From: Chloroflexota bacterium
GTDB lineage: Bacteria > Chloroflexota > Anaerolineae > Anaerolineales > Villigracilaceae
DNA: 46,369 bases
Reading direction: 5' to 3'
NCBI GenBank assembly: GCA_016866215.1
Contig: VGNE01000029.1
Location: forward strand, 1 to 46,369
This document shows, piece by piece, positions 1 through 46,369 of the stretch. Made by a program: the position numbers and the translations under genes. Numbering within the stretch: the stretch's first letter is position 1; each line of letters opens with the position of its first letter. A model generated the notes under the pieces. It was given only the letters and a program-made list of their open reading frames with translations, ran no database searches and was not told where the DNA came from.

Positions 1-108
1 AAACGTAAAATTGTTGAACCTGACAGAAAATTATCCGCTAAAGAAGTAGTTTCCAGAGTTTGCTCCGTGTTCGCTAATCCTGTATTGCCTTTCTTGAGGA
101 AATCCTAA
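1..108 (+). CDS. C-terminal end of an unidentified protein (partial)
   Basis: Reading frame 1 is open from the window edge for 35 codons to a TAA at 106-108, one base before the next ATG. The visible peptide is basic and ends in FLRKS. The tight junction with the next gene and the GAGG-type ribosome site inside its last codons suggest a small operon. No family can be assigned from this fragment. Confidence 0.45.
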   Translation, partial: KRKIVEPDRKLSAKEVVSRVCSVFANPVLPFLRKS

Positions 109-109
109 A

Positions 110-409
110 ATGTTTCCTGATTCTGCATTAAGCCTCGAAGAAGTAGGTGCGCTACTGTGTGTATCAGTTGATTATACCGACACCGAAACTTGCACATATG
201 GTAGCAGTTTTTATGTGATACGAGCAACCGCTGAAGTAAGTGTAAAACTGGTTAGTTGGCCAGATAAACACATAATTGCAGAAACGCACACAGTTACAGG
301 GACGCCCAAGACATGCGCGCCCGTATTGAATACAAGCCAGCTAGGAGACCACCTTGTCGAAGTGAATAATGTTGATATTTGGAAATGGTTTCTCAAATAC
401 AAACGATAA
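110..409 (+). CDS. Hypothetical protein, 99 aa
   Basis: I do not recognise this protein. It starts with ATG one base after the preceding stop, with GAGG about 10 bases upstream, so it is probably translated together with its neighbours. It has no strong membrane segment. The middle alternates polar and hydrophobic residues like a beta-rich soluble domain, and it ends in a basic KYKR. Base composition is A+T-rich compared with the act operon, which hints at acquired DNA. The next gene follows after 30 bp. Confidence 0.5.
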   Translation: MFPDSALSLEEVGALLCVSVDYTDTETCTYGSSFYVIRATAEVSVKLVSWPDKHIIAETHTVTGTPKTCAPVLNTSQLGDHLVEVNNVDIWKWFLKYKR

Positions 410-439
410 AACTCCTAACAATTTATGTAACAGGATATA

Positions 440-1135
440 TTGATGTTCAGAAAAATCATTAAGAATATTGGTTATGGTCTATCTGAATTCACACCAGTTG
501 TTGTAGCAGCATTAATTCTTGCCGCTCTTGCTATTTTCGCATTTATTGATTTGGACAAAATGAACGTATTCAACGCTAATGGTTTTTGGGAAATTGTTAG
601 CACAGCCGTAATTTGGGTAATCATTGCAGTCATATTATCTATTCCACTGGCAAATATCTTTAGTAAACTCTCTAAAATATCTATCACGTTTGGTGAATAC
701 ACTCCAAAGCAAAAATCCGCAAGGCTAAAATTCACAAAAACAATCTCATCGAATGAAATATATATTAAGGTTCAAAATGGCGAATGGTGGTTAGATGCAA
801 AGGATATGTGTGCGACCATAAGAAAAAAAGAACAATGGGTAAATATCAACGATGATAGAGCAGTGAAGTGGAAAGACTCTACTTCACCAAAAATTATGAT
901 AAGACGAAAAAGCCATGAGTATCTGCATTTTGCTACCATAAATCAAAAAAACAACAAATACCTTATTCACACAGTTCGTGAAGACCAGGCGTTTTCTCAG
1001 CACACAAGCGCCGTCTTTCATCTTTACATTACTGGCAATATGAAAAGAAAAAGTATAAACATTCGCAAGGATATTGTTGTAGAAAATAATCAAGGTGAAC
1101 TACACATAGAAATCAACGATGTGCAAGTTGAGTAA
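440..1135 (+). CDS. Hypothetical membrane-anchored protein, 231 aa
   Basis: Two hydrophobic helices near the N-terminus (about residues 18-36 and 49-72) are followed by a hydrophilic domain of about 150 residues rich in Lys, Ile and Asn. This suggests a two-pass inner-membrane anchor with a C-terminal soluble domain. No family motif was recognised. It is preceded by AGGATAT about 7 bases before ATG and by the 99-aa gene in the same direction. It is A+T-rich like the upstream genes, so the three may be one acquired unit. Confidence 0.55.
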   Translation: MMFRKIIKNIGYGLSEFTPVVVAALILAALAIFAFIDLDKMNVFNANGFWEIVSTAVIWVIIAVILSIPLANIFSKLSKISITFGEYTPKQKSARLKFTKTISSNEIYIKVQNGEWWLDAKDMCATIRKKEQWVNINDDRAVKWKDSTSPKIMIRRKSHEYLHFATINQKNNKYLIHTVREDQAFSQHTSAVFHLYITGNMKRKSINIRKDIVVENNQGELHIEINDVQVE

Positions 1136-1203
1136 CAAGTCACAAATAAACCACCGCCTACCGATGGGTAGCAGTTGTCAAGGGTTAAAAAATATTCTGA
1201 AAT

Positions 1204-1242
1204 AAAAGGTTTTGGAAAATTCGCAGTTTTCCATAACCTTTT
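1204..1242 (+). terminator. Long A+T hairpin, possible terminator
   Basis: AAAAGGTTTTGGAAAA is mirrored by TTTTCC-AT-AACCTTTT around a 7-base loop, about 70 bp after the 231-aa gene stops. There is no clean U-run beyond the stem, so a role in termination is tentative. Confidence 0.4.
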
Positions 1243-1298
1243 AGATTGCACGATTATCGGATGTTTCAAACCTGAGGCAACGCTCCGCCACCCCGCCA

Positions 1299-1351
1299 GG
1301 AATGCCTGGAGCGGCAGATCAAGTCCACGGATGGGGGATTGATAAATGGGT
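1299..1351 (+). repeat. 53-bp direct repeat, copy 1
   Basis: Begins GGAATGCCTGGAGCGGC and ends GATAAATGGGT. It matches 1486-1538 at all but three positions, all three in the first 17 bases. The two copies are in the same orientation. Confidence 0.85.
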
Positions 1352-1403
1352 GTATCAACTTTATAGGTTGAGCGAGGAAGAAATAATGATTATTGAAGGC
1401 GCT

Positions 1404-1436
1404 AGGTGACAGTCATCTTTAAGATGACTGTCACCT
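1404..1436. repeat. Palindromic element, 16-bp arms
   Basis: AGGTGACAGTCATCTT, one T, then its exact reverse complement. A second family member at 41166-41198 shares the outer 12 bases and differs at the apex by paired changes. This looks like a small dispersed hairpin repeat. It lies between the two 53-bp direct repeats. Confidence 0.85.
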
Positions 1437-1485
1437 GAAGTTGCTTGCGCAAGAGTCTCGCCTCCGCGCAAAGTCCGCTAGAAAA

Positions 1486-1538
1486 GGAACGTCTGGAACG
1501 GCAGATCAAGTCCACGGATGGGGGATTGATAAATGGGT
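1486..1538 (+). repeat. 53-bp direct repeat, copy 2
   Basis: Second copy of the unit at 1299-1351, with three mismatches near the 5' end. The sequences diverge immediately after GGGT. Confidence 0.85.
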
Positions 1539-1756
1539 CTCTTCGCGTGAGCCCATCAGCGTCCCGAATTAATTTCCGATAATGTCCATTGAGTGTAGTC
1601 ATGGCGGCGCGCCCGCCATTCTGATGGGTATGAACCTGGTTCATTAGTAGAATTGCTGTCCTGAAGTACTGATAATAAACTTATCTTATTGTGTAAGATA
1701 TACTTGCATTGAATTTTCATATCACATATCAATTGGTACGGATTTGGAGAACCTGC

Positions 1757-2686
1757 ATGAAAATAGCGATCTTTGGTTCAGGCGGCGTTGGCGGATACTT
1801 TGGCGGCAGACTTGCGAAAGCCGGGCAGGATGTGACCTTCATCGCCCGGGGGGCGCACCTTGCCGCGATGAAGGAATCAGGCTTACGAGTCGATTCGATC
1901 GGCGGCGACTTTGTCGTCCATTCTGCTCACGCGACAGATTCGCCGCAATCCATTGGCCGCGTGGATTTGGTCATCCTCGCCACAAAAGCATGGCAGTTGG
2001 ATTCCGCCATCACACAGATGAAGCCGCTGGTGGGGGGGACGACGATGATCCTGCCCTTGTTGAATGGCATGGAACATATGGACGCCTTGCTTGACGCATT
2101 CGGGCGCGAACATGTGCTGGGCGGATTATGTCGTATCAGCGTCTTTGTTGCCGCGCCGGGATACATTCGCCACGTGGGTATTCAACCGTTCATCGCATTG
2201 GGTGAATTGGATCATTCCAAAAGCGCACGCGTTGATTCATTGCGCGAAATATTTGCCGCGCTGAAGGGCATCACGGTGGATACACCTGGCGATATCAATG
2301 TTGCGATGTGGGAGAAATTCGTTTTTATTTCCGGCACGAGCGGCGTGGGCGCTTTCACACGCCAGCCTATTGGAGCATATCGCACCAAGCCTGAAACACG
2401 CGCAATGCTCTACAATGCCATGAATGAAACTGCCGCAGTTGCGCGCGCCCGCGGAATCCCGCTTTCAGATGACCTTGTGGCGGAAACAATGAAACGCATT
2501 GACACCCTCCAACCGGATGTGATGGCTTCCATGCAAAAGGATATTATGGAAGGTCGTCCCTCTGAACTGAACGAACAGACCGGCGCAGTGATTCGCATGG
2601 GCCGCGCAGTGGGTGTGCCAACTCCCACACATGAAATGATCTATGCCGAATTGTCGCCGCTGGAACAAAGAGCCAGAGGGATTTAA
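1757..2686 (+). CDS. panE: 2-dehydropantoate 2-reductase family protein (PanE/ApbA), 309 aa
   Basis: NADPH-dependent ketopantoate reductase family, which makes pantoate for coenzyme A. The ATG at 1757 is chosen because TTTGGAGA lies just upstream and the Rossmann motif GSGGVGGYFGG then starts at about residue 7, where the family has it. An upstream in-frame start would add 16 residues with no ribosome site. The adenine-side motif is followed by FIARGAHL, the helical C-terminal domain contains the conserved WEKF segment, and the later part (PSELNEQTGAVIRMG) is typical of the family. Length is normal. No other pantothenate gene is adjacent, so the substrate could be a related 2-keto acid. Confidence 0.85.
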   Translation: MKIAIFGSGGVGGYFGGRLAKAGQDVTFIARGAHLAAMKESGLRVDSIGGDFVVHSAHATDSPQSIGRVDLVILATKAWQLDSAITQMKPLVGGTTMILPLLNGMEHMDALLDAFGREHVLGGLCRISVFVAAPGYIRHVGIQPFIALGELDHSKSARVDSLREIFAALKGITVDTPGDINVAMWEKFVFISGTSGVGAFTRQPIGAYRTKPETRAMLYNAMNETAAVARARGIPLSDDLVAETMKRIDTLQPDVMASMQKDIMEGRPSELNEQTGAVIRMGRAVGVPTPTHEMIYAELSPLEQRARGI

Positions 2687-2819
2687 ACGTAAAACAAAAT
2701 TTACTATTTCGCTTTTTACCCCTTACACGTTCCTTTCGTCTTTGTATGCGAAGTTGGGAATTTCAAGCCGAACCGAGACAGTTCGGCGGGGGATTGAGCT
2801 TGGCTTGATTTCGTTATAA

Positions 2820-2852
2820 AAATTCCTCTGGCAAAGCCAGAGGAATTTTTTC
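2820..2852. terminator. Rho-independent terminator, probably bidirectional
   Basis: A 12-bp perfect stem AATTCCTCTGGC / GCCAGAGGAATT with a 3-base loop, flanked by A-run and T-run. It lies between the panE-like gene (plus) and the convergent small secreted protein (minus), so it can serve both. Confidence 0.85.
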
Positions 2853-2902
2853 TGTTATTGAGTCACCTTCTGCAGAACAAACTTGTGGGAACGCGCCTGG
2901 CA

Positions 2903-3166
2903 TCAGATATTTCTTTTTTTATGAAATAGAAGAGGGATAATGATGATTCCCACGATGACAATGCCCATGACAAGGATGCCATCCGTGGAGCCAATTTCGG
3001 ATTGATCCTGCAGGATCGGTGCGGGAGTGCCTTGTTGAAGCACAGGGGTCGCCTCCATGTTTTGTGCCAAGACAACCGGCTGGTTGAAATTTGTGATTGC
3101 CAGCCCAAAGACAAGGATCAGGCATAATGTGAGGAGGATCCCAAAAATATGATTTGTTTTCATCAT
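2903..3166 (-). CDS. Small secreted or membrane protein, 87 aa
   Basis: The N-terminus (MMKTNHIFGILLTLCLILVF) is a signal peptide or anchor. A short Pro/Gln/Thr-rich middle follows, and then a second hydrophobic helix (about residues 64-80) ends in the basic KKRNI. This layout resembles a sorting-type or two-pass membrane miniprotein exposed outside the cell. Chloroflexota encode many such uncharacterised proteins. A competing frame on the same strand (2863-3114) lacks these features. No clear ribosome site was seen; the start could be the second Met. Confidence 0.55.
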   Translation of the reverse strand: MMKTNHIFGILLTLCLILVFGLAITNFNQPVVLAQNMEATPVLQQGTPAPILQDQSEIGSTDGILVMGIVIVGIIIIPLLFHKKRNI

Positions 3167-3495
3167 TTCATTCGATATAATTGTATCATGTATCGAAATT
3201 GTACAATTCAGCCCTTATATGTACTTCTTTGCATTTTCATTGTATAATCCGCCGAGTTATTTGCTGGCGGGGTTCAGCGATTGATTTTTATTATGGAGAA
3301 TGTCATGGAAGTACTCATGAAAGTTATCTTGCCAATTCCTGTCCTGATGCTTATAAGGACGGGTTTTATATATCTTCCTGCCATGACGGATTCCTCTACA
3401 TATTTTTATTTTCACTGTATTGAGTGAGTTAATTCAGCCTTCGCCGCCGTTTTTGCAACGGCGGCGCTGCGCTTAAGTCCATTTCAGGAGCATCC
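3167..3495 (+). promoter_or_regulatory. Upstream region of the Alternative Complex III operon
   Basis: The region holds the perfect 12-bp palindrome AATTGTACAATT (3197-3208), a consensus TATAAT at 3243-3248 without a convincing -35, and a GC-rich hairpin at 3442-3466. The region separates the divergent small secreted protein from actA, so promoter and operator elements are expected here. A 40-codon frame at 3305-3427 (ATG with GGAGA upstream) could be a leader peptide, but nothing else supports it. Confidence 0.4.
3442..3466 (+). promoter_or_regulatory. GC-rich hairpin in the actA leader
   Basis: CGCCGCCGTT - TTTGC - AACGGCGGCG, a perfect 10-bp stem ending about 20 bases before the AGGAG site of actA. 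It has no U-run, so it looks more like an mRNA 5'-end structure or stabiliser than a terminator. Confidence 0.55.
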
Positions 3496-4050
3496 ATGTT
3501 CAAAAGAATTTTTGAATGGCTGATACAGCCTCTGGGTCTGATCGCGGTAGGGATCGCCTTACTGGCGCTGTTCAGCCTTGCTGCTTATGGTCTCTATGCG
3601 ACTCAGCAACCGCCGGAACAGCCCATTCAATTCCCTCATCAGACACATATTGCTTTTGGCATACAATGTTTGTACTGCCATCCAGGCGCAGCGAAAGGAC
3701 CTTCAGCGGGAATTCCCTCTTCGGCCAAGTGTTGGGCCTGTCATAATCAGATCGCCAAGACCCAAACAAGCGCACTGCTTGCCCCGCTGAAACAAGCGGT
3801 GGAAAGCGGTGCGCCCATTGAATGGGTGCCGGTTGCCATTGTGCCGGATTTCGTTCAGTTCAATCATCGCGCGCATGTTGCAGCGGGACAAAACTGCGAA
3901 AATTGTCATGGCGATATGACCAAAGTAACCGTTGCTCAAAACCCCCAGGTGTTCAACATGGGATGGTGTTTGAACTGTCATGTTAAGTCCGCGGATGATG
4001 ATCAGGAAAAACTGGTCAAGCTCAGCGACTGCGGCACTTGTCATTATTAA
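3496..4050 (+). CDS. actA: ActA, pentaheme cytochrome c of Alternative Complex III, 184 aa
   Basis: Membrane-anchored cytochrome that carries electrons from the iron-sulfur subunit toward the acceptor of the quinol oxidoreductase. One N-terminal transmembrane helix (about 11-34) is followed by five CxxCH haem sites: C58, C79, C134, C158 and C179, the last five residues from the C-terminus. Five haems and one anchor match ActA of this family. AGGAG lies seven bases before ATG. The gene opens a tightly spaced seven-gene operon whose order A-B-C-D-E fits the known act cluster, which makes the assignment firm. Confidence 0.93.
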   Translation: MFKRIFEWLIQPLGLIAVGIALLALFSLAAYGLYATQQPPEQPIQFPHQTHIAFGIQCLYCHPGAAKGPSAGIPSSAKCWACHNQIAKTQTSALLAPLKQAVESGAPIEWVPVAIVPDFVQFNHRAHVAAGQNCENCHGDMTKVTVAQNPQVFNMGWCLNCHVKSADDDQEKLVKLSDCGTCHY

Positions 4051-4071
4051 TCCGGGCGAAAGGAATCAACT

Positions 4072-6258
4072 ATGAGCAAAAATTTTTCCCGGCGTGATTT
4101 TCTAAAGCTGGCTGGTGTAGGCGCGGCGACCACTGCAGTCCTCACCGGTTGCGGACCTGCTTCGCGTTACGTAAAGCGCGAACCCTATATGCAGATGCCC
4201 GAATACAACTATAACGGTCAGAGTACATATTACGCCACGACCTGCCGCGAATGTGCGGCCGGGTGCGGACTCGTCGTTCGCACCTCGCAAGGACGCGCGA
4301 TCAAAACAGAAGGCAATCCGAACAATCCGCTTAACCTCGGCAAGACCTGCGCCCGTGGACAGGCAACCTTGCACGGTTTATATAACCCAGACCGCGTCAC
4401 GGATTCGCTCAAACGCGATTCACGCGGCAGTGAATCCATGCAGGTTATGGATTGGGAGTCCGCTATTCAAGTGGTGGCTGATGCCCTCAAAAATAACAAA
4501 CCCGAAGAAATTGCCTTCTTGATGGGCATGGCTCCCGACCATCTCTTTGACCTTGCCAGTGATTTTGCAAAGGCGACAGGTATCAACGCCCCTGTCCGCT
4601 TTGGCGCGTTGAGCATGTTTGAATCCCGCGCCACGCTAAGCAAAGCAGCAAAGAATCTTTTTGGTGAAGCCAGCTTGCCCTTCTTTGATGTGGGCGGGGC
4701 ACAAGTGGTCTTCTCCTTTGGCGCGAATTTCCTTGAAACCTGGCTCTCGCCCGTTTCCTACATGCGTGGTTTCGCAGGTCTGCGTGATGGTCAAACGAAG
4801 AAACGCGGAAGCCTCGTGCAATTTGAATCACGTATGTCTGCGACAGGCGGCAAGGCGGATGAATGGATCCCGCTTCGCCCCGGGAGCGAGGCTCTCGTTG
4901 CGCTTGCAATCGGCAGACTCGTCTCTGAATTACGCGACGGCCCCATGCCGCGCGCTTTCTCAAGTGTGGATCCGCTTGAAGCGGCATCAAAGTCCGGTAT
5001 CAAACTTGAAACACTTGAACACCTCGCTGGGATGTTTGCCAATTCCAGCGGCGCGCTGGCCATTCCCGGCGGCGCGGCGCTCGGGCAGAGCAATGGGCTT
5101 GCCGTTGCTGAGTCTGTTTTAGCTTTGAATGCCATGTCCGATAATTTTGGAAAACCCGGCGGTGTATACTTTTCAGCCCTTGCCCCAAATCAAACGGAAT
5201 ACCAGGGTCCTGCTTCCGCAAAGGAAATGCGGGAACTTGTTCAGAAGATGTACGATGGCAAGATCAAAGTCTTATTTGTGCATGGTGTCAATCCGCTCTT
5301 TGAGTTGCCGACCTCGCTTGAATTTGGCGGTGCGAGCAAATATGTGTCCCAGATCATTTCGTTTGCAACCTTCCCGGATGAAACCGCACGAGAAGCAGAT
5401 TTTGTTTTCCCTGATCATCACGGACTTGAATCCTGGGGATATCAGCGTGTAGCAACCGGGTCAGCTAAACCGGTATTGTCCGGCGCACAGCCCGTCGTTT
5501 CACCATACTACAATACCCGCGCAACTGCAGATGTATTGATTACTGCGGCCCAACTCGCTGGCGGTAAATTTGCACAAGCGCTGCCTTTCAAGGATGAAGT
5601 CGAATTTCTGCAAAGCAAAGTCACATCATTGATGAGCGAAGCGGACGGCTCCATCTCTGCTCCGGATATCCTTACTTTCATGGCTTATTTCCAGCAGCAT
5701 GGCGGCTATTGGAAATTATCCGATGCGCGCGGCATTCCCAATGCCGCGGATGTGTTGAACCGCAGCTTCAGCGCTCAAGAAGCAGAGTTTGCCGGCGAAG
5801 GGGAGTTTTTCTTCGTCCCATTCGTTTCACCGACACTGGCAGAAGCCGGCGCTAATAAGCCCTGGCTGCAGGAATTACCCGACCCCACAACCACTGTCAT
5901 GTGGAATACATGGGTCGAAATGAATCCTGTCACGGCGCATGAACTTGGGATCGAAAATGACGATGTCGTGAAGATCGTGAGCGAGGCCGGGGAGTTGGAA
6001 GCGGCCGTTTACGTGTACCCAGCCATCCGTCCGGACACGATCGCGATTCCTTTTGGTCAGGGGCATACTGCTTTTGGCAGATATGCCGAGAAGCGCGGTG
6101 TCAACCCCGTTGATCTGCTGGGTCAACACTTCAATGAAGCGGGTGACCTTGCTTTTGCTGGTATGAAAGTCAAAGTTGAAAAGACTGGTAAAAAGAAACC
6201 GCTCTCACGCCTTGAAAGTTTGATGGGTGTGTATGGCATTGGTCTTGGCGAGGAGTAA
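4072..6258 (+). CDS. actB: ActB1, molybdopterin-oxidoreductase-like subunit of Alternative Complex III, 728 aa
   Basis: Corresponds to the N-terminal half of ActB, which resembles molybdopterin enzymes but carries no molybdenum in the characterised complex. The N-terminus has a twin-arginine motif (SRRDFLK, 6-12) and a lipobox-like LTGC at 24-27, so export by Tat and possibly lipid attachment are likely. Four cysteines spaced as in the iron-sulfur site of the DMSO reductase family are kept (C58, C61, C65, C93). Folding motifs such as NPLNLGKTCARGQ and EMNPVTAHELGIENDDVV are clear. It sits 21 bp after actA and 5 bp before actB2. Here the two halves of ActB are separate genes. Confidence 0.9.
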   Translation: MSKNFSRRDFLKLAGVGAATTAVLTGCGPASRYVKREPYMQMPEYNYNGQSTYYATTCRECAAGCGLVVRTSQGRAIKTEGNPNNPLNLGKTCARGQATLHGLYNPDRVTDSLKRDSRGSESMQVMDWESAIQVVADALKNNKPEEIAFLMGMAPDHLFDLASDFAKATGINAPVRFGALSMFESRATLSKAAKNLFGEASLPFFDVGGAQVVFSFGANFLETWLSPVSYMRGFAGLRDGQTKKRGSLVQFESRMSATGGKADEWIPLRPGSEALVALAIGRLVSELRDGPMPRAFSSVDPLEAASKSGIKLETLEHLAGMFANSSGALAIPGGAALGQSNGLAVAESVLALNAMSDNFGKPGGVYFSALAPNQTEYQGPASAKEMRELVQKMYDGKIKVLFVHGVNPLFELPTSLEFGGASKYVSQIISFATFPDETAREADFVFPDHHGLESWGYQRVATGSAKPVLSGAQPVVSPYYNTRATADVLITAAQLAGGKFAQALPFKDEVEFLQSKVTSLMSEADGSISAPDILTFMAYFQQHGGYWKLSDARGIPNAADVLNRSFSAQEAEFAGEGEFFFVPFVSPTLAEAGANKPWLQELPDPTTTVMWNTWVEMNPVTAHELGIENDDVVKIVSEAGELEAAVYVYPAIRPDTIAIPFGQGHTAFGRYAEKRGVNPVDLLGQHFNEAGDLAFAGMKVKVEKTGKKKPLSRLESLMGVYGIGLGEE

Positions 6259-6263
6259 TAATT

Positions 6264-7004
6264 ATGGTGACATTAGCTGATCTGAAAATTTCCGAAGTTA
6301 AGCTGAGCGAGGAACATGTCGGCAAGTGGGGTATGGTCATCGACCAGGACATTTGCACGGGTTGCCAGGCTTGTGTGGCCGCCTGTGCGATGGAAAATAA
6401 TATTCCCTTTGTTGGCGAAGAGGATTCGGGCTATGGCCGTTCGATGCATTGGATCCGTATCGAGCGCTTCTGGGAGGGTGAGTATCCCGAAGTGAAGATG
6501 ACACCCAATCAGCCGATGCTGTGCCAGCAATGTGGAAGCGCGCCCTGCGAACCTGTCTGCCCTGCGTTTGCAACAGTGCATTCACAAGCAGAAAAACTGA
6601 ACTTGCAGGTGTATAACCGTTGTATCGGCACGCGTTACTGCGCGAACAACTGCCCGTACCAGGTGCGTTCCTTCAACTGGCGCGATTATGAACGCCCCGA
6701 GCCTTTGCCAAACCAATTGAACCCGGATGTGACCGTGCGCCGCCGCGGCATCATGGAAAAATGCACCTTCTGCATTCAACGCATCCTCAACGCGCAGGAT
6801 AAGGCAAAAGCAGAAGGCCGCGAAATAATGGATGGTGAATTCACAACTGCCTGCGCTCAAGCCTGCCCTGCGAATGCCATCACTTTTGGCAGGATGGACG
6901 ACCCTGAAAGCCTTGTTTCTCAATTGGCAAAACGTAGTCACGGCGTAAAACATCTTGAAGAACTTGGCACACTTCCAAATGTGACCTACTTCAAGGGAGG
7001 GTAA
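6264..7004 (+). CDS. ActB2, iron-sulfur subunit of Alternative Complex III, 246 aa
   Basis: Ferredoxin-like electron wire of the complex, homologous to the C-terminal half of a fused ActB and to NrfC/DmsB-type proteins. Fifteen cysteines fall in groups: C31/34/37/41, C87/90/95/99, C120/126/130, C167/170 and C197/201. In the third group a Thr (T123) stands where a fourth ligand would be, which fits three 4Fe-4S clusters and one 3Fe-4S cluster, as reported for ActB. There is no signal peptide, so it is presumably exported with ActB1 or folded against it. actC starts two bases after its stop. Confidence 0.9.
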   Translation: MVTLADLKISEVKLSEEHVGKWGMVIDQDICTGCQACVAACAMENNIPFVGEEDSGYGRSMHWIRIERFWEGEYPEVKMTPNQPMLCQQCGSAPCEPVCPAFATVHSQAEKLNLQVYNRCIGTRYCANNCPYQVRSFNWRDYERPEPLPNQLNPDVTVRRRGIMEKCTFCIQRILNAQDKAKAEGREIMDGEFTTACAQACPANAITFGRMDDPESLVSQLAKRSHGVKHLEELGTLPNVTYFKGG

Positions 7005-7006
7005 TT

Positions 7007-8428
7007 ATGGCAGAACATAACAAACATACGGATCATGCCGAAGCGCACTTCCGCGAAAAACACTTGATGCTCGACCCGCTTCCTCGCGGGCAAATGAATG
7101 AAATGGTGATGGAGTCAATGCATACCACCTCATGGAAGTTCTGGGTGGTATTTGCAGGTCTAAGCGTGGTCGTGGCGTATGGCTTGTTCTACTCATGGGG
7201 GGTAATGATTGCAGAAGGCCTGGGTGTGGCTGGCGTCAATCGCCCGTCTTACTGGGGTATCTTCCTCGTCAACACCGTGTTCTGGATCGGTATCAGCCAC
7301 GCGGGAACGTTCATCTCTGCCATTTTGCGTGTGTTCAAGGCTGAGTTCCGCCGTCCGTTCACGCGCGCCGCGGAATTGATGACCACCTTCGGCCTCATCC
7401 AGGCCGGCTTCAGCATCTTAATGCACATGGGGCGTGTGTGGCTTTCCTACTGGCTCATGCCTTATCCGAACCAGCGCATGTTGTGGCCCAATTTGCATTC
7501 CCCGCTTACCTGGGACTTGCTGGCCATCACAACCTATTTGCTTTCATCCACAATGTATTTGTTTCTGCCGTTGATTCCCGATGTTGCCATGGCGCGTGAT
7601 CGTTCCAGCGGCTGGCGCAAGACTTTCTACAAAATCCTTGCGCTTGGTTTCCGCGGCACAGAGGGCGAGTGGACGCACCTGCGCAACGCGATGAACATCT
7701 TTGCGTTTGCCATCATCCCGGTCATGTTCTCGGTGCATACCATCGTGTCCTGGGACTTTGCCGCAGCCACCCGCCCCGGCTGGAACTCCACCATTTTTGG
7801 TCCGTACTTCGTGGTTGGCGCTCTTCATTCCGGTATGGGCGCTGTCGTTATGGTGTTGGTGGTTGTGCGCGGCACAATGAAGAACATGAAATACTTCATC
7901 CGTCCCGAACACTTTGAAGCCATCGGCAGACTCATGTTGATCATTTCCATGACATGGGCTTATTTCTTCTTCAACGATTACATGGTGCAATGGTATGGCG
8001 GAGACAAGTGGACGAAACAATTGCTGCATTTCCACGAAGCCGGTCCCATGGGCTGGATGTGGTTTGTCATGCTCATTTTCAATGTGGCAATTCCCTGGGC
8101 TGTATTGTGGAATGCCCGCTGGCGCGCCACGCCGTGGATCGTTTTCAGCGTCGGTTTGCTGATCAATGTCGGCATGTGGTTCGAGCGCTACATCATCATT
8201 CCCGTTTCTCTCAGCATTAACCGCATGCCCTTCACCTGGCGTCTGTACCAGCCCGGCATTGAAATTCCGCTTGGTATTGGCACGCTTGCCTTCTTCATCC
8301 TGCTCTACATGACGGCATCCAAACTGATCCCGCTCATCCCAGTTTGGGAAGTGCAGGAGGGGCAGATGGCGCACGAACTCAAGAAATTTGGACGCGAGAC
8401 CGTGGTCACGGTCAGCGAATTGGAATAG
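7007..8428 (+). CDS. actC: ActC, NrfD/PsrC-like quinol-binding membrane subunit, 473 aa
   Basis: Integral membrane subunit that oxidises menaquinol or ubiquinol and passes electrons to ActB. About ten hydrophobic helices are visible, beginning near residue 47 (WVVFAGLSVVVAYGLFYSW) and ending near residue 450. The conserved early segment around GISHAGTFISAILRVF and a following R-P pair are typical of NrfD-family quinone sites. It is preceded by GGGAGGG seven bases before ATG and followed after nine bases by actD. A 386-codon open frame on the opposite strand is a shadow of this gene. Confidence 0.92.
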   Translation: MAEHNKHTDHAEAHFREKHLMLDPLPRGQMNEMVMESMHTTSWKFWVVFAGLSVVVAYGLFYSWGVMIAEGLGVAGVNRPSYWGIFLVNTVFWIGISHAGTFISAILRVFKAEFRRPFTRAAELMTTFGLIQAGFSILMHMGRVWLSYWLMPYPNQRMLWPNLHSPLTWDLLAITTYLLSSTMYLFLPLIPDVAMARDRSSGWRKTFYKILALGFRGTEGEWTHLRNAMNIFAFAIIPVMFSVHTIVSWDFAAATRPGWNSTIFGPYFVVGALHSGMGAVVMVLVVVRGTMKNMKYFIRPEHFEAIGRLMLIISMTWAYFFFNDYMVQWYGGDKWTKQLLHFHEAGPMGWMWFVMLIFNVAIPWAVLWNARWRATPWIVFSVGLLINVGMWFERYIIIPVSLSINRMPFTWRLYQPGIEIPLGIGTLAFFILLYMTASKLIPLIPVWEVQEGQMAHELKKFGRETVVTVSELE

Positions 8429-8437
8429 GAGGACGCG

Positions 8438-8974
8438 ATGGCTGAATCCAACCTTGTAGATATCCTGGCGGTCTTTCCGGATCTCGAACCTGCCGCCGAT
8501 GCCATCGAGCATCTGCGCTCCCTCGGCGTCCACGACGACTGCATGAACGTCATCTCCGGCATCCCCGTCACCGAAGCCATGCTGGGACGCCCAAGCCAAT
8601 GGACAAACGTCCCGCGCATCGCGTTGGGCGGCGCGCTTCTGGGCTTTGGCGCGGGTGTCTTCCTTGCATTCGTCTCTCCCTACCTTTATCCCTATCCGAT
8701 TCAAGTAAGCACACAGGCGTTCATTCCAGGTGCGCCCACTGTTGTTGTGTTATTTGAACTAACCATGCTCGGCATGTTGCTCTCCACCTTCCTCGGCGTG
8801 TTTTTGGATAGTTTCTTCCCCAACTACCGCCCGATGAAATACGTGCCTGAGGTCAGCGATGGGAAGATCTGCATCCTGGTCGAATGTTCGTATGTGGAGG
8901 AAAAGAAAATAATGGACGCCTTGAAAAAACTTGGCGCCGAATCCGTGAAACCTGCGGAGGCGCAGCACCTATGA
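8438..8974 (+). CDS. actD: ActD, two-helix membrane subunit (DUF3341), 178 aa
   Basis: Small structural subunit of Alternative Complex III. The N-terminal soluble part (about 1-60) contains the family pattern of a short regulatory-like fold (LAVFPDLEPAADAIEHLRS). Two transmembrane helices follow at about residues 65-87 and 103-127, then a soluble tail. AGGAGG is seven bases before ATG. Its stop overlaps the actE start in an ATGA, so the two are translationally coupled. Confidence 0.88.
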   Translation: MAESNLVDILAVFPDLEPAADAIEHLRSLGVHDDCMNVISGIPVTEAMLGRPSQWTNVPRIALGGALLGFGAGVFLAFVSPYLYPYPIQVSTQAFIPGAPTVVVLFELTMLGMLLSTFLGVFLDSFFPNYRPMKYVPEVSDGKICILVECSYVEEKKIMDALKKLGAESVKPAEAQHL

Positions 8975-9528
8975 GACTCTTAAAACAACTCCTCATCGTC
9001 TTCGCCGTCCTCGGCGCGCTTACCGGCGTGTTGATGATCTTTGCCTATGACGTGATCAAAATTGACTGGGTCGTCTTTATGGAGATCCAGGATTCCTACG
9101 GCACGCAGGAAAAACCCCTGCCCGTTCCCGCCCAATCCATTCCGGTGGAAGGCGCCGCCTACATTCCTGGCACGGGTGCGCCGCTCAATCCAGTGCCTGC
9201 TGATGAAATCTCGTTTGCACGAGGTGCAGAACTATATTCCATTCATTGCCAGATGTGTCATGGTGAGGATGGGCAGGGAAATGGAACGATTGCGGCTTTT
9301 CTCGTCAAGAAAAAGCCCGCCAACCTGACCAGCGAACTGGTTCAAAGCAAAAGCGATGGCAGCCTTTTCCTGACCATTTCAAATGGCATATTTAACCCAA
9401 ACAACAGCTTGTTCCCGGATATACAATTCTCCGGGCAAATGCCGCCGCTCAATGAAAACCTGACTGTGCGTGAGCGCTGGGATGTAGTGAATTACATCCG
9501 CACGCTAACAACGGTAGAAGGGCAATAG
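8971..9528 (+). CDS. actE: ActE, membrane-anchored monohaem cytochrome c, 185 aa
   Basis: Periplasm-facing cytochrome subunit of the complex. The ATG at 8971 is chosen because it forms an ATGA overlap with actD; a longer frame from 8884 would run inside actD. One N-terminal helix (about 5-27) is followed by a linker and a cytochrome c domain with C93-QM-C96-H97. The SGQMPPL segment probably supplies the Met axial ligand, and WDVVNYIRTL is the usual C-terminal helix. The next gene starts 13 bp later. Confidence 0.9.
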   Translation: MRLLKQLLIVFAVLGALTGVLMIFAYDVIKIDWVVFMEIQDSYGTQEKPLPVPAQSIPVEGAAYIPGTGAPLNPVPADEISFARGAELYSIHCQMCHGEDGQGNGTIAAFLVKKKPANLTSELVQSKSDGSLFLTISNGIFNPNNSLFPDIQFSGQMPPLNENLTVRERWDVVNYIRTLTTVEGQ

Positions 9529-9541
9529 GGAGGTATTTCTC

Positions 9542-10204
9542 ATGAATGACGATGTAAGAAAATATATCTATGGCACATTGGTCGTTTTTGTCTTTGGACT
9601 CCTGGTATGGATCAGCTTTATCTATGTCAATGCTTGTGGATTCACATTAACTTGTAATCGCGGCGCATTTGTAGTTGAACGAACGCCCATTCCAACCCTT
9701 ATTCCGGCCACTCTGCCTGCCATGCAAATCACCACTAGTGAAGTTGCCGTTCCCGACCAATGCAGTGTCGCCGCAGTGGATTTAATCGGTGAATGGGTTG
9801 CGGCTGGTTCCTCTGAAACGGATGTGTTCCAATTTGTGGATATCAACGGGCATAATTGTGAGTCTACTTTTGAAGAAGTGAAGCTTCTTTTTATCGAAGG
9901 CAACCTCTGGTATTCTGGCTCGCTTTCCTGTGTTTCCTGTCACTCAGTGGATGTGGCTGTCTCCCCCGCACAACTGGACTTGAGCACCTATGCAGGCATT
10001 CTTGCCGGTTCACGCCGCGCCGACGCCGAATCCAGTGGCACAGACGTTCTCGGCTCTGGCAACTGGGAATCATCCCTATTGTATGAATTCATTGCCGCTA
10101 CCCGAGCGGATGTGCCCGGTCATACCGAAGCGATCGCTGATCTGGTGATTTTTGCGGGTAGACCGCTCCCGCCAGCGGTTCTGACAGCAACCCCGACACC
10201 GTAA
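9542..10204 (+). CDS. Membrane-anchored c-type cytochrome-like protein at the end of the act operon, 220 aa
   Basis: Unassigned last gene of the operon, behind a strong GGGAGG site. One N-terminal helix (about 9-29) is followed by an outside domain with a single CVSCH haem motif (C130-H134) and a Thr/Pro-rich C-terminus. Four further cysteines (C32, C38, C74, C106) could form disulfides. In characterised act clusters this position is held by actF, a second NrfD-like subunit, but this protein is unrelated to that in topology. It may be an electron acceptor or an extra subunit. The call as a cytochrome rests on the one haem motif. Confidence 0.75.
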   Translation: MNDDVRKYIYGTLVVFVFGLLVWISFIYVNACGFTLTCNRGAFVVERTPIPTLIPATLPAMQITTSEVAVPDQCSVAAVDLIGEWVAAGSSETDVFQFVDINGHNCESTFEEVKLLFIEGNLWYSGSLSCVSCHSVDVAVSPAQLDLSTYAGILAGSRRADAESSGTDVLGSGNWESSLLYEFIAATRADVPGHTEAIADLVIFAGRPLPPAVLTATPTP

Positions 10205-10216
10205 TCGGTGGAAATC

Positions 10217-10250
10217 AAAAAAGACTTGATCAAACGCTCAAGTCTTTTTT
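10217..10250 (+). terminator. Terminator of the act operon
   Basis: AAAAAAGACTTGA - 8-base loop - TCAAGTCTTTTTT, located 13 bp after the last act gene. Strong stem with T-run. Confidence 0.9.
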
Positions 10251-10313
10251 GTTGAATATTTCCATAGCCAGATAAGAAAATACCCGATCCCTCAGCGGAG
10301 GTGCATATCCTAA

Positions 10314-10369
10314 AAGGAAAACGCCCGACTATGAGGCGTTTTTTTCTGGCGGAGAGGGCGGGATTCGAA
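10314..10369. repeat. Duplicated tRNA-Ser 3' end and terminator, remnant copy
   Basis: A near-identical copy of 10405-10461 (one-base indel). It includes the terminator hairpin and the last 18-20 bases of the tRNA-Ser gene up to GGATTCGAA, then diverges abruptly. It cannot be a tRNA itself. It may be a tandem duplication scar or an old integration footprint. Confidence 0.85.
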
Positions 10370-10407
10370 TATTATCCCCTCAATGGGGGCGCGAGAACCT
10401 AAATAAG

Positions 10408-10440
10408 GAAAACGCCCCGACTATGAGGCGTTTTTTTCTG
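10408..10440 (-). terminator. Hairpin following tRNA-Ser
   Basis: On the minus strand AACGCC - 10 bases - GGCGTT is followed by TTTT, directly after the tRNA 3' end. The same hairpin is present in the duplicated copy. Confidence 0.6.
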
Positions 10441-10441
10441 G

Positions 10442-10528
10442 CGGAGAGGGCGGGATTCGAACCCGCGAACCTTTGTGGGTTACACGCTTTCCAAGCGTGC
10501 GCGCTAAGCCAGACTACGCGACCTCTCC
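10442..10528 (-). tRNA. tRNA-Ser (anticodon GGA)
   Basis: Folds as an 87-nt cloverleaf: acceptor GGAGAGG/CCTCTCC, anticodon stem CACGC/GCGTG with loop TTGGAAA (anticodon GGA), a long variable arm (class II), T-loop GGTTCGAATCC and discriminator G. The CCA end is not encoded. Confidence 0.95.
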
Positions 10529-10723
10529 AGTTTCAAGCGTGCGAATTATACCATGTGTCATTATTCCTTTCGAATTGCGAATTGCATCAGAGATAATGTT
10601 ACTTCATCCTCTCTTGTCACCCGCCCTCACTGGTTCGACAAGCTCAACACCCCGCCTGCCCTTTTCCCGCGAAGCGTGAGAGAGGGGGAGATCGTCCTGA
10701 CGAAAAATCATCACAATTGGGGA

Positions 10724-10759
10724 GAGGTCCACCCACACCTTATCAACGTGGGCGGTTTA
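10724..10759. repeat. Dispersed hairpin repeat GAGGTCCACCCACACC..., copy A
   Basis: Contains CCACCCAC and GTGGGCGG around TATCAACG, able to fold as a hairpin with one G-U pair. Near-identical copies occur at 12909-12944 and, more diverged, 11657-11696, all in the same orientation just beyond the 3' end of minus-strand operons. Confidence 0.8.
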
Positions 10760-10787
10760 CTATCACACAGCGAACATTCTCAAACAG

Positions 10788-10816
10788 AAAGTCCGAAGCC
10801 AGCGACTTCGGACTTT
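10788..10816 (-). terminator. Terminator of the hicB-hicA-ygiT operon
   Basis: AAAGTCCGAAG - 7-base loop - CTTCGGACTTT, 18 bp beyond the stop of the zinc-finger gene. Both strands show A/T tracts at the base. Confidence 0.8.
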
Positions 10817-10833
10817 TCAATTTTATAGTTTGC

Positions 10834-11067
10834 TTATGCTTCCACAAACTCTGCAACAGCAACGCTTTTTATTTTCGTTAGATTCTTACGATGTACCTTA
10901 ATTCGCTCGATCTCATGCAAAGTATTTGCTGTGAGATAGCTTTCCCCGCAATTGGGGCAACTGACTACAGGCACGTTTTCTATAATCAGCAAATTCGCGC
11001 TTTTGCCGTAACTTCGTGTGACGTAACGGATTTCGGCTCCGTTCTTGCCGCAAATGTCGCAAATCAT
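10834..11067 (-). CDS. YgiT-type zinc-finger protein, 77 aa
   Basis: Has two CxxC knuckles (C3-x2-C6 and C37-x2-C40) like the N-terminal domain of MqsA and the small YgiT-type antitoxins. Such proteins usually pair with a MqsR or DUF4258 RNase toxin. Here its ATG overlaps the hicA stop as ATGA, so it forms the third gene of a hicB-hicA operon. It lacks the helix-turn-helix half of MqsA. Its function in this setting is unknown; it may be an accessory antitoxin or a recruited leftover of a different module. Confidence 0.8.
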   Translation of the reverse strand: MICDICGKNGAEIRYVTRSYGKSANLLIIENVPVVSCPNCGESYLTANTLHEIERIKVHRKNLTKIKSVAVAEFVEA

Positions 11068-11291
11068 TTCAACAACTCCAAAAACTCTTCGCGCTCCATC
11101 TCACAATCGCGGATAATTTTCAGCATCAAACCAGGTCCAATTGTCTCGCCACGATGAACAGGGACAACCGTTCGCCTGCCATCGGTATGACTTAAGAAAT
11201 GATGACTTCCCTTGATCCGCAAAACGAGAAAACCCGCTTTTTTCAACGCGGCAATAACTTGTTGACCGGTGAGGCGCGGGAACTTTGGCAT
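11064..11291 (-). CDS. hicA: HicA-family mRNA interferase toxin, 75 aa
   Basis: Small double-stranded-RNA-binding-fold toxin that cleaves mRNA. The start MPKFPRLTG at 11291 matches HicA; an upstream frame start would add 24 residues lying inside hicB. The conserved GSHHFL segment contains the catalytic His, followed by the PVHRGETIGPG motif. TGATG joins hicB to hicA, and ATGA joins hicA to the next gene. The antitoxin-first order is the less common arrangement but is known for this family. Confidence 0.9.
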   Translation of the reverse strand: MPKFPRLTGQQVIAALKKAGFLVLRIKGSHHFLSHTDGRRTVVPVHRGETIGPGLMLKIIRDCEMEREEFLELLK

Positions 11292-11503
11292 CAGACATTC
11301 ACAGCAATACGTTGCATACCGATAAACTCTTGTGTTGGAACATCGCCTTGCACTTCCAGGCATAACTCAATCGCCTCGCGGATTCGTTCCATGAGTTTAT
11401 CCAATGACTTGGCTTGCGTATGGCATCCTGGCAATTCAGGGACGCTGGCAACATAATAGCCTTCTTCGTCACGTTCAATAATGACGTTAAATTCTTTTGT
11501 CAT
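11291..11503 (-). CDS. hicB: HicB-family antitoxin, 70 aa
   Basis: Partner of HicA. The sequence matches the partial RNase-H-like HicB fold: EEGYYVASVPELPGCHTQ, then a helix with EAIELCLE. It is short and has no C-terminal DNA-binding domain, so autoregulation is not obvious. AGGAG lies nine bases upstream of ATG. Confidence 0.88.
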   Translation of the reverse strand: MTKEFNVIIERDEEGYYVASVPELPGCHTQAKSLDKLMERIREAIELCLEVQGDVPTQEFIGMQRIAVNV

Positions 11504-11656
11504 GGTTTTTCTCCTATCGCTATATTACCATATCCCTTCCCCCGCAGCAGACTTGCCTCTCGCCAGTTCTCCCCCAAATCCGATCACTGCGGACACTGAA
11601 TCCGCATACATAATTTCAATGTCGTATTTGGGAGAGATGTCCGAAGGACATAGGGG

Positions 11657-11696
11657 CACCACCCACCCCCACTCCCTATCATCGCGGGCGGTTTAC
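11657..11696. repeat. Dispersed hairpin repeat, diverged copy B
   Basis: ACCCACCCCCACTCCCTATC followed by a GCGGGCGGTTTA end resembles copies at 10724 and 12909. A further arm pair TCTCCCCCAAAT / ATTTGGGAGAGA lies just upstream (11569-11637). Confidence 0.65.
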
Positions 11697-11703
11697 TATG
11701 ATT

Positions 11704-12084
11704 TTATTTTTCCATATACTTTCTTGCATCGAGTAGAAAATCCCTTGCCTGATTGATCATATCCGCCGCAACGTCTTCGCCGATTCCCGTATCTACTCCA
11801 TAATCCCCAGAAATACGTTTTTCAAATCCGTCCCGAAGCCAGCGATGATATTTCGGGTCAAGCGCCTTTGTCTTTGCAAAGTTCTTGCCATACGCCGCAA
11901 TGACTTGGCCATGCTGGTTAAGTTTGATGTCAAATTCGTTATATAACAAAGCCTCGGCAACATAGAACATCGCATAATAGGCGCGTCCAACCGCAATCTC
12001 CGCTTTTCCCATATTCGTCAATCCTTCTGCGGCTTCGATGGCATCCAATGCCTTGTCCAGTAATTTGCTGGCGTATTCTTTCAT
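11704..12084 (-). CDS. HEPN-domain protein of an MNT-HEPN pair, 126 aa
   Basis: All-helical HEPN family. Typical C-terminal features KYHRWLRDGFEKRISGDYG and a final helix are present. The family's RNase signature is R-x4-6-H within RAYYAMFH; here it reads RAYYAMFY (R34...Y41), so the catalytic His seems to be replaced by Tyr. The start overlaps the MNT gene stop as ATGA. The MNT partner normally neutralises HEPN by adding nucleotides. The change may mean a weakened or inactive toxin, or use of another residue. Confidence 0.85.
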   Translation of the reverse strand: MKEYASKLLDKALDAIEAAEGLTNMGKAEIAVGRAYYAMFYVAEALLYNEFDIKLNQHGQVIAAYGKNFAKTKALDPKYHRWLRDGFEKRISGDYGVDTGIGEDVAADMINQARDFLLDARKYMEK

Positions 12085-12419
12085 GCAGGCAATCCTTCTT
12101 TATGAATGTTGTAAAGCAGGGGTTTTTCATTCGCTGAATTCTTCCACTGTATTTCCTTGATAAAAATACAACTGACTGTAACGTCATACTCTAAAGAGAC
12201 ATCGCTTGCCAACTGGCTGATTTTCTTCTGCTCGTTCCAATAATTGCTGTAATCCTTGAGCAAAATCATCACATCCACATCCGAGCCTTGACGATAATCT
12301 CCGCGCGCATAGGACCCGTACAAGTAGACGGCTTTCAGCCTGTCCCCATAAATGCGGACAAGCCCTGCCTTCAACTCTTTCATCAGTTTCCTGATACGCA
12401 GTGGCACTTTCCTGTTCAT
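12081..12419 (-). CDS. MNT-type nucleotidyltransferase, 112 aa
   Basis: Minimal nucleotidyltransferase of the polymerase-beta fold, the antitoxin half of MNT-HEPN pairs. The signature is intact: YGSYARGD with G35-S36 and the metal pair D47-x-D49. A C-terminal helix contains SLEYDVTVS. It is translationally coupled to HEPN. Upstream, TAAAAT sits six bases before the ATG with no Shine-Dalgarno site, so the transcript may be leaderless. Confidence 0.88.
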   Translation of the reverse strand: MNRKVPLRIRKLMKELKAGLVRIYGDRLKAVYLYGSYARGDYRQGSDVDVMILLKDYSNYWNEQKKISQLASDVSLEYDVTVSCIFIKEIQWKNSANEKPLLYNIHKEGLPA

Positions 12420-12464
12420 GCTCTTATTTTACCTTTTTATTCCTACGCCCCTGCTAGGATTTAT

Positions 12465-12746
12465 TCATGCCAATTGCACCGTCAACTTCTTTCCTAAAGC
12501 GGACGCGGCGCGCTCCAACGTGAACAAGGTGATCGAGGCATTTTCGGGGTCGAGCAGACGTTCCAGTGCGGCGCGGCTGGTCTTCATGCGATTTGCCATT
12601 TCGGTCTTGGTCAGTTTCTTTTTCTTCATTTCCTCTGCAATTTGATAGGCAATGACACGCTTGATGGCTACAGTTTGTACCTGTTCGTAAAGATTTTCCT
12701 CTTTGAGAAAATCATCAAAGTTGCTTCCGATGTGTTTTTTGTTCAT
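12465..12746 (-). CDS. XRE-family antitoxin-like regulator, 93 aa
   Basis: Helix-turn-helix DNA-binding protein. The HTH spans about residues 43-85 (KLTKTEMANRMKTSRAALERLL) and is followed by a typical HigA-like end (LERAASALGKKLTVQL). No toxin gene is attached on either side, so it is a solitary antitoxin or regulator. A TAAAAT box is six bases from the ATG, suggesting a leaderless mRNA. It lies between MNT-HEPN and the vsr operon. Confidence 0.8.
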   Translation of the reverse strand: MNKKHIGSNFDDFLKEENLYEQVQTVAIKRVIAYQIAEEMKKKKLTKTEMANRMKTSRAALERLLDPENASITLFTLERAASALGKKLTVQLA

Positions 12747-12781
12747 GGCGGTATTTTACATCAAAACCTGCCCCCCACCTG

Positions 12782-12851
12782 CCTCCCCCAAATGGGACAA
12801 CGAAGTATTCACTGTTTTAATTTAAATTTAAATTGCCCCATTTGGGGGAGG
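12782..12851. repeat. Inverted repeat with 15-bp arms
   Basis: CCTCCCCCAAATGGG (12782-12796) is mirrored exactly by CCCATTTGGGGGAGG (12837-12851) around an A+T-rich loop. Together with the adjacent copy C it forms a composite repeat in the gap between the XRE and vsr genes. A weaker version lies upstream of copy B. Confidence 0.85.
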
Positions 12852-12908
12852 TGCCCGTTAGGGCGGAGGGGGCAAATCGTCCAGCTCAAAGGCGGACTCA
12901 ATCAGGGT

Positions 12909-12944
12909 GAGGTCCACCCACACCCTATCAACGTGGGCGGTTTA
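12909..12944. repeat. Dispersed hairpin repeat, copy C
   Basis: Matches copy A (10724-10759) at all but one base and ends four bases before the stop of vsr, again at the 3' end of a minus-strand operon. Confidence 0.85.
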
Positions 12945-12948
12945 GTTT

Positions 12949-13404
12949 TCATCTTTTACGCTTCATAACGATACTGTATATTTTTTCGGAGGCTTTTTCT
13001 GGATTTTCATGTTCCCAAGCTCGAACAACTCTCCACCCTGCTTTTTTCAACCGCTTGTTTGTGTCTGCATCGCGTATTTGATTTTGTTTTATCTTATTCT
13101 TCCAAAACTCAGCATTGGCTTTTGCTTGTGTTCCATGAATGGGGCAGCCATGCCAGAAGCACCCATCAACAAAAATCGCTACTTTGGCAGATCGAAAGAC
13201 AATATCTGCTCTCCTATTCAGTTCTTTGACGGGTCTGATATCAATTCGAAAGCGCAAGCCTTTTTTATGTAATTCTGAACGAAGAGACTTTTCTGGAGCA
13301 GTATCTCTAGGTTTTGCAGCTTGCATTCTTTTCAAAGCCACATCGGAAGATGGGCTAGGATTTTGAATTTTTCGTTGTGTCTTTTTTATTGATCTTTTAT
13401 CCAT
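12949..13404 (-). CDS. vsr: Vsr-family DNA mismatch endonuclease, 151 aa
   Basis: Very-short-patch-repair nuclease, classically nicking at T:G mismatches left by deamination of 5-methylcytosine. Conserved elements: catalytic Asp region RADIVF (D67), FVDGCFWHGCP with D80 and H85, H90, and the late RAWEHE motif (130-133). Its length fits Vsr with a longer basic N-terminus. It is 16 bp downstream of the GHKL ATPase gene and in the same operon as the Dcm methylase. In methylase-ATPase-Vsr operons it could be the cleavage module rather than a repair enzyme. Confidence 0.92.
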   Translation of the reverse strand: MDKRSIKKTQRKIQNPSPSSDVALKRMQAAKPRDTAPEKSLRSELHKKGLRFRIDIRPVKELNRRADIVFRSAKVAIFVDGCFWHGCPIHGTQAKANAEFWKNKIKQNQIRDADTNKRLKKAGWRVVRAWEHENPEKASEKIYSIVMKRKR

Positions 13405-13420
13405 ATGTCGAGAACAAGAC

Positions 13421-15076
13421 TTATTGCCCAGAAAGCAAACTTCGTATTCTTCCTTTTATGTTTTCATAAACTGAATTGAGTTTATTTTTCGCGGCGTCAG
13501 TTAACAGGGCTGTATGTGCAAGGGCATCTCTGATAGGTTTATATTCATTTGCATCTCTTGATAAACCCGCCTCTTTAACTGGCTCCTTTACTTTATCGAC
13601 TAAGTTTGCGAGGTCATCCATCGACAAGTAACTCAAATCGGAAGCCAATCTTCTTATATCAATGCTGATATTGCCTTTTCCTTTATTCGCCATCTCTTTT
13701 TGTTTGAAATCGCTTACGGTTTTCTTGGCTTCTGGGGATAGAGGAATCTTTTTATCTTCGATATACTTTCTAACTAAATTTTCAGAGATAAAACATTCCG
13801 CATAAGACGAGAAATTAAATTGAGCGTCATCCACCAACTCGTTCACCCATTGATTAACTACTTCTTTGTTCTTTGACTTTTTAGGCAAAGAATAATCACC
13901 TGAAACAGCATTGAACAACTCTCTAGATTTTCTGTCCCTTTTCGAGTAACGCGGATTATCTGGGTCACCATCTTCGTTGATTTTATTTCTCCATTTATCC
14001 CAATCATCAATTACTCGCGTCAAAACGGCTTTCAGGTGATCTAACAATTCCTGGAACTTCGGATCATTCGCAACAATACCTTCTCTGCTACTTGTAAACC
14101 TGTCTTTTTCAGGTTCATCTAACTCATTAAAGTGAACTTGTCCATAAAGATAGCTCTCGACAATCCTTGCTGTAGGGATATGCTTTAGGATATCTTTCTC
14201 TCTAAGTCTGCCGTTTACAAATAGATCAACCCCAATCTTTTCTTCAATATCTGCAATCTTGAGTTCTTTGGGGGTTTCAACAGACGCTATAAATCCTTTG
14301 ATAGCAATTGGTCGCTTGACAATTCTGGTCTCTTTTAATTTTTCTAAAGTTGCAATATATGGATCATTTATTTCGTTAATAATCCACAGAAATTGCGTTT
14401 TGTCTGCAAGCTCCGAGAGGTTTTCATATGTAATTTTCTCCGTACCAAGCCATATATTGAAACTGTTATCCAAAAGAGAGAATCGAAAATAAAGAGCAAT
14501 TAATTTTTTGAGGATTTCTGCATTGTTCTTTATGCCATCCGTCACATTTTCGAAATAGATTATGGTCCCATGATGGTGTTTAGACGTGAAACTTCTAAAT
14601 TTGTCATATTCAACCGAGCCAAGTTTGTACTGTTGGGGCGTCAAATCATCTGTTATAGCTTGGTCTAAATCCGAATTATCAATAACCCCATCTATATATT
14701 TCTCAGCATCTTTTGTCTTCGACAAAACACTAATTTTGTCAGCACAAGACAAAAGTGCCAGTTTGCCTATACCTTTCCTGCCAATAAAAGATCTTCCCTT
14801 GCTGGTGGATATCGAACCATCTTTTCTTTTTGAATACCCTATTTTCAGAAACTTATTTTGAAAATCCTCTGCGGTCATTCCATAACCATCATCTTTGATG
14901 ACGAGAGAGTTTTTTTCTTTATCTATGTAAATCCATACATTTGTGGCATCGGCGTCCCATGAATTAGAAATAGCTTCCCCAAGCACAGTCATAAAACTTC
15001 TATACAGATTCCTCCCTAAATGGTTTAAAACACTTAAGGAAATTTCAAACGAGAACTGATCGCCTTGTTTTGCCAT
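13421..15076 (-). CDS. GHKL (MutL/HSP90-like) ATPase with possible C-terminal HEPN motif, 551 aa
   Basis: N-terminal ATPase domain with all three GHKL signatures: GEAISNSWDADA (E34, N38), DDGYGMT (62-68) and GRKGIGKLAL (99-108). A middle domain contains the KELKIADIEEKIGVDLFVNG region seen in MutL/MORC-like proteins, and then a helical C-terminus. In that C-terminus, PIRDALAHT gives R516-x4-H521, which matches the HEPN RNase motif. The ATG at 15076 is chosen because it gives a shorter overlap with dcm; an upstream ATG at 15112 is possible. ATPases of this type occur with Dcm and Vsr in restriction-like operons. The HEPN call is inference. Confidence 0.85.
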   Translation of the reverse strand: MAKQGDQFSFEISLSVLNHLGRNLYRSFMTVLGEAISNSWDADATNVWIYIDKEKNSLVIKDDGYGMTAEDFQNKFLKIGYSKRKDGSISTSKGRSFIGRKGIGKLALLSCADKISVLSKTKDAEKYIDGVIDNSDLDQAITDDLTPQQYKLGSVEYDKFRSFTSKHHHGTIIYFENVTDGIKNNAEILKKLIALYFRFSLLDNSFNIWLGTEKITYENLSELADKTQFLWIINEINDPYIATLEKLKETRIVKRPIAIKGFIASVETPKELKIADIEEKIGVDLFVNGRLREKDILKHIPTARIVESYLYGQVHFNELDEPEKDRFTSSREGIVANDPKFQELLDHLKAVLTRVIDDWDKWRNKINEDGDPDNPRYSKRDRKSRELFNAVSGDYSLPKKSKNKEVVNQWVNELVDDAQFNFSSYAECFISENLVRKYIEDKKIPLSPEAKKTVSDFKQKEMANKGKGNISIDIRRLASDLSYLSMDDLANLVDKVKEPVKEAGLSRDANEYKPIRDALAHTALLTDAAKNKLNSVYENIKGRIRSLLSGQ

Positions 15077-16118
15077 GATGTCCCTCAATATGTAATTTGA
15101 TTGATTTTCCAATTACAAAGCCTAAATCCACTGGCACTGCATTTCCAATATGAACACCTAATTTCCTTATAAAAATATCTTTTTCATTTTCATAAAATTT
15201 GTAGTCGATAGGAAATGTTTGTAAAATAGCAGCTTCTCTTATAGTTAATGCTCTATTTTGCGTTGGATGCCCAAACCTTCCTGTGCCGTAATTGTGAAAC
15301 TGCGTAGTAATTGTTGATGAAGGTTCATCCCAAGACATCCTTCCATAAACTGACTTATATGTGTTGCCAGTAATTTTTTTATGACAGGCTAATTTTAATT
15401 CCTCGTTCCAATCAAACCAAGTTCCATTTGGCTTGGATGCTTTAATGCGCTGTAAATTAATTCCTGTAAGTTTTATACTTCTGTGCAATGGGTCGCTTTC
15501 ACAAACCTCTCCCGCTTCTACTGGAGGAAGATGTTCGATTGCATCCCTCAATGTAACGTAATTTTCTTCGGAACGCGTTTTAGGAATCAGGGAAATTTCT
15601 CCATATTTAGACGCCAATAAAACAAGCCTTCGTCTCTTTTGTGGGATTCCGTAATCGGGGCAAAAGACATTCGAATAGGAAACGAAATACCCCTTTTGTT
15701 CAAGAAAAGTAATGAAACCTTCAAATATTTTTTGATTTGCCAGATTGGGAACATTTTCCATTGTTACTATATCTGGATTTGTTTCATCTACTAGTCTTTT
15801 GAATTCACTTATCAACCGCCATTTTTTCGTTTGCTTCTTGTTCTTTATTTTATTGGAATGAGTGGAAAACGGCTGGCAAGGCGCACAACCAGCAAGGATT
15901 CTTATTTGATCTTTACTACGCCAGTATTTTTTGTTTATTTCCTCCCCACGAAATTTAGAAATGTCTTTCAAAATAAAATCGGCTTTTACATTCTCTTTGT
16001 AGGCAAATTGGGATGATTCGTCTAAATCCACACCTGCAACAACAGATATGCCTGCTTTCTGCAAACCATAAGAAAGTCCGCCAATTCCACAGAATAAATC
16101 AATCGCAGATGTCTTCAT
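15045..16118 (-). CDS. dcm: DNA (cytosine-5) methyltransferase, 357 aa
   Basis: Transfers methyl from SAM to C5 of cytosine. Motifs in order: I DLFCGIGG (7-14), IV with catalytic Cys CAPCQPFS (C81), VI MENV (120-123), VIII PQKRRR (159-164), a variable target-recognition region about 180-290, and X GNAVP (325-329). Length is normal. It is the first gene of a three-gene minus-strand operon with the GHKL ATPase and Vsr; all are visibly more A+T-rich than the flanking act and glyA genes, which suggests transfer. TATATT lies six bases from the ATG with no ribosome site. The recognition sequence cannot be read from the protein. Confidence 0.95.
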   Translation of the reverse strand: MKTSAIDLFCGIGGLSYGLQKAGISVVAGVDLDESSQFAYKENVKADFILKDISKFRGEEINKKYWRSKDQIRILAGCAPCQPFSTHSNKIKNKKQTKKWRLISEFKRLVDETNPDIVTMENVPNLANQKIFEGFITFLEQKGYFVSYSNVFCPDYGIPQKRRRLVLLASKYGEISLIPKTRSEENYVTLRDAIEHLPPVEAGEVCESDPLHRSIKLTGINLQRIKASKPNGTWFDWNEELKLACHKKITGNTYKSVYGRMSWDEPSSTITTQFHNYGTGRFGHPTQNRALTIREAAILQTFPIDYKFYENEKDIFIRKLGVHIGNAVPVDLGFVIGKSIKLHIEGHHGKTRRSVLV

Positions 16119-16202
16119 GCCAATAATATACCACTATCTTTAATGAATGGGACGGCGTCCTACCCTCCGCCGTCCCATTCACTATTTCCTATTCACTTGC
16201 TC

Positions 16203-19200
16203 TTACAACTTCGCAAACCTCGACACCACCTTCGCCGCCGTGGCGGGACGATCCATCACAGCGCCTTGATGAATGAGGATCGGCGTGCCTTCTTTTGCAT
16301 AAGCCAAATCCACGAAGGCTTGACCTGTGATGAACCTTGCTCCATCAATCGCGCAGGAGGTGACGAAGCCAATGCGCTCGCCATTGGCGTTGTCCACGGG
16401 GTCGCCGTTGTGCGGCATGCGGACGCGCTGGTCATCGAAGGTGAAACGGATGACCACACCCTTGCGTGTTTTCTCTCTTGCAACATAAGCGTCACGCCCA
16501 ATGAACCACGGCTTGTACGGTTTGACGTACGAACCGAAGCCAGCCTCTGCAACACCTAAATCTCGCATTGGGGGTTGAGTAGTGGCGCTTTCAGCGCCAC
16601 GTATCGAAACCCCGGAGCCCAGTCCCATTTCGTGACCGTACAACGGCAAGCCTGCTTCCGTGCGCAAGCTGTCACGCGCGCCCAAACCAATTGGCTTGAC
16701 GCCGAACTGCTCGCCCGCTTTCATCACCGCATTCCAGAAGTCCACGGCGCGTTCAGGGTGGACGAATAATTCAAACGCCATCTTCTCGCCTGTGTAACCC
16801 GTGCGCGACACAATCAAATCAAAATTACCAATTACTGCATCACATAACTCTGTCCTTTTGAGCGCAATTACTTTTTTACGGGTTTCATCGTCCACACCCA
16901 TTGCCAGCAGAATATCGCGGCTCTTCGGTCCTTGCAGGGCAATGTCCACCCGCATGGCAGAACCAGCTTTCGGGTCGCGCAGGTTGCGGATGTCCGCTTC
17001 GTAGCCGAATGTCCGCGCCCACGGTCGCCCGTTGTCAATCCGCACTTTTCCATCGCGCACACTTTCGAGCCAGATGCGATCCTTGTCATCGTTCGACGCG
17101 TTCACGACCACGAGATAATCATCCCAGCCGCGGCGATAGACGAGCGTGTCGTCAATCACGTCCGCATCGGGCGTGAGGAAGTGCGAATACAAAGACTCGC
17201 CAGGCAGCAGTCCGCCGCAGTCATTGCCGCAGACTGTATCGAGGAACGAAGCCGCATCCGCGCCGCGCACATCGTACACGCCCATGTGCGAAACATCGAA
17301 CAGTCCCGCCGCATTGCGCGTGGCAAGATGCTCCTCGAAAATCCCCGTGTACTGCACAGGCATTTCCCAACCCGCAAATGGGACCATTCTGCCGCCGCTT
17401 GATTTATGGACATTATACAACGCCGTGCGTTTTAGTGGACTCTCAGACTCGTTCCACTCGAAGGGCGGCAGCGCCTCTCGCTTCGCGTTAACCTCGGAGT
17501 TGATCCCGATATAAAAAGGTTTATCTCCGCTGTTAGCTTTTTCTTTCGGCACTGCAAGTTTCGCCTTGACCTCATTCACAACAAACGCTCCAGGCATTCT
17601 CTTCGTGCTGAAATCTTTTTCGCCGTTCAAATTGAACGACATATAACCATCCGAAAGATCGCGTAGCCATGTGGCAACCGCAGAAGCCTTCACCGCAGGC
17701 ACAGCCAATTGATAGGTCATATCGTCCACGTTCTTCAACGTCGCTTTGACTTTGCCCTTCGGAGTTGAAATCTCCGTCGCTTGAGTCTTGCCTTTCTTCA
17801 ACGCAGAAAGATCACTCGACGCAGCATAATCCAGCACCTGTCTCACACGCTGTCCGCTCAATTCATACACACCGCTCGTGGACTTATCGTCAACATAATA
17901 GAAGTGTGGGTAACCGCTCTTCTTGAACTTGAAGTCAATACCCGCAGATTCTGCCAACTTTCTCACTTTCAATTTGGCTGCATTCAACACATTGAAATCA
18001 AGTTTCGCACGGCGCTGTTTTCCTTTCTTCACTGTGTCCACAGAATGCGGCGCACAGGCGAGAAGCACATCCGCCATGATATTCGCCAACTCGCGAGTCT
18101 TCTTTTCGTCGAATCCGCGCTGTGTGATCCACGGCGTGCCGAGACGAATGCCGCTTGGGTCGGCCGAATTCTTGTCACCGGGAATCGTGTTGCGATTGAC
18201 CACCACACCGACGATATCCAAAATGCGCGCGGCTTGATCGCCACTTAATTTCGTGCCGTCTTCGCCGACAACCGAAGTCACATCCACATTCAGCATGTGA
18301 CAATTCGTCCCACCAAACGGCACGCGGAATCCGCGCTTTGTGAATTTGTCTGCCATCGCAACCGCGTTCTTGATCGTCTGTGCCTGCAACTTTTTGAATT
18401 GTTTCGTTTGAGCGAGTTTGAAAGTCAACGCCAAACCAGCGAATACATTGACATGCGGTCCGCCCTGCTCACCGGGGAAGACGGCTCTTTCAATCTTCTT
18501 TGCAATCGCCGCGTCGGTTGTCAGCAACACTGCGCCGCGCGGACCGTCAAGCGACTTGTGAGTGGTAGACATTACCACGTGAGCATATCCAATTGGCGAA
18601 GGCACAACTCCCGCCGCAACGAGTCCGCCGATATGGGAAATGTCTGCAAGGAGATACGCGCCGACTTCATCGGCGATCTCGCGGAACTTCTTCCAATCGG
18701 GAACCCATGAATACGATGAATAGCCCGCGATCAATAGTTTGGGTTTGTGTTCGAGAGCCAGCGCGCAGATGGCTTCGTAATCAAGCTTCTCATTCGGGTC
18801 AATCGTGTAATGCACCGCCTTGAACCACTTGCCTGAGCGATTCACAGATGAGCCATGCGAGAGATGACCGCCGTGAAGCAGGTTCAGTCCCATGACAGTA
18901 TCGCCGAGATTGAGCAAGGCTTGATAGACCGCGTTGTTGGCAGGGCCGCCAGAAAGTCCCTGCACATTGACATAAATTTGATCGGCGGTATAACCATTGG
19001 CCGCGAAAGCCTCCGCCGCGCGCCGGCGAGCCAGCGCTTCGACTGCATCCGCATATTCCACGCCCTTGTAATAGCGCGGGTCACCGCTGCGGCGATAATG
19101 AGCAAGCCGCGCGGGATAATCGAGAATCTCTTCCTCAGTCATCCAACGCGACTCTTCATCAGGGTAGCCTTCGGCATAGATATTTTGGAAAGCCGAAGCC

Positions 19201-19346
19201 AATGCCTCACGTACAGCCATCGGAGCAGTGGATTCGCTGGGGATGAGAATCAGCTTCCTGGCCTGCCTCTCAGCTTCCAGTTGGGTCAGATCGAAAACAT
19301 CACGGTCAAGTTTGGCGAGATCGCCACGAAATAAAAAATCGGACAT
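16203..19346 (-). CDS. glyA-gcvT: Serine hydroxymethyltransferase - aminomethyltransferase (GcvT) fusion, 1047 aa
   Basis: Residues 1 to about 435 are serine hydroxymethyltransferase, with the PLP lysine in STTHKSLDGPRG (K264) and ILIPSES near the N-terminus. About 436-635 is a Lys-rich linker plus a domain I cannot name. About 636-1047 is a T-protein-like folate enzyme (GWEMPVQY, FDVSHMG, SRTGYTGE, GLGARDSLRTEAGLPLYGHE). Both halves use tetrahydrofolate, so the fusion would couple serine/glycine interconversion to handling of methylene-THF. GGAGA precedes the ATG. Residues about 911-929 of the GcvT half come from an in-frame palindromic repeat. No gcvH or gcvP is nearby. Confidence 0.93.
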   Translation of the reverse strand: MSDFLFRGDLAKLDRDVFDLTQLEAERQARKLILIPSESTAPMAVREALASAFQNIYAEGYPDEESRWMTEEEILDYPARLAHYRRSGDPRYYKGVEYADAVEALARRRAAEAFAANGYTADQIYVNVQGLSGGPANNAVYQALLNLGDTVMGLNLLHGGHLSHGSSVNRSGKWFKAVHYTIDPNEKLDYEAICALALEHKPKLLIAGYSSYSWVPDWKKFREIADEVGAYLLADISHIGGLVAAGVVPSPIGYAHVVMSTTHKSLDGPRGAVLLTTDAAIAKKIERAVFPGEQGGPHVNVFAGLALTFKLAQTKQFKKLQAQTIKNAVAMADKFTKRGFRVPFGGTNCHMLNVDVTSVVGEDGTKLSGDQAARILDIVGVVVNRNTIPGDKNSADPSGIRLGTPWITQRGFDEKKTRELANIMADVLLACAPHSVDTVKKGKQRRAKLDFNVLNAAKLKVRKLAESAGIDFKFKKSGYPHFYYVDDKSTSGVYELSGQRVRQVLDYAASSDLSALKKGKTQATEISTPKGKVKATLKNVDDMTYQLAVPAVKASAVATWLRDLSDGYMSFNLNGEKDFSTKRMPGAFVVNEVKAKLAVPKEKANSGDKPFYIGINSEVNAKREALPPFEWNESESPLKRTALYNVHKSSGGRMVPFAGWEMPVQYTGIFEEHLATRNAAGLFDVSHMGVYDVRGADAASFLDTVCGNDCGGLLPGESLYSHFLTPDADVIDDTLVYRRGWDDYLVVVNASNDDKDRIWLESVRDGKVRIDNGRPWARTFGYEADIRNLRDPKAGSAMRVDIALQGPKSRDILLAMGVDDETRKKVIALKRTELCDAVIGNFDLIVSRTGYTGEKMAFELFVHPERAVDFWNAVMKAGEQFGVKPIGLGARDSLRTEAGLPLYGHEMGLGSGVSIRGAESATTQPPMRDLGVAEAGFGSYVKPYKPWFIGRDAYVAREKTRKGVVIRFTFDDQRVRMPHNGDPVDNANGERIGFVTSCAIDGARFITGQAFVDLAYAKEGTPILIHQGAVMDRPATAAKVVSRFAKL
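16568..16614 (-). repeat. Palindromic repeat inserted in frame in the GcvT half
   Basis: On the coding strand it runs from GGGGTTTCGATACG to ACTACTCAACCCC, with a hairpin GTGGCGCT / AGCGCCAC in the middle. The ends match a family also present between genes at 43690-43726 and 43768-43813 (GGTCTCGATAYG ... CTCAACC or CTCGACC). It adds about 15-20 residues between YGHEMGLGS and VAEAGFGSY, which I expect to be nearly adjacent in relatives. Confidence 0.75.
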
Positions 19347-19557
19347 TGTTGGTCTCCGTAATTCGGGAATTGGGATTCGGGAAGTGTGTACACGATGGAC
19401 AATTCACGATTCCCGATTATCGCTGGTTGAATTGTAGGACTAGATGAGAAGAGGGTCAAGTGAAAAATAGCACGTTATTTTCTATAGTTGAATTACGCCT
19501 CGAATTTTGCTATACTATTTTCAAGTCAGCGATTTCATATTAAAAGGAGAATCTGCC

Positions 19558-20523
19558 ATGAAAGCGAAAAAACCATTTTGTCTATTTATCGTGCTGATCT
19601 TCCTGCTTGCCGCATGTACATTCTCTGCGCCTGCGACAGAAACTGCAACAGAGCCACCTGAACCAACCGAAGCGCCCACGGCAACGGAAGTTCCCCCAAC
19701 GGCAACAGCAACCGTTCCGTCGCGTCCGCTTTCCAATATTAGCGCCGACCCGCAGCGCGTAGAATTCCAGGCCGAAGATGGAAAAAATCTGGTGGGCTAT
19801 TACTATCCGTCGAAGTATGCCGACGCGCCGATCATGATCCTGATGCACTGGGCGGGCGGCGACCTGACTGACTGGTGCGAGATCGCACCCTGGCTGCAAA
19901 ACCGTCGCGACGAGAATCCCGCCGCGCTCGAGCGTTGTGCGAACGCCGGTTCTGGCTTGCCGGCAGGCATGTCCACGCCATGGTTGGATTCCACCTGGTT
20001 TCCACCCATGGCTCCGGAGGTTTCGATTGCCGTGTTCGCTTTTGATTTCCGCGATTACGGTGAGAGCGAAAAGGGACTGGGCAACCGTTCCAATTGGGCG
20101 AAAGATGCCAAAGCGGCCTTCGTCACGGCAGCAGGATTGGAAGGTGTGGACGCAACCCGCATGACGTCCTTGGGCGCGAGCATCGGCGCGGACGGCGCGC
20201 CGGATGGCTGTCTGCTCTACAATCAGGAGGCGGGAAGCGGATGCGTGGGCGCTTTTTCTCTGTCACCGGGCAATTATTTAGGAATGGACTTTGCCGCAGT
20301 GGTAAGAGACCTCGCCTCGACTCCGGTCTGGTGCCTGGCGGGCGAACTGGATAGCGGATCTGCTCCTGTTTGTGACGGCGCCAGCGGAGAGAACTATCGC
20401 TCCGAGATCTATCCTGCAAGCGACGATCACGGCATGATGCTTATTACTCCCGATCTGGAACCGCAACCCTTGATCCTGACCCAGGATTTCCTGGAACTCG
20501 TATTTGGAGAAAAAGTGAAGTAA
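19558..20523 (+). CDS. Alpha/beta-hydrolase-like lipoprotein, 321 aa
   Basis: Exported lipoprotein: the signal peptide ends in the lipobox LLAAC (C at about residue 18), followed by a Thr/Pro/Glu-rich tether to about residue 60. The hydrolase domain shows DGKNLVGYYYP, MILMHWAGG, the nucleophile elbow GASIGA, an acid candidate in AGELDSG and a His in SDDHGMML, so a full Ser-Asp-His triad is plausible. AAAGGAGA precedes the ATG at 19558, while an upstream frame start lacks a ribosome site. Several extra cysteines suggest disulfides. Substrate unknown; related proteins include dienelactone-hydrolase-like esterases. Confidence 0.8.
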   Translation: MKAKKPFCLFIVLIFLLAACTFSAPATETATEPPEPTEAPTATEVPPTATATVPSRPLSNISADPQRVEFQAEDGKNLVGYYYPSKYADAPIMILMHWAGGDLTDWCEIAPWLQNRRDENPAALERCANAGSGLPAGMSTPWLDSTWFPPMAPEVSIAVFAFDFRDYGESEKGLGNRSNWAKDAKAAFVTAAGLEGVDATRMTSLGASIGADGAPDGCLLYNQEAGSGCVGAFSLSPGNYLGMDFAAVVRDLASTPVWCLAGELDSGSAPVCDGASGENYRSEIYPASDDHGMMLITPDLEPQPLILTQDFLELVFGEKVK

Positions 20524-20690
20524 AAACCATCGCAACCGCAAAAATTGTGGCCTGTCTCTGCGAGCATTCCGCGAAGGAGTCTACGCCTTGCATTGGGCGA
20601 TCACATCGATAGGATATACCGGTGCTGGCAGGCGGTGCCAAGTAGAGAGCATGTGCCTCCTCTCAAACACATAATAAATTACGGTTTTCA
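20524..20690. other. Intergenic region with a decayed palindromic element
   Basis: Contains TGTCTCTGCGAGCATTCCGCG and GGTGCTGGCAGGCGGTGCCA, which resemble pieces of the element at 27885-28032. No gene is seen. Confidence 0.45.
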
Positions 20691-20719
20691 TTGACATTCC
20701 CAAATGCCTCAGGTAGAAT
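20691..20719 (+). promoter_or_regulatory. Sigma-70-type promoter for the tRNA-Ala genes
   Basis: TTGACA (20691-20696), 17-bp spacer, TAGAAT (20714-20719), 41 bp before the first tRNA-Ala. Near-consensus. Confidence 0.8.
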
Positions 20720-20760
20720 GTTCTTCGCCTTGCCCCGCGAATACACGGGATAAAATAATT

Positions 20761-20833
20761 GGGCCTGTAGCGCAGTTGGGAGCGCGCCTCAATCGCACTG
20801 AGGAGGTCAGGGGTTCGAATCCCCTCAGGTCCA
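20761..20833 (+). tRNA. tRNA-Ala (anticodon CGC)
   Basis: 73-nt cloverleaf: acceptor GGGCCTG/CAGGTCC with the alanine identity pair G3-U70, anticodon stem CCTCA/TGAGG with loop ATCGCAC (anticodon CGC), T-arm AGGGGTTCGAATCCCCT, discriminator A. CCA is not encoded. Confidence 0.95.
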
Positions 20834-20895
20834 CAGATTTACGAGTGACGATTTTAGATTGACGATTGTAAGACCCCATACAAATCGTAAATCTG
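20834..20895 (+). repeat. Inverted repeat between the two tRNA-Ala genes
   Basis: CAGATTTACGA directly after tRNA-Ala(CGC) is mirrored exactly by TCGTAAATCTG at 20885-20895. A second hairpin, CACTTGC / GCAAGTG, follows at about 20900-20920, and a degenerate copy of that hairpin follows the second tRNA. Confidence 0.7.
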
Positions 20896-20947
20896 AAACA
20901 CTTGCACCGTACGCAAGTGCAGGTGTCAACAATCCAAAATCGAAAAG

Positions 20948-21020
20948 GGGCCCATAGCGCAGTTGGGAGCGCGTCTCAATGGCATTGAGAAGGTCGAGGG
21001 TTCGAATCCCTCTGGGTCCA
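20948..21020 (+). tRNA. tRNA-Ala (anticodon GGC)
   Basis: 73-nt cloverleaf: acceptor GGGCCCA/TGGGTCC with G3-U70, anticodon stem TCTCA/TGAGA with loop ATGGCAT (anticodon GGC), T-arm GAGGGTTCGAATCCCTC, discriminator A. CCA is not encoded. Together with the CGC gene this looks like a local duplication with anticodon divergence. Confidence 0.95.
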
Positions 21021-21089
21021 CTAAATAAAGTAAATCGGACACTTGCGCCGTACGCCAGTGCGGTGATGGTATTCCGACATACAACAAAA

Positions 21090-21400
21090 GTTATGGCAGG
21101 AGTAGTAGGTCATCCCGTCAGCGAGTTGGGAAAGTGAGGTGGAAGCCCAGCACCAGTGCCGATCGGGAGCACAAAGGCAACCCCCTAAAGGGGACACGAG
21201 ACTGAACTTGCCTGTTTCCCCTGAGCATAGTCGAAGGGGGACTTCGCTGGTGAAACGCGATAACCCCGCGAGTAGTCAGCGACGGGAAAGCCCGTTATAG
21301 TAATAAAGAGGTGTGGCGCAAAATGGCATTTTGCGTTACGCAATCTGGGTGGTACCGCGGAGCTTTCCTTCGTCCCTATTGTGGATGAAGGAATTTTTGT
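21090..21400 (+). promoter_or_regulatory. T-box riboswitch (leucine) upstream of leuS
   Basis: Stem I shows the AGTA loop-E strand (21101-21104), an AG-bulge-like AGCGAG and a distal loop GGTGGAAGCCC. The other specifier-loop strand reads GAA-C-TTG (21204-21210), so the specifier codon is probably UUG (Leu). The antiterminator bulge TGGGTGGTACCGCGG (21346-21360) has TGGT, which would pair with ACCA of a tRNA with discriminator A. A terminator hairpin follows at 21365-21398. Uncharged tRNA-Leu would favour read-through into leuS. A CCTGAGCATAGTCGAAGG repeat motif sits inside the leader (21220-21237). Confidence 0.92.
21365..21398 (+). terminator. Terminator of the leuS T-box
   Basis: TTCCTTCGTCC - CTATTGT - GGATGAAGGAA followed by TTTTT. 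Formed when the antiterminator is not stabilised by tRNA. Confidence 0.85.
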
Positions 21401-21411
21401 TTAATCAACTA

Positions 21412-21514
21412 CGTCATTGCGAGCCACCGCTCTTGTACTTTGGTGGCGAAGCAATCCCCGTGTCGCTGAGGGGGGATTGCTTCGGGCAAAGAGCAAGAAC
21501 GCCCTCGCAACGAC
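21412..21514. repeat. Palindromic element CGTCATTGCGAG ... CTCGCAACGAC in the leuS leader
   Basis: Inverted ends CGTCATTGCGAG (21412-21423) and CTCGCAACGAC (21504-21514) enclose GAAGCAATCC / GGATTGCTTC. Same family as 25303-25414 and 27885-28032. It lies between the T-box terminator and the leuS ribosome site, so it is transcribed into the leuS 5' leader. Confidence 0.8.
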
Positions 21515-21535
21515 ATAAATTATGATGAGGTAAAA

Positions 21536-24409
21536 ATGGCTACAGCAAAGAAAAATGAAACCAAGAAAAAAGCGGCTCCCAAAAAATCGACTGTGAAGGT
21601 AACCAAGCCCGCGATCAAGAAGGTCGCGGTGAAGAAGGCTGTTAAGGCAACGCCTGCGAAAAGTAAAACTAAGAAGGTGGCTGCAAAGAAGCCTATTGTT
21701 ACATCGTCCCTGAAGGGGAAGAAAGCCGTGAAGGTTGCCAGGAAACCTGTCGCCGCATCGTCCCCCAAAGCGAAGAAAACCACGCCAAAGACCAAAGCGA
21801 TACAAGTGGTTCCTGCAAAGGCATCAGCTGTGATGGTTGCGCCCAAACCTGTTAAAGCGCTTGTGCCTGCGAAAGAAAAACCAAAGGCGATCATGCCTGT
21901 GAAGGAGACTCCCGCCAAAGAGGAAAAACCACGGCAGGATAAATCTTATAATCCGCAGATCATTGAAAAGAAATGGCAAGCCAAATGGGAAGCGAACCAG
22001 TTGTATCGCTCAGTGATTGATAAAAGCAAACCGAAACATTACGCGTTGACCATGCTGCCTTATCCCAGCGGTGACTTGCACATCGGTCACTGGTATGCGA
22101 TGACGCCTGCGGATGCGCGCGCGCGATACATGCACATGAGAGGCTACAACGTATTATTTCCCATGGGCTTTGATGCGTTTGGCCTGCCCGCGGAGAATGC
22201 CGCGATCAGGGACGGCGTCCACCCGATGAAGCGCACATTCCAGAACATCGAGAAGATGCGCAAGCAGATGAAATCAATGGGCGCGATGTTCGATTGGGAG
22301 CGTGAGGCTATATCCGCCGCACCCGAATATTACAAATGGACGGAATGGTTCTTCATTCAATTGTATAAGGCTGGACTGGCGTATCGCAAGATGTCTGCCG
22401 TGGACTGGTGCCCGAACTGCAATACGACGCTGGCACGCGAGCAAGTCTGGGGCGATGACCGTCATTGCGAGCGCTGCGGTACGCCTGTGATCAAAAAGGA
22501 TTTGGATCAGTGGTTCTTCAAAGCCACCAAGTATGCCGATGAGTTGTTGAAATTCGATGGCATTGACTGGCCTCAGACGGTTAAGACCTTGCAGACGAAT
22601 TGGATTGATCGCTCTGAAGGCGCGTCTGTGGTATTCAAGACTGAAATTGGCAACCATAACGTTGAAATATTTACGACACGTCCTGATACGTTGTGGGGCG
22701 CAACGTTCATGGTGTTCTCACCCGAGCATCCGTTCGTGGATGAAATCACTGCGACTGAAAATAAACAAGCCGTTGAAGAATACAAGACACAAGCCGCTCG
22801 TCAAACGGAAATTCAACGCGGCGCAGCGGATAAAGAAAAGACAGGCTTGTTCACGGGCGCATATGCGATCAACCCCGTCAATCAGGAGCGCATTCCAATC
22901 TGGATCGCGGACTATGTGATGATGTCTTATGGCACGGGTGCAATTATGGCTGTGCCTGCGCACGATGAACGCGATTTTGCTTTTGCCAAAAAGTATAAAC
23001 TGCCAATTGTTTTTGTGATCCAGCCTGAGGGTGAGTCCGAAGCGGAACAGGGCGAGAGAAATACCGCTTATACAGGACCAGGCATAATGGTCAACTCAGG
23101 CCCGTTCAACGGGACAAAGGTCAACACAGAAAAAGGAAGAAAGAATCCTGGGATTGCGGCGGTGCTGGATTGGATCGCGGAACAAGGCATTGGCAAAGAG
23201 TCGGTCAACTATCGCTATCGCGATTGGTTGATCTCGCGCCAGCGTTATTGGGGCGCGCCGATCCCAATGATCTATTGCGAACAGCACAGCTGGAACCCTG
23301 TGCCCGAAGATCAACTGCCTGTGCTGTTGCCCGAAGATGTTGAATGGAAACCAACGGGCGAGAGCCCATTGAAACTGCACCCGACCTGGAAGAACACAAC
23401 CTGCCCAGTGTGCGGCGAACCTGCCACGCGCGAAACCGACACGATGGATACATTCATGTGCTCGTCGTGGTATCACCTGCGTTATCTGTCGCCGAAATAT
23501 GATAAGGGTCCGTTCGACCCAGCCGAGTACGATTACTGGATGCCCGTTGACACGTACACGGGCGGCATCGAGCACGCCACCATGCACCTGTTGTACACGC
23601 GCTTCTTCCATAAGGCGATGCGCGACGCGGGCATTGTCAAAGGCGATGAGCCGATGATGCAGTTACGCAATCAAGGCATGGTGCTGGGCGAAGATAACGA
23701 CAAGATGTCGAAAAGCAAGGGCAATGTGGTGGCTCCCGATGTGTTGGTGGATAAATACGGCGCAGACAGTGTGCGCGCATACATCATGTTTTTCGCGCGT
23801 TGGGAAATGGGCGCGCCGTGGGACCCTCAAGGCATAGAGGGAACTGTGCGTTGGGTGAGGCGTGTGTGGACGTTGTTCACGGATCCGACTCCGCCGACAA
23901 CTGTTCCTGCCTCCGATGAGGTGACAAAGAATCTGCGCCGAAAGGTTCATCAGACCCTGCGCAAGGTGACGCGTGACTTCGAGAACTTTGAATTCAACAC
24001 GATCATTTCCTCCTTGATGGAGTTGATGAATGAAATGTATAAGGCGCGTGAGGCGGGAGCGGCTGGCAGTAACACATGGAAAGAAGCGCAGGAAATCTAT
24101 GTGAAGATGATGGCTCCTGTCACGCCGCACATCGCCGAAGAGTTGTGGTCACAGTTGGGCAAGCCGTATTCGATCCACACACAACCTTGGCCAACCGTTG
24201 ACGAAGCCGCCACGAAGGAAGACTCCATCGAGTTGCCCGTTCAGATCAACGGCAAGGTGCGTGACCGAATCACTGTCCCAGCCGAAGCGACGGAGGATGA
24301 GATCAAGTCCGCGGCGCTGGCGAGTGAAGTTGTCCAGAAGTACTTGGAGGGGAAGGAACCGAGGAAGGTGATCGTGGCGAAGGGGCGCTTGGTTAGTATA
24401 GTGGTTTAA
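21536..24409 (+). CDS. leuS: Leucyl-tRNA synthetase with a long Lys/Ala/Pro-rich N-terminal tail, 957 aa
   Basis: Class I synthetase charging tRNA-Leu. The core begins at about residue 137. HIGH motif PSGDLHIGHW (H182-H185), zinc-type CPNCNTT...CERCG, CP1 editing domain with TTRPDTLWG and VPAHDERD, KMSKS at 723-727, and the C-terminal domain ending in VVQKYLEGKEPRKVIVAKGRLV are all present. The first ~135 residues are a histone-H1-like low-complexity tail that ordinary LeuRS lacks. GATGAGG is five bases before the ATG, so the tail is translated from a good start. Expression is controlled by the T-box leader. Confidence 0.96.
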   Translation: MATAKKNETKKKAAPKKSTVKVTKPAIKKVAVKKAVKATPAKSKTKKVAAKKPIVTSSLKGKKAVKVARKPVAASSPKAKKTTPKTKAIQVVPAKASAVMVAPKPVKALVPAKEKPKAIMPVKETPAKEEKPRQDKSYNPQIIEKKWQAKWEANQLYRSVIDKSKPKHYALTMLPYPSGDLHIGHWYAMTPADARARYMHMRGYNVLFPMGFDAFGLPAENAAIRDGVHPMKRTFQNIEKMRKQMKSMGAMFDWEREAISAAPEYYKWTEWFFIQLYKAGLAYRKMSAVDWCPNCNTTLAREQVWGDDRHCERCGTPVIKKDLDQWFFKATKYADELLKFDGIDWPQTVKTLQTNWIDRSEGASVVFKTEIGNHNVEIFTTRPDTLWGATFMVFSPEHPFVDEITATENKQAVEEYKTQAARQTEIQRGAADKEKTGLFTGAYAINPVNQERIPIWIADYVMMSYGTGAIMAVPAHDERDFAFAKKYKLPIVFVIQPEGESEAEQGERNTAYTGPGIMVNSGPFNGTKVNTEKGRKNPGIAAVLDWIAEQGIGKESVNYRYRDWLISRQRYWGAPIPMIYCEQHSWNPVPEDQLPVLLPEDVEWKPTGESPLKLHPTWKNTTCPVCGEPATRETDTMDTFMCSSWYHLRYLSPKYDKGPFDPAEYDYWMPVDTYTGGIEHATMHLLYTRFFHKAMRDAGIVKGDEPMMQLRNQGMVLGEDNDKMSKSKGNVVAPDVLVDKYGADSVRAYIMFFARWEMGAPWDPQGIEGTVRWVRRVWTLFTDPTPPTTVPASDEVTKNLRRKVHQTLRKVTRDFENFEFNTIISSLMELMNEMYKAREAGAAGSNTWKEAQEIYVKMMAPVTPHIAEELWSQLGKPYSIHTQPWPTVDEAATKEDSIELPVQINGKVRDRITVPAEATEDEIKSAALASEVVQKYLEGKEPRKVIVAKGRLVSIVV

Positions 24410-24442
24410 GAGCTAGTGATCAGTGTTCAGTAATCAGTGAGC

Positions 24443-24488
24443 AAAAGGCGGTGGGCTTTCTGAGAGGAGAGTCCACCGCCTTTTTTTT
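24443..24488 (+). terminator. Terminator of leuS
   Basis: AAAAGGCGGTGG / CCACCGCCTTTT stem with an 18-base loop and an eight-base T-run, 33 bp after the leuS stop. Confidence 0.88.
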
Positions 24489-24643
24489 ACGTTGCAATGA
24501 AAACACCGATGAATGTCCATGCATGGGGAGGTTAGCACTCACCGACACAAAACTCGCCCCTGAGAGATGCTTCGACAGGCTCAGCACAGGCTTCCGCTTT
24601 GGGGCGAGGTGCTGGGTTTATAATTGGGACAGGAGAAATTCCC

Positions 24644-24964
24644 ATGCCTGCGGATATCAAGAAATTACTGGCTGAACTCAAAAAGGGACTGAAAAAACTA
24701 TACGGAGACCGTCTTACAAGGCTGTACCTGCACGGTTCCTATGCGCGTGGGGATCAACGAGAAGGCTCCGATCTGGATGCTTTGGTGGTACTAAATGATT
24801 TCGAGCGTGCCCCTATAGAATTGGATCGTACAGATGATTTGATTGGCGAGTTGTCACTAGAATATCTGATTACAGTCAGCCCAATATTCATGCGGGAAAA
24901 AGACTGGCTGAATGCGGATAAACCTTTACTCCGCAACGTGCGCGTGGAAGGCGTACCAGTATGA
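24644..24964 (+). CDS. MNT-type nucleotidyltransferase, 106 aa
   Basis: Second copy of the minimal nucleotidyltransferase family in this window, similar to the gene at 12081-12419. HGSYARGD (G31-S32) and SDLDAL (D43, D45) are intact. The start at 24644 follows GACAGGAG by seven bases; a longer frame from 24599 lacks a site. Its HEPN partner directly downstream is broken (next entry), so this is an antitoxin left without an active toxin, or it is decaying. Confidence 0.85.
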   Translation: MPADIKKLLAELKKGLKKLYGDRLTRLYLHGSYARGDQREGSDLDALVVLNDFERAPIELDRTDDLIGELSLEYLITVSPIFMREKDWLNADKPLLRNVRVEGVPV

Positions 24965-25198
24965 AAGATTCAACACAGCAAACATGGAACAGTGCATGGA
25001 GCATTTGCACAGCACTATATCAAAACAAAGATTTTTGACGAGAAATACCACAAATTGCTGACAGGATCATTTCGCCGCCGCATGTTGGGCGATTACGACG
25101 AAGTCACACGGTTCAACTCAAGCGAAGTGACCCAGATACTTGAACAAGCCTGGGATTTCTTGAAAACTGCAAAAGAATATCTTGCCAGCCAGGCGTAA
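24961..25198 (+). pseudogene. Truncated, frameshifted HEPN gene
   Basis: The expected ATGA junction with the MNT gene is kept, but the frame from that ATG stops after 25 codons. In another frame, KHGTVHGAFAQHYIKTKIF and EKYHKLLTGSFRRRMLGDY continue to 25198 and match the C-terminal half of HEPN proteins such as the one at 11704-12084. The N-terminal half with the RAYYAMF motif is missing, so an internal deletion has removed the active-site segment. Confidence 0.8.
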
Positions 25199-25279
25199 TC
25201 CAATCATTCTACTGAAACGCCATCGAACGTGATCGACACTCATCGCGTGAACTTCCTGTCGGGGGTGGGTCAATCTATA

Positions 25280-25448
25280 TCTGGAAATTCTCTACCGTAC
25301 AAATGTCGTTGCGAGGGCATTAGCCCGAAGCAATCCCCTGTTTTATGAGATATTTCAACTCAAAAGAAGATTGCCACGCCGCCAAAGAACAAGAGCGGCG
25401 GCTCGCAACGACATCAATTTATGGGATGTACGGTAGAGAATCTGGAAA
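25280..25448. mobile_element. MITE-like insertion with 13-bp inverted ends and 8-bp target duplication
   Basis: The element spans 25288-25440 (153 bp). Its ends TTCTCTACCGTAC and GTACGGTAGAGAA are perfect inverted repeats. TCTGGAAA flanks it on both sides (25280-25287 and 25441-25448). Inside, ATGTCGTTGCGAG (25303-25315) and CTCGCAACGACAT (25402-25414) form a second inverted pair of the same family as the elements at 21412 and 27885. No coding capacity, so it would need a transposase from elsewhere. Confidence 0.9.
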
Positions 25449-25526
25449 TGAATATGTGCAAATAATCTCTATACAATCGTCTTGCAGGCAGGTTGTGAAT
25501 GTTGTATAGTGTTAATGGAGGCAAAC

Positions 25527-26249
25527 ATGGAAGAAGACCTGTTGTACCGTATCCTTGCCGCAGGATTGCAAGCCTTCATTTGGGGAGGAGAAGTGACGGG
25601 AGAAGAAAATTTGCCTGAGCAGGGGCCTGCGGTCCTGGTTGCGAATCACCTTGAAGCGTTGGGGCCGATTGCCGCGATCTCCTGTCTGCCATTCAGACTC
25701 TACCCCTGGGTGGTATCCGACATGCTGGACGCAAAGCTTGCCCCCGAATATCTTCGTTGGGATTTTGTGGAAAGGCAATTACATCTGTCCATGCCGCTCA
25801 GTTTATGGGTGGCAAAAACCATCTCGAAGATTTCCGTTCCAATGTTGAACAGGATGGGTTGTATTCCTGTATATCCAAACCCCGATCAATTTCATGCCAC
25901 CTTCGATCAGAGCGTTAACCTGCTGGCTCAGGGTCGCTTCCTGCTGATATTCCCCGAAGACCCCACGCAACCGCTTGACCCTCAATTTGAGATGTCTCCT
26001 TTTAAAAAAGGTTTTGTGCGATTGGGCGAGTTCTATTTTCAGCACACGGGTCGCTTACTGCGGTTTTATCCGCTGGCAGTTCACGCTGTACGCCGTACTG
26101 TGCAAATTGGCAGGCCTGTGACATACAATCCCTATACTCCGCACATCAAAGAACGAATACGAGTCAAACGGGCACTTGAAAATATGATCCGCGAGATGCT
26201 TGTTGGAGTGGATGGAAACGTTTATCTCAGAGTCCCACTATCCGATTAG
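25527..26249 (+). CDS. PlsC-like acyltransferase, 240 aa
   Basis: Lysophosphatidate-acyltransferase fold. The family block NHx4D appears as N40-H41-LEAL-G46, so the usual Asp of the charge relay is replaced by Gly. The FPEGT block appears as FPEDPTQP. A hydrophobic helix contains MPLSLWVAKT, and the remainder (PFKKGFVRLGEF, RFYPLAVHAV) fits the fold. GGAGG lies five bases before ATG 25527; a TTG start further upstream is unlikely. Because key residues differ, catalytic activity or the usual acceptor is uncertain. Confidence 0.75.
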   Translation: MEEDLLYRILAAGLQAFIWGGEVTGEENLPEQGPAVLVANHLEALGPIAAISCLPFRLYPWVVSDMLDAKLAPEYLRWDFVERQLHLSMPLSLWVAKTISKISVPMLNRMGCIPVYPNPDQFHATFDQSVNLLAQGRFLLIFPEDPTQPLDPQFEMSPFKKGFVRLGEFYFQHTGRLLRFYPLAVHAVRRTVQIGRPVTYNPYTPHIKERIRVKRALENMIREMLVGVDGNVYLRVPLSD

Positions 26250-26416
26250 CGGATGTCCCAGAGGGGTGTGAGACCTGAAAGGGCTTTTTCGAAACTTTGT
26301 TAATAACGTAAATTGATGACCATTGAAGAAGCTTCTGAAAATCGAACTTTCAGAGGCCTTATAATTCCACAAATCAGATAAAATCAAAGAATTCATTCCC
26401 GTTGTTTGGAGACAAA

Positions 26417-27052
26417 ATGCAAAAACATGATCTTGATGATGATGCGAACGAGCAGGAATTTCTTGAAAGCGATATTGATACGGACGCGATAGAAACCGCA
26501 ATCCAGACCATGCTGCTCGCTTTTGGAGAAGACCCGCAGCGTGAAGGTTTGTTGAATACACCCAAACGCGTTGCAGGCATATATCCTGAATTATTAAGTG
26601 GCTATCGCGCGGACCCGAAAAAGATCGTCAATGATGCGCTTTTCAATGTTACCTATGATGACATGGTGATCGTGCGCGATATCGAATTTTACAGTCTGTG
26701 TGAGCATCATATGCTCCCGTTCATGGGGCGCGCGCATGTGGCTTACATTCCTCGCGGACAGGTGCTCGGTCTCTCCAAGATTCCCCGCATTGTGGATATG
26801 TACGCCCGCCGTTTGCAAGTGCAGGAACGCATGACTCGCCAGATCGCCGATTTCATCAACAACCTGCTGAAGCCGCAGGGTGTGGCAGTGGTGGTGGAAG
26901 CCCTCCATCTTTGCTCGATGATGCGGGGCGTTCGTAAGCATGATGCGCGCATGACCACTTCCACCATGCTGGGGATTTTCCGCACCAAGATCGCTACGCG
27001 CGAGGAATTCCTGGATAACATCAGTCGTGGGGCAGGCCCACTCAAGATATAA
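26417..27052 (+). CDS. folE: GTP cyclohydrolase I, 211 aa
   Basis: Converts GTP to dihydroneopterin triphosphate, the first step of folate and pterin synthesis. Zinc ligands are in SLCEHHMLP (C95, H98) and LHLCSMMRG (C166). The core includes [16 protein letters not shown] and the GTP-binding [10 protein letters not shown]-like segment ([13 protein letters not shown]). GGAG precedes ATG 26417; an upstream TTG would add five residues. TATAAT at 26360-26365 is a possible -10 box. Its 3' end overlaps the convergent folK by 11 bp. Confidence 0.95.
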
Positions 27053-27524
27053 CCACATCCGGACGAGGCGCGATCCATACCTGACCTCGTAACTGCTCGG
27101 CGACTCGAGATAAATTCTTGTGTCTGACGGGATGTTGAAAGTCCGGAGTCAATTCTGCCAGCGGCACGGTAACGAAGGCATAATCCCAAAAATCCGTGTT
27201 GAGCGGTTGGTCATCGAATAGCACGATGTCAATGTCAATAGTACGCGGGGCATTTTTCTCCGCACTGCGGATGCGTCCCAGTTTTGCTTCAATCGGTCGG
27301 ATGACTTGTTCCTTTAATTCAACAGGCTGCAAGTGGGTGAGGAATAAAATGCAGGCATTCAAAAAATTGGGTCCCTCAAAACCAATCGACTCAGATTCCC
27401 ATACACTGGATACAGAAACAATCTTTCCAACCTCCCGGAGCAATTGAACTGCTTTCCGGAGGTTGCTTTCTGCTTCAATGTTCGAGCCGAGGCTGAGCCA
27501 GGCTTGATGCAGATCAGTCGTCAC
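27042..27524 (-). CDS. folK: Hydroxymethyldihydropterin pyrophosphokinase, 160 aa
   Basis: HPPK, which adds pyrophosphate to 6-hydroxymethyl-7,8-dihydropterin. N-terminal [17 protein letters not shown], the FLNACI segment and the signature [13 protein letters not shown] are present. It overlaps folB by 11 bp in the same direction and is convergent with folE. Confidence 0.94.
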
Positions 27525-27870
27525 GCTTACGTTCTACTTCCACGCCGACAGATTTTGCAAATCGTACGGCGCCGGGCTTTTCCACGCGCACGATTGTTTT
27601 TAACACGCCGTTTTGTTCCAGGCAAATCTTTGCCAGATCATTTGCCAGCGATTCCACGGTCAGCCGTGCGGCAGTTTCTGCATGTGCCTGAATCTTTTTT
27701 GCCAGCGTGCTGTAATCCACGCAGTCTTGAATCTCGTCACTTTCACCCGCGCGGGCTGTATCTGAAAAAACTGTAATGTTGATCAAAATATCCTGCGGCT
27801 TCTTGCGCTCCCAATCATTCACGCCGATAATGCCGCGCACGAGCAGGTCTTTGATAAATGTTTTGTCCAT
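27514..27870 (-). CDS. folB: Dihydroneopterin aldolase, 118 aa
   Basis: Cleaves dihydroneopterin to hydroxymethyldihydropterin and can epimerise to the monapterin form. DLLVRGIIGVNDWERKKPQ and the catalytic-region Tyr in VDYSTLAKKI, then TVESLANDLAKICLE, are typical. Start at 27870 with GGAG upstream; a longer frame enters the neighbouring repeat element. It overlaps folK and lies downstream of the pteridine-reductase-like SDR. Confidence 0.92.
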   Translation of the reverse strand: MDKTFIKDLLVRGIIGVNDWERKKPQDILINITVFSDTARAGESDEIQDCVDYSTLAKKIQAHAETAARLTVESLANDLAKICLEQNGVLKTIVRVEKPGAVRFAKSVGVEVERKRDD

Positions 27871-27884
27871 GAGGTCTCCATTTT

Positions 27885-28032
27885 CGTCATTGCGAGTGGC
27901 GCCTCGGCGCCACGAAGCAATCTGCCTCACCGTGTCTGAGATTGCTTCCCTTCGACAAGCTCAGGACGGGCGTCGCTAAGTGCACACCTGCCCTGGCGGG
28001 CGGTGCCAGGGAGAGCGCTCCTCGCAATGACG
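27885..28032. repeat. Palindromic element CGTCATTGCGAG ... CTCGCAATGACG
   Basis: Perfect 12-bp inverted ends (27885-27896 and 28021-28032). Inside are GTGGCGCC/GGCGCCAC, GAAGCAATC with its mirror GATTGCTTC, and the CTTCGACAAGCTCAGGACGG motif. It fills the gap between folB and the SDR gene. Confidence 0.85.
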
Positions 28033-28033
28033 A

Positions 28034-28762
28034 TTATATTAAATGCCGACCGCCATCCACATGAATGATCTCACCGGTGATATATGCGGGGCCTGTCAGT
28101 AAAAAGATCAACGCATCTTCGACTTCTCCCGCTTCACTCCACCGTTTGGCTGGGACCTGTTCAATGAGCTTCTCATTCGCGGAACCATTTGCGGGTGGAA
28201 GAATTGCACCGAGTGCCAACCCGTTGACGGTGATGTGCGGGGCTAATGCAATTGCGAGGGATTTGGTCATTGCGGCGAGGGCGGCTTTGCTGATGGTGTA
28301 GGGAAAGTGGTCTGCACCGGGGCGCAAAGCGCGCCAATCTACAATGTTGACAATGCGGCCTTCTTTAGTCTGTCTCGCAAATTCCTGGCTCAATAAAAAT
28401 GGCGCGGTCAGGTTGATCGCCATGTGACGTTCCCAATCGGCGCGGGTCGTGTCATTAAATGAAAGCGGCTCAAAAATGGCAGCGCTGTTCACCAAAGCGA
28501 ATAGCGGGGAAAATTCATTTGCCTGGGAAATGAGTCTCGCAACCTCGGCAGGCTTCCCGAAGTCTGAAGCGAGGATGTGGGCTTTTTGTCCGATTGATTC
28601 GATCTCATCCTGTACCTGATAGGCTTCCTCATCATCTGAATGAGCGTGATGGATGACAATGTCAGCCCCGGCATTGGCACAGGCTAGTGCAAAGAGTCGC
28701 CCTACCCGGCGCGCGGCGCCCGTAATCAAAATGGTTTTCCCGTTTAGGGATTTATCGTTCAT
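28034..28762 (-). CDS. Short-chain dehydrogenase, pteridine-reductase-like, 242 aa
   Basis: NADPH-type Rossmann motif TGAARRVGR (15-23), which resembles pteridine reductases and FolM more than generic SDRs. The catalytic Tyr-x3-Lys is in FPYTISKAAL, and the end GEIIHVDGG is standard. Location beside folB, folK and folE and divergent from phenylalanine hydroxylase supports reduction of a dihydropterin to the tetrahydro cofactor. TAAAAT lies nine bases from the ATG, giving almost no leader. A generic 3-oxoacyl reductase is the alternative. Confidence 0.82.
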   Translation of the reverse strand: MNDKSLNGKTILITGAARRVGRLFALACANAGADIVIHHAHSDDEEAYQVQDEIESIGQKAHILASDFGKPAEVARLISQANEFSPLFALVNSAAIFEPLSFNDTTRADWERHMAINLTAPFLLSQEFARQTKEGRIVNIVDWRALRPGADHFPYTISKAALAAMTKSLAIALAPHITVNGLALGAILPPANGSANEKLIEQVPAKRWSEAGEVEDALIFLLTGPAYITGEIIHVDGGRHLI

Positions 28763-28834
28763 ACGGTTAAGATTTTATCATGCTGGCATAGGGCAAAGCA
28801 ATGCGCAGTTTATTAGACCAGATTTGTCCTATTC

Positions 28835-28863
28835 TTGACCTCCGATTTTGGAGGTGGTAATAT
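28835..28863 (+). promoter_or_regulatory. Promoter of phenylalanine hydroxylase with dyad in the spacer
   Basis: TTGACC (28835-28840), 17-bp spacer, TAATAT (28858-28863), 43 bp upstream of the start. ACCTCC and GGAGGT (28839-28856) form an inverted repeat across the spacer, a plausible operator for a regulator that acts between the boxes. Confidence 0.7.
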
Positions 28864-28906
28864 CCTTTGGCTCAAGGCATGTTACTTTATTTGAAAGGTG
28901 AAAATC

Positions 28907-29926
28907 ATGATAAAAAATCAAAACCCGCCAGGTTACACCGGTGATATCGCCGAGCAACACATTGATGCGGCTCAAGAATATACTGTTGGAAACCAGGAAA
29001 TCAGCTTCTCCGATGAACAACATGCGATTTGGGCTGACTTGTTCGCTGGTATTCATCAAACCTATTTGCTGGAGCACATCTGCCAGGAATTTAAAAAAGG
29101 ATTGGGATTATTAAAGCTTGACCCGCGTCGCATCCCTACGGTGATGCATCTCAACGAACACATTACCCCTCGGACTGGATGGCGCATTGAGCGGACAGCT
29201 GTCCGTTATACCCTTGCCGATGACTGGTATAAGAAGTTTGCCCAGCGTATTTTCCTGATCACCGATTATCTGCGTTCCCGTGAGCAAATGCTGTTTACGC
29301 CGGAACCGGATATGTTCCACGATATTTTCGGTCATCTGCCTTTTTTGACCCAGGGTTTTTATGCGCGCATCGAGGATAAATTTGCCCCAGCTTACGTAAA
29401 TGCGACCCAGGCAGAGAGGGAGGTTATTAAACGCCTGGCATGGTACAGCACCGAATTCGGATTGGTCATGGAAGACAACCGTATAAAAGTATTCGGAGCG
29501 GGTATCATTTCCGGGCGGAGTGAACTCACGAATACGATCATGGAGTTCTACCGCCTTGGCCGGGACAATGTGCTGGATTACAGCGGGGATGTATTTGTGC
29601 AGTTACAAGAAAATTATCTCACCCATAAAAAGGATATCAATCGCATCGCCGCTGGTATCAATGAACTGCACGAAAAGGGACAAATGTCATCTGAAGATCA
29701 GGGCTGGAATGTCATCCGGGCGCTGTACAACAAACTGGGAATTGATCGTAATGGTTATTTTGGCGGCGAGGTGATATTGGCTCCGTTTGATATTGAAACG
29801 ATTGCTCAAATCCCGAAAACAGTCTATGCTTTTAATCCAATGTTCTTTGTCTGTGAGTCAGTTGAGCAGATGGATACGTTGCTGGACTCTTATTTGAAGC
29901 CGATTGCGCTTCGAACAGGAATTTGA
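28907..29926 (+). CDS. phhA: Phenylalanine 4-hydroxylase (aromatic amino acid hydroxylase), 339 aa
   Basis: Iron- and tetrahydropterin-dependent enzyme that turns phenylalanine into tyrosine. Iron ligands H138 and H143 in PEPDMFHDIFGHLPFL and E183 in WYSTEFGL match the family. The sequence has an N-terminal stretch before the catalytic core and no ACT domain. AAGGTG is six bases before ATG 28907; GTG 28898 is an alternative. It is divergent from the pteridine-reductase-like gene, placing pterin reduction next to pterin use. Confidence 0.92.
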   Translation: MIKNQNPPGYTGDIAEQHIDAAQEYTVGNQEISFSDEQHAIWADLFAGIHQTYLLEHICQEFKKGLGLLKLDPRRIPTVMHLNEHITPRTGWRIERTAVRYTLADDWYKKFAQRIFLITDYLRSREQMLFTPEPDMFHDIFGHLPFLTQGFYARIEDKFAPAYVNATQAEREVIKRLAWYSTEFGLVMEDNRIKVFGAGIISGRSELTNTIMEFYRLGRDNVLDYSGDVFVQLQENYLTHKKDINRIAAGINELHEKGQMSSEDQGWNVIRALYNKLGIDRNGYFGGEVILAPFDIETIAQIPKTVYAFNPMFFVCESVEQMDTLLDSYLKPIALRTGI

Positions 29927-29934
29927 CGACTGAT

Positions 29935-32151
29935 TCAAAACATCATCATCTGCCGCGTGGACGCTTCCACAGGGTCGCTGGAGATTTGCTTTTCAAAGAT
30001 TTCACGCGACAATATCTGGATCTCGAGCAGGCTGCGAAGTAGACGATATTTCACAACCGGGTGCTTTTTCAAACGTTCTTTAAGCGATGGATCATGTTCC
30101 TGTTTATAGGCAACCAGGGCGGCGCGTCCACCTGGGATGATGATCACAGTTTGTTCATCTGCATTTTCCAATGCACGCTTGACCATTGCTGAGGCCAGCA
30201 CATGAAATTTTTTGACGGTTTTGTTATTTTCCTTCCATGTCAATTCCACATCATTTATTTGCGATTGATAGTTTAATCTCTTTCCCATTGTTTCAAGGCT
30301 TTCAAAAATATTTTTCATATCTGCGCGCCGAGCCAGGGCGTGATCTTCCTCGCGCAGCTTCCAGCGCGCGCCATCTTTATTGGCGTATGAATTCAGCACT
30401 GCGTAGATCAACCCTTTGGAGGGTGTCAGTAAACCCGGGAAGCGTGGATACAAATCCGTTTCGATTTCAAGATAAACAGCCTCGTTTTGCTTTTGCAAAA
30501 ATGTGACGATGGCAGCTTCCACGCGGTCAGAAAGTGATTCGCTCTGGGTTGGCGGTCGAGTAATACCCGTATCGAGACCCCACATCCCCGTGTCCACATT
30601 CTCGCCTGTCGAATAATGCACAAACTCCCTGCCAGCCTTCAATGCAGATTCAAACAAGCTTTGTGTTTTTCGCAGGGCCTCATCAAATTCATGCTCTGGC
30701 TGTTTGAGCGCATTGGCCGTCTCACAGGCGATCAATCCCGCGCAATGGATATGCAAATATTCAGCCGGCTCGCCGCGCGCAGATAAATGCTCGCGCATGG
30801 CTTTTCGCACAGTTTCAACATCCACATTTCCCGCTTTTGTTTTTTGCGCGCTCTTCCATGTCACTTGCGCGGGGTCGTCTTCCGTTTGTAGCGCCACGCT
30901 TTCCAATTTGAATCCCGCAGTTTGCGCGGCAGTCAGAACCGAGGTCATGAAGGCAGGCTCAGGCTCGGCGATCAAACCAAACATCGGCACGCCATCCACC
31001 AGTAACTTATTTAAGTGATTGAAGGTCCCATGCAGGGCGGTTGCATTCCAGCCCCAATCGTAACGTCTGCGGCGCAGTGCGTTTTTATATGGCTCGACAG
31101 CTTCCTGGCCCCACAACCAGCCGGCCCACAAAGCGGAGAGGGTCCAAAACGCCTGGTTTGGACGAGGCACTGATCCGATCACGGCCGCAATTGGTATCTC
31201 CCTCTTGACTTCATCTGCAAGGTCTTTGAGACGACCTTCATAAATGCAGATACCGCCGCTTTCAGGAATCTTTTTCGGCCACGCCTCATACGGGACCGTT
31301 GAGCCTGTTCCCGTCCATAGACTTAATCCACGCTCGAGCATCATCCACACATTATGCTCGCGGAAATAATTTGGTGTGCTAAATTGTTTCGGTCTCGGCC
31401 TTTCAGCTGGGTGCGCCCAAAGCGTGTTGCCTGCGTCACATGCCACCAGGATCAGAGCAGTCAACGCGCGTTTTCGTTCTGCGGATATATTCATGCCATT
31501 AAGGCGGTTGATGATCGTGGTCAGCACATAAAGCGGACGCGGCAGATAATGTATGACCGCCTCTTCGACAAAAATGCGGTCTTCGTCATTAAGCGACACG
31601 ACGCGTTCAAACGCGCGTGAACGGTGCAACACATCTGTTTCTGCGATTTTCTTCGTGCGTTCGATATCTTCCTCAGCCACAATACGTTCCCCAGTGTCGT
31701 CGCAATGTTTACAGTCGTAGATGCGCGCATAGGGTGCATCCTCTCCTTTGCGCCATAAGAAGGTATGTGCCTGGATTTGTTGTTGGCAATTTTCGCATGT
31801 TGTGAAATACAGGGATTGAAGATGATTTTCGAGTCGTTCGTCCCCTTTTTTGAGTGCGCCAAGGTCGGCCAGGGCGGCGATGAATTCCGACTCAGGCGGA
31901 GGGTTGGCGAAAGTCTCCAGCAGGAAACGCGTGACCGGATTGTTGGCGGTCACCAGCACACGGTATCCGCTGCGCGCCCCTTCGAGGACGAGTCGCGGGG
32001 AGAATCCGAATGGGTCGAGCAACCAGGCGGAGGGACGGTCCAGCTGCGAGAGCCAGGCGGAGATCACTCCATCTTCGAGCGCAGGCAGAAATCGCGAAAG
32101 CGGTCCTGGGTCAGCGGGTTTCAATCCTGGAATATATGGCAGGTGCTGCAT
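29935..32151 (-). CDS. Large protein related to Zn-ribbon DNA methylases, catalytic motif lost, 738 aa
   Basis: I cannot name it with certainty. The N-terminus (LLDPFGFSPRLVLEGARSGYRVLVTANNPVTRFLL, given here as residues 44-78) resembles the SAM site and NPVA segment of DUF1156-type adenine methylases. Two CxxC pairs (C119/C122, C147/C150) form a zinc ribbon. The place of the DPPY motif reads SVPRPNQAFWTLSALWAGWL, so catalytic Asp-Pro-Pro-Tyr is gone. The second half has repeated soluble segments without an obvious domain. Probably a non-catalytic descendant. No restriction gene is beside it. AGGA precedes the ATG. Confidence 0.6.
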   Translation of the reverse strand: MQHLPYIPGLKPADPGPLSRFLPALEDGVISAWLSQLDRPSAWLLDPFGFSPRLVLEGARSGYRVLVTANNPVTRFLLETFANPPPESEFIAALADLGALKKGDERLENHLQSLYFTTCENCQQQIQAHTFLWRKGEDAPYARIYDCKHCDDTGERIVAEEDIERTKKIAETDVLHRSRAFERVVSLNDEDRIFVEEAVIHYLPRPLYVLTTIINRLNGMNISAERKRALTALILVACDAGNTLWAHPAERPRPKQFSTPNYFREHNVWMMLERGLSLWTGTGSTVPYEAWPKKIPESGGICIYEGRLKDLADEVKREIPIAAVIGSVPRPNQAFWTLSALWAGWLWGQEAVEPYKNALRRRRYDWGWNATALHGTFNHLNKLLVDGVPMFGLIAEPEPAFMTSVLTAAQTAGFKLESVALQTEDDPAQVTWKSAQKTKAGNVDVETVRKAMREHLSARGEPAEYLHIHCAGLIACETANALKQPEHEFDEALRKTQSLFESALKAGREFVHYSTGENVDTGMWGLDTGITRPPTQSESLSDRVEAAIVTFLQKQNEAVYLEIETDLYPRFPGLLTPSKGLIYAVLNSYANKDGARWKLREEDHALARRADMKNIFESLETMGKRLNYQSQINDVELTWKENNKTVKKFHVLASAMVKRALENADEQTVIIIPGGRAALVAYKQEHDPSLKERLKKHPVVKYRLLRSLLEIQILSREIFEKQISSDPVEASTRQMMMF

Positions 32152-32493
32152 CTTTATCCTAAGAAAGTGCCTGAAAAGTTATGTTTTTTGCTGACCTACG
32201 AACCATCAATCGGATCATAGTAACATAGATAAAAGGTACACTTTTTTCAGGCAACTGCTCGAAACACTGTGTCAATCTTAAATTTTTCAAAATTCATTAC
32301 CAAAATTGTACTCGAAAAGATGATAAAATCTTGTTGTGGAAAATTAATAAGCGTGGCATCCGGGGAACAAGTTTTAATTGTGGAAAGCGATCCTGATGCT
32401 CAGGACTTGACCACCTCCCTTTCCACGGTAAAAGCGTTGGTGTCAATCACGGACCAGCGTTTGTTATAAATAATATAGTATGTGACTGATCAC
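32152..32493. other. Intergenic region with a possible receiver-domain fragment
   Basis: The frame 32353-32469 reads GEQVLIVESDPDAQDLTTSL before ending, like the first strand and acidic pair of a response-regulator receiver that is then cut short. It may be a decayed copy of the upstream part of the kinase gene. No promoter was identified with confidence. Confidence 0.4.
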
Positions 32494-33942
32494 ATGGCAA
32501 AACAGTCTCTCATTCTTCTCGCGCTGAATCCCTCCCCTCTCCTGACTCTAATGGAACGGACTTTACATGCGGCGGATTTTAAAGTGGCAACTGCCCATGA
32601 TCGTGCAAGCTTGGAAAAGTTTGTGCAGGAAGCCATCCCCGCATTAATGATCATTGGTGAGAAGTTTGCCGACCAGGACGGTTTGTCTGTTTCCGCCGAT
32701 ATACTTGAACGTTTCCCTACTTTACCGATCATTTTTTATGCAGATCAGGACACAGCCGGGCTTGCCAAATTTGTGCTGAAGGCTGGTTTGAGCGGTTACC
32801 TTTATTCCCCGCTTAACGAAGCTGAAATTGTGGATGAAGTTCAAAATAGCCTCAAGCGTGCGAGAAACCTGGGGGATTGGCTGCGAAGTGAGGTGAAGCG
32901 TACAACTTCATCTCTGGCAGAAAAAGCCAAGATCTCAGAAGCCGAGCGCGCCCAATTGGAAGCGATCATTGCAAATATTCAGGATGGTGTGATCGTCATG
33001 GATGAGAATCAAGTCATCTTGTTTGTGAATCGCACCATACGAGATAATTTCAATTTGGGTAAAGCGGCTGTTGTTGGCAAACCACTTAAGGATGCCATTA
33101 CAAATGGCGACTTACACGCCCTGTTGTCCCGCTCCAGAGAGGGATCATTTAAATATCATGAGATCAATTTTGATGACGGCCGCGTTTTCAATGCCCAATA
33201 TACGGACATCCCGGGGATAGGCGCGGCAGTAACGATGCAGGATATTTCATATCTAAAGGAACTTGATGTTCTGAGGAGTGATTTTATCCATACCATCTCA
33301 CATGACCTGCGTTCTCCCTTAACTGCCGTTCTCGGTTACGCCGAATTGGTGGAACGAACGGGTGCCCTCAACCAGGACCAGCGGGAATTTTTACAACTCT
33401 TGCAGGGGAGCGTTCAGCATATTACTTCTCTGGTCAATGACTTGCTTGATCTTGGCCGCCTCGAAGCAGGTTTTGATACACGTCGTGAATTCGTACATCT
33501 TGAAGGGGTGCTCAAATACACGCTCGATATGTTTGACGCCCAAATCAAGAAAAAGAAGCTGAACCTTACAACAGAGGTCGCAGGGAATTTAGAAGCGGTA
33601 CGCGTCAATCCCATTCGTATCCGGCAGATGATTGATAATTTGGTTGGCAATGCGATCAAATACACACCGGAAGGCGGCGGTATTCGAGTGAGCATGTTCA
33701 TGCAGGATAAGCAGACGATCCTCAAAGTTGCAGATACAGGTCCGGGTATATTGCCCGAAGATCAAAACCATGTATTCGAAAAGTTTTACCGCGCTTCAAA
33801 TGTCCCGGATAATGTAGAAGGCTCTGGTTTGGGATTGGCAATTGTCAAGTCCATTGTGGATAGGCATCAGGGGCGTATCTGGGTGGAATCGACTATGGGT
33901 GTGGGCTCTACGTTCACCGTTCTTCTGCCGACACAGGGATAA
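32494..33942 (+). CDS. Sensor histidine kinase with degenerate receiver and PAS domain, 482 aa
   Basis: Order: receiver-like domain (about 5-120), coiled linker, PAS (about 150-250), HisKA with FIHTISHDLRSPL (H270), HATPase_c with N-box NLVGNAIKYTPEGG, DTGPGI and GSGLGLAIVKSI. In the receiver, the phosphoacceptor Asp position is Gly (IIG55EKF) and the conserved Lys is Ser (YLYS105PL), so it should not be phosphorylated and may be an interaction domain. No membrane segment, so it is cytosolic. The start is ATG 32494 or GTG 32482; no ribosome site decides. No response regulator is adjacent. Confidence 0.88.
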   Translation: MAKQSLILLALNPSPLLTLMERTLHAADFKVATAHDRASLEKFVQEAIPALMIIGEKFADQDGLSVSADILERFPTLPIIFYADQDTAGLAKFVLKAGLSGYLYSPLNEAEIVDEVQNSLKRARNLGDWLRSEVKRTTSSLAEKAKISEAERAQLEAIIANIQDGVIVMDENQVILFVNRTIRDNFNLGKAAVVGKPLKDAITNGDLHALLSRSREGSFKYHEINFDDGRVFNAQYTDIPGIGAAVTMQDISYLKELDVLRSDFIHTISHDLRSPLTAVLGYAELVERTGALNQDQREFLQLLQGSVQHITSLVNDLLDLGRLEAGFDTRREFVHLEGVLKYTLDMFDAQIKKKKLNLTTEVAGNLEAVRVNPIRIRQMIDNLVGNAIKYTPEGGGIRVSMFMQDKQTILKVADTGPGILPEDQNHVFEKFYRASNVPDNVEGSGLGLAIVKSIVDRHQGRIWVESTMGVGSTFTVLLPTQG

Positions 33943-33969
33943 AAAACAATAATATCCCTGCTTAAAAAT

Positions 33970-34001
33970 GTTGCCGCCGAGTTTTACTCGGCGGCAACTT
34001 T
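33970..34001 (+). terminator. Terminator after the histidine kinase
   Basis: GTTGCCGCCGAGT - TTT - ACTCGGCGGCAAC, a perfect 13-bp stem followed by TTT, 27 bp after the stop. Confidence 0.8.
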
Positions 34002-34133
34002 CGCCAAAGGAGGAGACAGGGAGGAGGGCGTTGGAGGTGTCAGTGTTCCGTCTCCGCATTTATACTATTCGATAAACCTTTTTTCAACCATCGTCAAATG
34101 TCATAAATTGAATGTGATAATATTCACAAACAT

Positions 34134-34550
34134 TTATAGATTAAGCAGGTAAGTTTGCACCTGCGAAATTGCCTCTTCCACATTTGAGTAGTCTTTTATG
34201 GTGAGCGCCGGGTCGGAATTTCCAGTGATCATTTTGGAAACTTTCAGCCCTTTTTGGTGTAGGCATAGGACGGGTTTGCCGAGTTGCAAGGCCAAGCCAA
34301 TCTCATAGCCCACTCCGTGAGAAGGCACACTAACCTCTGCGATCAGCACATCACATTTTTTTATCCAGTTCACATCGCGCTGATAGACATTCTGCGGTGT
34401 GAGCTTGCCCTCATTCTCCAGCGCCTCGGACTGTGCCAAGAGCGAAGTCGGAATCTCATGGTCGTCTGCTAAAAGTGCGCCGACGATTTGCTGATAGGCC
34501 GTCTCAAGTTCACGGCCACCTGTAATGGAGCAAGCGAAGTAGATGTTCAT
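34134..34550 (-). CDS. DNPH1/RCL-like deoxynucleoside 5'-phosphate N-hydrolase family protein, 138 aa
   Basis: Nucleoside 2-deoxyribosyltransferase fold. The N-terminal IYFACSITGGR contains the substrate loop, and EVSVPSHGVGYEIGLAL gives the catalytic Glu region typical of DNPH1, which hydrolyses the N-glycosidic bond of (often modified) deoxynucleotides. Length fits. It overlaps the upstream membrane-protein gene by four bases (ATGA), so the two are co-translated. Confidence 0.8.
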   Translation of the reverse strand: MNIYFACSITGGRELETAYQQIVGALLADDHEIPTSLLAQSEALENEGKLTPQNVYQRDVNWIKKCDVLIAEVSVPSHGVGYEIGLALQLGKPVLCLHQKGLKVSKMITGNSDPALTIKDYSNVEEAISQVQTYLLNL

Positions 34551-35158
34551 TTATTATCGGGCAGACGCGACAGGATGGAATGATCCTGTTTTTTTGGAGC
34601 GCTGGATCTGGTTAAACCTGTGCGCATACTTTCCAACTCCGAACTGAAACGCATCCAGTCATCAACCATGATCACAAAATGCGGGGTCTTATCCTTAAAG
34701 AAAAGTGGTGAAAGGAATAAACGCAATGATGATTGCGACATGGGAAAAGCATTCAATTCAATCACAATGACGGGCATTTTGGCAATTGGCTGAATGATCT
34801 CTGCCTGCCATTTTGAAACGCTGTTGGACGGGAACAATGCGCCCATATTGGTTGAAGATGTTCGGAGCATCCGCTTGTATGAAATGTTGAGCCGAAAAAA
34901 TGGGGTGGCAAGCCGCAGATGGTCACTGAATGGTTGCACGTATGCGCTTTTGCGTATGGCTAATAATAAAAGTCCAAGGAATAAATGAAGCCCGCCGATA
35001 CCGGCAAATGTAAGCCAGCGCCATTGTTCAAACCCCCAACTGTACACAGCCCAGGACAAACCAAACAAGGCAAGTCCAATCGAGAAGATGGCGGGCCACC
35101 AACGATTGATCATGTGAGTATAGACTACCAGCGGATAGCGACGTCCACCTTTTGCCAT
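34547..35158 (-). CDS. Membrane protein of unknown function, 203 aa
   Basis: Two hydrophobic helices (about 21-40 and 48-67) are followed by a domain of about 130 residues with a PH-like or beta-rich pattern (YVQPFSDHLRLATPFFRLNISY). No family was recognised. It overlaps the DNPH1-like gene and follows the translin gene by six bases, so it belongs to the same run DUF3467 - translin - membrane protein - DNPH1. Confidence 0.6.
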   Translation of the reverse strand: MAKGGRRYPLVVYTHMINRWWPAIFSIGLALFGLSWAVYSWGFEQWRWLTFAGIGGLHLFLGLLLLAIRKSAYVQPFSDHLRLATPFFRLNISYKRMLRTSSTNMGALFPSNSVSKWQAEIIQPIAKMPVIVIELNAFPMSQSSLRLFLSPLFFKDKTPHFVIMVDDWMRFSSELESMRTGLTRSSAPKKQDHSILSRLPDNK

Positions 35159-35164
35159 GTTGAT

Positions 35165-35851
35165 TTATCCGCTTCCTTCCTGATTCTTCGACGCGCTCAG
35201 GACGCCGCCGTTTTGCGGGTCGCTGTTTAATTGGGCGCTTAACTGGCTGATGGCTTGTTCGAGATGTTCGCCGCGCAGGCTAAAGGTAATGTCTCCGCGA
35301 GTTTTTTCGATGATACTGCGTGCGAGGTCTGTTTGGCGGCGCAAGCCGTTGGTGATCGCATCGGGGTAATCCATGGTGACCATGACGGAATAGATCTCAT
35401 CCATAATTCCAAGCAGGCGTTCCACTTCTGGGGAATACCCATGACGGAGAATATCCAAACTGCGGCGGCGCAATTCACCGACGACTTCAGCCAGCCCGTT
35501 GAGAAATGTCGAGGGTTCAACGACCAGCTCTTCGGGAGTCTGAAGCGGTTCGTTTCGTATCAAGGCGCAGGTGATATTCGCTTCCACAAATTCCTTGAGC
35601 GCGTCCTGGGTATATCCCGCATAAAAAAGATCGGGGTGAGATGCCAGGGAGGCGCGCAGCGTATCCGCCAGTTGACGCGCTTCCTGTAAGTGCGCGTTCA
35701 TTACATCTACTTCATCACGATGCACGGCGCGGATGGCAAGCGAACAGGCGCGTGTGAGTTGACGAGCCTGCGCAAGGGCATGATCGCGCGCAGAGGTGCG
35801 TGCGTCAAAGATCTTTCGTATTTCGTCCGTGATCTGTTCGAGTTTGTGCAC
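35165..35851 (-). CDS. Translin-family protein, 228 aa
   Basis: All-helical nucleic-acid-binding family known from the eukaryotic translin/TRAX RNase and found in archaea and some bacteria. Family blocks: DLFYAGYTQDALKEFVEA, the long helix LAEVVGELRRRSLDILRHG, and PDAITNGLRRQTDLARSIIEKTRGD. I prefer the GTG at 35851 (VHKLEQITDEI), eight bases after the DUF3467 stop, over an ATG that overlaps that gene by 113 bp. The last residues (GVLSASKNQEGSG) are encoded by a dispersed CTTCGAC...CTCAGGACG repeat, so the native C-terminus has been replaced or extended. Confidence 0.82.
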   Translation of the reverse strand: MHKLEQITDEIRKIFDARTSARDHALAQARQLTRACSLAIRAVHRDEVDVMNAHLQEARQLADTLRASLASHPDLFYAGYTQDALKEFVEANITCALIRNEPLQTPEELVVEPSTFLNGLAEVVGELRRRSLDILRHGYSPEVERLLGIMDEIYSVMVTMDYPDAITNGLRRQTDLARSIIEKTRGDITFSLRGEHLEQAISQLSAQLNSDPQNGGVLSASKNQEGSG

Positions 35852-35858
35852 GTTGATT

Positions 35859-36209
35859 CTACGATTCTTTGGGCGGGTCGGGCGGCTGTTGAAAGGGTCG
35901 GAAGAGATTATCTGCGAGGGTGGTGTTGGTGGGCAGGATGATCTCTCCAAATGCTGTTTCATAGCGTGCAATATTTTCGGTGAGGGCTCTCACCAATAAC
36001 TTTGCACTCATTGGAGTCATCACCACACGCGAGCGGATCTTTGCTCTTGGCTCGCCGGGCAGCAGGTGGGCAAAATCAATCACAATATCAGCAGGGGAGT
36101 GGGCAATGCGCGCGAGGTTTGCATACACAATTTCCAGATCCTCGGGAAGCTCAAGAATGGGGCCGGTGAGTTTGGGAGGGGTTTGGGGAGTGGTCATGGG
36201 ATTATCCAT
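35859..36209 (-). CDS. DUF3467 family protein, 116 aa
   Basis: Small soluble protein of unknown role. The family core YANLARIAHSPADIVIDFAHL and AKIRSRVVMTPMSAKLL is clear, and the end is Pro-rich. It is first in the run with translin. The function of DUF3467 is not established; the neighbourhood with translin and ssb hints at nucleic-acid metabolism, but that is inference. Confidence 0.82.
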   Translation of the reverse strand: MDNPMTTPQTPPKLTGPILELPEDLEIVYANLARIAHSPADIVIDFAHLLPGEPRAKIRSRVVMTPMSAKLLVRALTENIARYETAFGEIILPTNTTLADNLFRPFQQPPDPPKES

Positions 36210-36305
36210 ATTTTACGAAAAGTTAAATCCAAAGACTTCGGAAATCTGCTGAGATGCGATTCACTTGCGAATAGACTTCCGAGGCCTGGGAATATCATGA
36301 TGTGA

Positions 36306-36737
36306 TTAGAATGGAATGTCATCCTCGGGAGGAAGTTCAGCCATTTCCATGCCACTGCTGCCTGCCATGGGTCCGCTTTCACCGCTTTCACCGCGTGAGG
36401 AGAGGAAACGGACAGTGGCAGCTGTTACATCATACGATGCTCCAGTAGTACCGTCTTGTTTTGTCCAGACTCGGGGACCGCCAGTATTTTTATCCGGCGT
36501 GAGGCGTCCTTCAACGAGTACCTTGGAACCTTTCTTGACATATTGATTGCAGACCTCTGCGGTCTTGCCCCATGTGGAAACACGGAACCAGATGGTTTCT
36601 TTTACCTGCTCACCATTCCCGGCAGTATACTGACGATTGGTGGCTACAGAAAAGGATGTTACAGCCTGTCCTGATGGCGTGTACCGCATTTCGGGGTCTT
36701 TTCCTACATTGCCGACGATTATGAGGGTGTGATACAT
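36306..36737 (-). CDS. ssb: Single-stranded DNA-binding protein, 143 aa
   Basis: OB-fold domain (about 1-110: TLIIVGNVGKDPEMRYTPSG, SFSVATNR, KKGSKVLVEGRL) followed by a Gly/Ser linker and the acidic tip PPEDDIPF that recruits repair and replication partners. AAAGGAG is eight bases before the ATG. Length is somewhat short because the linker is short. Confidence 0.95.
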   Translation of the reverse strand: MYHTLIIVGNVGKDPEMRYTPSGQAVTSFSVATNRQYTAGNGEQVKETIWFRVSTWGKTAEVCNQYVKKGSKVLVEGRLTPDKNTGGPRVWTKQDGTTGASYDVTAATVRFLSSRGESGESGPMAGSSGMEMAELPPEDDIPF

Positions 36738-36894
36738 TGGGGGTTTTCTCCTTTAGAGTTGAGGTACCCGGCGAATTACGACGGGGAAAATAAAACAATG
36801 TGTATTTTACACCACTACCCTAGCCTTGTAAGAAATCAATTTATGGAATTGTCTTGATGCAAACTTATAATCATTTGCCGGAGGAGAAAAACTC

Positions 36895-37428
36895 ATGTCT
36901 GAATCCGCCCCAAAACGCTACCACCCTGCCCACGTTGCCATTCACTGGTTGATGGCTTTGCTTGTCTTTATGATGCTCGGTATTGGCAAATTTGTAATGC
37001 CAGGCATTTCGCCTGACAATCCGCAAAAAGTGATGGTGTTGCAAAGTCATACTTATATTGGCGGCGCAATTGCAATCCTGCTGGTCATTCGCCTTGTTCT
37101 GCGTTTTACCACCAAACGCCCTGCGCCTGCAGATGCCGGTAATGCCTTCCTGAATTTTGTTGGGAAAGCAGTGCACTTTCTTTTGTATTTATTATTAATC
37201 AGCATGGCTGTCAGCGGACTTGGTTTATTTTATATAGCAGACCTGCCCAGTGTATTCAGCGCGGCAAAACCTTACCCATCGAATTTCTTTGATTACCTGC
37301 CTCGCATGGGACATGGACTTACTTCATGGCTGTTGCTTGCGCTTATTGTCCTTCATTTTGGTGCGGCAATGTTTCGTCAGTTTTTGAAGAAGGATAACCT
37401 GCTCGCCCGCATGTGGTTTGGAAAATAA
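36895..37428 (+). CDS. Cytochrome b561 family protein, 177 aa
   Basis: Four-helix membrane dihaem b cytochrome. Candidate haem histidines: H10/H16 in YHPAHVAIHWL, H51 in SHTYIGG, H109-region AVHFLLYLL and H134/H148 in GHGLTSWLL...VLHFG. Such proteins pass electrons from quinol to periplasmic acceptors. GGAGGAG is seven bases before the ATG, and TATAAT lies about 20 bp further upstream. It is divergent from ssb and followed by a terminator. Confidence 0.88.
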   Translation: MSESAPKRYHPAHVAIHWLMALLVFMMLGIGKFVMPGISPDNPQKVMVLQSHTYIGGAIAILLVIRLVLRFTTKRPAPADAGNAFLNFVGKAVHFLLYLLLISMAVSGLGLFYIADLPSVFSAAKPYPSNFFDYLPRMGHGLTSWLLLALIVLHFGAAMFRQFLKKDNLLARMWFGK

Positions 37429-37436
37429 TTTGAATC

Positions 37437-37472
37437 AAAAACTCCGAGTTCTTCAAGAACTCGGAGTTTTGT
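37437..37472 (+). terminator. Terminator after cytochrome b561
   Basis: AAAACTCCGAGTTCTT / AAGAACTCGGAGTTTT, a nearly perfect long stem, about 8 bp after the stop. Confidence 0.88.
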
Positions 37473-37634
37473 ATTATCTGTTTGTGCGTGCCAAACCCCG
37501 CATCGCAGCAATTTGACGCAGATGATCTACATCGTACCCCAGCAACAGCAACATCCATGTGTTGTATGCGCATTTTCCAAATGCCGGGCTGGCCTCGATC
37601 TTTTCAGGGTTATGATTTTTTCATGTGCCTTTGA

Positions 37635-38924
37635 TCACAAGACTTTCAACATCATCCGCGCGGCGCGCCTTCCGATTTCCACTGCAAAGTTTGTACCTCG
37701 ATCCCACGGATACACCTGACTCATGGATGCAAAAAATAATCCTTCGATCGGTGTTCGGATTGCAGGAACATTCTTTGAATGATTCACCAATGGAACGGGC
37801 TGGGCATAATTAGTTTTGGATACCCAAATCTTCCTGACCCACTCGCGCGAGAACTCTGGATTGAATTTTTGAAATGCGGGAATAAATCTTTCCAGCAACT
37901 CATCATCGTTCATTGAAAAATACTCGTGACCCAATTCCAAATAATCACCCGCGTATACAATGTGGTCGCCGCCGAAATTTTCCTTTGGCACAAAATTCGT
38001 GTGTTCCACCAGCGCCAAAAACGGATAGCCTTCATCCTTCGGCACGTTGAACCAGTAATAACCATCTTTTGATAACGGATATTTCAGTGCCAGCGTCATC
38101 ACCACTGCGCCCATGGATTTCAACCCAAGCAAACCCTCTAAATATTTTTCTGGCAGGTCCGGACAAAATCTTGCCATCAGATTTGGAGACGTGGTGACCA
38201 ATACTTTATCGAAGGATTCGGATTCTCCATCGCTTCGAACTGACAACCCAGCCTGCTCCTGCTTGATCGAATCTACCTTCACCCCAAACCGAATCCCGAC
38301 TCCCGATTCCCGTAATTTTTCCGCGAACAAATCAGCAAATTTCTGAAAGCCGCCTTCAAATGTGCCTAACCGTGTTGTACGTGCTTTGATGCGCGCCCAC
38401 ATCCACGCCATGTTGACATCTTTATAGTATGGGCCAAATTTTCCGATCAACAGCGGCTTCCACATCTGCTCGTAAACAGTTTTCCCTGCCCACTTCATCA
38501 TCCATGCATCGGCAGTGACTTTTTCCAGCGCGCGCCAGTTGTTCGTAAGGCGGAGAAATAAACCGACGAAGCCGAAACGAATCTTGTTTATTCCCCAGCC
38601 CAAGCCAGGGAATAAAGCCATTTTGAAAATAGAGTCAAAGGGATACCATTTATTCTTATACAACATTACCGTTTGGGGGCGCGGGAATCGCACCTTGTCT
38701 TCCCATCCAAGCTCCCGAATCAATTCAAGCATTTCGCTGTCCGATTGAAACCAGTGGTGATAGAACTTCTCGACCGACCAATTCCAATGCGGCTCTTTGA
38801 AACCAGAAGCCAGTCCACCAACATAATCAGCAGATTCAAAAATGGTGACATCATGACCCGCCTTCTTCAAATCATATGCGGCGGCCATGCCGCCGTAACC
38901 TGCTCCAATAATTGCTATTTTCAT
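37635..38924 (-). CDS. FAD-dependent amine-oxidase/protoporphyrinogen-oxidase-like protein, 429 aa
   Basis: N-terminal dinucleotide-binding motif IIGAGYGGMAAAYDLKKAGHDVTIFE followed by GGLAS, as in the NAD(P)-binding Rossmann/amine-oxidase superfamily that also contains UDP-galactopyranose mutase-like proteins. The C-terminal FAD motif is FASMSQVYPWDRGTNFAVEIG. Its neighbour, a YbhN-type flippase, suggests a role in lipid or glycolipid metabolism. Substrate unknown. Confidence 0.78.
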   Translation of the reverse strand: MKIAIIGAGYGGMAAAYDLKKAGHDVTIFESADYVGGLASGFKEPHWNWSVEKFYHHWFQSDSEMLELIRELGWEDKVRFPRPQTVMLYKNKWYPFDSIFKMALFPGLGWGINKIRFGFVGLFLRLTNNWRALEKVTADAWMMKWAGKTVYEQMWKPLLIGKFGPYYKDVNMAWMWARIKARTTRLGTFEGGFQKFADLFAEKLRESGVGIRFGVKVDSIKQEQAGLSVRSDGESESFDKVLVTTSPNLMARFCPDLPEKYLEGLLGLKSMGAVVMTLALKYPLSKDGYYWFNVPKDEGYPFLALVEHTNFVPKENFGGDHIVYAGDYLELGHEYFSMNDDELLERFIPAFQKFNPEFSREWVRKIWVSKTNYAQPVPLVNHSKNVPAIRTPIEGLFFASMSQVYPWDRGTNFAVEIGRRAARMMLKVL

Positions 38925-38941
38925 TTTTCCTCGTTTGCACG

Positions 38942-38971
38942 TTTAAACGTTTGAACGTTCAAACGTTTAAA
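38942..38971. promoter_or_regulatory. 30-bp perfect palindrome between two co-directional genes
   Basis: TTTAAACGTTTGAAC directly abuts its reverse complement, with no loop. It overlaps the flippase stop codon and lies 17 bp before the FAD gene start. AACGTTT-type units repeat inside it. It may be an operator, a cruciform or an intercistronic mRNA structure. Confidence 0.7.
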
Positions 38972-39971
38972 TTTCAGTTTCTTCCCTCAACGAATCGCTC
39001 CACTTCAACCCTTCGCGCGCCATGTAATATGCACCGAGTAAGGTGATAGGGAGCCACAATGCAACATGCAAGGTGAGCGTATACCCTGCCGCAGTGGCTT
39101 GATCTACTCCAAAGGCAGTAAGGACTGCAATACCCGGCGCATCGAATGTGCCGATATAACCCGGCGCGGATGGGATGGTTGTGGCGAGATTGACAATGCC
39201 ATTCATCAGCATCAGCGCGAAGAATGACACATTAAAATTGAAAGCGTGCATCACGAACCAGTATTTGCCCGTCTCCAACAGCCAGATGACGACCGAGGTA
39301 AAGAAGACCATCAACACGTTAAAGGGAGAGCGCAGCGAAGCGAGTCCATCCAGGAATTTATTCATGATGTTAATGATCTTGATGTGCAAGCGTTTGGGCG
39401 TGACTCGTTCAATGATCCACAAGCCGTTTTTCGCTGTGACCTGTGGAAACATGGCCGCCAGCAGAAAAACGCCAAGCGCGCCGAGGAATACACCTGTGCC
39501 AACAACCGCCGCTTGTTGAATGTTGCCCACAAAGCCAGATGCGCTTGTCAGTTTCGCCAGTTCAGGCAAATTGAGAAAGACGAATGCCAGCATCACCACA
39601 CCATCGAAGATACGTTCCACGATAATGGTGGCAAGCGAAGCCGAGACGGGAATGCCTTCCCTGCGTTTGAGAATCACGGCGCGTAATACTTCGCCCGCGC
39701 GCGCGGGATAAATATTATTGCCCATGTACCCAATGGTTGTGATGGGGAACATGGTTCGCGTTGGAATTTTCTTGATGGGGCCAAGCAGGTAATGCCATCT
39801 CCACGCCCGCACCCACACACCCACGAAATATACGCCAATGCCTGGGATAAGCCAGATGTAATTTGCTTTTTGTACCGTTTCCCAGAAATCATTCAGGTGA
39901 AGTCCACGCAGGGAAAGCCAGATAAATACGATGCTGATTAGCACCCCGAGCCAAAATTGCCATTTTTTCAT
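38967..39971 (-). CDS. YbhN/LPG-synthase-type flippase-like membrane protein, 334 aa
   Basis: Polytopic membrane protein of the UPF0104 / lysylphosphatidylglycerol-synthase transmembrane family, about eight helices. Family signatures: GYMGNNIYPARAGEVLRA (the NxxxPARxGE motif), a central ERIFDG, and TIPSAPGYIGTFD near the C-terminus. The start MKKWQFW at 39971 follows family length; an upstream frame would add 44 unlikely residues. No strong ribosome site was seen. Confidence 0.87.
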   Translation of the reverse strand: MKKWQFWLGVLISIVFIWLSLRGLHLNDFWETVQKANYIWLIPGIGVYFVGVWVRAWRWHYLLGPIKKIPTRTMFPITTIGYMGNNIYPARAGEVLRAVILKRREGIPVSASLATIIVERIFDGVVMLAFVFLNLPELAKLTSASGFVGNIQQAAVVGTGVFLGALGVFLLAAMFPQVTAKNGLWIIERVTPKRLHIKIINIMNKFLDGLASLRSPFNVLMVFFTSVVIWLLETGKYWFVMHAFNFNVSFFALMLMNGIVNLATTIPSAPGYIGTFDAPGIAVLTAFGVDQATAAGYTLTLHVALWLPITLLGAYYMAREGLKWSDSLREETEI

Positions 39972-40269
39972 AGGCGCTGATTGTACCAAAAGAGCGAAAG
40001 AAAGAAGAAAGAGGAGAGAAGAAAGAATTGAAGTCGAGTAGCCCCACATGTTTTCGCGGAATGTATCGAAACAAAAAAAGAAAGAAGCGAAGTCCTGAGG
40101 CACTTGAATGGATGAAAGAAAAAAAGACGGTCGAAATCATTCGGCTATAATGATTTGACATTACCCGTGGTAGGGGTAACCCTTCAGGATGATCCGACAG
40201 GCTGGCGTTCGCTGGGCGGGTCGCCCCTGCGATGTGTAAATATGAGTGAAATAATAAAAAGGATTTCCC
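39972..40269. other. Intergenic region with purine tract and decayed repeat
   Basis: A polypurine run (about 39990-40032, GAAAGAAAGAAGAAAGAGG type) and another near 40075 flank the flippase 5' side. At 40165-40233 GGTAGGGGTAACCC and GGGCGGGTCGCCCCTGC resemble halves of a GGGGCGACCC-type palindromic repeat. No gene is seen. Confidence 0.5.
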
Positions 40270-41160
40270 ATGAAAAAATATTGGATAAATAGCCGCGATT
40301 ACATTCTCATTGCGCTTGGCGCGTTGATTCAGGCAGTCAGCCTGCGAATATTCTTTGTCCCTGCGAATCTGGCTTCGGGCGGGGTGAGCGGCATTTCACA
40401 GTTGATCAATCACTTTACAGGCTGGCCCATCGGTTTGATGGTATTGATCGGCAACATTCCGCTCTTCGCGCTTGGCTGGCGTTTCCTCGGCGGACGCCGC
40501 TTTGCTTTGCGGACAGCTGTTGCCATTGTTACCTACTCCTTGCTCACGGATTTACTTTTGAAACTGCCATTCTTCGCTCCCAATGGCGCGGCGAGTGTAT
40601 TGATCAATGACTTGAAAGGCGATATCTTCTTAAATTCATTGTACGGCGCGATCATCAGCGGTATTGGTTACGGATTGGTCTATCGCGCGCGCGGCACAAG
40701 CGGAGGCTCCGATATTCTGGCGCGCATCCTCAACAAGTGGCGCGGAGTATCCATGACGCAAAGTTATCTGGTTGTGGATACCGCTGTCATTTTATCTGCT
40801 GGATTCGTTTTTGGCTGGAAACAGGCCTTGTACGCCATGATCACCTTATACGTCAGCGGGCTTGTCGCTGAGACAGTGCTTGAGGGCGGCGGGACTGTCC
40901 GCACGGCCATGATCGTCACGAACAAGCCAGAGGATGTTTCTGCAAGAGTGATGGAAGACCTTGAGCGCGGCGTGACCGTCTTGGAAGGCACAGGCGCATT
41001 TACAGGAACATCGAAGCCTGTCTTGTATTGCGTGATCACACGCGCGGAAGTTGCAACGTTAAAAACGATTGTTAATGAAATCGACCCCGAAGCCTTTATG
41101 GTGATCGGGGTCGCGCATGAGGCGTTGGGGGAGGGGTTTAAGCCACTAAAAGGAAGGTAG
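40270..41160 (+). CDS. YitT family membrane protein (DUF2179), 296 aa
   Basis: Five or six hydrophobic helices in the first 210 residues (ALIQAVSLRIFFVPANLASGG, GTSGGSDILARIL) followed by the cytosolic ferredoxin-like DUF2179 domain (TAMIVTNKPEDVSARVM, VLYCVITRAEVATLKTIV). Length is typical. The function of YitT is poorly defined; it is proposed as a transporter. AAAAGGA lies before the ATG. Confidence 0.9.
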   Translation: MKKYWINSRDYILIALGALIQAVSLRIFFVPANLASGGVSGISQLINHFTGWPIGLMVLIGNIPLFALGWRFLGGRRFALRTAVAIVTYSLLTDLLLKLPFFAPNGAASVLINDLKGDIFLNSLYGAIISGIGYGLVYRARGTSGGSDILARILNKWRGVSMTQSYLVVDTAVILSAGFVFGWKQALYAMITLYVSGLVAETVLEGGGTVRTAMIVTNKPEDVSARVMEDLERGVTVLEGTGAFTGTSKPVLYCVITRAEVATLKTIVNEIDPEAFMVIGVAHEALGEGFKPLKGR

Positions 41161-41165
41161 AAAAA

Positions 41166-41198
41166 AGGTGACAGTCACTTTAAAAGTGACTGTCACCT
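41166..41198. repeat. Palindromic element, second copy, 16-bp arms
   Basis: AGGTGACAGTCACTTT - A - exact reverse complement. Shares the outer 12 bases with 1404-1436; the apex differs by two compensating changes. It lies between the convergent yitT-like and era genes and could act as their terminator. Confidence 0.85.
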
Positions 41199-41205
41199 GA
41201 ATACA

Positions 41206-42120
41206 TTATTTCCTTTTTATATACCCCAATTGATTGAGCATATTTTGATTATCGCGCCAATCTTTTGAAACCTTCACGCGCACTTCGAGAAAAACTTTTC
41301 TTCCGCCCATGTCTTCGATCTCTTTGCGCGCGGCGCTTGCGATGGACTTTAACATTTTGCCGCCTTCGCCGATGACGATCCCCTTTTGCGATTCGCGTTC
41401 CACAAAAATGGTGGCGGCGATATAAGCCATGCCATTCTCGCGTTCCTTGAATTCGTCAATGCGGACTGCCAGACTATGCGGCACTTCGTCGCGTAATATT
41501 TTCAGGCAGGATTCGCGGATGAGGTCTGCGGCGATGTCGCGCTCGTAAGAGTCGGTCACTTGTTCTTCGGGATAATCGGGAGGTCTCTGCGGAAGCAGGC
41601 TGATCAGTTTCTCAAGCAGTTCATCCAGCCCAAGCCTTTTCGTAGCGGACACTTTCAGCGCCTCGGCATGATTCAGCAATTTGACATATTCCTCGCTGTG
41701 AGCGGATTCGCCTTCGGCGTCAGCGTTGGGAATGTCTATTTTGTTTAGGACCAGCAAGCGGTGAGCGCGAAGCGGAAGCTTGTTGAGCAGGTCAGAGATG
41801 CGGATGTCGTCTTCTGTCGGTTCGGAGGAAGAATCCACCAGCCAGAGGATCACATCCACACCTGCCACGGCCTCTTCAGCCTCGTAATTCAGGAACTCGC
41901 CCAGTTTATGGCGAGCATGATGAATGCCCGGTGTATCCAGAAAAACGAGTTGGGCGTTTTCGAGGGTGAGGATTCCAAGCTGACGGCGGCGTGTGGTTTG
42001 CGGGCGCGGCGAAACGGCTGCAACCTTTTGTCCAAGCAGCGCATTGAGCAAAGTGGATTTGCCCACATTGGGACGTCCGATAATGGCGATAAAACCTGAA
42101 TGATGCGCTGCGCGTGTCAT
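41206..42120 (-). CDS. era: GTPase Era, 304 aa
   Basis: Ribosome-assembly GTPase acting on the 16S rRNA 3' end. G1 GRPNVGKSTLLNAL, G3 DTPGIHHA, G4 NKID, and the C-terminal KH domain with ERESQKGIVIGEGGKMLKSI. Length is normal. It starts within the stop of the EamA gene (ATGA), so they are coupled. Confidence 0.96.
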   Translation of the reverse strand: MTRAAHHSGFIAIIGRPNVGKSTLLNALLGQKVAAVSPRPQTTRRRQLGILTLENAQLVFLDTPGIHHARHKLGEFLNYEAEEAVAGVDVILWLVDSSSEPTEDDIRISDLLNKLPLRAHRLLVLNKIDIPNADAEGESAHSEEYVKLLNHAEALKVSATKRLGLDELLEKLISLLPQRPPDYPEEQVTDSYERDIAADLIRESCLKILRDEVPHSLAVRIDEFKERENGMAYIAATIFVERESQKGIVIGEGGKMLKSIASAARKEIEDMGGRKVFLEVRVKVSKDWRDNQNMLNQLGYIKRK

Positions 42121-43037
42121 GTGTTTTTTGGTTTCCCCGCACGTTTCATTAAATTAGAAGGAGACGTGCGGGATTTGTAATTCACGACTGCAAGACTCGC
42201 GATGATCAGTGCGCTGCCCGCGAGCAATTGCCACGAAAGTTGTTCATCGAGGAAGATCACGCCGAGGATGACGCCGCCAACTGGAAAGAGATAAGTGACA
42301 AGTGTCGTACGGGTTGGTCCGATTTCATGAAGAAGATAATATAACATGATTATGGCGAGGCCTGAGCCAGGTATGCCGAGCCAAAGAACCGCAACCCAGG
42401 TAATGGGCAGTGTGGGGATTAAAAATGGTTTTTCTGCAATAGGGCCAATCGCCCACATAAAGATCGTTGCGGTAATAAGCGGAAGCGCTCCGCGCTCCAC
42501 GCCTGTAATATGTTGTGTGTATTTGCGTCCAAAAACCGCGCTCCAGGCATAAAAAAGAGATGCGAGAACAACGGCAAGCTGCCCAATGACGTTGAGGTGC
42601 TTGCTGGCGAGCAGGTCTTCACTAAAAAGAAGGACAACGCCCCCGAAGCCGATCAGCAGGCCAAGTACTTTGGGGACGGTCATCTTATCGTCGTGAAGCC
42701 AGAAGTGCGCGATGACAATCGTGAAGAGGGGAACCGTGGCGTTGAGAATGGATGCGACGGCTGAGTCGATGGTCTGCTCGCCCCATGAGATGAAGAAGAT
42801 GGGAATGGCGAGGCTGGTGGGGCCAAGGATGGCATAGATGCCCCAGGTTTTCCAATCACGCGGCCATTTCACTTTTTGATAAATGGCAATGCCTGCCGCC
42901 GTGAGCGCACCAAACAACATGCGGAATGCAACCAGCGCCATGGGACCAATTTCCTGCACGCCAATTTTGATCCACAGGAAGGATGAACTCCAGATAAGTC
43001 CGAGGGTGATGAAGACGACCCAGTGTTTTGTTTTCAT
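42117..43037 (-). CDS. EamA/DMT-family transporter, 306 aa
   Basis: Ten hydrophobic helices in two EamA repeats (about 5-140 and 150-290). The opening WVVFITLGLIWSSSFLWIKIG and the end of repeat two, PVGGVILGVIFLDE, are characteristic of drug/metabolite exporters. Substrate unknown. The C-terminus is basic. It is translationally coupled to era. Confidence 0.9.
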   Translation of the reverse strand: MKTKHWVVFITLGLIWSSSFLWIKIGVQEIGPMALVAFRMLFGALTAAGIAIYQKVKWPRDWKTWGIYAILGPTSLAIPIFFISWGEQTIDSAVASILNATVPLFTIVIAHFWLHDDKMTVPKVLGLLIGFGGVVLLFSEDLLASKHLNVIGQLAVVLASLFYAWSAVFGRKYTQHITGVERGALPLITATIFMWAIGPIAEKPFLIPTLPITWVAVLWLGIPGSGLAIIMLYYLLHEIGPTRTTLVTYLFPVGGVILGVIFLDEQLSWQLLAGSALIIASLAVVNYKSRTSPSNLMKRAGKPKNT

Positions 43038-43170
43038 TTTGTTCCTATTCTAAAATCTTTAACATGAAGGACCCGGTTGAGTCCAATAAATACGACCCGC
43101 TGATGAGGGGGCAAATCCACGCACCGGTTATGGAGAAGATCACGCGACGACGCCCGAGGAATATATGAGA

Positions 43171-43279
43171 AGGACTTTCGCTCAACCAGCGTTAGAGAAC
43201 GCTGATTACGCAAAAAATAATGTGATTGAGCGTAAAAGGCGCTCTCCAGCGCCGATTCTTAGAAACAAGCGAAAGTCCT
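43171..43279. repeat. 109-bp inverted-repeat element
   Basis: Perfect 12-bp ends AGGACTTTCGCT (43171-43182) and AGCGAAAGTCCT (43268-43279), with internal hairpins CAGCGTT/AACGCTG and GGCGCT/AGCGCC. No coding capacity. It lies in the gap between the carbonic-anhydrase-like gene and the EamA gene. Confidence 0.8.
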
Positions 43280-43292
43280 GATGAGTTTGGTT

Positions 43293-43670
43293 TTATGAAA
43301 TTGGTTCGAAAGTTCCATCCAAATACAGATAAAAGGCTTCCAATTTCAAACGAGGAAACAAAGCTTTGATTTTCTCTTGTGTATCCAATAAATCATGCTT
43401 GTGACGTTTGTAAGTCCCGTCACGTCCATAAGCGCGGCAATCTTCGTGGTTGATGAGGCACACTATTTCAATACTGTGGATCTGCACAGCCAGTTGGACA
43501 TACTTCAAGATCATCTCGTAATCGTGCACGCCGCCGGCCAAAGCGACGATATCGAAGTTATCGTACCCAAAACGGACCGTGATCCACGGCTGGAGGAATT
43601 TTTGAAGACGATAGTCCATGCAATGGACAACCAGGGCGTCACAATGAATGATGGGTTTTTTGATTGGCAT
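43293..43670 (-). CDS. Small beta-carbonic-anhydrase-like protein, 125 aa
   Basis: Retains the zinc and active-site pattern of beta-carbonic anhydrases: C17-x-D19-x-R21 in HCMDYRLQ and H75-x2-C78 in NHEDCRAYG, with VALAGGVHD between. It is about half the normal length, so helices used for dimerisation are missing. AAGGA precedes ATG 43670; the frame upstream enters a repeat. Whether it hydrates CO2 is uncertain. The adjacent hydantoinase makes a carbamoyl product, so a link to carbamate chemistry is possible but unproven. Confidence 0.7.
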   Translation of the reverse strand: MPIKKPIIHCDALVVHCMDYRLQKFLQPWITVRFGYDNFDIVALAGGVHDYEMILKYVQLAVQIHSIEIVCLINHEDCRAYGRDGTYKRHKHDLLDTQEKIKALFPRLKLEAFYLYLDGTFEPIS

Positions 43671-43689
43671 GTTTTCCTTTAATTGGTGG

Positions 43690-43813
43690 TCGAGCAGGTC
43701 GAGGCGACAGCCGAGACCGTATCGAGACCACATGTGATAGAGAGTGTTTTTATCATTTACTGGTCTCGATATGTGTCTCGCCGCAAGGCAGCTTGAAACT
43801 ACTCAACCAGCGG
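43690..43813. repeat. Two palindromic repeats of the GGTCTCGATAYG family
   Basis: An inverted copy GGTGGTCGAGCAG ... GTATCGAGACC (about 43686-43728) and a direct copy GGTCTCGATATG ... ACTACTCAACC (about 43764-43808) lie between the carbonic-anhydrase-like and hydantoinase genes. The same family is found in frame in glyA-gcvT. Confidence 0.7.
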
Positions 43814-43818
43814 AGCAG

Positions 43819-45276
43819 TTATAAAACTTCGCCTTCACTTCTTTTCAAAAACTTTCCATCACCACTCTTGCCCAGCCACTGTGCTCCATCCACGATCAAC
43901 TTGCCGCGCAGGAAAACTTTTTCGGGAACCCCTTTCAATTCCCAACCCTCATACAAATTGTAATCGGTCCGCTGGTGAGATCGCGCCACGCCATATTTCA
44001 CTTTTTTCTCTGGATCCCAAATCACAATATCCGCATCTGCGCCTACCAGCAGGGAACCTTTGCGCGGATATAGGCCAAATATCCTGGCAGGGTTGGCGCT
44101 GGTCAACTCAACAAATTGATTCGCGCTGATCTTGCCTGTGCCCACACCTTGAGTCCATAAGACAGGCAGGCGGTCTTCAATACCTGGCAGGCCATTTGGA
44201 ATTTTTGTGAAATCATCTTTACCAAGTTCCTTGCCCGCAATTGCGATCTCCCTGCCTTCATAAATAATGGGCTGTGTGCCGTCAAAGAAAAATGGACAAT
44301 GATCCGTGCCAACCGTTTGCAAAATGCCGTCGCGCAGGCCTTCCCACAAACGCGTGTTGTCTTTTTCCGTTCGTATCGGCGGTGAGCAGATCCACTTTGC
44401 GCCATCGGGACGGCGCAAATGCTCCGCCGTGAAAAACAAATACTGTGGACAAGTCTCGCCCATTACTTTGACGCCGCGTTCGCGGGCGTACTTGAGCATG
44501 TCCACTTCGCCGCCTGCATTCATGTGGACGATGTAAACCGACGCATCCGCATCTGCGGCCATGCCTGCTACTCGTAATGTGGCATCGATTGCGCCCCAGC
44601 CGGGCCGCGTCAATGCGTGCCATTCGGGAGTTGTATGCCCTGCAGCAAGGGCGTCCGCAACCAGCGTTTCGATGACATCACCATTTTCGCAATGCGCCAT
44701 GACCAATAAGCCGTTGTCTCTGGCGATTTGCATGGCTTTGAAGATACTGCCATCGTCAATGCGTAAACGTCCGTTGTAGGCTGTGAAGACTTTAAGCGTT
44801 TGAATGCCCATGCCTCGCAAGGATGGAATCTCTTTGGCGATCCTGTCATTGAATTGCGTGAGGTTCATATGGAAGGAATAGTCAATTGCGGCTTTTTCCG
44901 CTTTCTTCATCCATAAATCAACGGAATATTTGAAATCGCCCTCGCCTTCCCTCACCTCAACTCCTCTCCCAGCAGGAGAGGGGCGAGGAGAGAGGGGAAC
45001 AAAGTCCATTACGGTGGTTGTCCCGCCAAATGCTGCGGCTTTGTGACCTGTGTAATGGTCGTCGGATGAAACGGTGTTGAACATCGGCAGATCCAAATGG
45101 ACGTGCGGGTCCACACCGCCGGGCAGGATCAGCTTGCCCGAAGCATCGATCACTCGTGCAGGATCAACTTCCAGTTTAAGTCCGATGCGAGTGATCTTTT
45201 CATCCTCGATCAAAATATCGGATTGAAATGTGTCTGACGGGCTGATCAATGTTCCGTTCTTAATCAAGGTTTTCAT
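43819..45276 (-). CDS. Dihydropyrimidinase / D-hydantoinase family amidohydrolase, 485 aa
   Basis: Cyclic-amide hydrolase with a binuclear metal site: GGVDPHVHLD (H58, H60), the carboxylated Lys in LKVFTAYNG (K162), AHCENGDV, VHMNAGGE and GTDHCPF. Length is typical. Residues 94-113 are encoded by a palindromic repeat inserted in frame after MDFV. Pyrimidine catabolism or hydantoin turnover is likely, but no other genes of that route are adjacent. GGAG lies before the ATG. Confidence 0.92.
   Translation of the reverse strand: MKTLIKNGTLISPSDTFQSDILIEDEKITRIGLKLEVDPARVIDASGKLILPGGVDPHVHLDLPMFNTVSSDDHYTGHKAAAFGGTTTVMDFVPLSPRPSPAGRGVEVREGEGDFKYSVDLWMKKAEKAAIDYSFHMNLTQFNDRIAKEIPSLRGMGIQTLKVFTAYNGRLRIDDGSIFKAMQIARDNGLLVMAHCENGDVIETLVADALAAGHTTPEWHALTRPGWGAIDATLRVAGMAADADASVYIVHMNAGGEVDMLKYARERGVKVMGETCPQYLFFTAEHLRRPDGAKWICSPPIRTEKDNTRLWEGLRDGILQTVGTDHCPFFFDGTQPIIYEGREIAIAGKELGKDDFTKIPNGLPGIEDRLPVLWTQGVGTGKISANQFVELTSANPARIFGLYPRKGSLLVGADADIVIWDPEKKVKYGVARSHQRTDYNLYEGWELKGVPEKVFLRGKLIVDGAQWLGKSGDGKFLKRSEGEVL
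44939..44999 (-). repeat. Palindromic repeat inserted in frame in the hydantoinase
   Basis: The coding strand holds CCCTCTCTCCTCGCCCCTCT followed by CTGCTGGGAGAGG and GTTGAGGTGAGGG, a common intergenic type of repeat with a CTCTCC/GGAGAG hairpin. It is translated as LSPRPSPAGRG plus an acidic tail and leaves the reading frame open. Confidence 0.8.
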
Positions 45277-45316
45277 GGCGCTCCTGTTTGCGCTTTATTT
45301 TATACCAAAATGAATC

Positions 45317-45325
45317 TGATATAAT
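45317..45325 (+). promoter_or_regulatory. Extended -10 promoter, apparently leaderless
   Basis: TGATATAAT is a perfect extended -10. The ATG of the LysM gene follows after seven bases, so transcription should start at or next to the start codon. Confidence 0.7.
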
Positions 45326-45332
45326 TTTGCAA

Positions 45333-46172
45333 ATGAACCCAAAGCGTTTTATGATCCTGTTGACCCTTGTCAGTTTGCTCGGGCTTGGGCTGTGGCTGCC
45401 GGCGAACGCCGCGCCCGGTCTGCAGCAGTTACCCCCCACGCCCACCGCGGGCGCGGATGGCCGTATTATCTATGTTGTGCAGCCAGGCGATAATTGTATT
45501 CGCGTGGCGGCTTTGAATGGCATTACTGTGGACCAACTCCGCCAGTTGAATTCCAAACTGGATGAAAATTGTACACTGATTGCCGGGCAGGAATTGCTGA
45601 TCGGTATTGTCTTGTTGGAGGGGACGCCCACCCCAGGCCTTGGACCTGCACTTGGAACGCCGACGGTCACTTTCACGCCTTTATCTGGCACAACAGAAGT
45701 TTGCATTTTGCTGTTTGAGGATACAAACGGCAATGCCCTGCGCGAAGAGACCGAGCCTGCTGTGGCGGGCGGCGCGGTCAGTTTGACGGAGATCAATGGC
45801 GAATACTCTGCCGCGCAGGATATGATCATTCCAACTGACCCTGAAGCCTATCAGGGTATCTGTTTCTCCGATATCCCTGAAGGGAATTACAACATTACGA
45901 TGGGTATCCCGGATAATTACAACCCGACCATGGACTTGGATTATTCCCTGGATGTAAATGCCGGCGACCGCGCCTTTGTAGATTTTGGGATCCAATCCAG
46001 GGATGTGGTCGCGGACCCCGGTGCGGCTGGAGAAAGCAGTGGCGGCACATCTCCGCTGCTTGGTATTATTGGAGGCTTGTTCCTGCTGGGCGGAGCCGCG
46101 CTGGGATATTATGCGTGGCGCTCCGGCAGGCCGGAAAGTAAGCTGTCAGGCGGCGGATTCCTGAAAAAGTAA
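45333..46172 (+). CDS. Secreted LysM-domain protein with C-terminal membrane anchor, 279 aa
   Basis: Signal peptide ending in PANAAPG, then a LysM domain (about 43-92: YVVQPGDNCIRVAALNGITVDQL...AGQELLIG), a Thr/Pro linker, a SdrD_B/carboxypeptidase-regulatory-like beta domain (LFEDTNGNALREETEPAVAGG ... GNYNITM), then a transmembrane helix (about 243-262) and a basic tail. This fits a cell-surface protein that binds peptidoglycan or another glycan. ATG 45333 is chosen because an extended -10 box ends seven bases before it. Confidence 0.85.
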   Translation: MNPKRFMILLTLVSLLGLGLWLPANAAPGLQQLPPTPTAGADGRIIYVVQPGDNCIRVAALNGITVDQLRQLNSKLDENCTLIAGQELLIGIVLLEGTPTPGLGPALGTPTVTFTPLSGTTEVCILLFEDTNGNALREETEPAVAGGAVSLTEINGEYSAAQDMIIPTDPEAYQGICFSDIPEGNYNITMGIPDNYNPTMDLDYSLDVNAGDRAFVDFGIQSRDVVADPGAAGESSGGTSPLLGIIGGLFLLGGAALGYYAWRSGRPESKLSGGGFLKK

Positions 46173-46241
46173 AGAGTGCAGGGGTTGTCTAAAAAGAGGA
46201 TGGAAAACATGGAAAAAGAGTCAGGAGAGAGCGAGAGATAA

Positions 46242-46273
46242 TAAAACTGGCGGTCATGGGATCGCCAGTTTTC
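46242..46273. terminator. Hairpin at the transposase stop codon
   Basis: AAAACTGGCG - 10 bases - CGCCAGTTTT. It overlaps the transposase stop and could limit read-through out of the element. Confidence 0.6.
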
Positions 46274-46369
46274 GTAAATTGTGAGCCATGCAGACCAAGC
46301 CCCACTCAATCTCTACCTTTTTCAAACCCCTGAGCATGAATCTGCGGAAGTTCATGTTGTGTTTTATAT
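46254..46369 (-). CDS. Transposase C-terminus, IS1182-like (partial)
   Basis: From the window edge to TGA at 46254-46256 the frame reads IKHNMNFRRFMLRGLKKVEI and then EWGLVCMAHNLRKLAIP, the characteristic end of IS1182-family DDE transposases (RGL.KV..EW.L.C.AHNLRKL). The rest lies outside the window. Confidence 0.85.
   Translation of the reverse strand, partial: IKHNMNFRRFMLRGLKKVEIEWGLVCMAHNLRKLAIP

Follow-up and report, generated by a model that had tools for sequence, protein, structure and literature searches.

We found that a cytosine-5 DNA methylase gene is coupled to the gene of a MORC-like GHKL ATPase, which ends in a HEPN-like domain. Judged from sequence comparison, this domain replaces, in this family, the PD-(D/E)xK nuclease of related restriction proteins. 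We propose that the two genes form a restriction-like system in which the methylase marks self and the ATPase, through a HEPN output, would cleave RNA, and we put the probability of this reading at about 0.5.

Gene organization of the locus

In the window, by which we mean the whole 46,369-nucleotide stretch of DNA analysed, reading of the open reading frames (ORFs) gave three intact genes, all on the minus strand. The first encodes a C5-cytosine DNA methylase of 357 aa (15045..16118; Pfam DNA_methylase PF00145, 9.9e-58), and overlaps by 32 bp with the second, which encodes a GHKL ATPase of 551 aa counted from its ATG (13421..15076; HATPase_c_3, 1.3e-22). The third encodes a Vsr-type endonuclease of 151 aa (12949..13404), matching PF03852 at 8.1e-17 and TIGR00632 at 1.7e-36, the latter with 125.1 bits against a cut-off of 97.85. 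These coordinates and Pfam and NCBIfam matches agree with the overlapping or tightly spaced genes described by an earlier, sequence-only reading. The A+T-rich character that it ascribed to the block is also evident, as G+C is 36-39% over 13001-16000, compared with 45-55% in the other kilobases of the window and 37% in the first. The two toxin-antitoxin loci that it placed next to the module are MNT+HEPN (11704-12419) and HicA/HicB (11064-11503). An MqsA-like ORF and an HTH gene also lie near these loci.

The methylase gene directly precedes the ATPase gene in all 13 family loci, from which L022 was excluded because its ATPase is identical to that of L021, and L140 because it is too short. Vsr is present in only 6 of the 13, in 4 of which it is an immediate neighbour in the same orientation, and was not detectable in the other 7 in the sequence fetched around the loci. 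We therefore regard Vsr as accessory: the three-gene unit that had been suggested is borne out in part, with the methylase-ATPase pair as its constant portion.

In PADLOC, the methylase matched DrmMII (PDLC02651, 5.4e-105, MTase_II). DISARM was nevertheless rejected, since no DrmA helicase, DrmB or DrmC was seen beside the methylase among the large ORFs at 9000-22000, which are the methylase, the ATPase, SHMT-GCV_T and leucyl-tRNA synthetase.

We also looked at site avoidance. M.HgiDII recognises GTCGAC (PMC5867850), and no other of the 64 six-base palindromes is as rare in 400 kb of genome sequence, where 10 copies of it were observed and 40.1 expected. However, the depletion is about equal in same-genus genomes in which the system was not found (ratios of 0.25 in G020, 0.35 in G025 and 0.21 in G016), so that GTCGAC specificity could not be derived from it; in G104, which has the system, the ratio is 0.09 (rank 8 of 64).

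The N-terminal module resembles MORC ATPases and BbrUII/HgiDII-type restriction enzymes

Residues 11-375 of the ATPase (13952..15046, minus strand) form a MORC-like GHKL+S5 module. Its best VIA-align match is the MORC3 ATPase-CW structure 5ix2_A (Z 17.0, rmsd 4.7, 292 aligned, residues 11-365); the full-length ATPase could be modelled only at low confidence (pLDDT 65.9). Ten residues that we take to be those of the GHKL motifs (E34, N38, D62, G64, G66, G99, G102, G104, K105 and T171) are present in the protein and invariant in an 8-row alignment. An intact GHKL domain followed by an S5 domain, in a neighbourhood with a cytosine methylase and/or Vsr, is the pattern of a paraMORC.

The NCBIfam profile for restriction enzymes of the BbrUII/HgiDII family, NF050001, matches residues 8-368 at 1.3e-87. 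The score of 294.9 bits falls short of the curated cut-off of 550 bits, and the match spans only profile positions 1-366 of 659. The earlier view that the operon has no ordinary restriction gene is thus half right: the ATPase fills the restriction-enzyme slot, but the C-terminal part of that family is absent. Neither Pfam nor a C-terminal motif scan recognised a DNase domain in the window ATPase, and the C-terminal restriction-endonuclease-fold domain of paraMORC3 is lacking, with no conserved D...[DE]xK in 12/12 members.

The C-terminal domain is predicted to adopt a HEPN-like fold

The sequence-only reading had proposed a HEPN-like tail from the string PIRDALAHT in a helical C-terminus. Modelled alone with AlphaFold2, the last 150 residues (402-551; 13424..13873, minus strand) form a bundle of helices only, with a pLDDT of 83.6 and a pTM of 0.75, in line with the all-helical bundle of about 100-120 residues of HEPN domains. 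The top Foldseek match is the HEPN RNase Csm6 (5yjc_B; probability 0.82, E 0.17), which is weak for a helical bundle. VIA-align matched 2q00 (Z 8.3), 1wwp (Z 8.2) and 1ylm (Z 7.2), scores that are all too low to be safe for helical bundles. Six of the top 16 VIA-align rows are HEPN proteins by title or paper, and four more are presumably HEPN proteins as well; interspersed are non-HEPN rows at Z 6.7-7.9, including a designed repeat protein, a trypanosome receptor and HD-PTP. Among the top structural neighbours of the tail, HEPN proteins thus outnumber any other group, at modest scores.

The R516-x4-H521 motif (RDALAH) was read from 13514-13531 on the minus strand. It sits at the end of the helix 505-521, which stops at residue 521 in the model, and residue 517 is D or N in 13/13 members, matching the HEPN signature of Rx4-6H at the end of helix 3 with a polar residue (N, D or H) after the R. 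The two residues are indeed co-conserved across homologues: R516 and H521, along with E432 and R436, are invariant in the alignment of 13/13 family members. E432-x3-R436 (13769..13783, minus strand) supplies the conserved acidic residue, typically within Ex3[KR], of HEPN domains. This motif has been placed in helix 2 (PMC3710099), which is not borne out here, as the model puts it in the long first helix. Together, the predicted fold and the invariant residues suggest that the ATPase tail is probably a HEPN-like, RNA-cutting end.

Searches with the domain placed it in no named family. Pfam matched no family to the tail in eight members (lowest E 0.019, at the level of chance). The Ymh profile PF09509 matched 0/8 C-termini at E up to 10, in a search where HMMER filters drop most weak matches, and a profile comparison with six Ymh sequences gave no significant match (probability 0.1%), so that membership in Ymh is not supported. 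Nor is descent from MAE_28990, as the profile comparison of the tail was not significant (probability under 1%). The best local alignments with the Ymh/MAE_28990 set place Rx4H on Rx4H and those with reversed controls do not, at scores that are not significant. The lowest E was 1.0 for the tail in a viral structure library, 0.34 for the domain profile against PDB sequences and 0.063 for two C-termini against PHROGs.

One methylase family is combined with different effectors

We compared the family with related ATPases, taken from plasmid matches and one phage match; of the 43 plasmid records with ATPase matches, 11 were opened (H1-H3, H6-H9, H11, H12, H14 and H19). In a motif scan, D...[DE]xK was found in the C-terminus of 9/9 intact relatives, and R[DN]xxxH ended 12/12 full-length members of our family. 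The scan is crude: the PD-(D/E)xK pattern also matched the HEPN-type proteins of L001 and L007 by chance, and an R-x-H pattern matched comparators L010, L040 and L042 at unconserved places. The gene of L009 is truncated (437 aa), and it was excluded from the nine comparators.

Seven of the nine have a same-family methylase next door; the exceptions are L042, for which the 7 kb retrieved contain no methylase, and L045, whose methylase is only 26% identical. The window methylase is 45-52% identical to 8/9 comparator methylases and, more broadly, 45-75% identical to those of 20 of 21 other loci and 26% to the last. A single clade of HEPN-partnered methylases was rejected by the AU test (p 4.9e-5; 9.4e-5 without the longest row), and the starred branches of the methylase trees, taken by themselves, require no more than two switches of partner type. 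In the ATPase tree, the N-termini of the HEPN and PD-(D/E)xK classes separate with a support of 100/99, with long branches for L045 and L041. The two trees conflict, and therefore we conclude that methylases of a single family have come to be paired with effectors of both types.

A third arrangement emerged from further plasmid loci with this methylase family. Ten were opened among the matches listed (30 of 81 plasmid records with a methylase relative), and in eight of them a MAE_28990-type HEPN nuclease, carrying Rx4H in all eight, and DUF262 adjoin the methylase gene. H57 and H77 were chosen because the listing already named a HEPN nuclease, which leaves an unbiased count of 6/8. Operons of MAE_28990 HEPN, ParB-like (DUF262) and DNA methylase genes appear in Table 1 of PMC3710099. 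The eight loci, like our family, pair a methylase of this family with a HEPN nuclease; there, however, the HEPN has a gene of its own, often in the opposite orientation, and the partner is a GmrSD_N/DUF262 protein rather than a GHKL ATPase.

Relation to known systems

The idea of a HEPN-ended GHKL ATPase in restriction-modification (R-M) neighbourhoods has a precedent: paraMORC-HEPN (Ymh) fusions were predicted in 2013 (Anantharaman et al., PMC3710099), the only paper pairing paraMORC with HEPN among the matches listed. Those fusions share the C-terminal HEPN, the R-M setting and a similar predicted logic. The window tail differs in having no PF09509 match, a distinction drawn with the Ymh profile and not against an actual fusion, and neither replacement of a restriction nuclease nor a shared methylase figures in the portion of PMC3710099 consulted.

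BbrUII/HgiDII (NF050001) and ParaMORC3, for example from phage PhiR44_1, share the N-terminal GHKL+S5 module; PhiR44_1 also has a same-family methylase next door, 51% identical to that of the window. The intact relatives in these groups end in a PD-(D/E)xK nuclease, while the window protein ends in the HEPN-like domain. VcSduA (Shedu type I-D/paraMORC3) again joins an N-terminal GHKL ATPase to a C-terminal nuclease, and its GHKL ATPase and DUF4263 nuclease activities are both required for phage defence (PMC12137116). In contrast, that nuclease is of the PD-(D/E)xK type and is described as restricting the phage while sparing the host, and the portion of PMC12137116 consulted mentions no methylase. 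The anticodon nucleases PrrC and RloC also link an ATPase and a HEPN RNase to R-M, but their ATPase is of the ABC type (RloC is related to SbcC/Rad50) and they act beside a separate R-M system (PMC3710099).

Distribution and mobility

The family has a sporadic distribution that takes in several bacterial phyla and one archaeon, and some of its members lie on plasmids or viral contigs. Alignment queries recovered members in viral contigs; single-protein scans of viral contigs and phages gave no full-length member, and a search of 5426 E. coli genomes yielded nothing beyond 62-base matches in 8 of them. At the site of the module, relatives carry an Eco57I-like methylase and toxin-like genes. With plasmids, viral contigs, low G+C and a variable site, the setting is mobile.

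Proposed mechanism and alternatives

We propose that the methylase would mark one DNA site as self, and that the MORC-like, ATP-driven clamp would respond to invader DNA lacking this mark. ATP may close the ATPase dimer, whereupon the HEPN domains would form an RNase site with R516 and H521 and cut RNA, not DNA, leading to arrest of the cell or of the infection. Vsr would only repair the T:G mismatches left by deaminated 5-methylcytosine. Unmarked foreign DNA might then go uncut and cause the cell to shut down, and a putative abortive-infection role of the module is plausible.

The main rival is that the HEPN domain is a PrrC/RloC-like fail-safe, silent while other DNA restriction works and cutting RNA when a phage inhibits or escapes it. 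This role has been proposed for Ymh-paraMORC fusions (PMC3710099), and it gains because 7/13 family loci have other R-M genes in the fetched flanks: an EcoO109I-like enzyme and a second C5 methylase (L001), an N6_N4 methylase and type III Res (L002), another C5 methylase (L004), an MvaI/BcnI-like enzyme and a C5 methylase (L021), an Eco57I-like methylase (L037), dcm (L007) and MvaI/BcnI (L008). However, the surroundings of the module in the window showed no recognisable DNA restriction gene, and inspection by eye revealed none in L003, L032 or L038. Moreover, the HEPN domain replaces the nuclease of the same protein rather than being added to it, and it is always the ATPase gene, and not the neighbouring systems, to which the methylase gene is coupled. 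We consider the fail-safe role unlikely.

Alternatively, the HEPN-like domain might be inert, serving dimerisation or RNA or protein binding, while another nuclease such as Vsr attacks DNA. The modest fold matches and the presence of a nuclease within the operon fit this, but the HEPN catalytic residues are invariant in 13/13 members from several phyla and seven loci lack a detectable Vsr, and an inert domain seems to us rather improbable. Still less probable is a solitary regulatory methylase with a chaperone-like ATPase and no defence function: the ATPase module does resemble MORC/Hsp90, and a Celeribacter plasmid retains its methylase gene beside an ATPase gene interrupted by IS1380, but the sporadic spread, partly on plasmids and viral contigs, and the variable site speak against it.

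Returning to the restriction-like reading, we tentatively suggest, with some doubt, an RNA-directed form of restriction, in which a missing DNA mark would be translated into RNA cleavage and arrested growth, and in which methylases and types of effector would be modules that can be exchanged around a single DNA site. If true, self/non-self DNA marking would be wired to RNA cleavage via an ATPase platform that is fitted with a DNA-cutting domain in other systems. The compact two-gene set, with its natural PD-(D/E)xK sisters as controls, would then serve the study of how MORC/GHKL ATPases switch an attached nuclease, a question of wider interest because MORC ATPases also function in eukaryotic chromatin (PMC2292703).

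A constant methylase-ATPase gene pair

The sequence-only reading had recognized three minus-strand genes, and all were present in the window as described: a C5 methylase gene (15045-16118), a gene for a 551-residue GHKL ATPase (13421-15076) that shares a 32 bp overlap with it, and a Vsr-type endonuclease gene (12949-13404). The block is A+T-rich, as had been claimed, with 36-39% G+C at kilobases 13001-16000 versus 45-55% in the other window kilobases, except the first, at 37%.

Including the window, we found 13 loci encoding an ATPase with a HEPN-like C-terminus (HEPN-type ATPase). The others lie in a Gaiellales MAG (L001), a Woesearchaeota MAG (L002), an Anaerolineaceae MAG (L003), Bacteroidales (L004), a Paracoccus plasmid (L007), a Celeribacter plasmid (L008), three viral contigs (L021, L023, L035) and genomes G104, G706 and G565 (L032, L037 and L038, respectively). 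In all 13, the methylase gene stands immediately ahead of the ATPase gene, with an overlap of 4-47 bp in the nine loci where it was computed. The proposed co-occurrence held for methylase and ATPase but only in part for Vsr, found in 6 of 13 loci, a count that covers just the downstream side of L035, whose sequence starts at the methylase. Vsr is adjacent downstream in the window and L003 and adjacent upstream in L004 and L038; in L001 it lies 2.3 kb upstream, and in L007 about 3 kb off on the other strand. The family is rare. Of 301 genomes in the window's phylum, a C-terminal profile matched 2, both from its genus; for the phyla of L004 and L001 it matched 3 of 395 and 1 of 396, respectively, with seeds included in all counts. 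At L008, IS1380 splits the ATPase gene (L008 2675-6092) and the methylase gene is intact. On viral contig L023, the second ORF downstream of the ATPase (L023 7713-8513) resembles, by eye, a Ymh-type HEPN protein.

A predicted HEPN-like tail in place of a nuclease end

The NCBIfam BbrUII/HgiDII restriction enzyme family matched ATPase residues 8-368 (1.3e-87), spanning profile positions 1-366 of 659 only and scoring 294.9 bits versus 550 required; two PADLOC type II restriction-enzyme models likewise ended at residues 367-368. In a full-length model built from 8 sequences (pLDDT 65.9), residues 11-365 aligned with MORC3 ATPase-CW 5ix2_A (Z 17.0, rmsd 4.7, 292 aligned), which corresponds to GHKL plus S5. 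The GHKL motif residues are all there, and are invariant in an 8-row alignment.

The C-termini of 8 members matched no Pfam family. Modelled alone (pLDDT 83.6, pTM 0.75), residues 402-551 gave helices at 403-442, 448-468, 480-483, 486-493, 505-521 and 527-549, in agreement with the helical tail first suspected, and placed R516 and H521 at the end of helix 505-521. The top Foldseek PDB match was the HEPN RNase Csm6 (5yjc_B, probability 0.82, E 0.17). HEPN rows were the commonest among the best 16 from VIA-align: six by title or paper (1wwp, 1ylm, 8pe3, 4nqf, 6tug, 5yep) and four more that we take to be HEPN (2q00, 2jpu, 1jog, 6m6w). The Z values of these ten, 6.3-8.3, are not decisive alone for a helical bundle; the remaining six rows, unrelated helical proteins, scored 6.7-7.9. 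Conservation lends independent weight beyond these values. From residue 370 on, 31 positions are invariant in the 13 members, including K513, P514, T522, E432, N433, R436 and the R516/H521 pair on which the HEPN proposal had rested; at position 517 every member has D or N. HEPN domains are reported to carry an Ex3[KR] motif, with which E432-x3-R436 agrees, and an Rx4-6H motif that sits at a helix end as R516/H521 do here (PMC3710099, in excerpt).

We also opened ten more distant ATPase relatives (L009, L010, L020, L039-L045), of which L009 is truncated. In all nine intact comparators the C-terminus carries D...[DE]xK, a feature described for paraMORC3 in the excerpted text of Iyer et al. (PMC2292703), whereas the 12 full-length HEPN-type proteins all lack it at any conserved place.

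Methylases shared between effector types

A C5 methylase adjoins the ATPase in 9 of the 10 distant relatives; none was found in the 7 kb fetched for L042. Eight of these nine share 45-52% identity with the window methylase, and the ninth, from L045, shares 26%. Across 21 methylases, residues 201-290 are the most conserved (mean commonest-residue frequency 0.71 versus 0.54-0.60 elsewhere), a segment that presumably takes in motif IX as well as a large part of the target-recognition region. HEPN-type and PD-(D/E)xK proteins fall apart in the tree of ATPase N-termini (100/99). The methylase tree shows no such split, and a single grouping of the 13 HEPN-partnered methylases was rejected (AU p 4.9e-5; 9.4e-5 without the longest row). 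Given this conflict, the methylases have changed partners between effector types, which is easiest if both types read the same mark.

Ten further plasmid loci with a window-type methylase were opened; the choice of two was guided by their labels, which already named a HEPN nuclease. DUF262 (GmrSD_N) and a MAE_28990-type HEPN nuclease adjoin the methylase in eight (L054-L058, L060, L062, L063), or 6 of 8 without the label-chosen loci; the other two are a DISARM locus with Vsr and a locus with a Z1 protein and Vsr. The Rx4H motif occurs in all eight nucleases, and both of those tested matched PF18737. The methylase family therefore neighbours HEPN nucleases of two architectures, ATPase-fused and unfused. 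The excerpted text of Anantharaman et al. (PMC3710099) lists MAE_28990 in operons with ParB nuclease and DNA methylase genes.

Genomic setting

Upstream of the module lies glyA-gcvT, a serine hydroxymethyltransferase-aminomethyltransferase fusion. In six same-genus genomes with enough sequence past this conserved gene, none of the three module genes was found there; the site holds other variable genes, including those for an FRG-domain protein, an Eco57I-like methylase, and PIN and DUF5615 proteins. Horizontal transfer probably brought the module into this variable site. Within the fusion gene, a ~40-base stretch (window about 16573-16611) is a dispersed short repeat inside a coding region, with 14 other listed copies in the same genome at 82-95% identity. 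Among six-base palindromes, GTCGAC ranks rarest or second rarest in 4 of the 5 genomes sampled from the genus, whether or not they have the system.

The neighbouring toxin-antitoxin loci had been read correctly, with MNT-HEPN and HicAB pairs both near the module: the cluster (window 10439-12419) comprises MNT+HEPN (HepT/MntA-like), HicB/HicA and an MqsA-like ORF, and a tRNA-Ser adjoins it. Small plus-strand ORFs at about 10725 and about 12905 encode near-identical peptides (GEVHPHxINVGGL), which suggests a DNA repeat bracketing the block. The HTH gene adjoining Vsr (window 12465-12746) encodes a protein 94.6% identical to one in a same-genus genome (L134 2576-3228), whose gene there follows one for a DUF5615 (PIN-like) protein; the window showed no ORF for a partner of this kind, so its HTH gene may be an orphan antitoxin.

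Other R-M genes occur in the fetched flanks of 7 of the 13 family loci (L001, L002, L004, L021, L037, L007, L008), which may reflect nothing more than defence islands but fits a guard function for the HEPN-type module as well. Across L001, L002, L004, L021 and L037, these neighbours include EcoO109I-like, type III, MvaI/BcnI-like and Eco57I-like genes.

Prior art and proposed mechanism

R-M operons that combine GHKL ATPases with Dcm and Vsr were already known, as the sequence-only reading stated (Iyer 2008, PMC2292703, in excerpt). In the parts of Anantharaman 2013 at hand (PMC3710099), Ymh HEPN domains are fused to paraMORC in R-M neighbourhoods and proposed as a PrrC/RloC analogue. The excerpted report on VcSduA (PMC12137116), a paraMORC3-type protein, shows that its defence needs both GHKL ATPase and nuclease. 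Relative to these excerpts and the searches made, three features are apparently new: a HEPN-like domain that falls outside Ymh and matches no Pfam family, its position where a restriction-enzyme lineage has its PD-(D/E)xK end, and a methylase common to both effector types and recombined between them.

The most economical reading is that the module resembles a restriction system but has RNA cleavage as its output. What the analysis shows is the gene anatomy, the exchange of effector ends, the conserved HEPN residues, a predicted fold, the pairing of methylases with both effector types and their association with other HEPN nucleases. HEPN sites are built from a pair of subunits, and GHKL ATPases are dimeric when they close; ATP could gate a dimer of the HEPN-bearing ATPase. 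The methylation mark would serve as a licence for the cell, and the HEPN-like domain would act as an RNase, cutting RNA.
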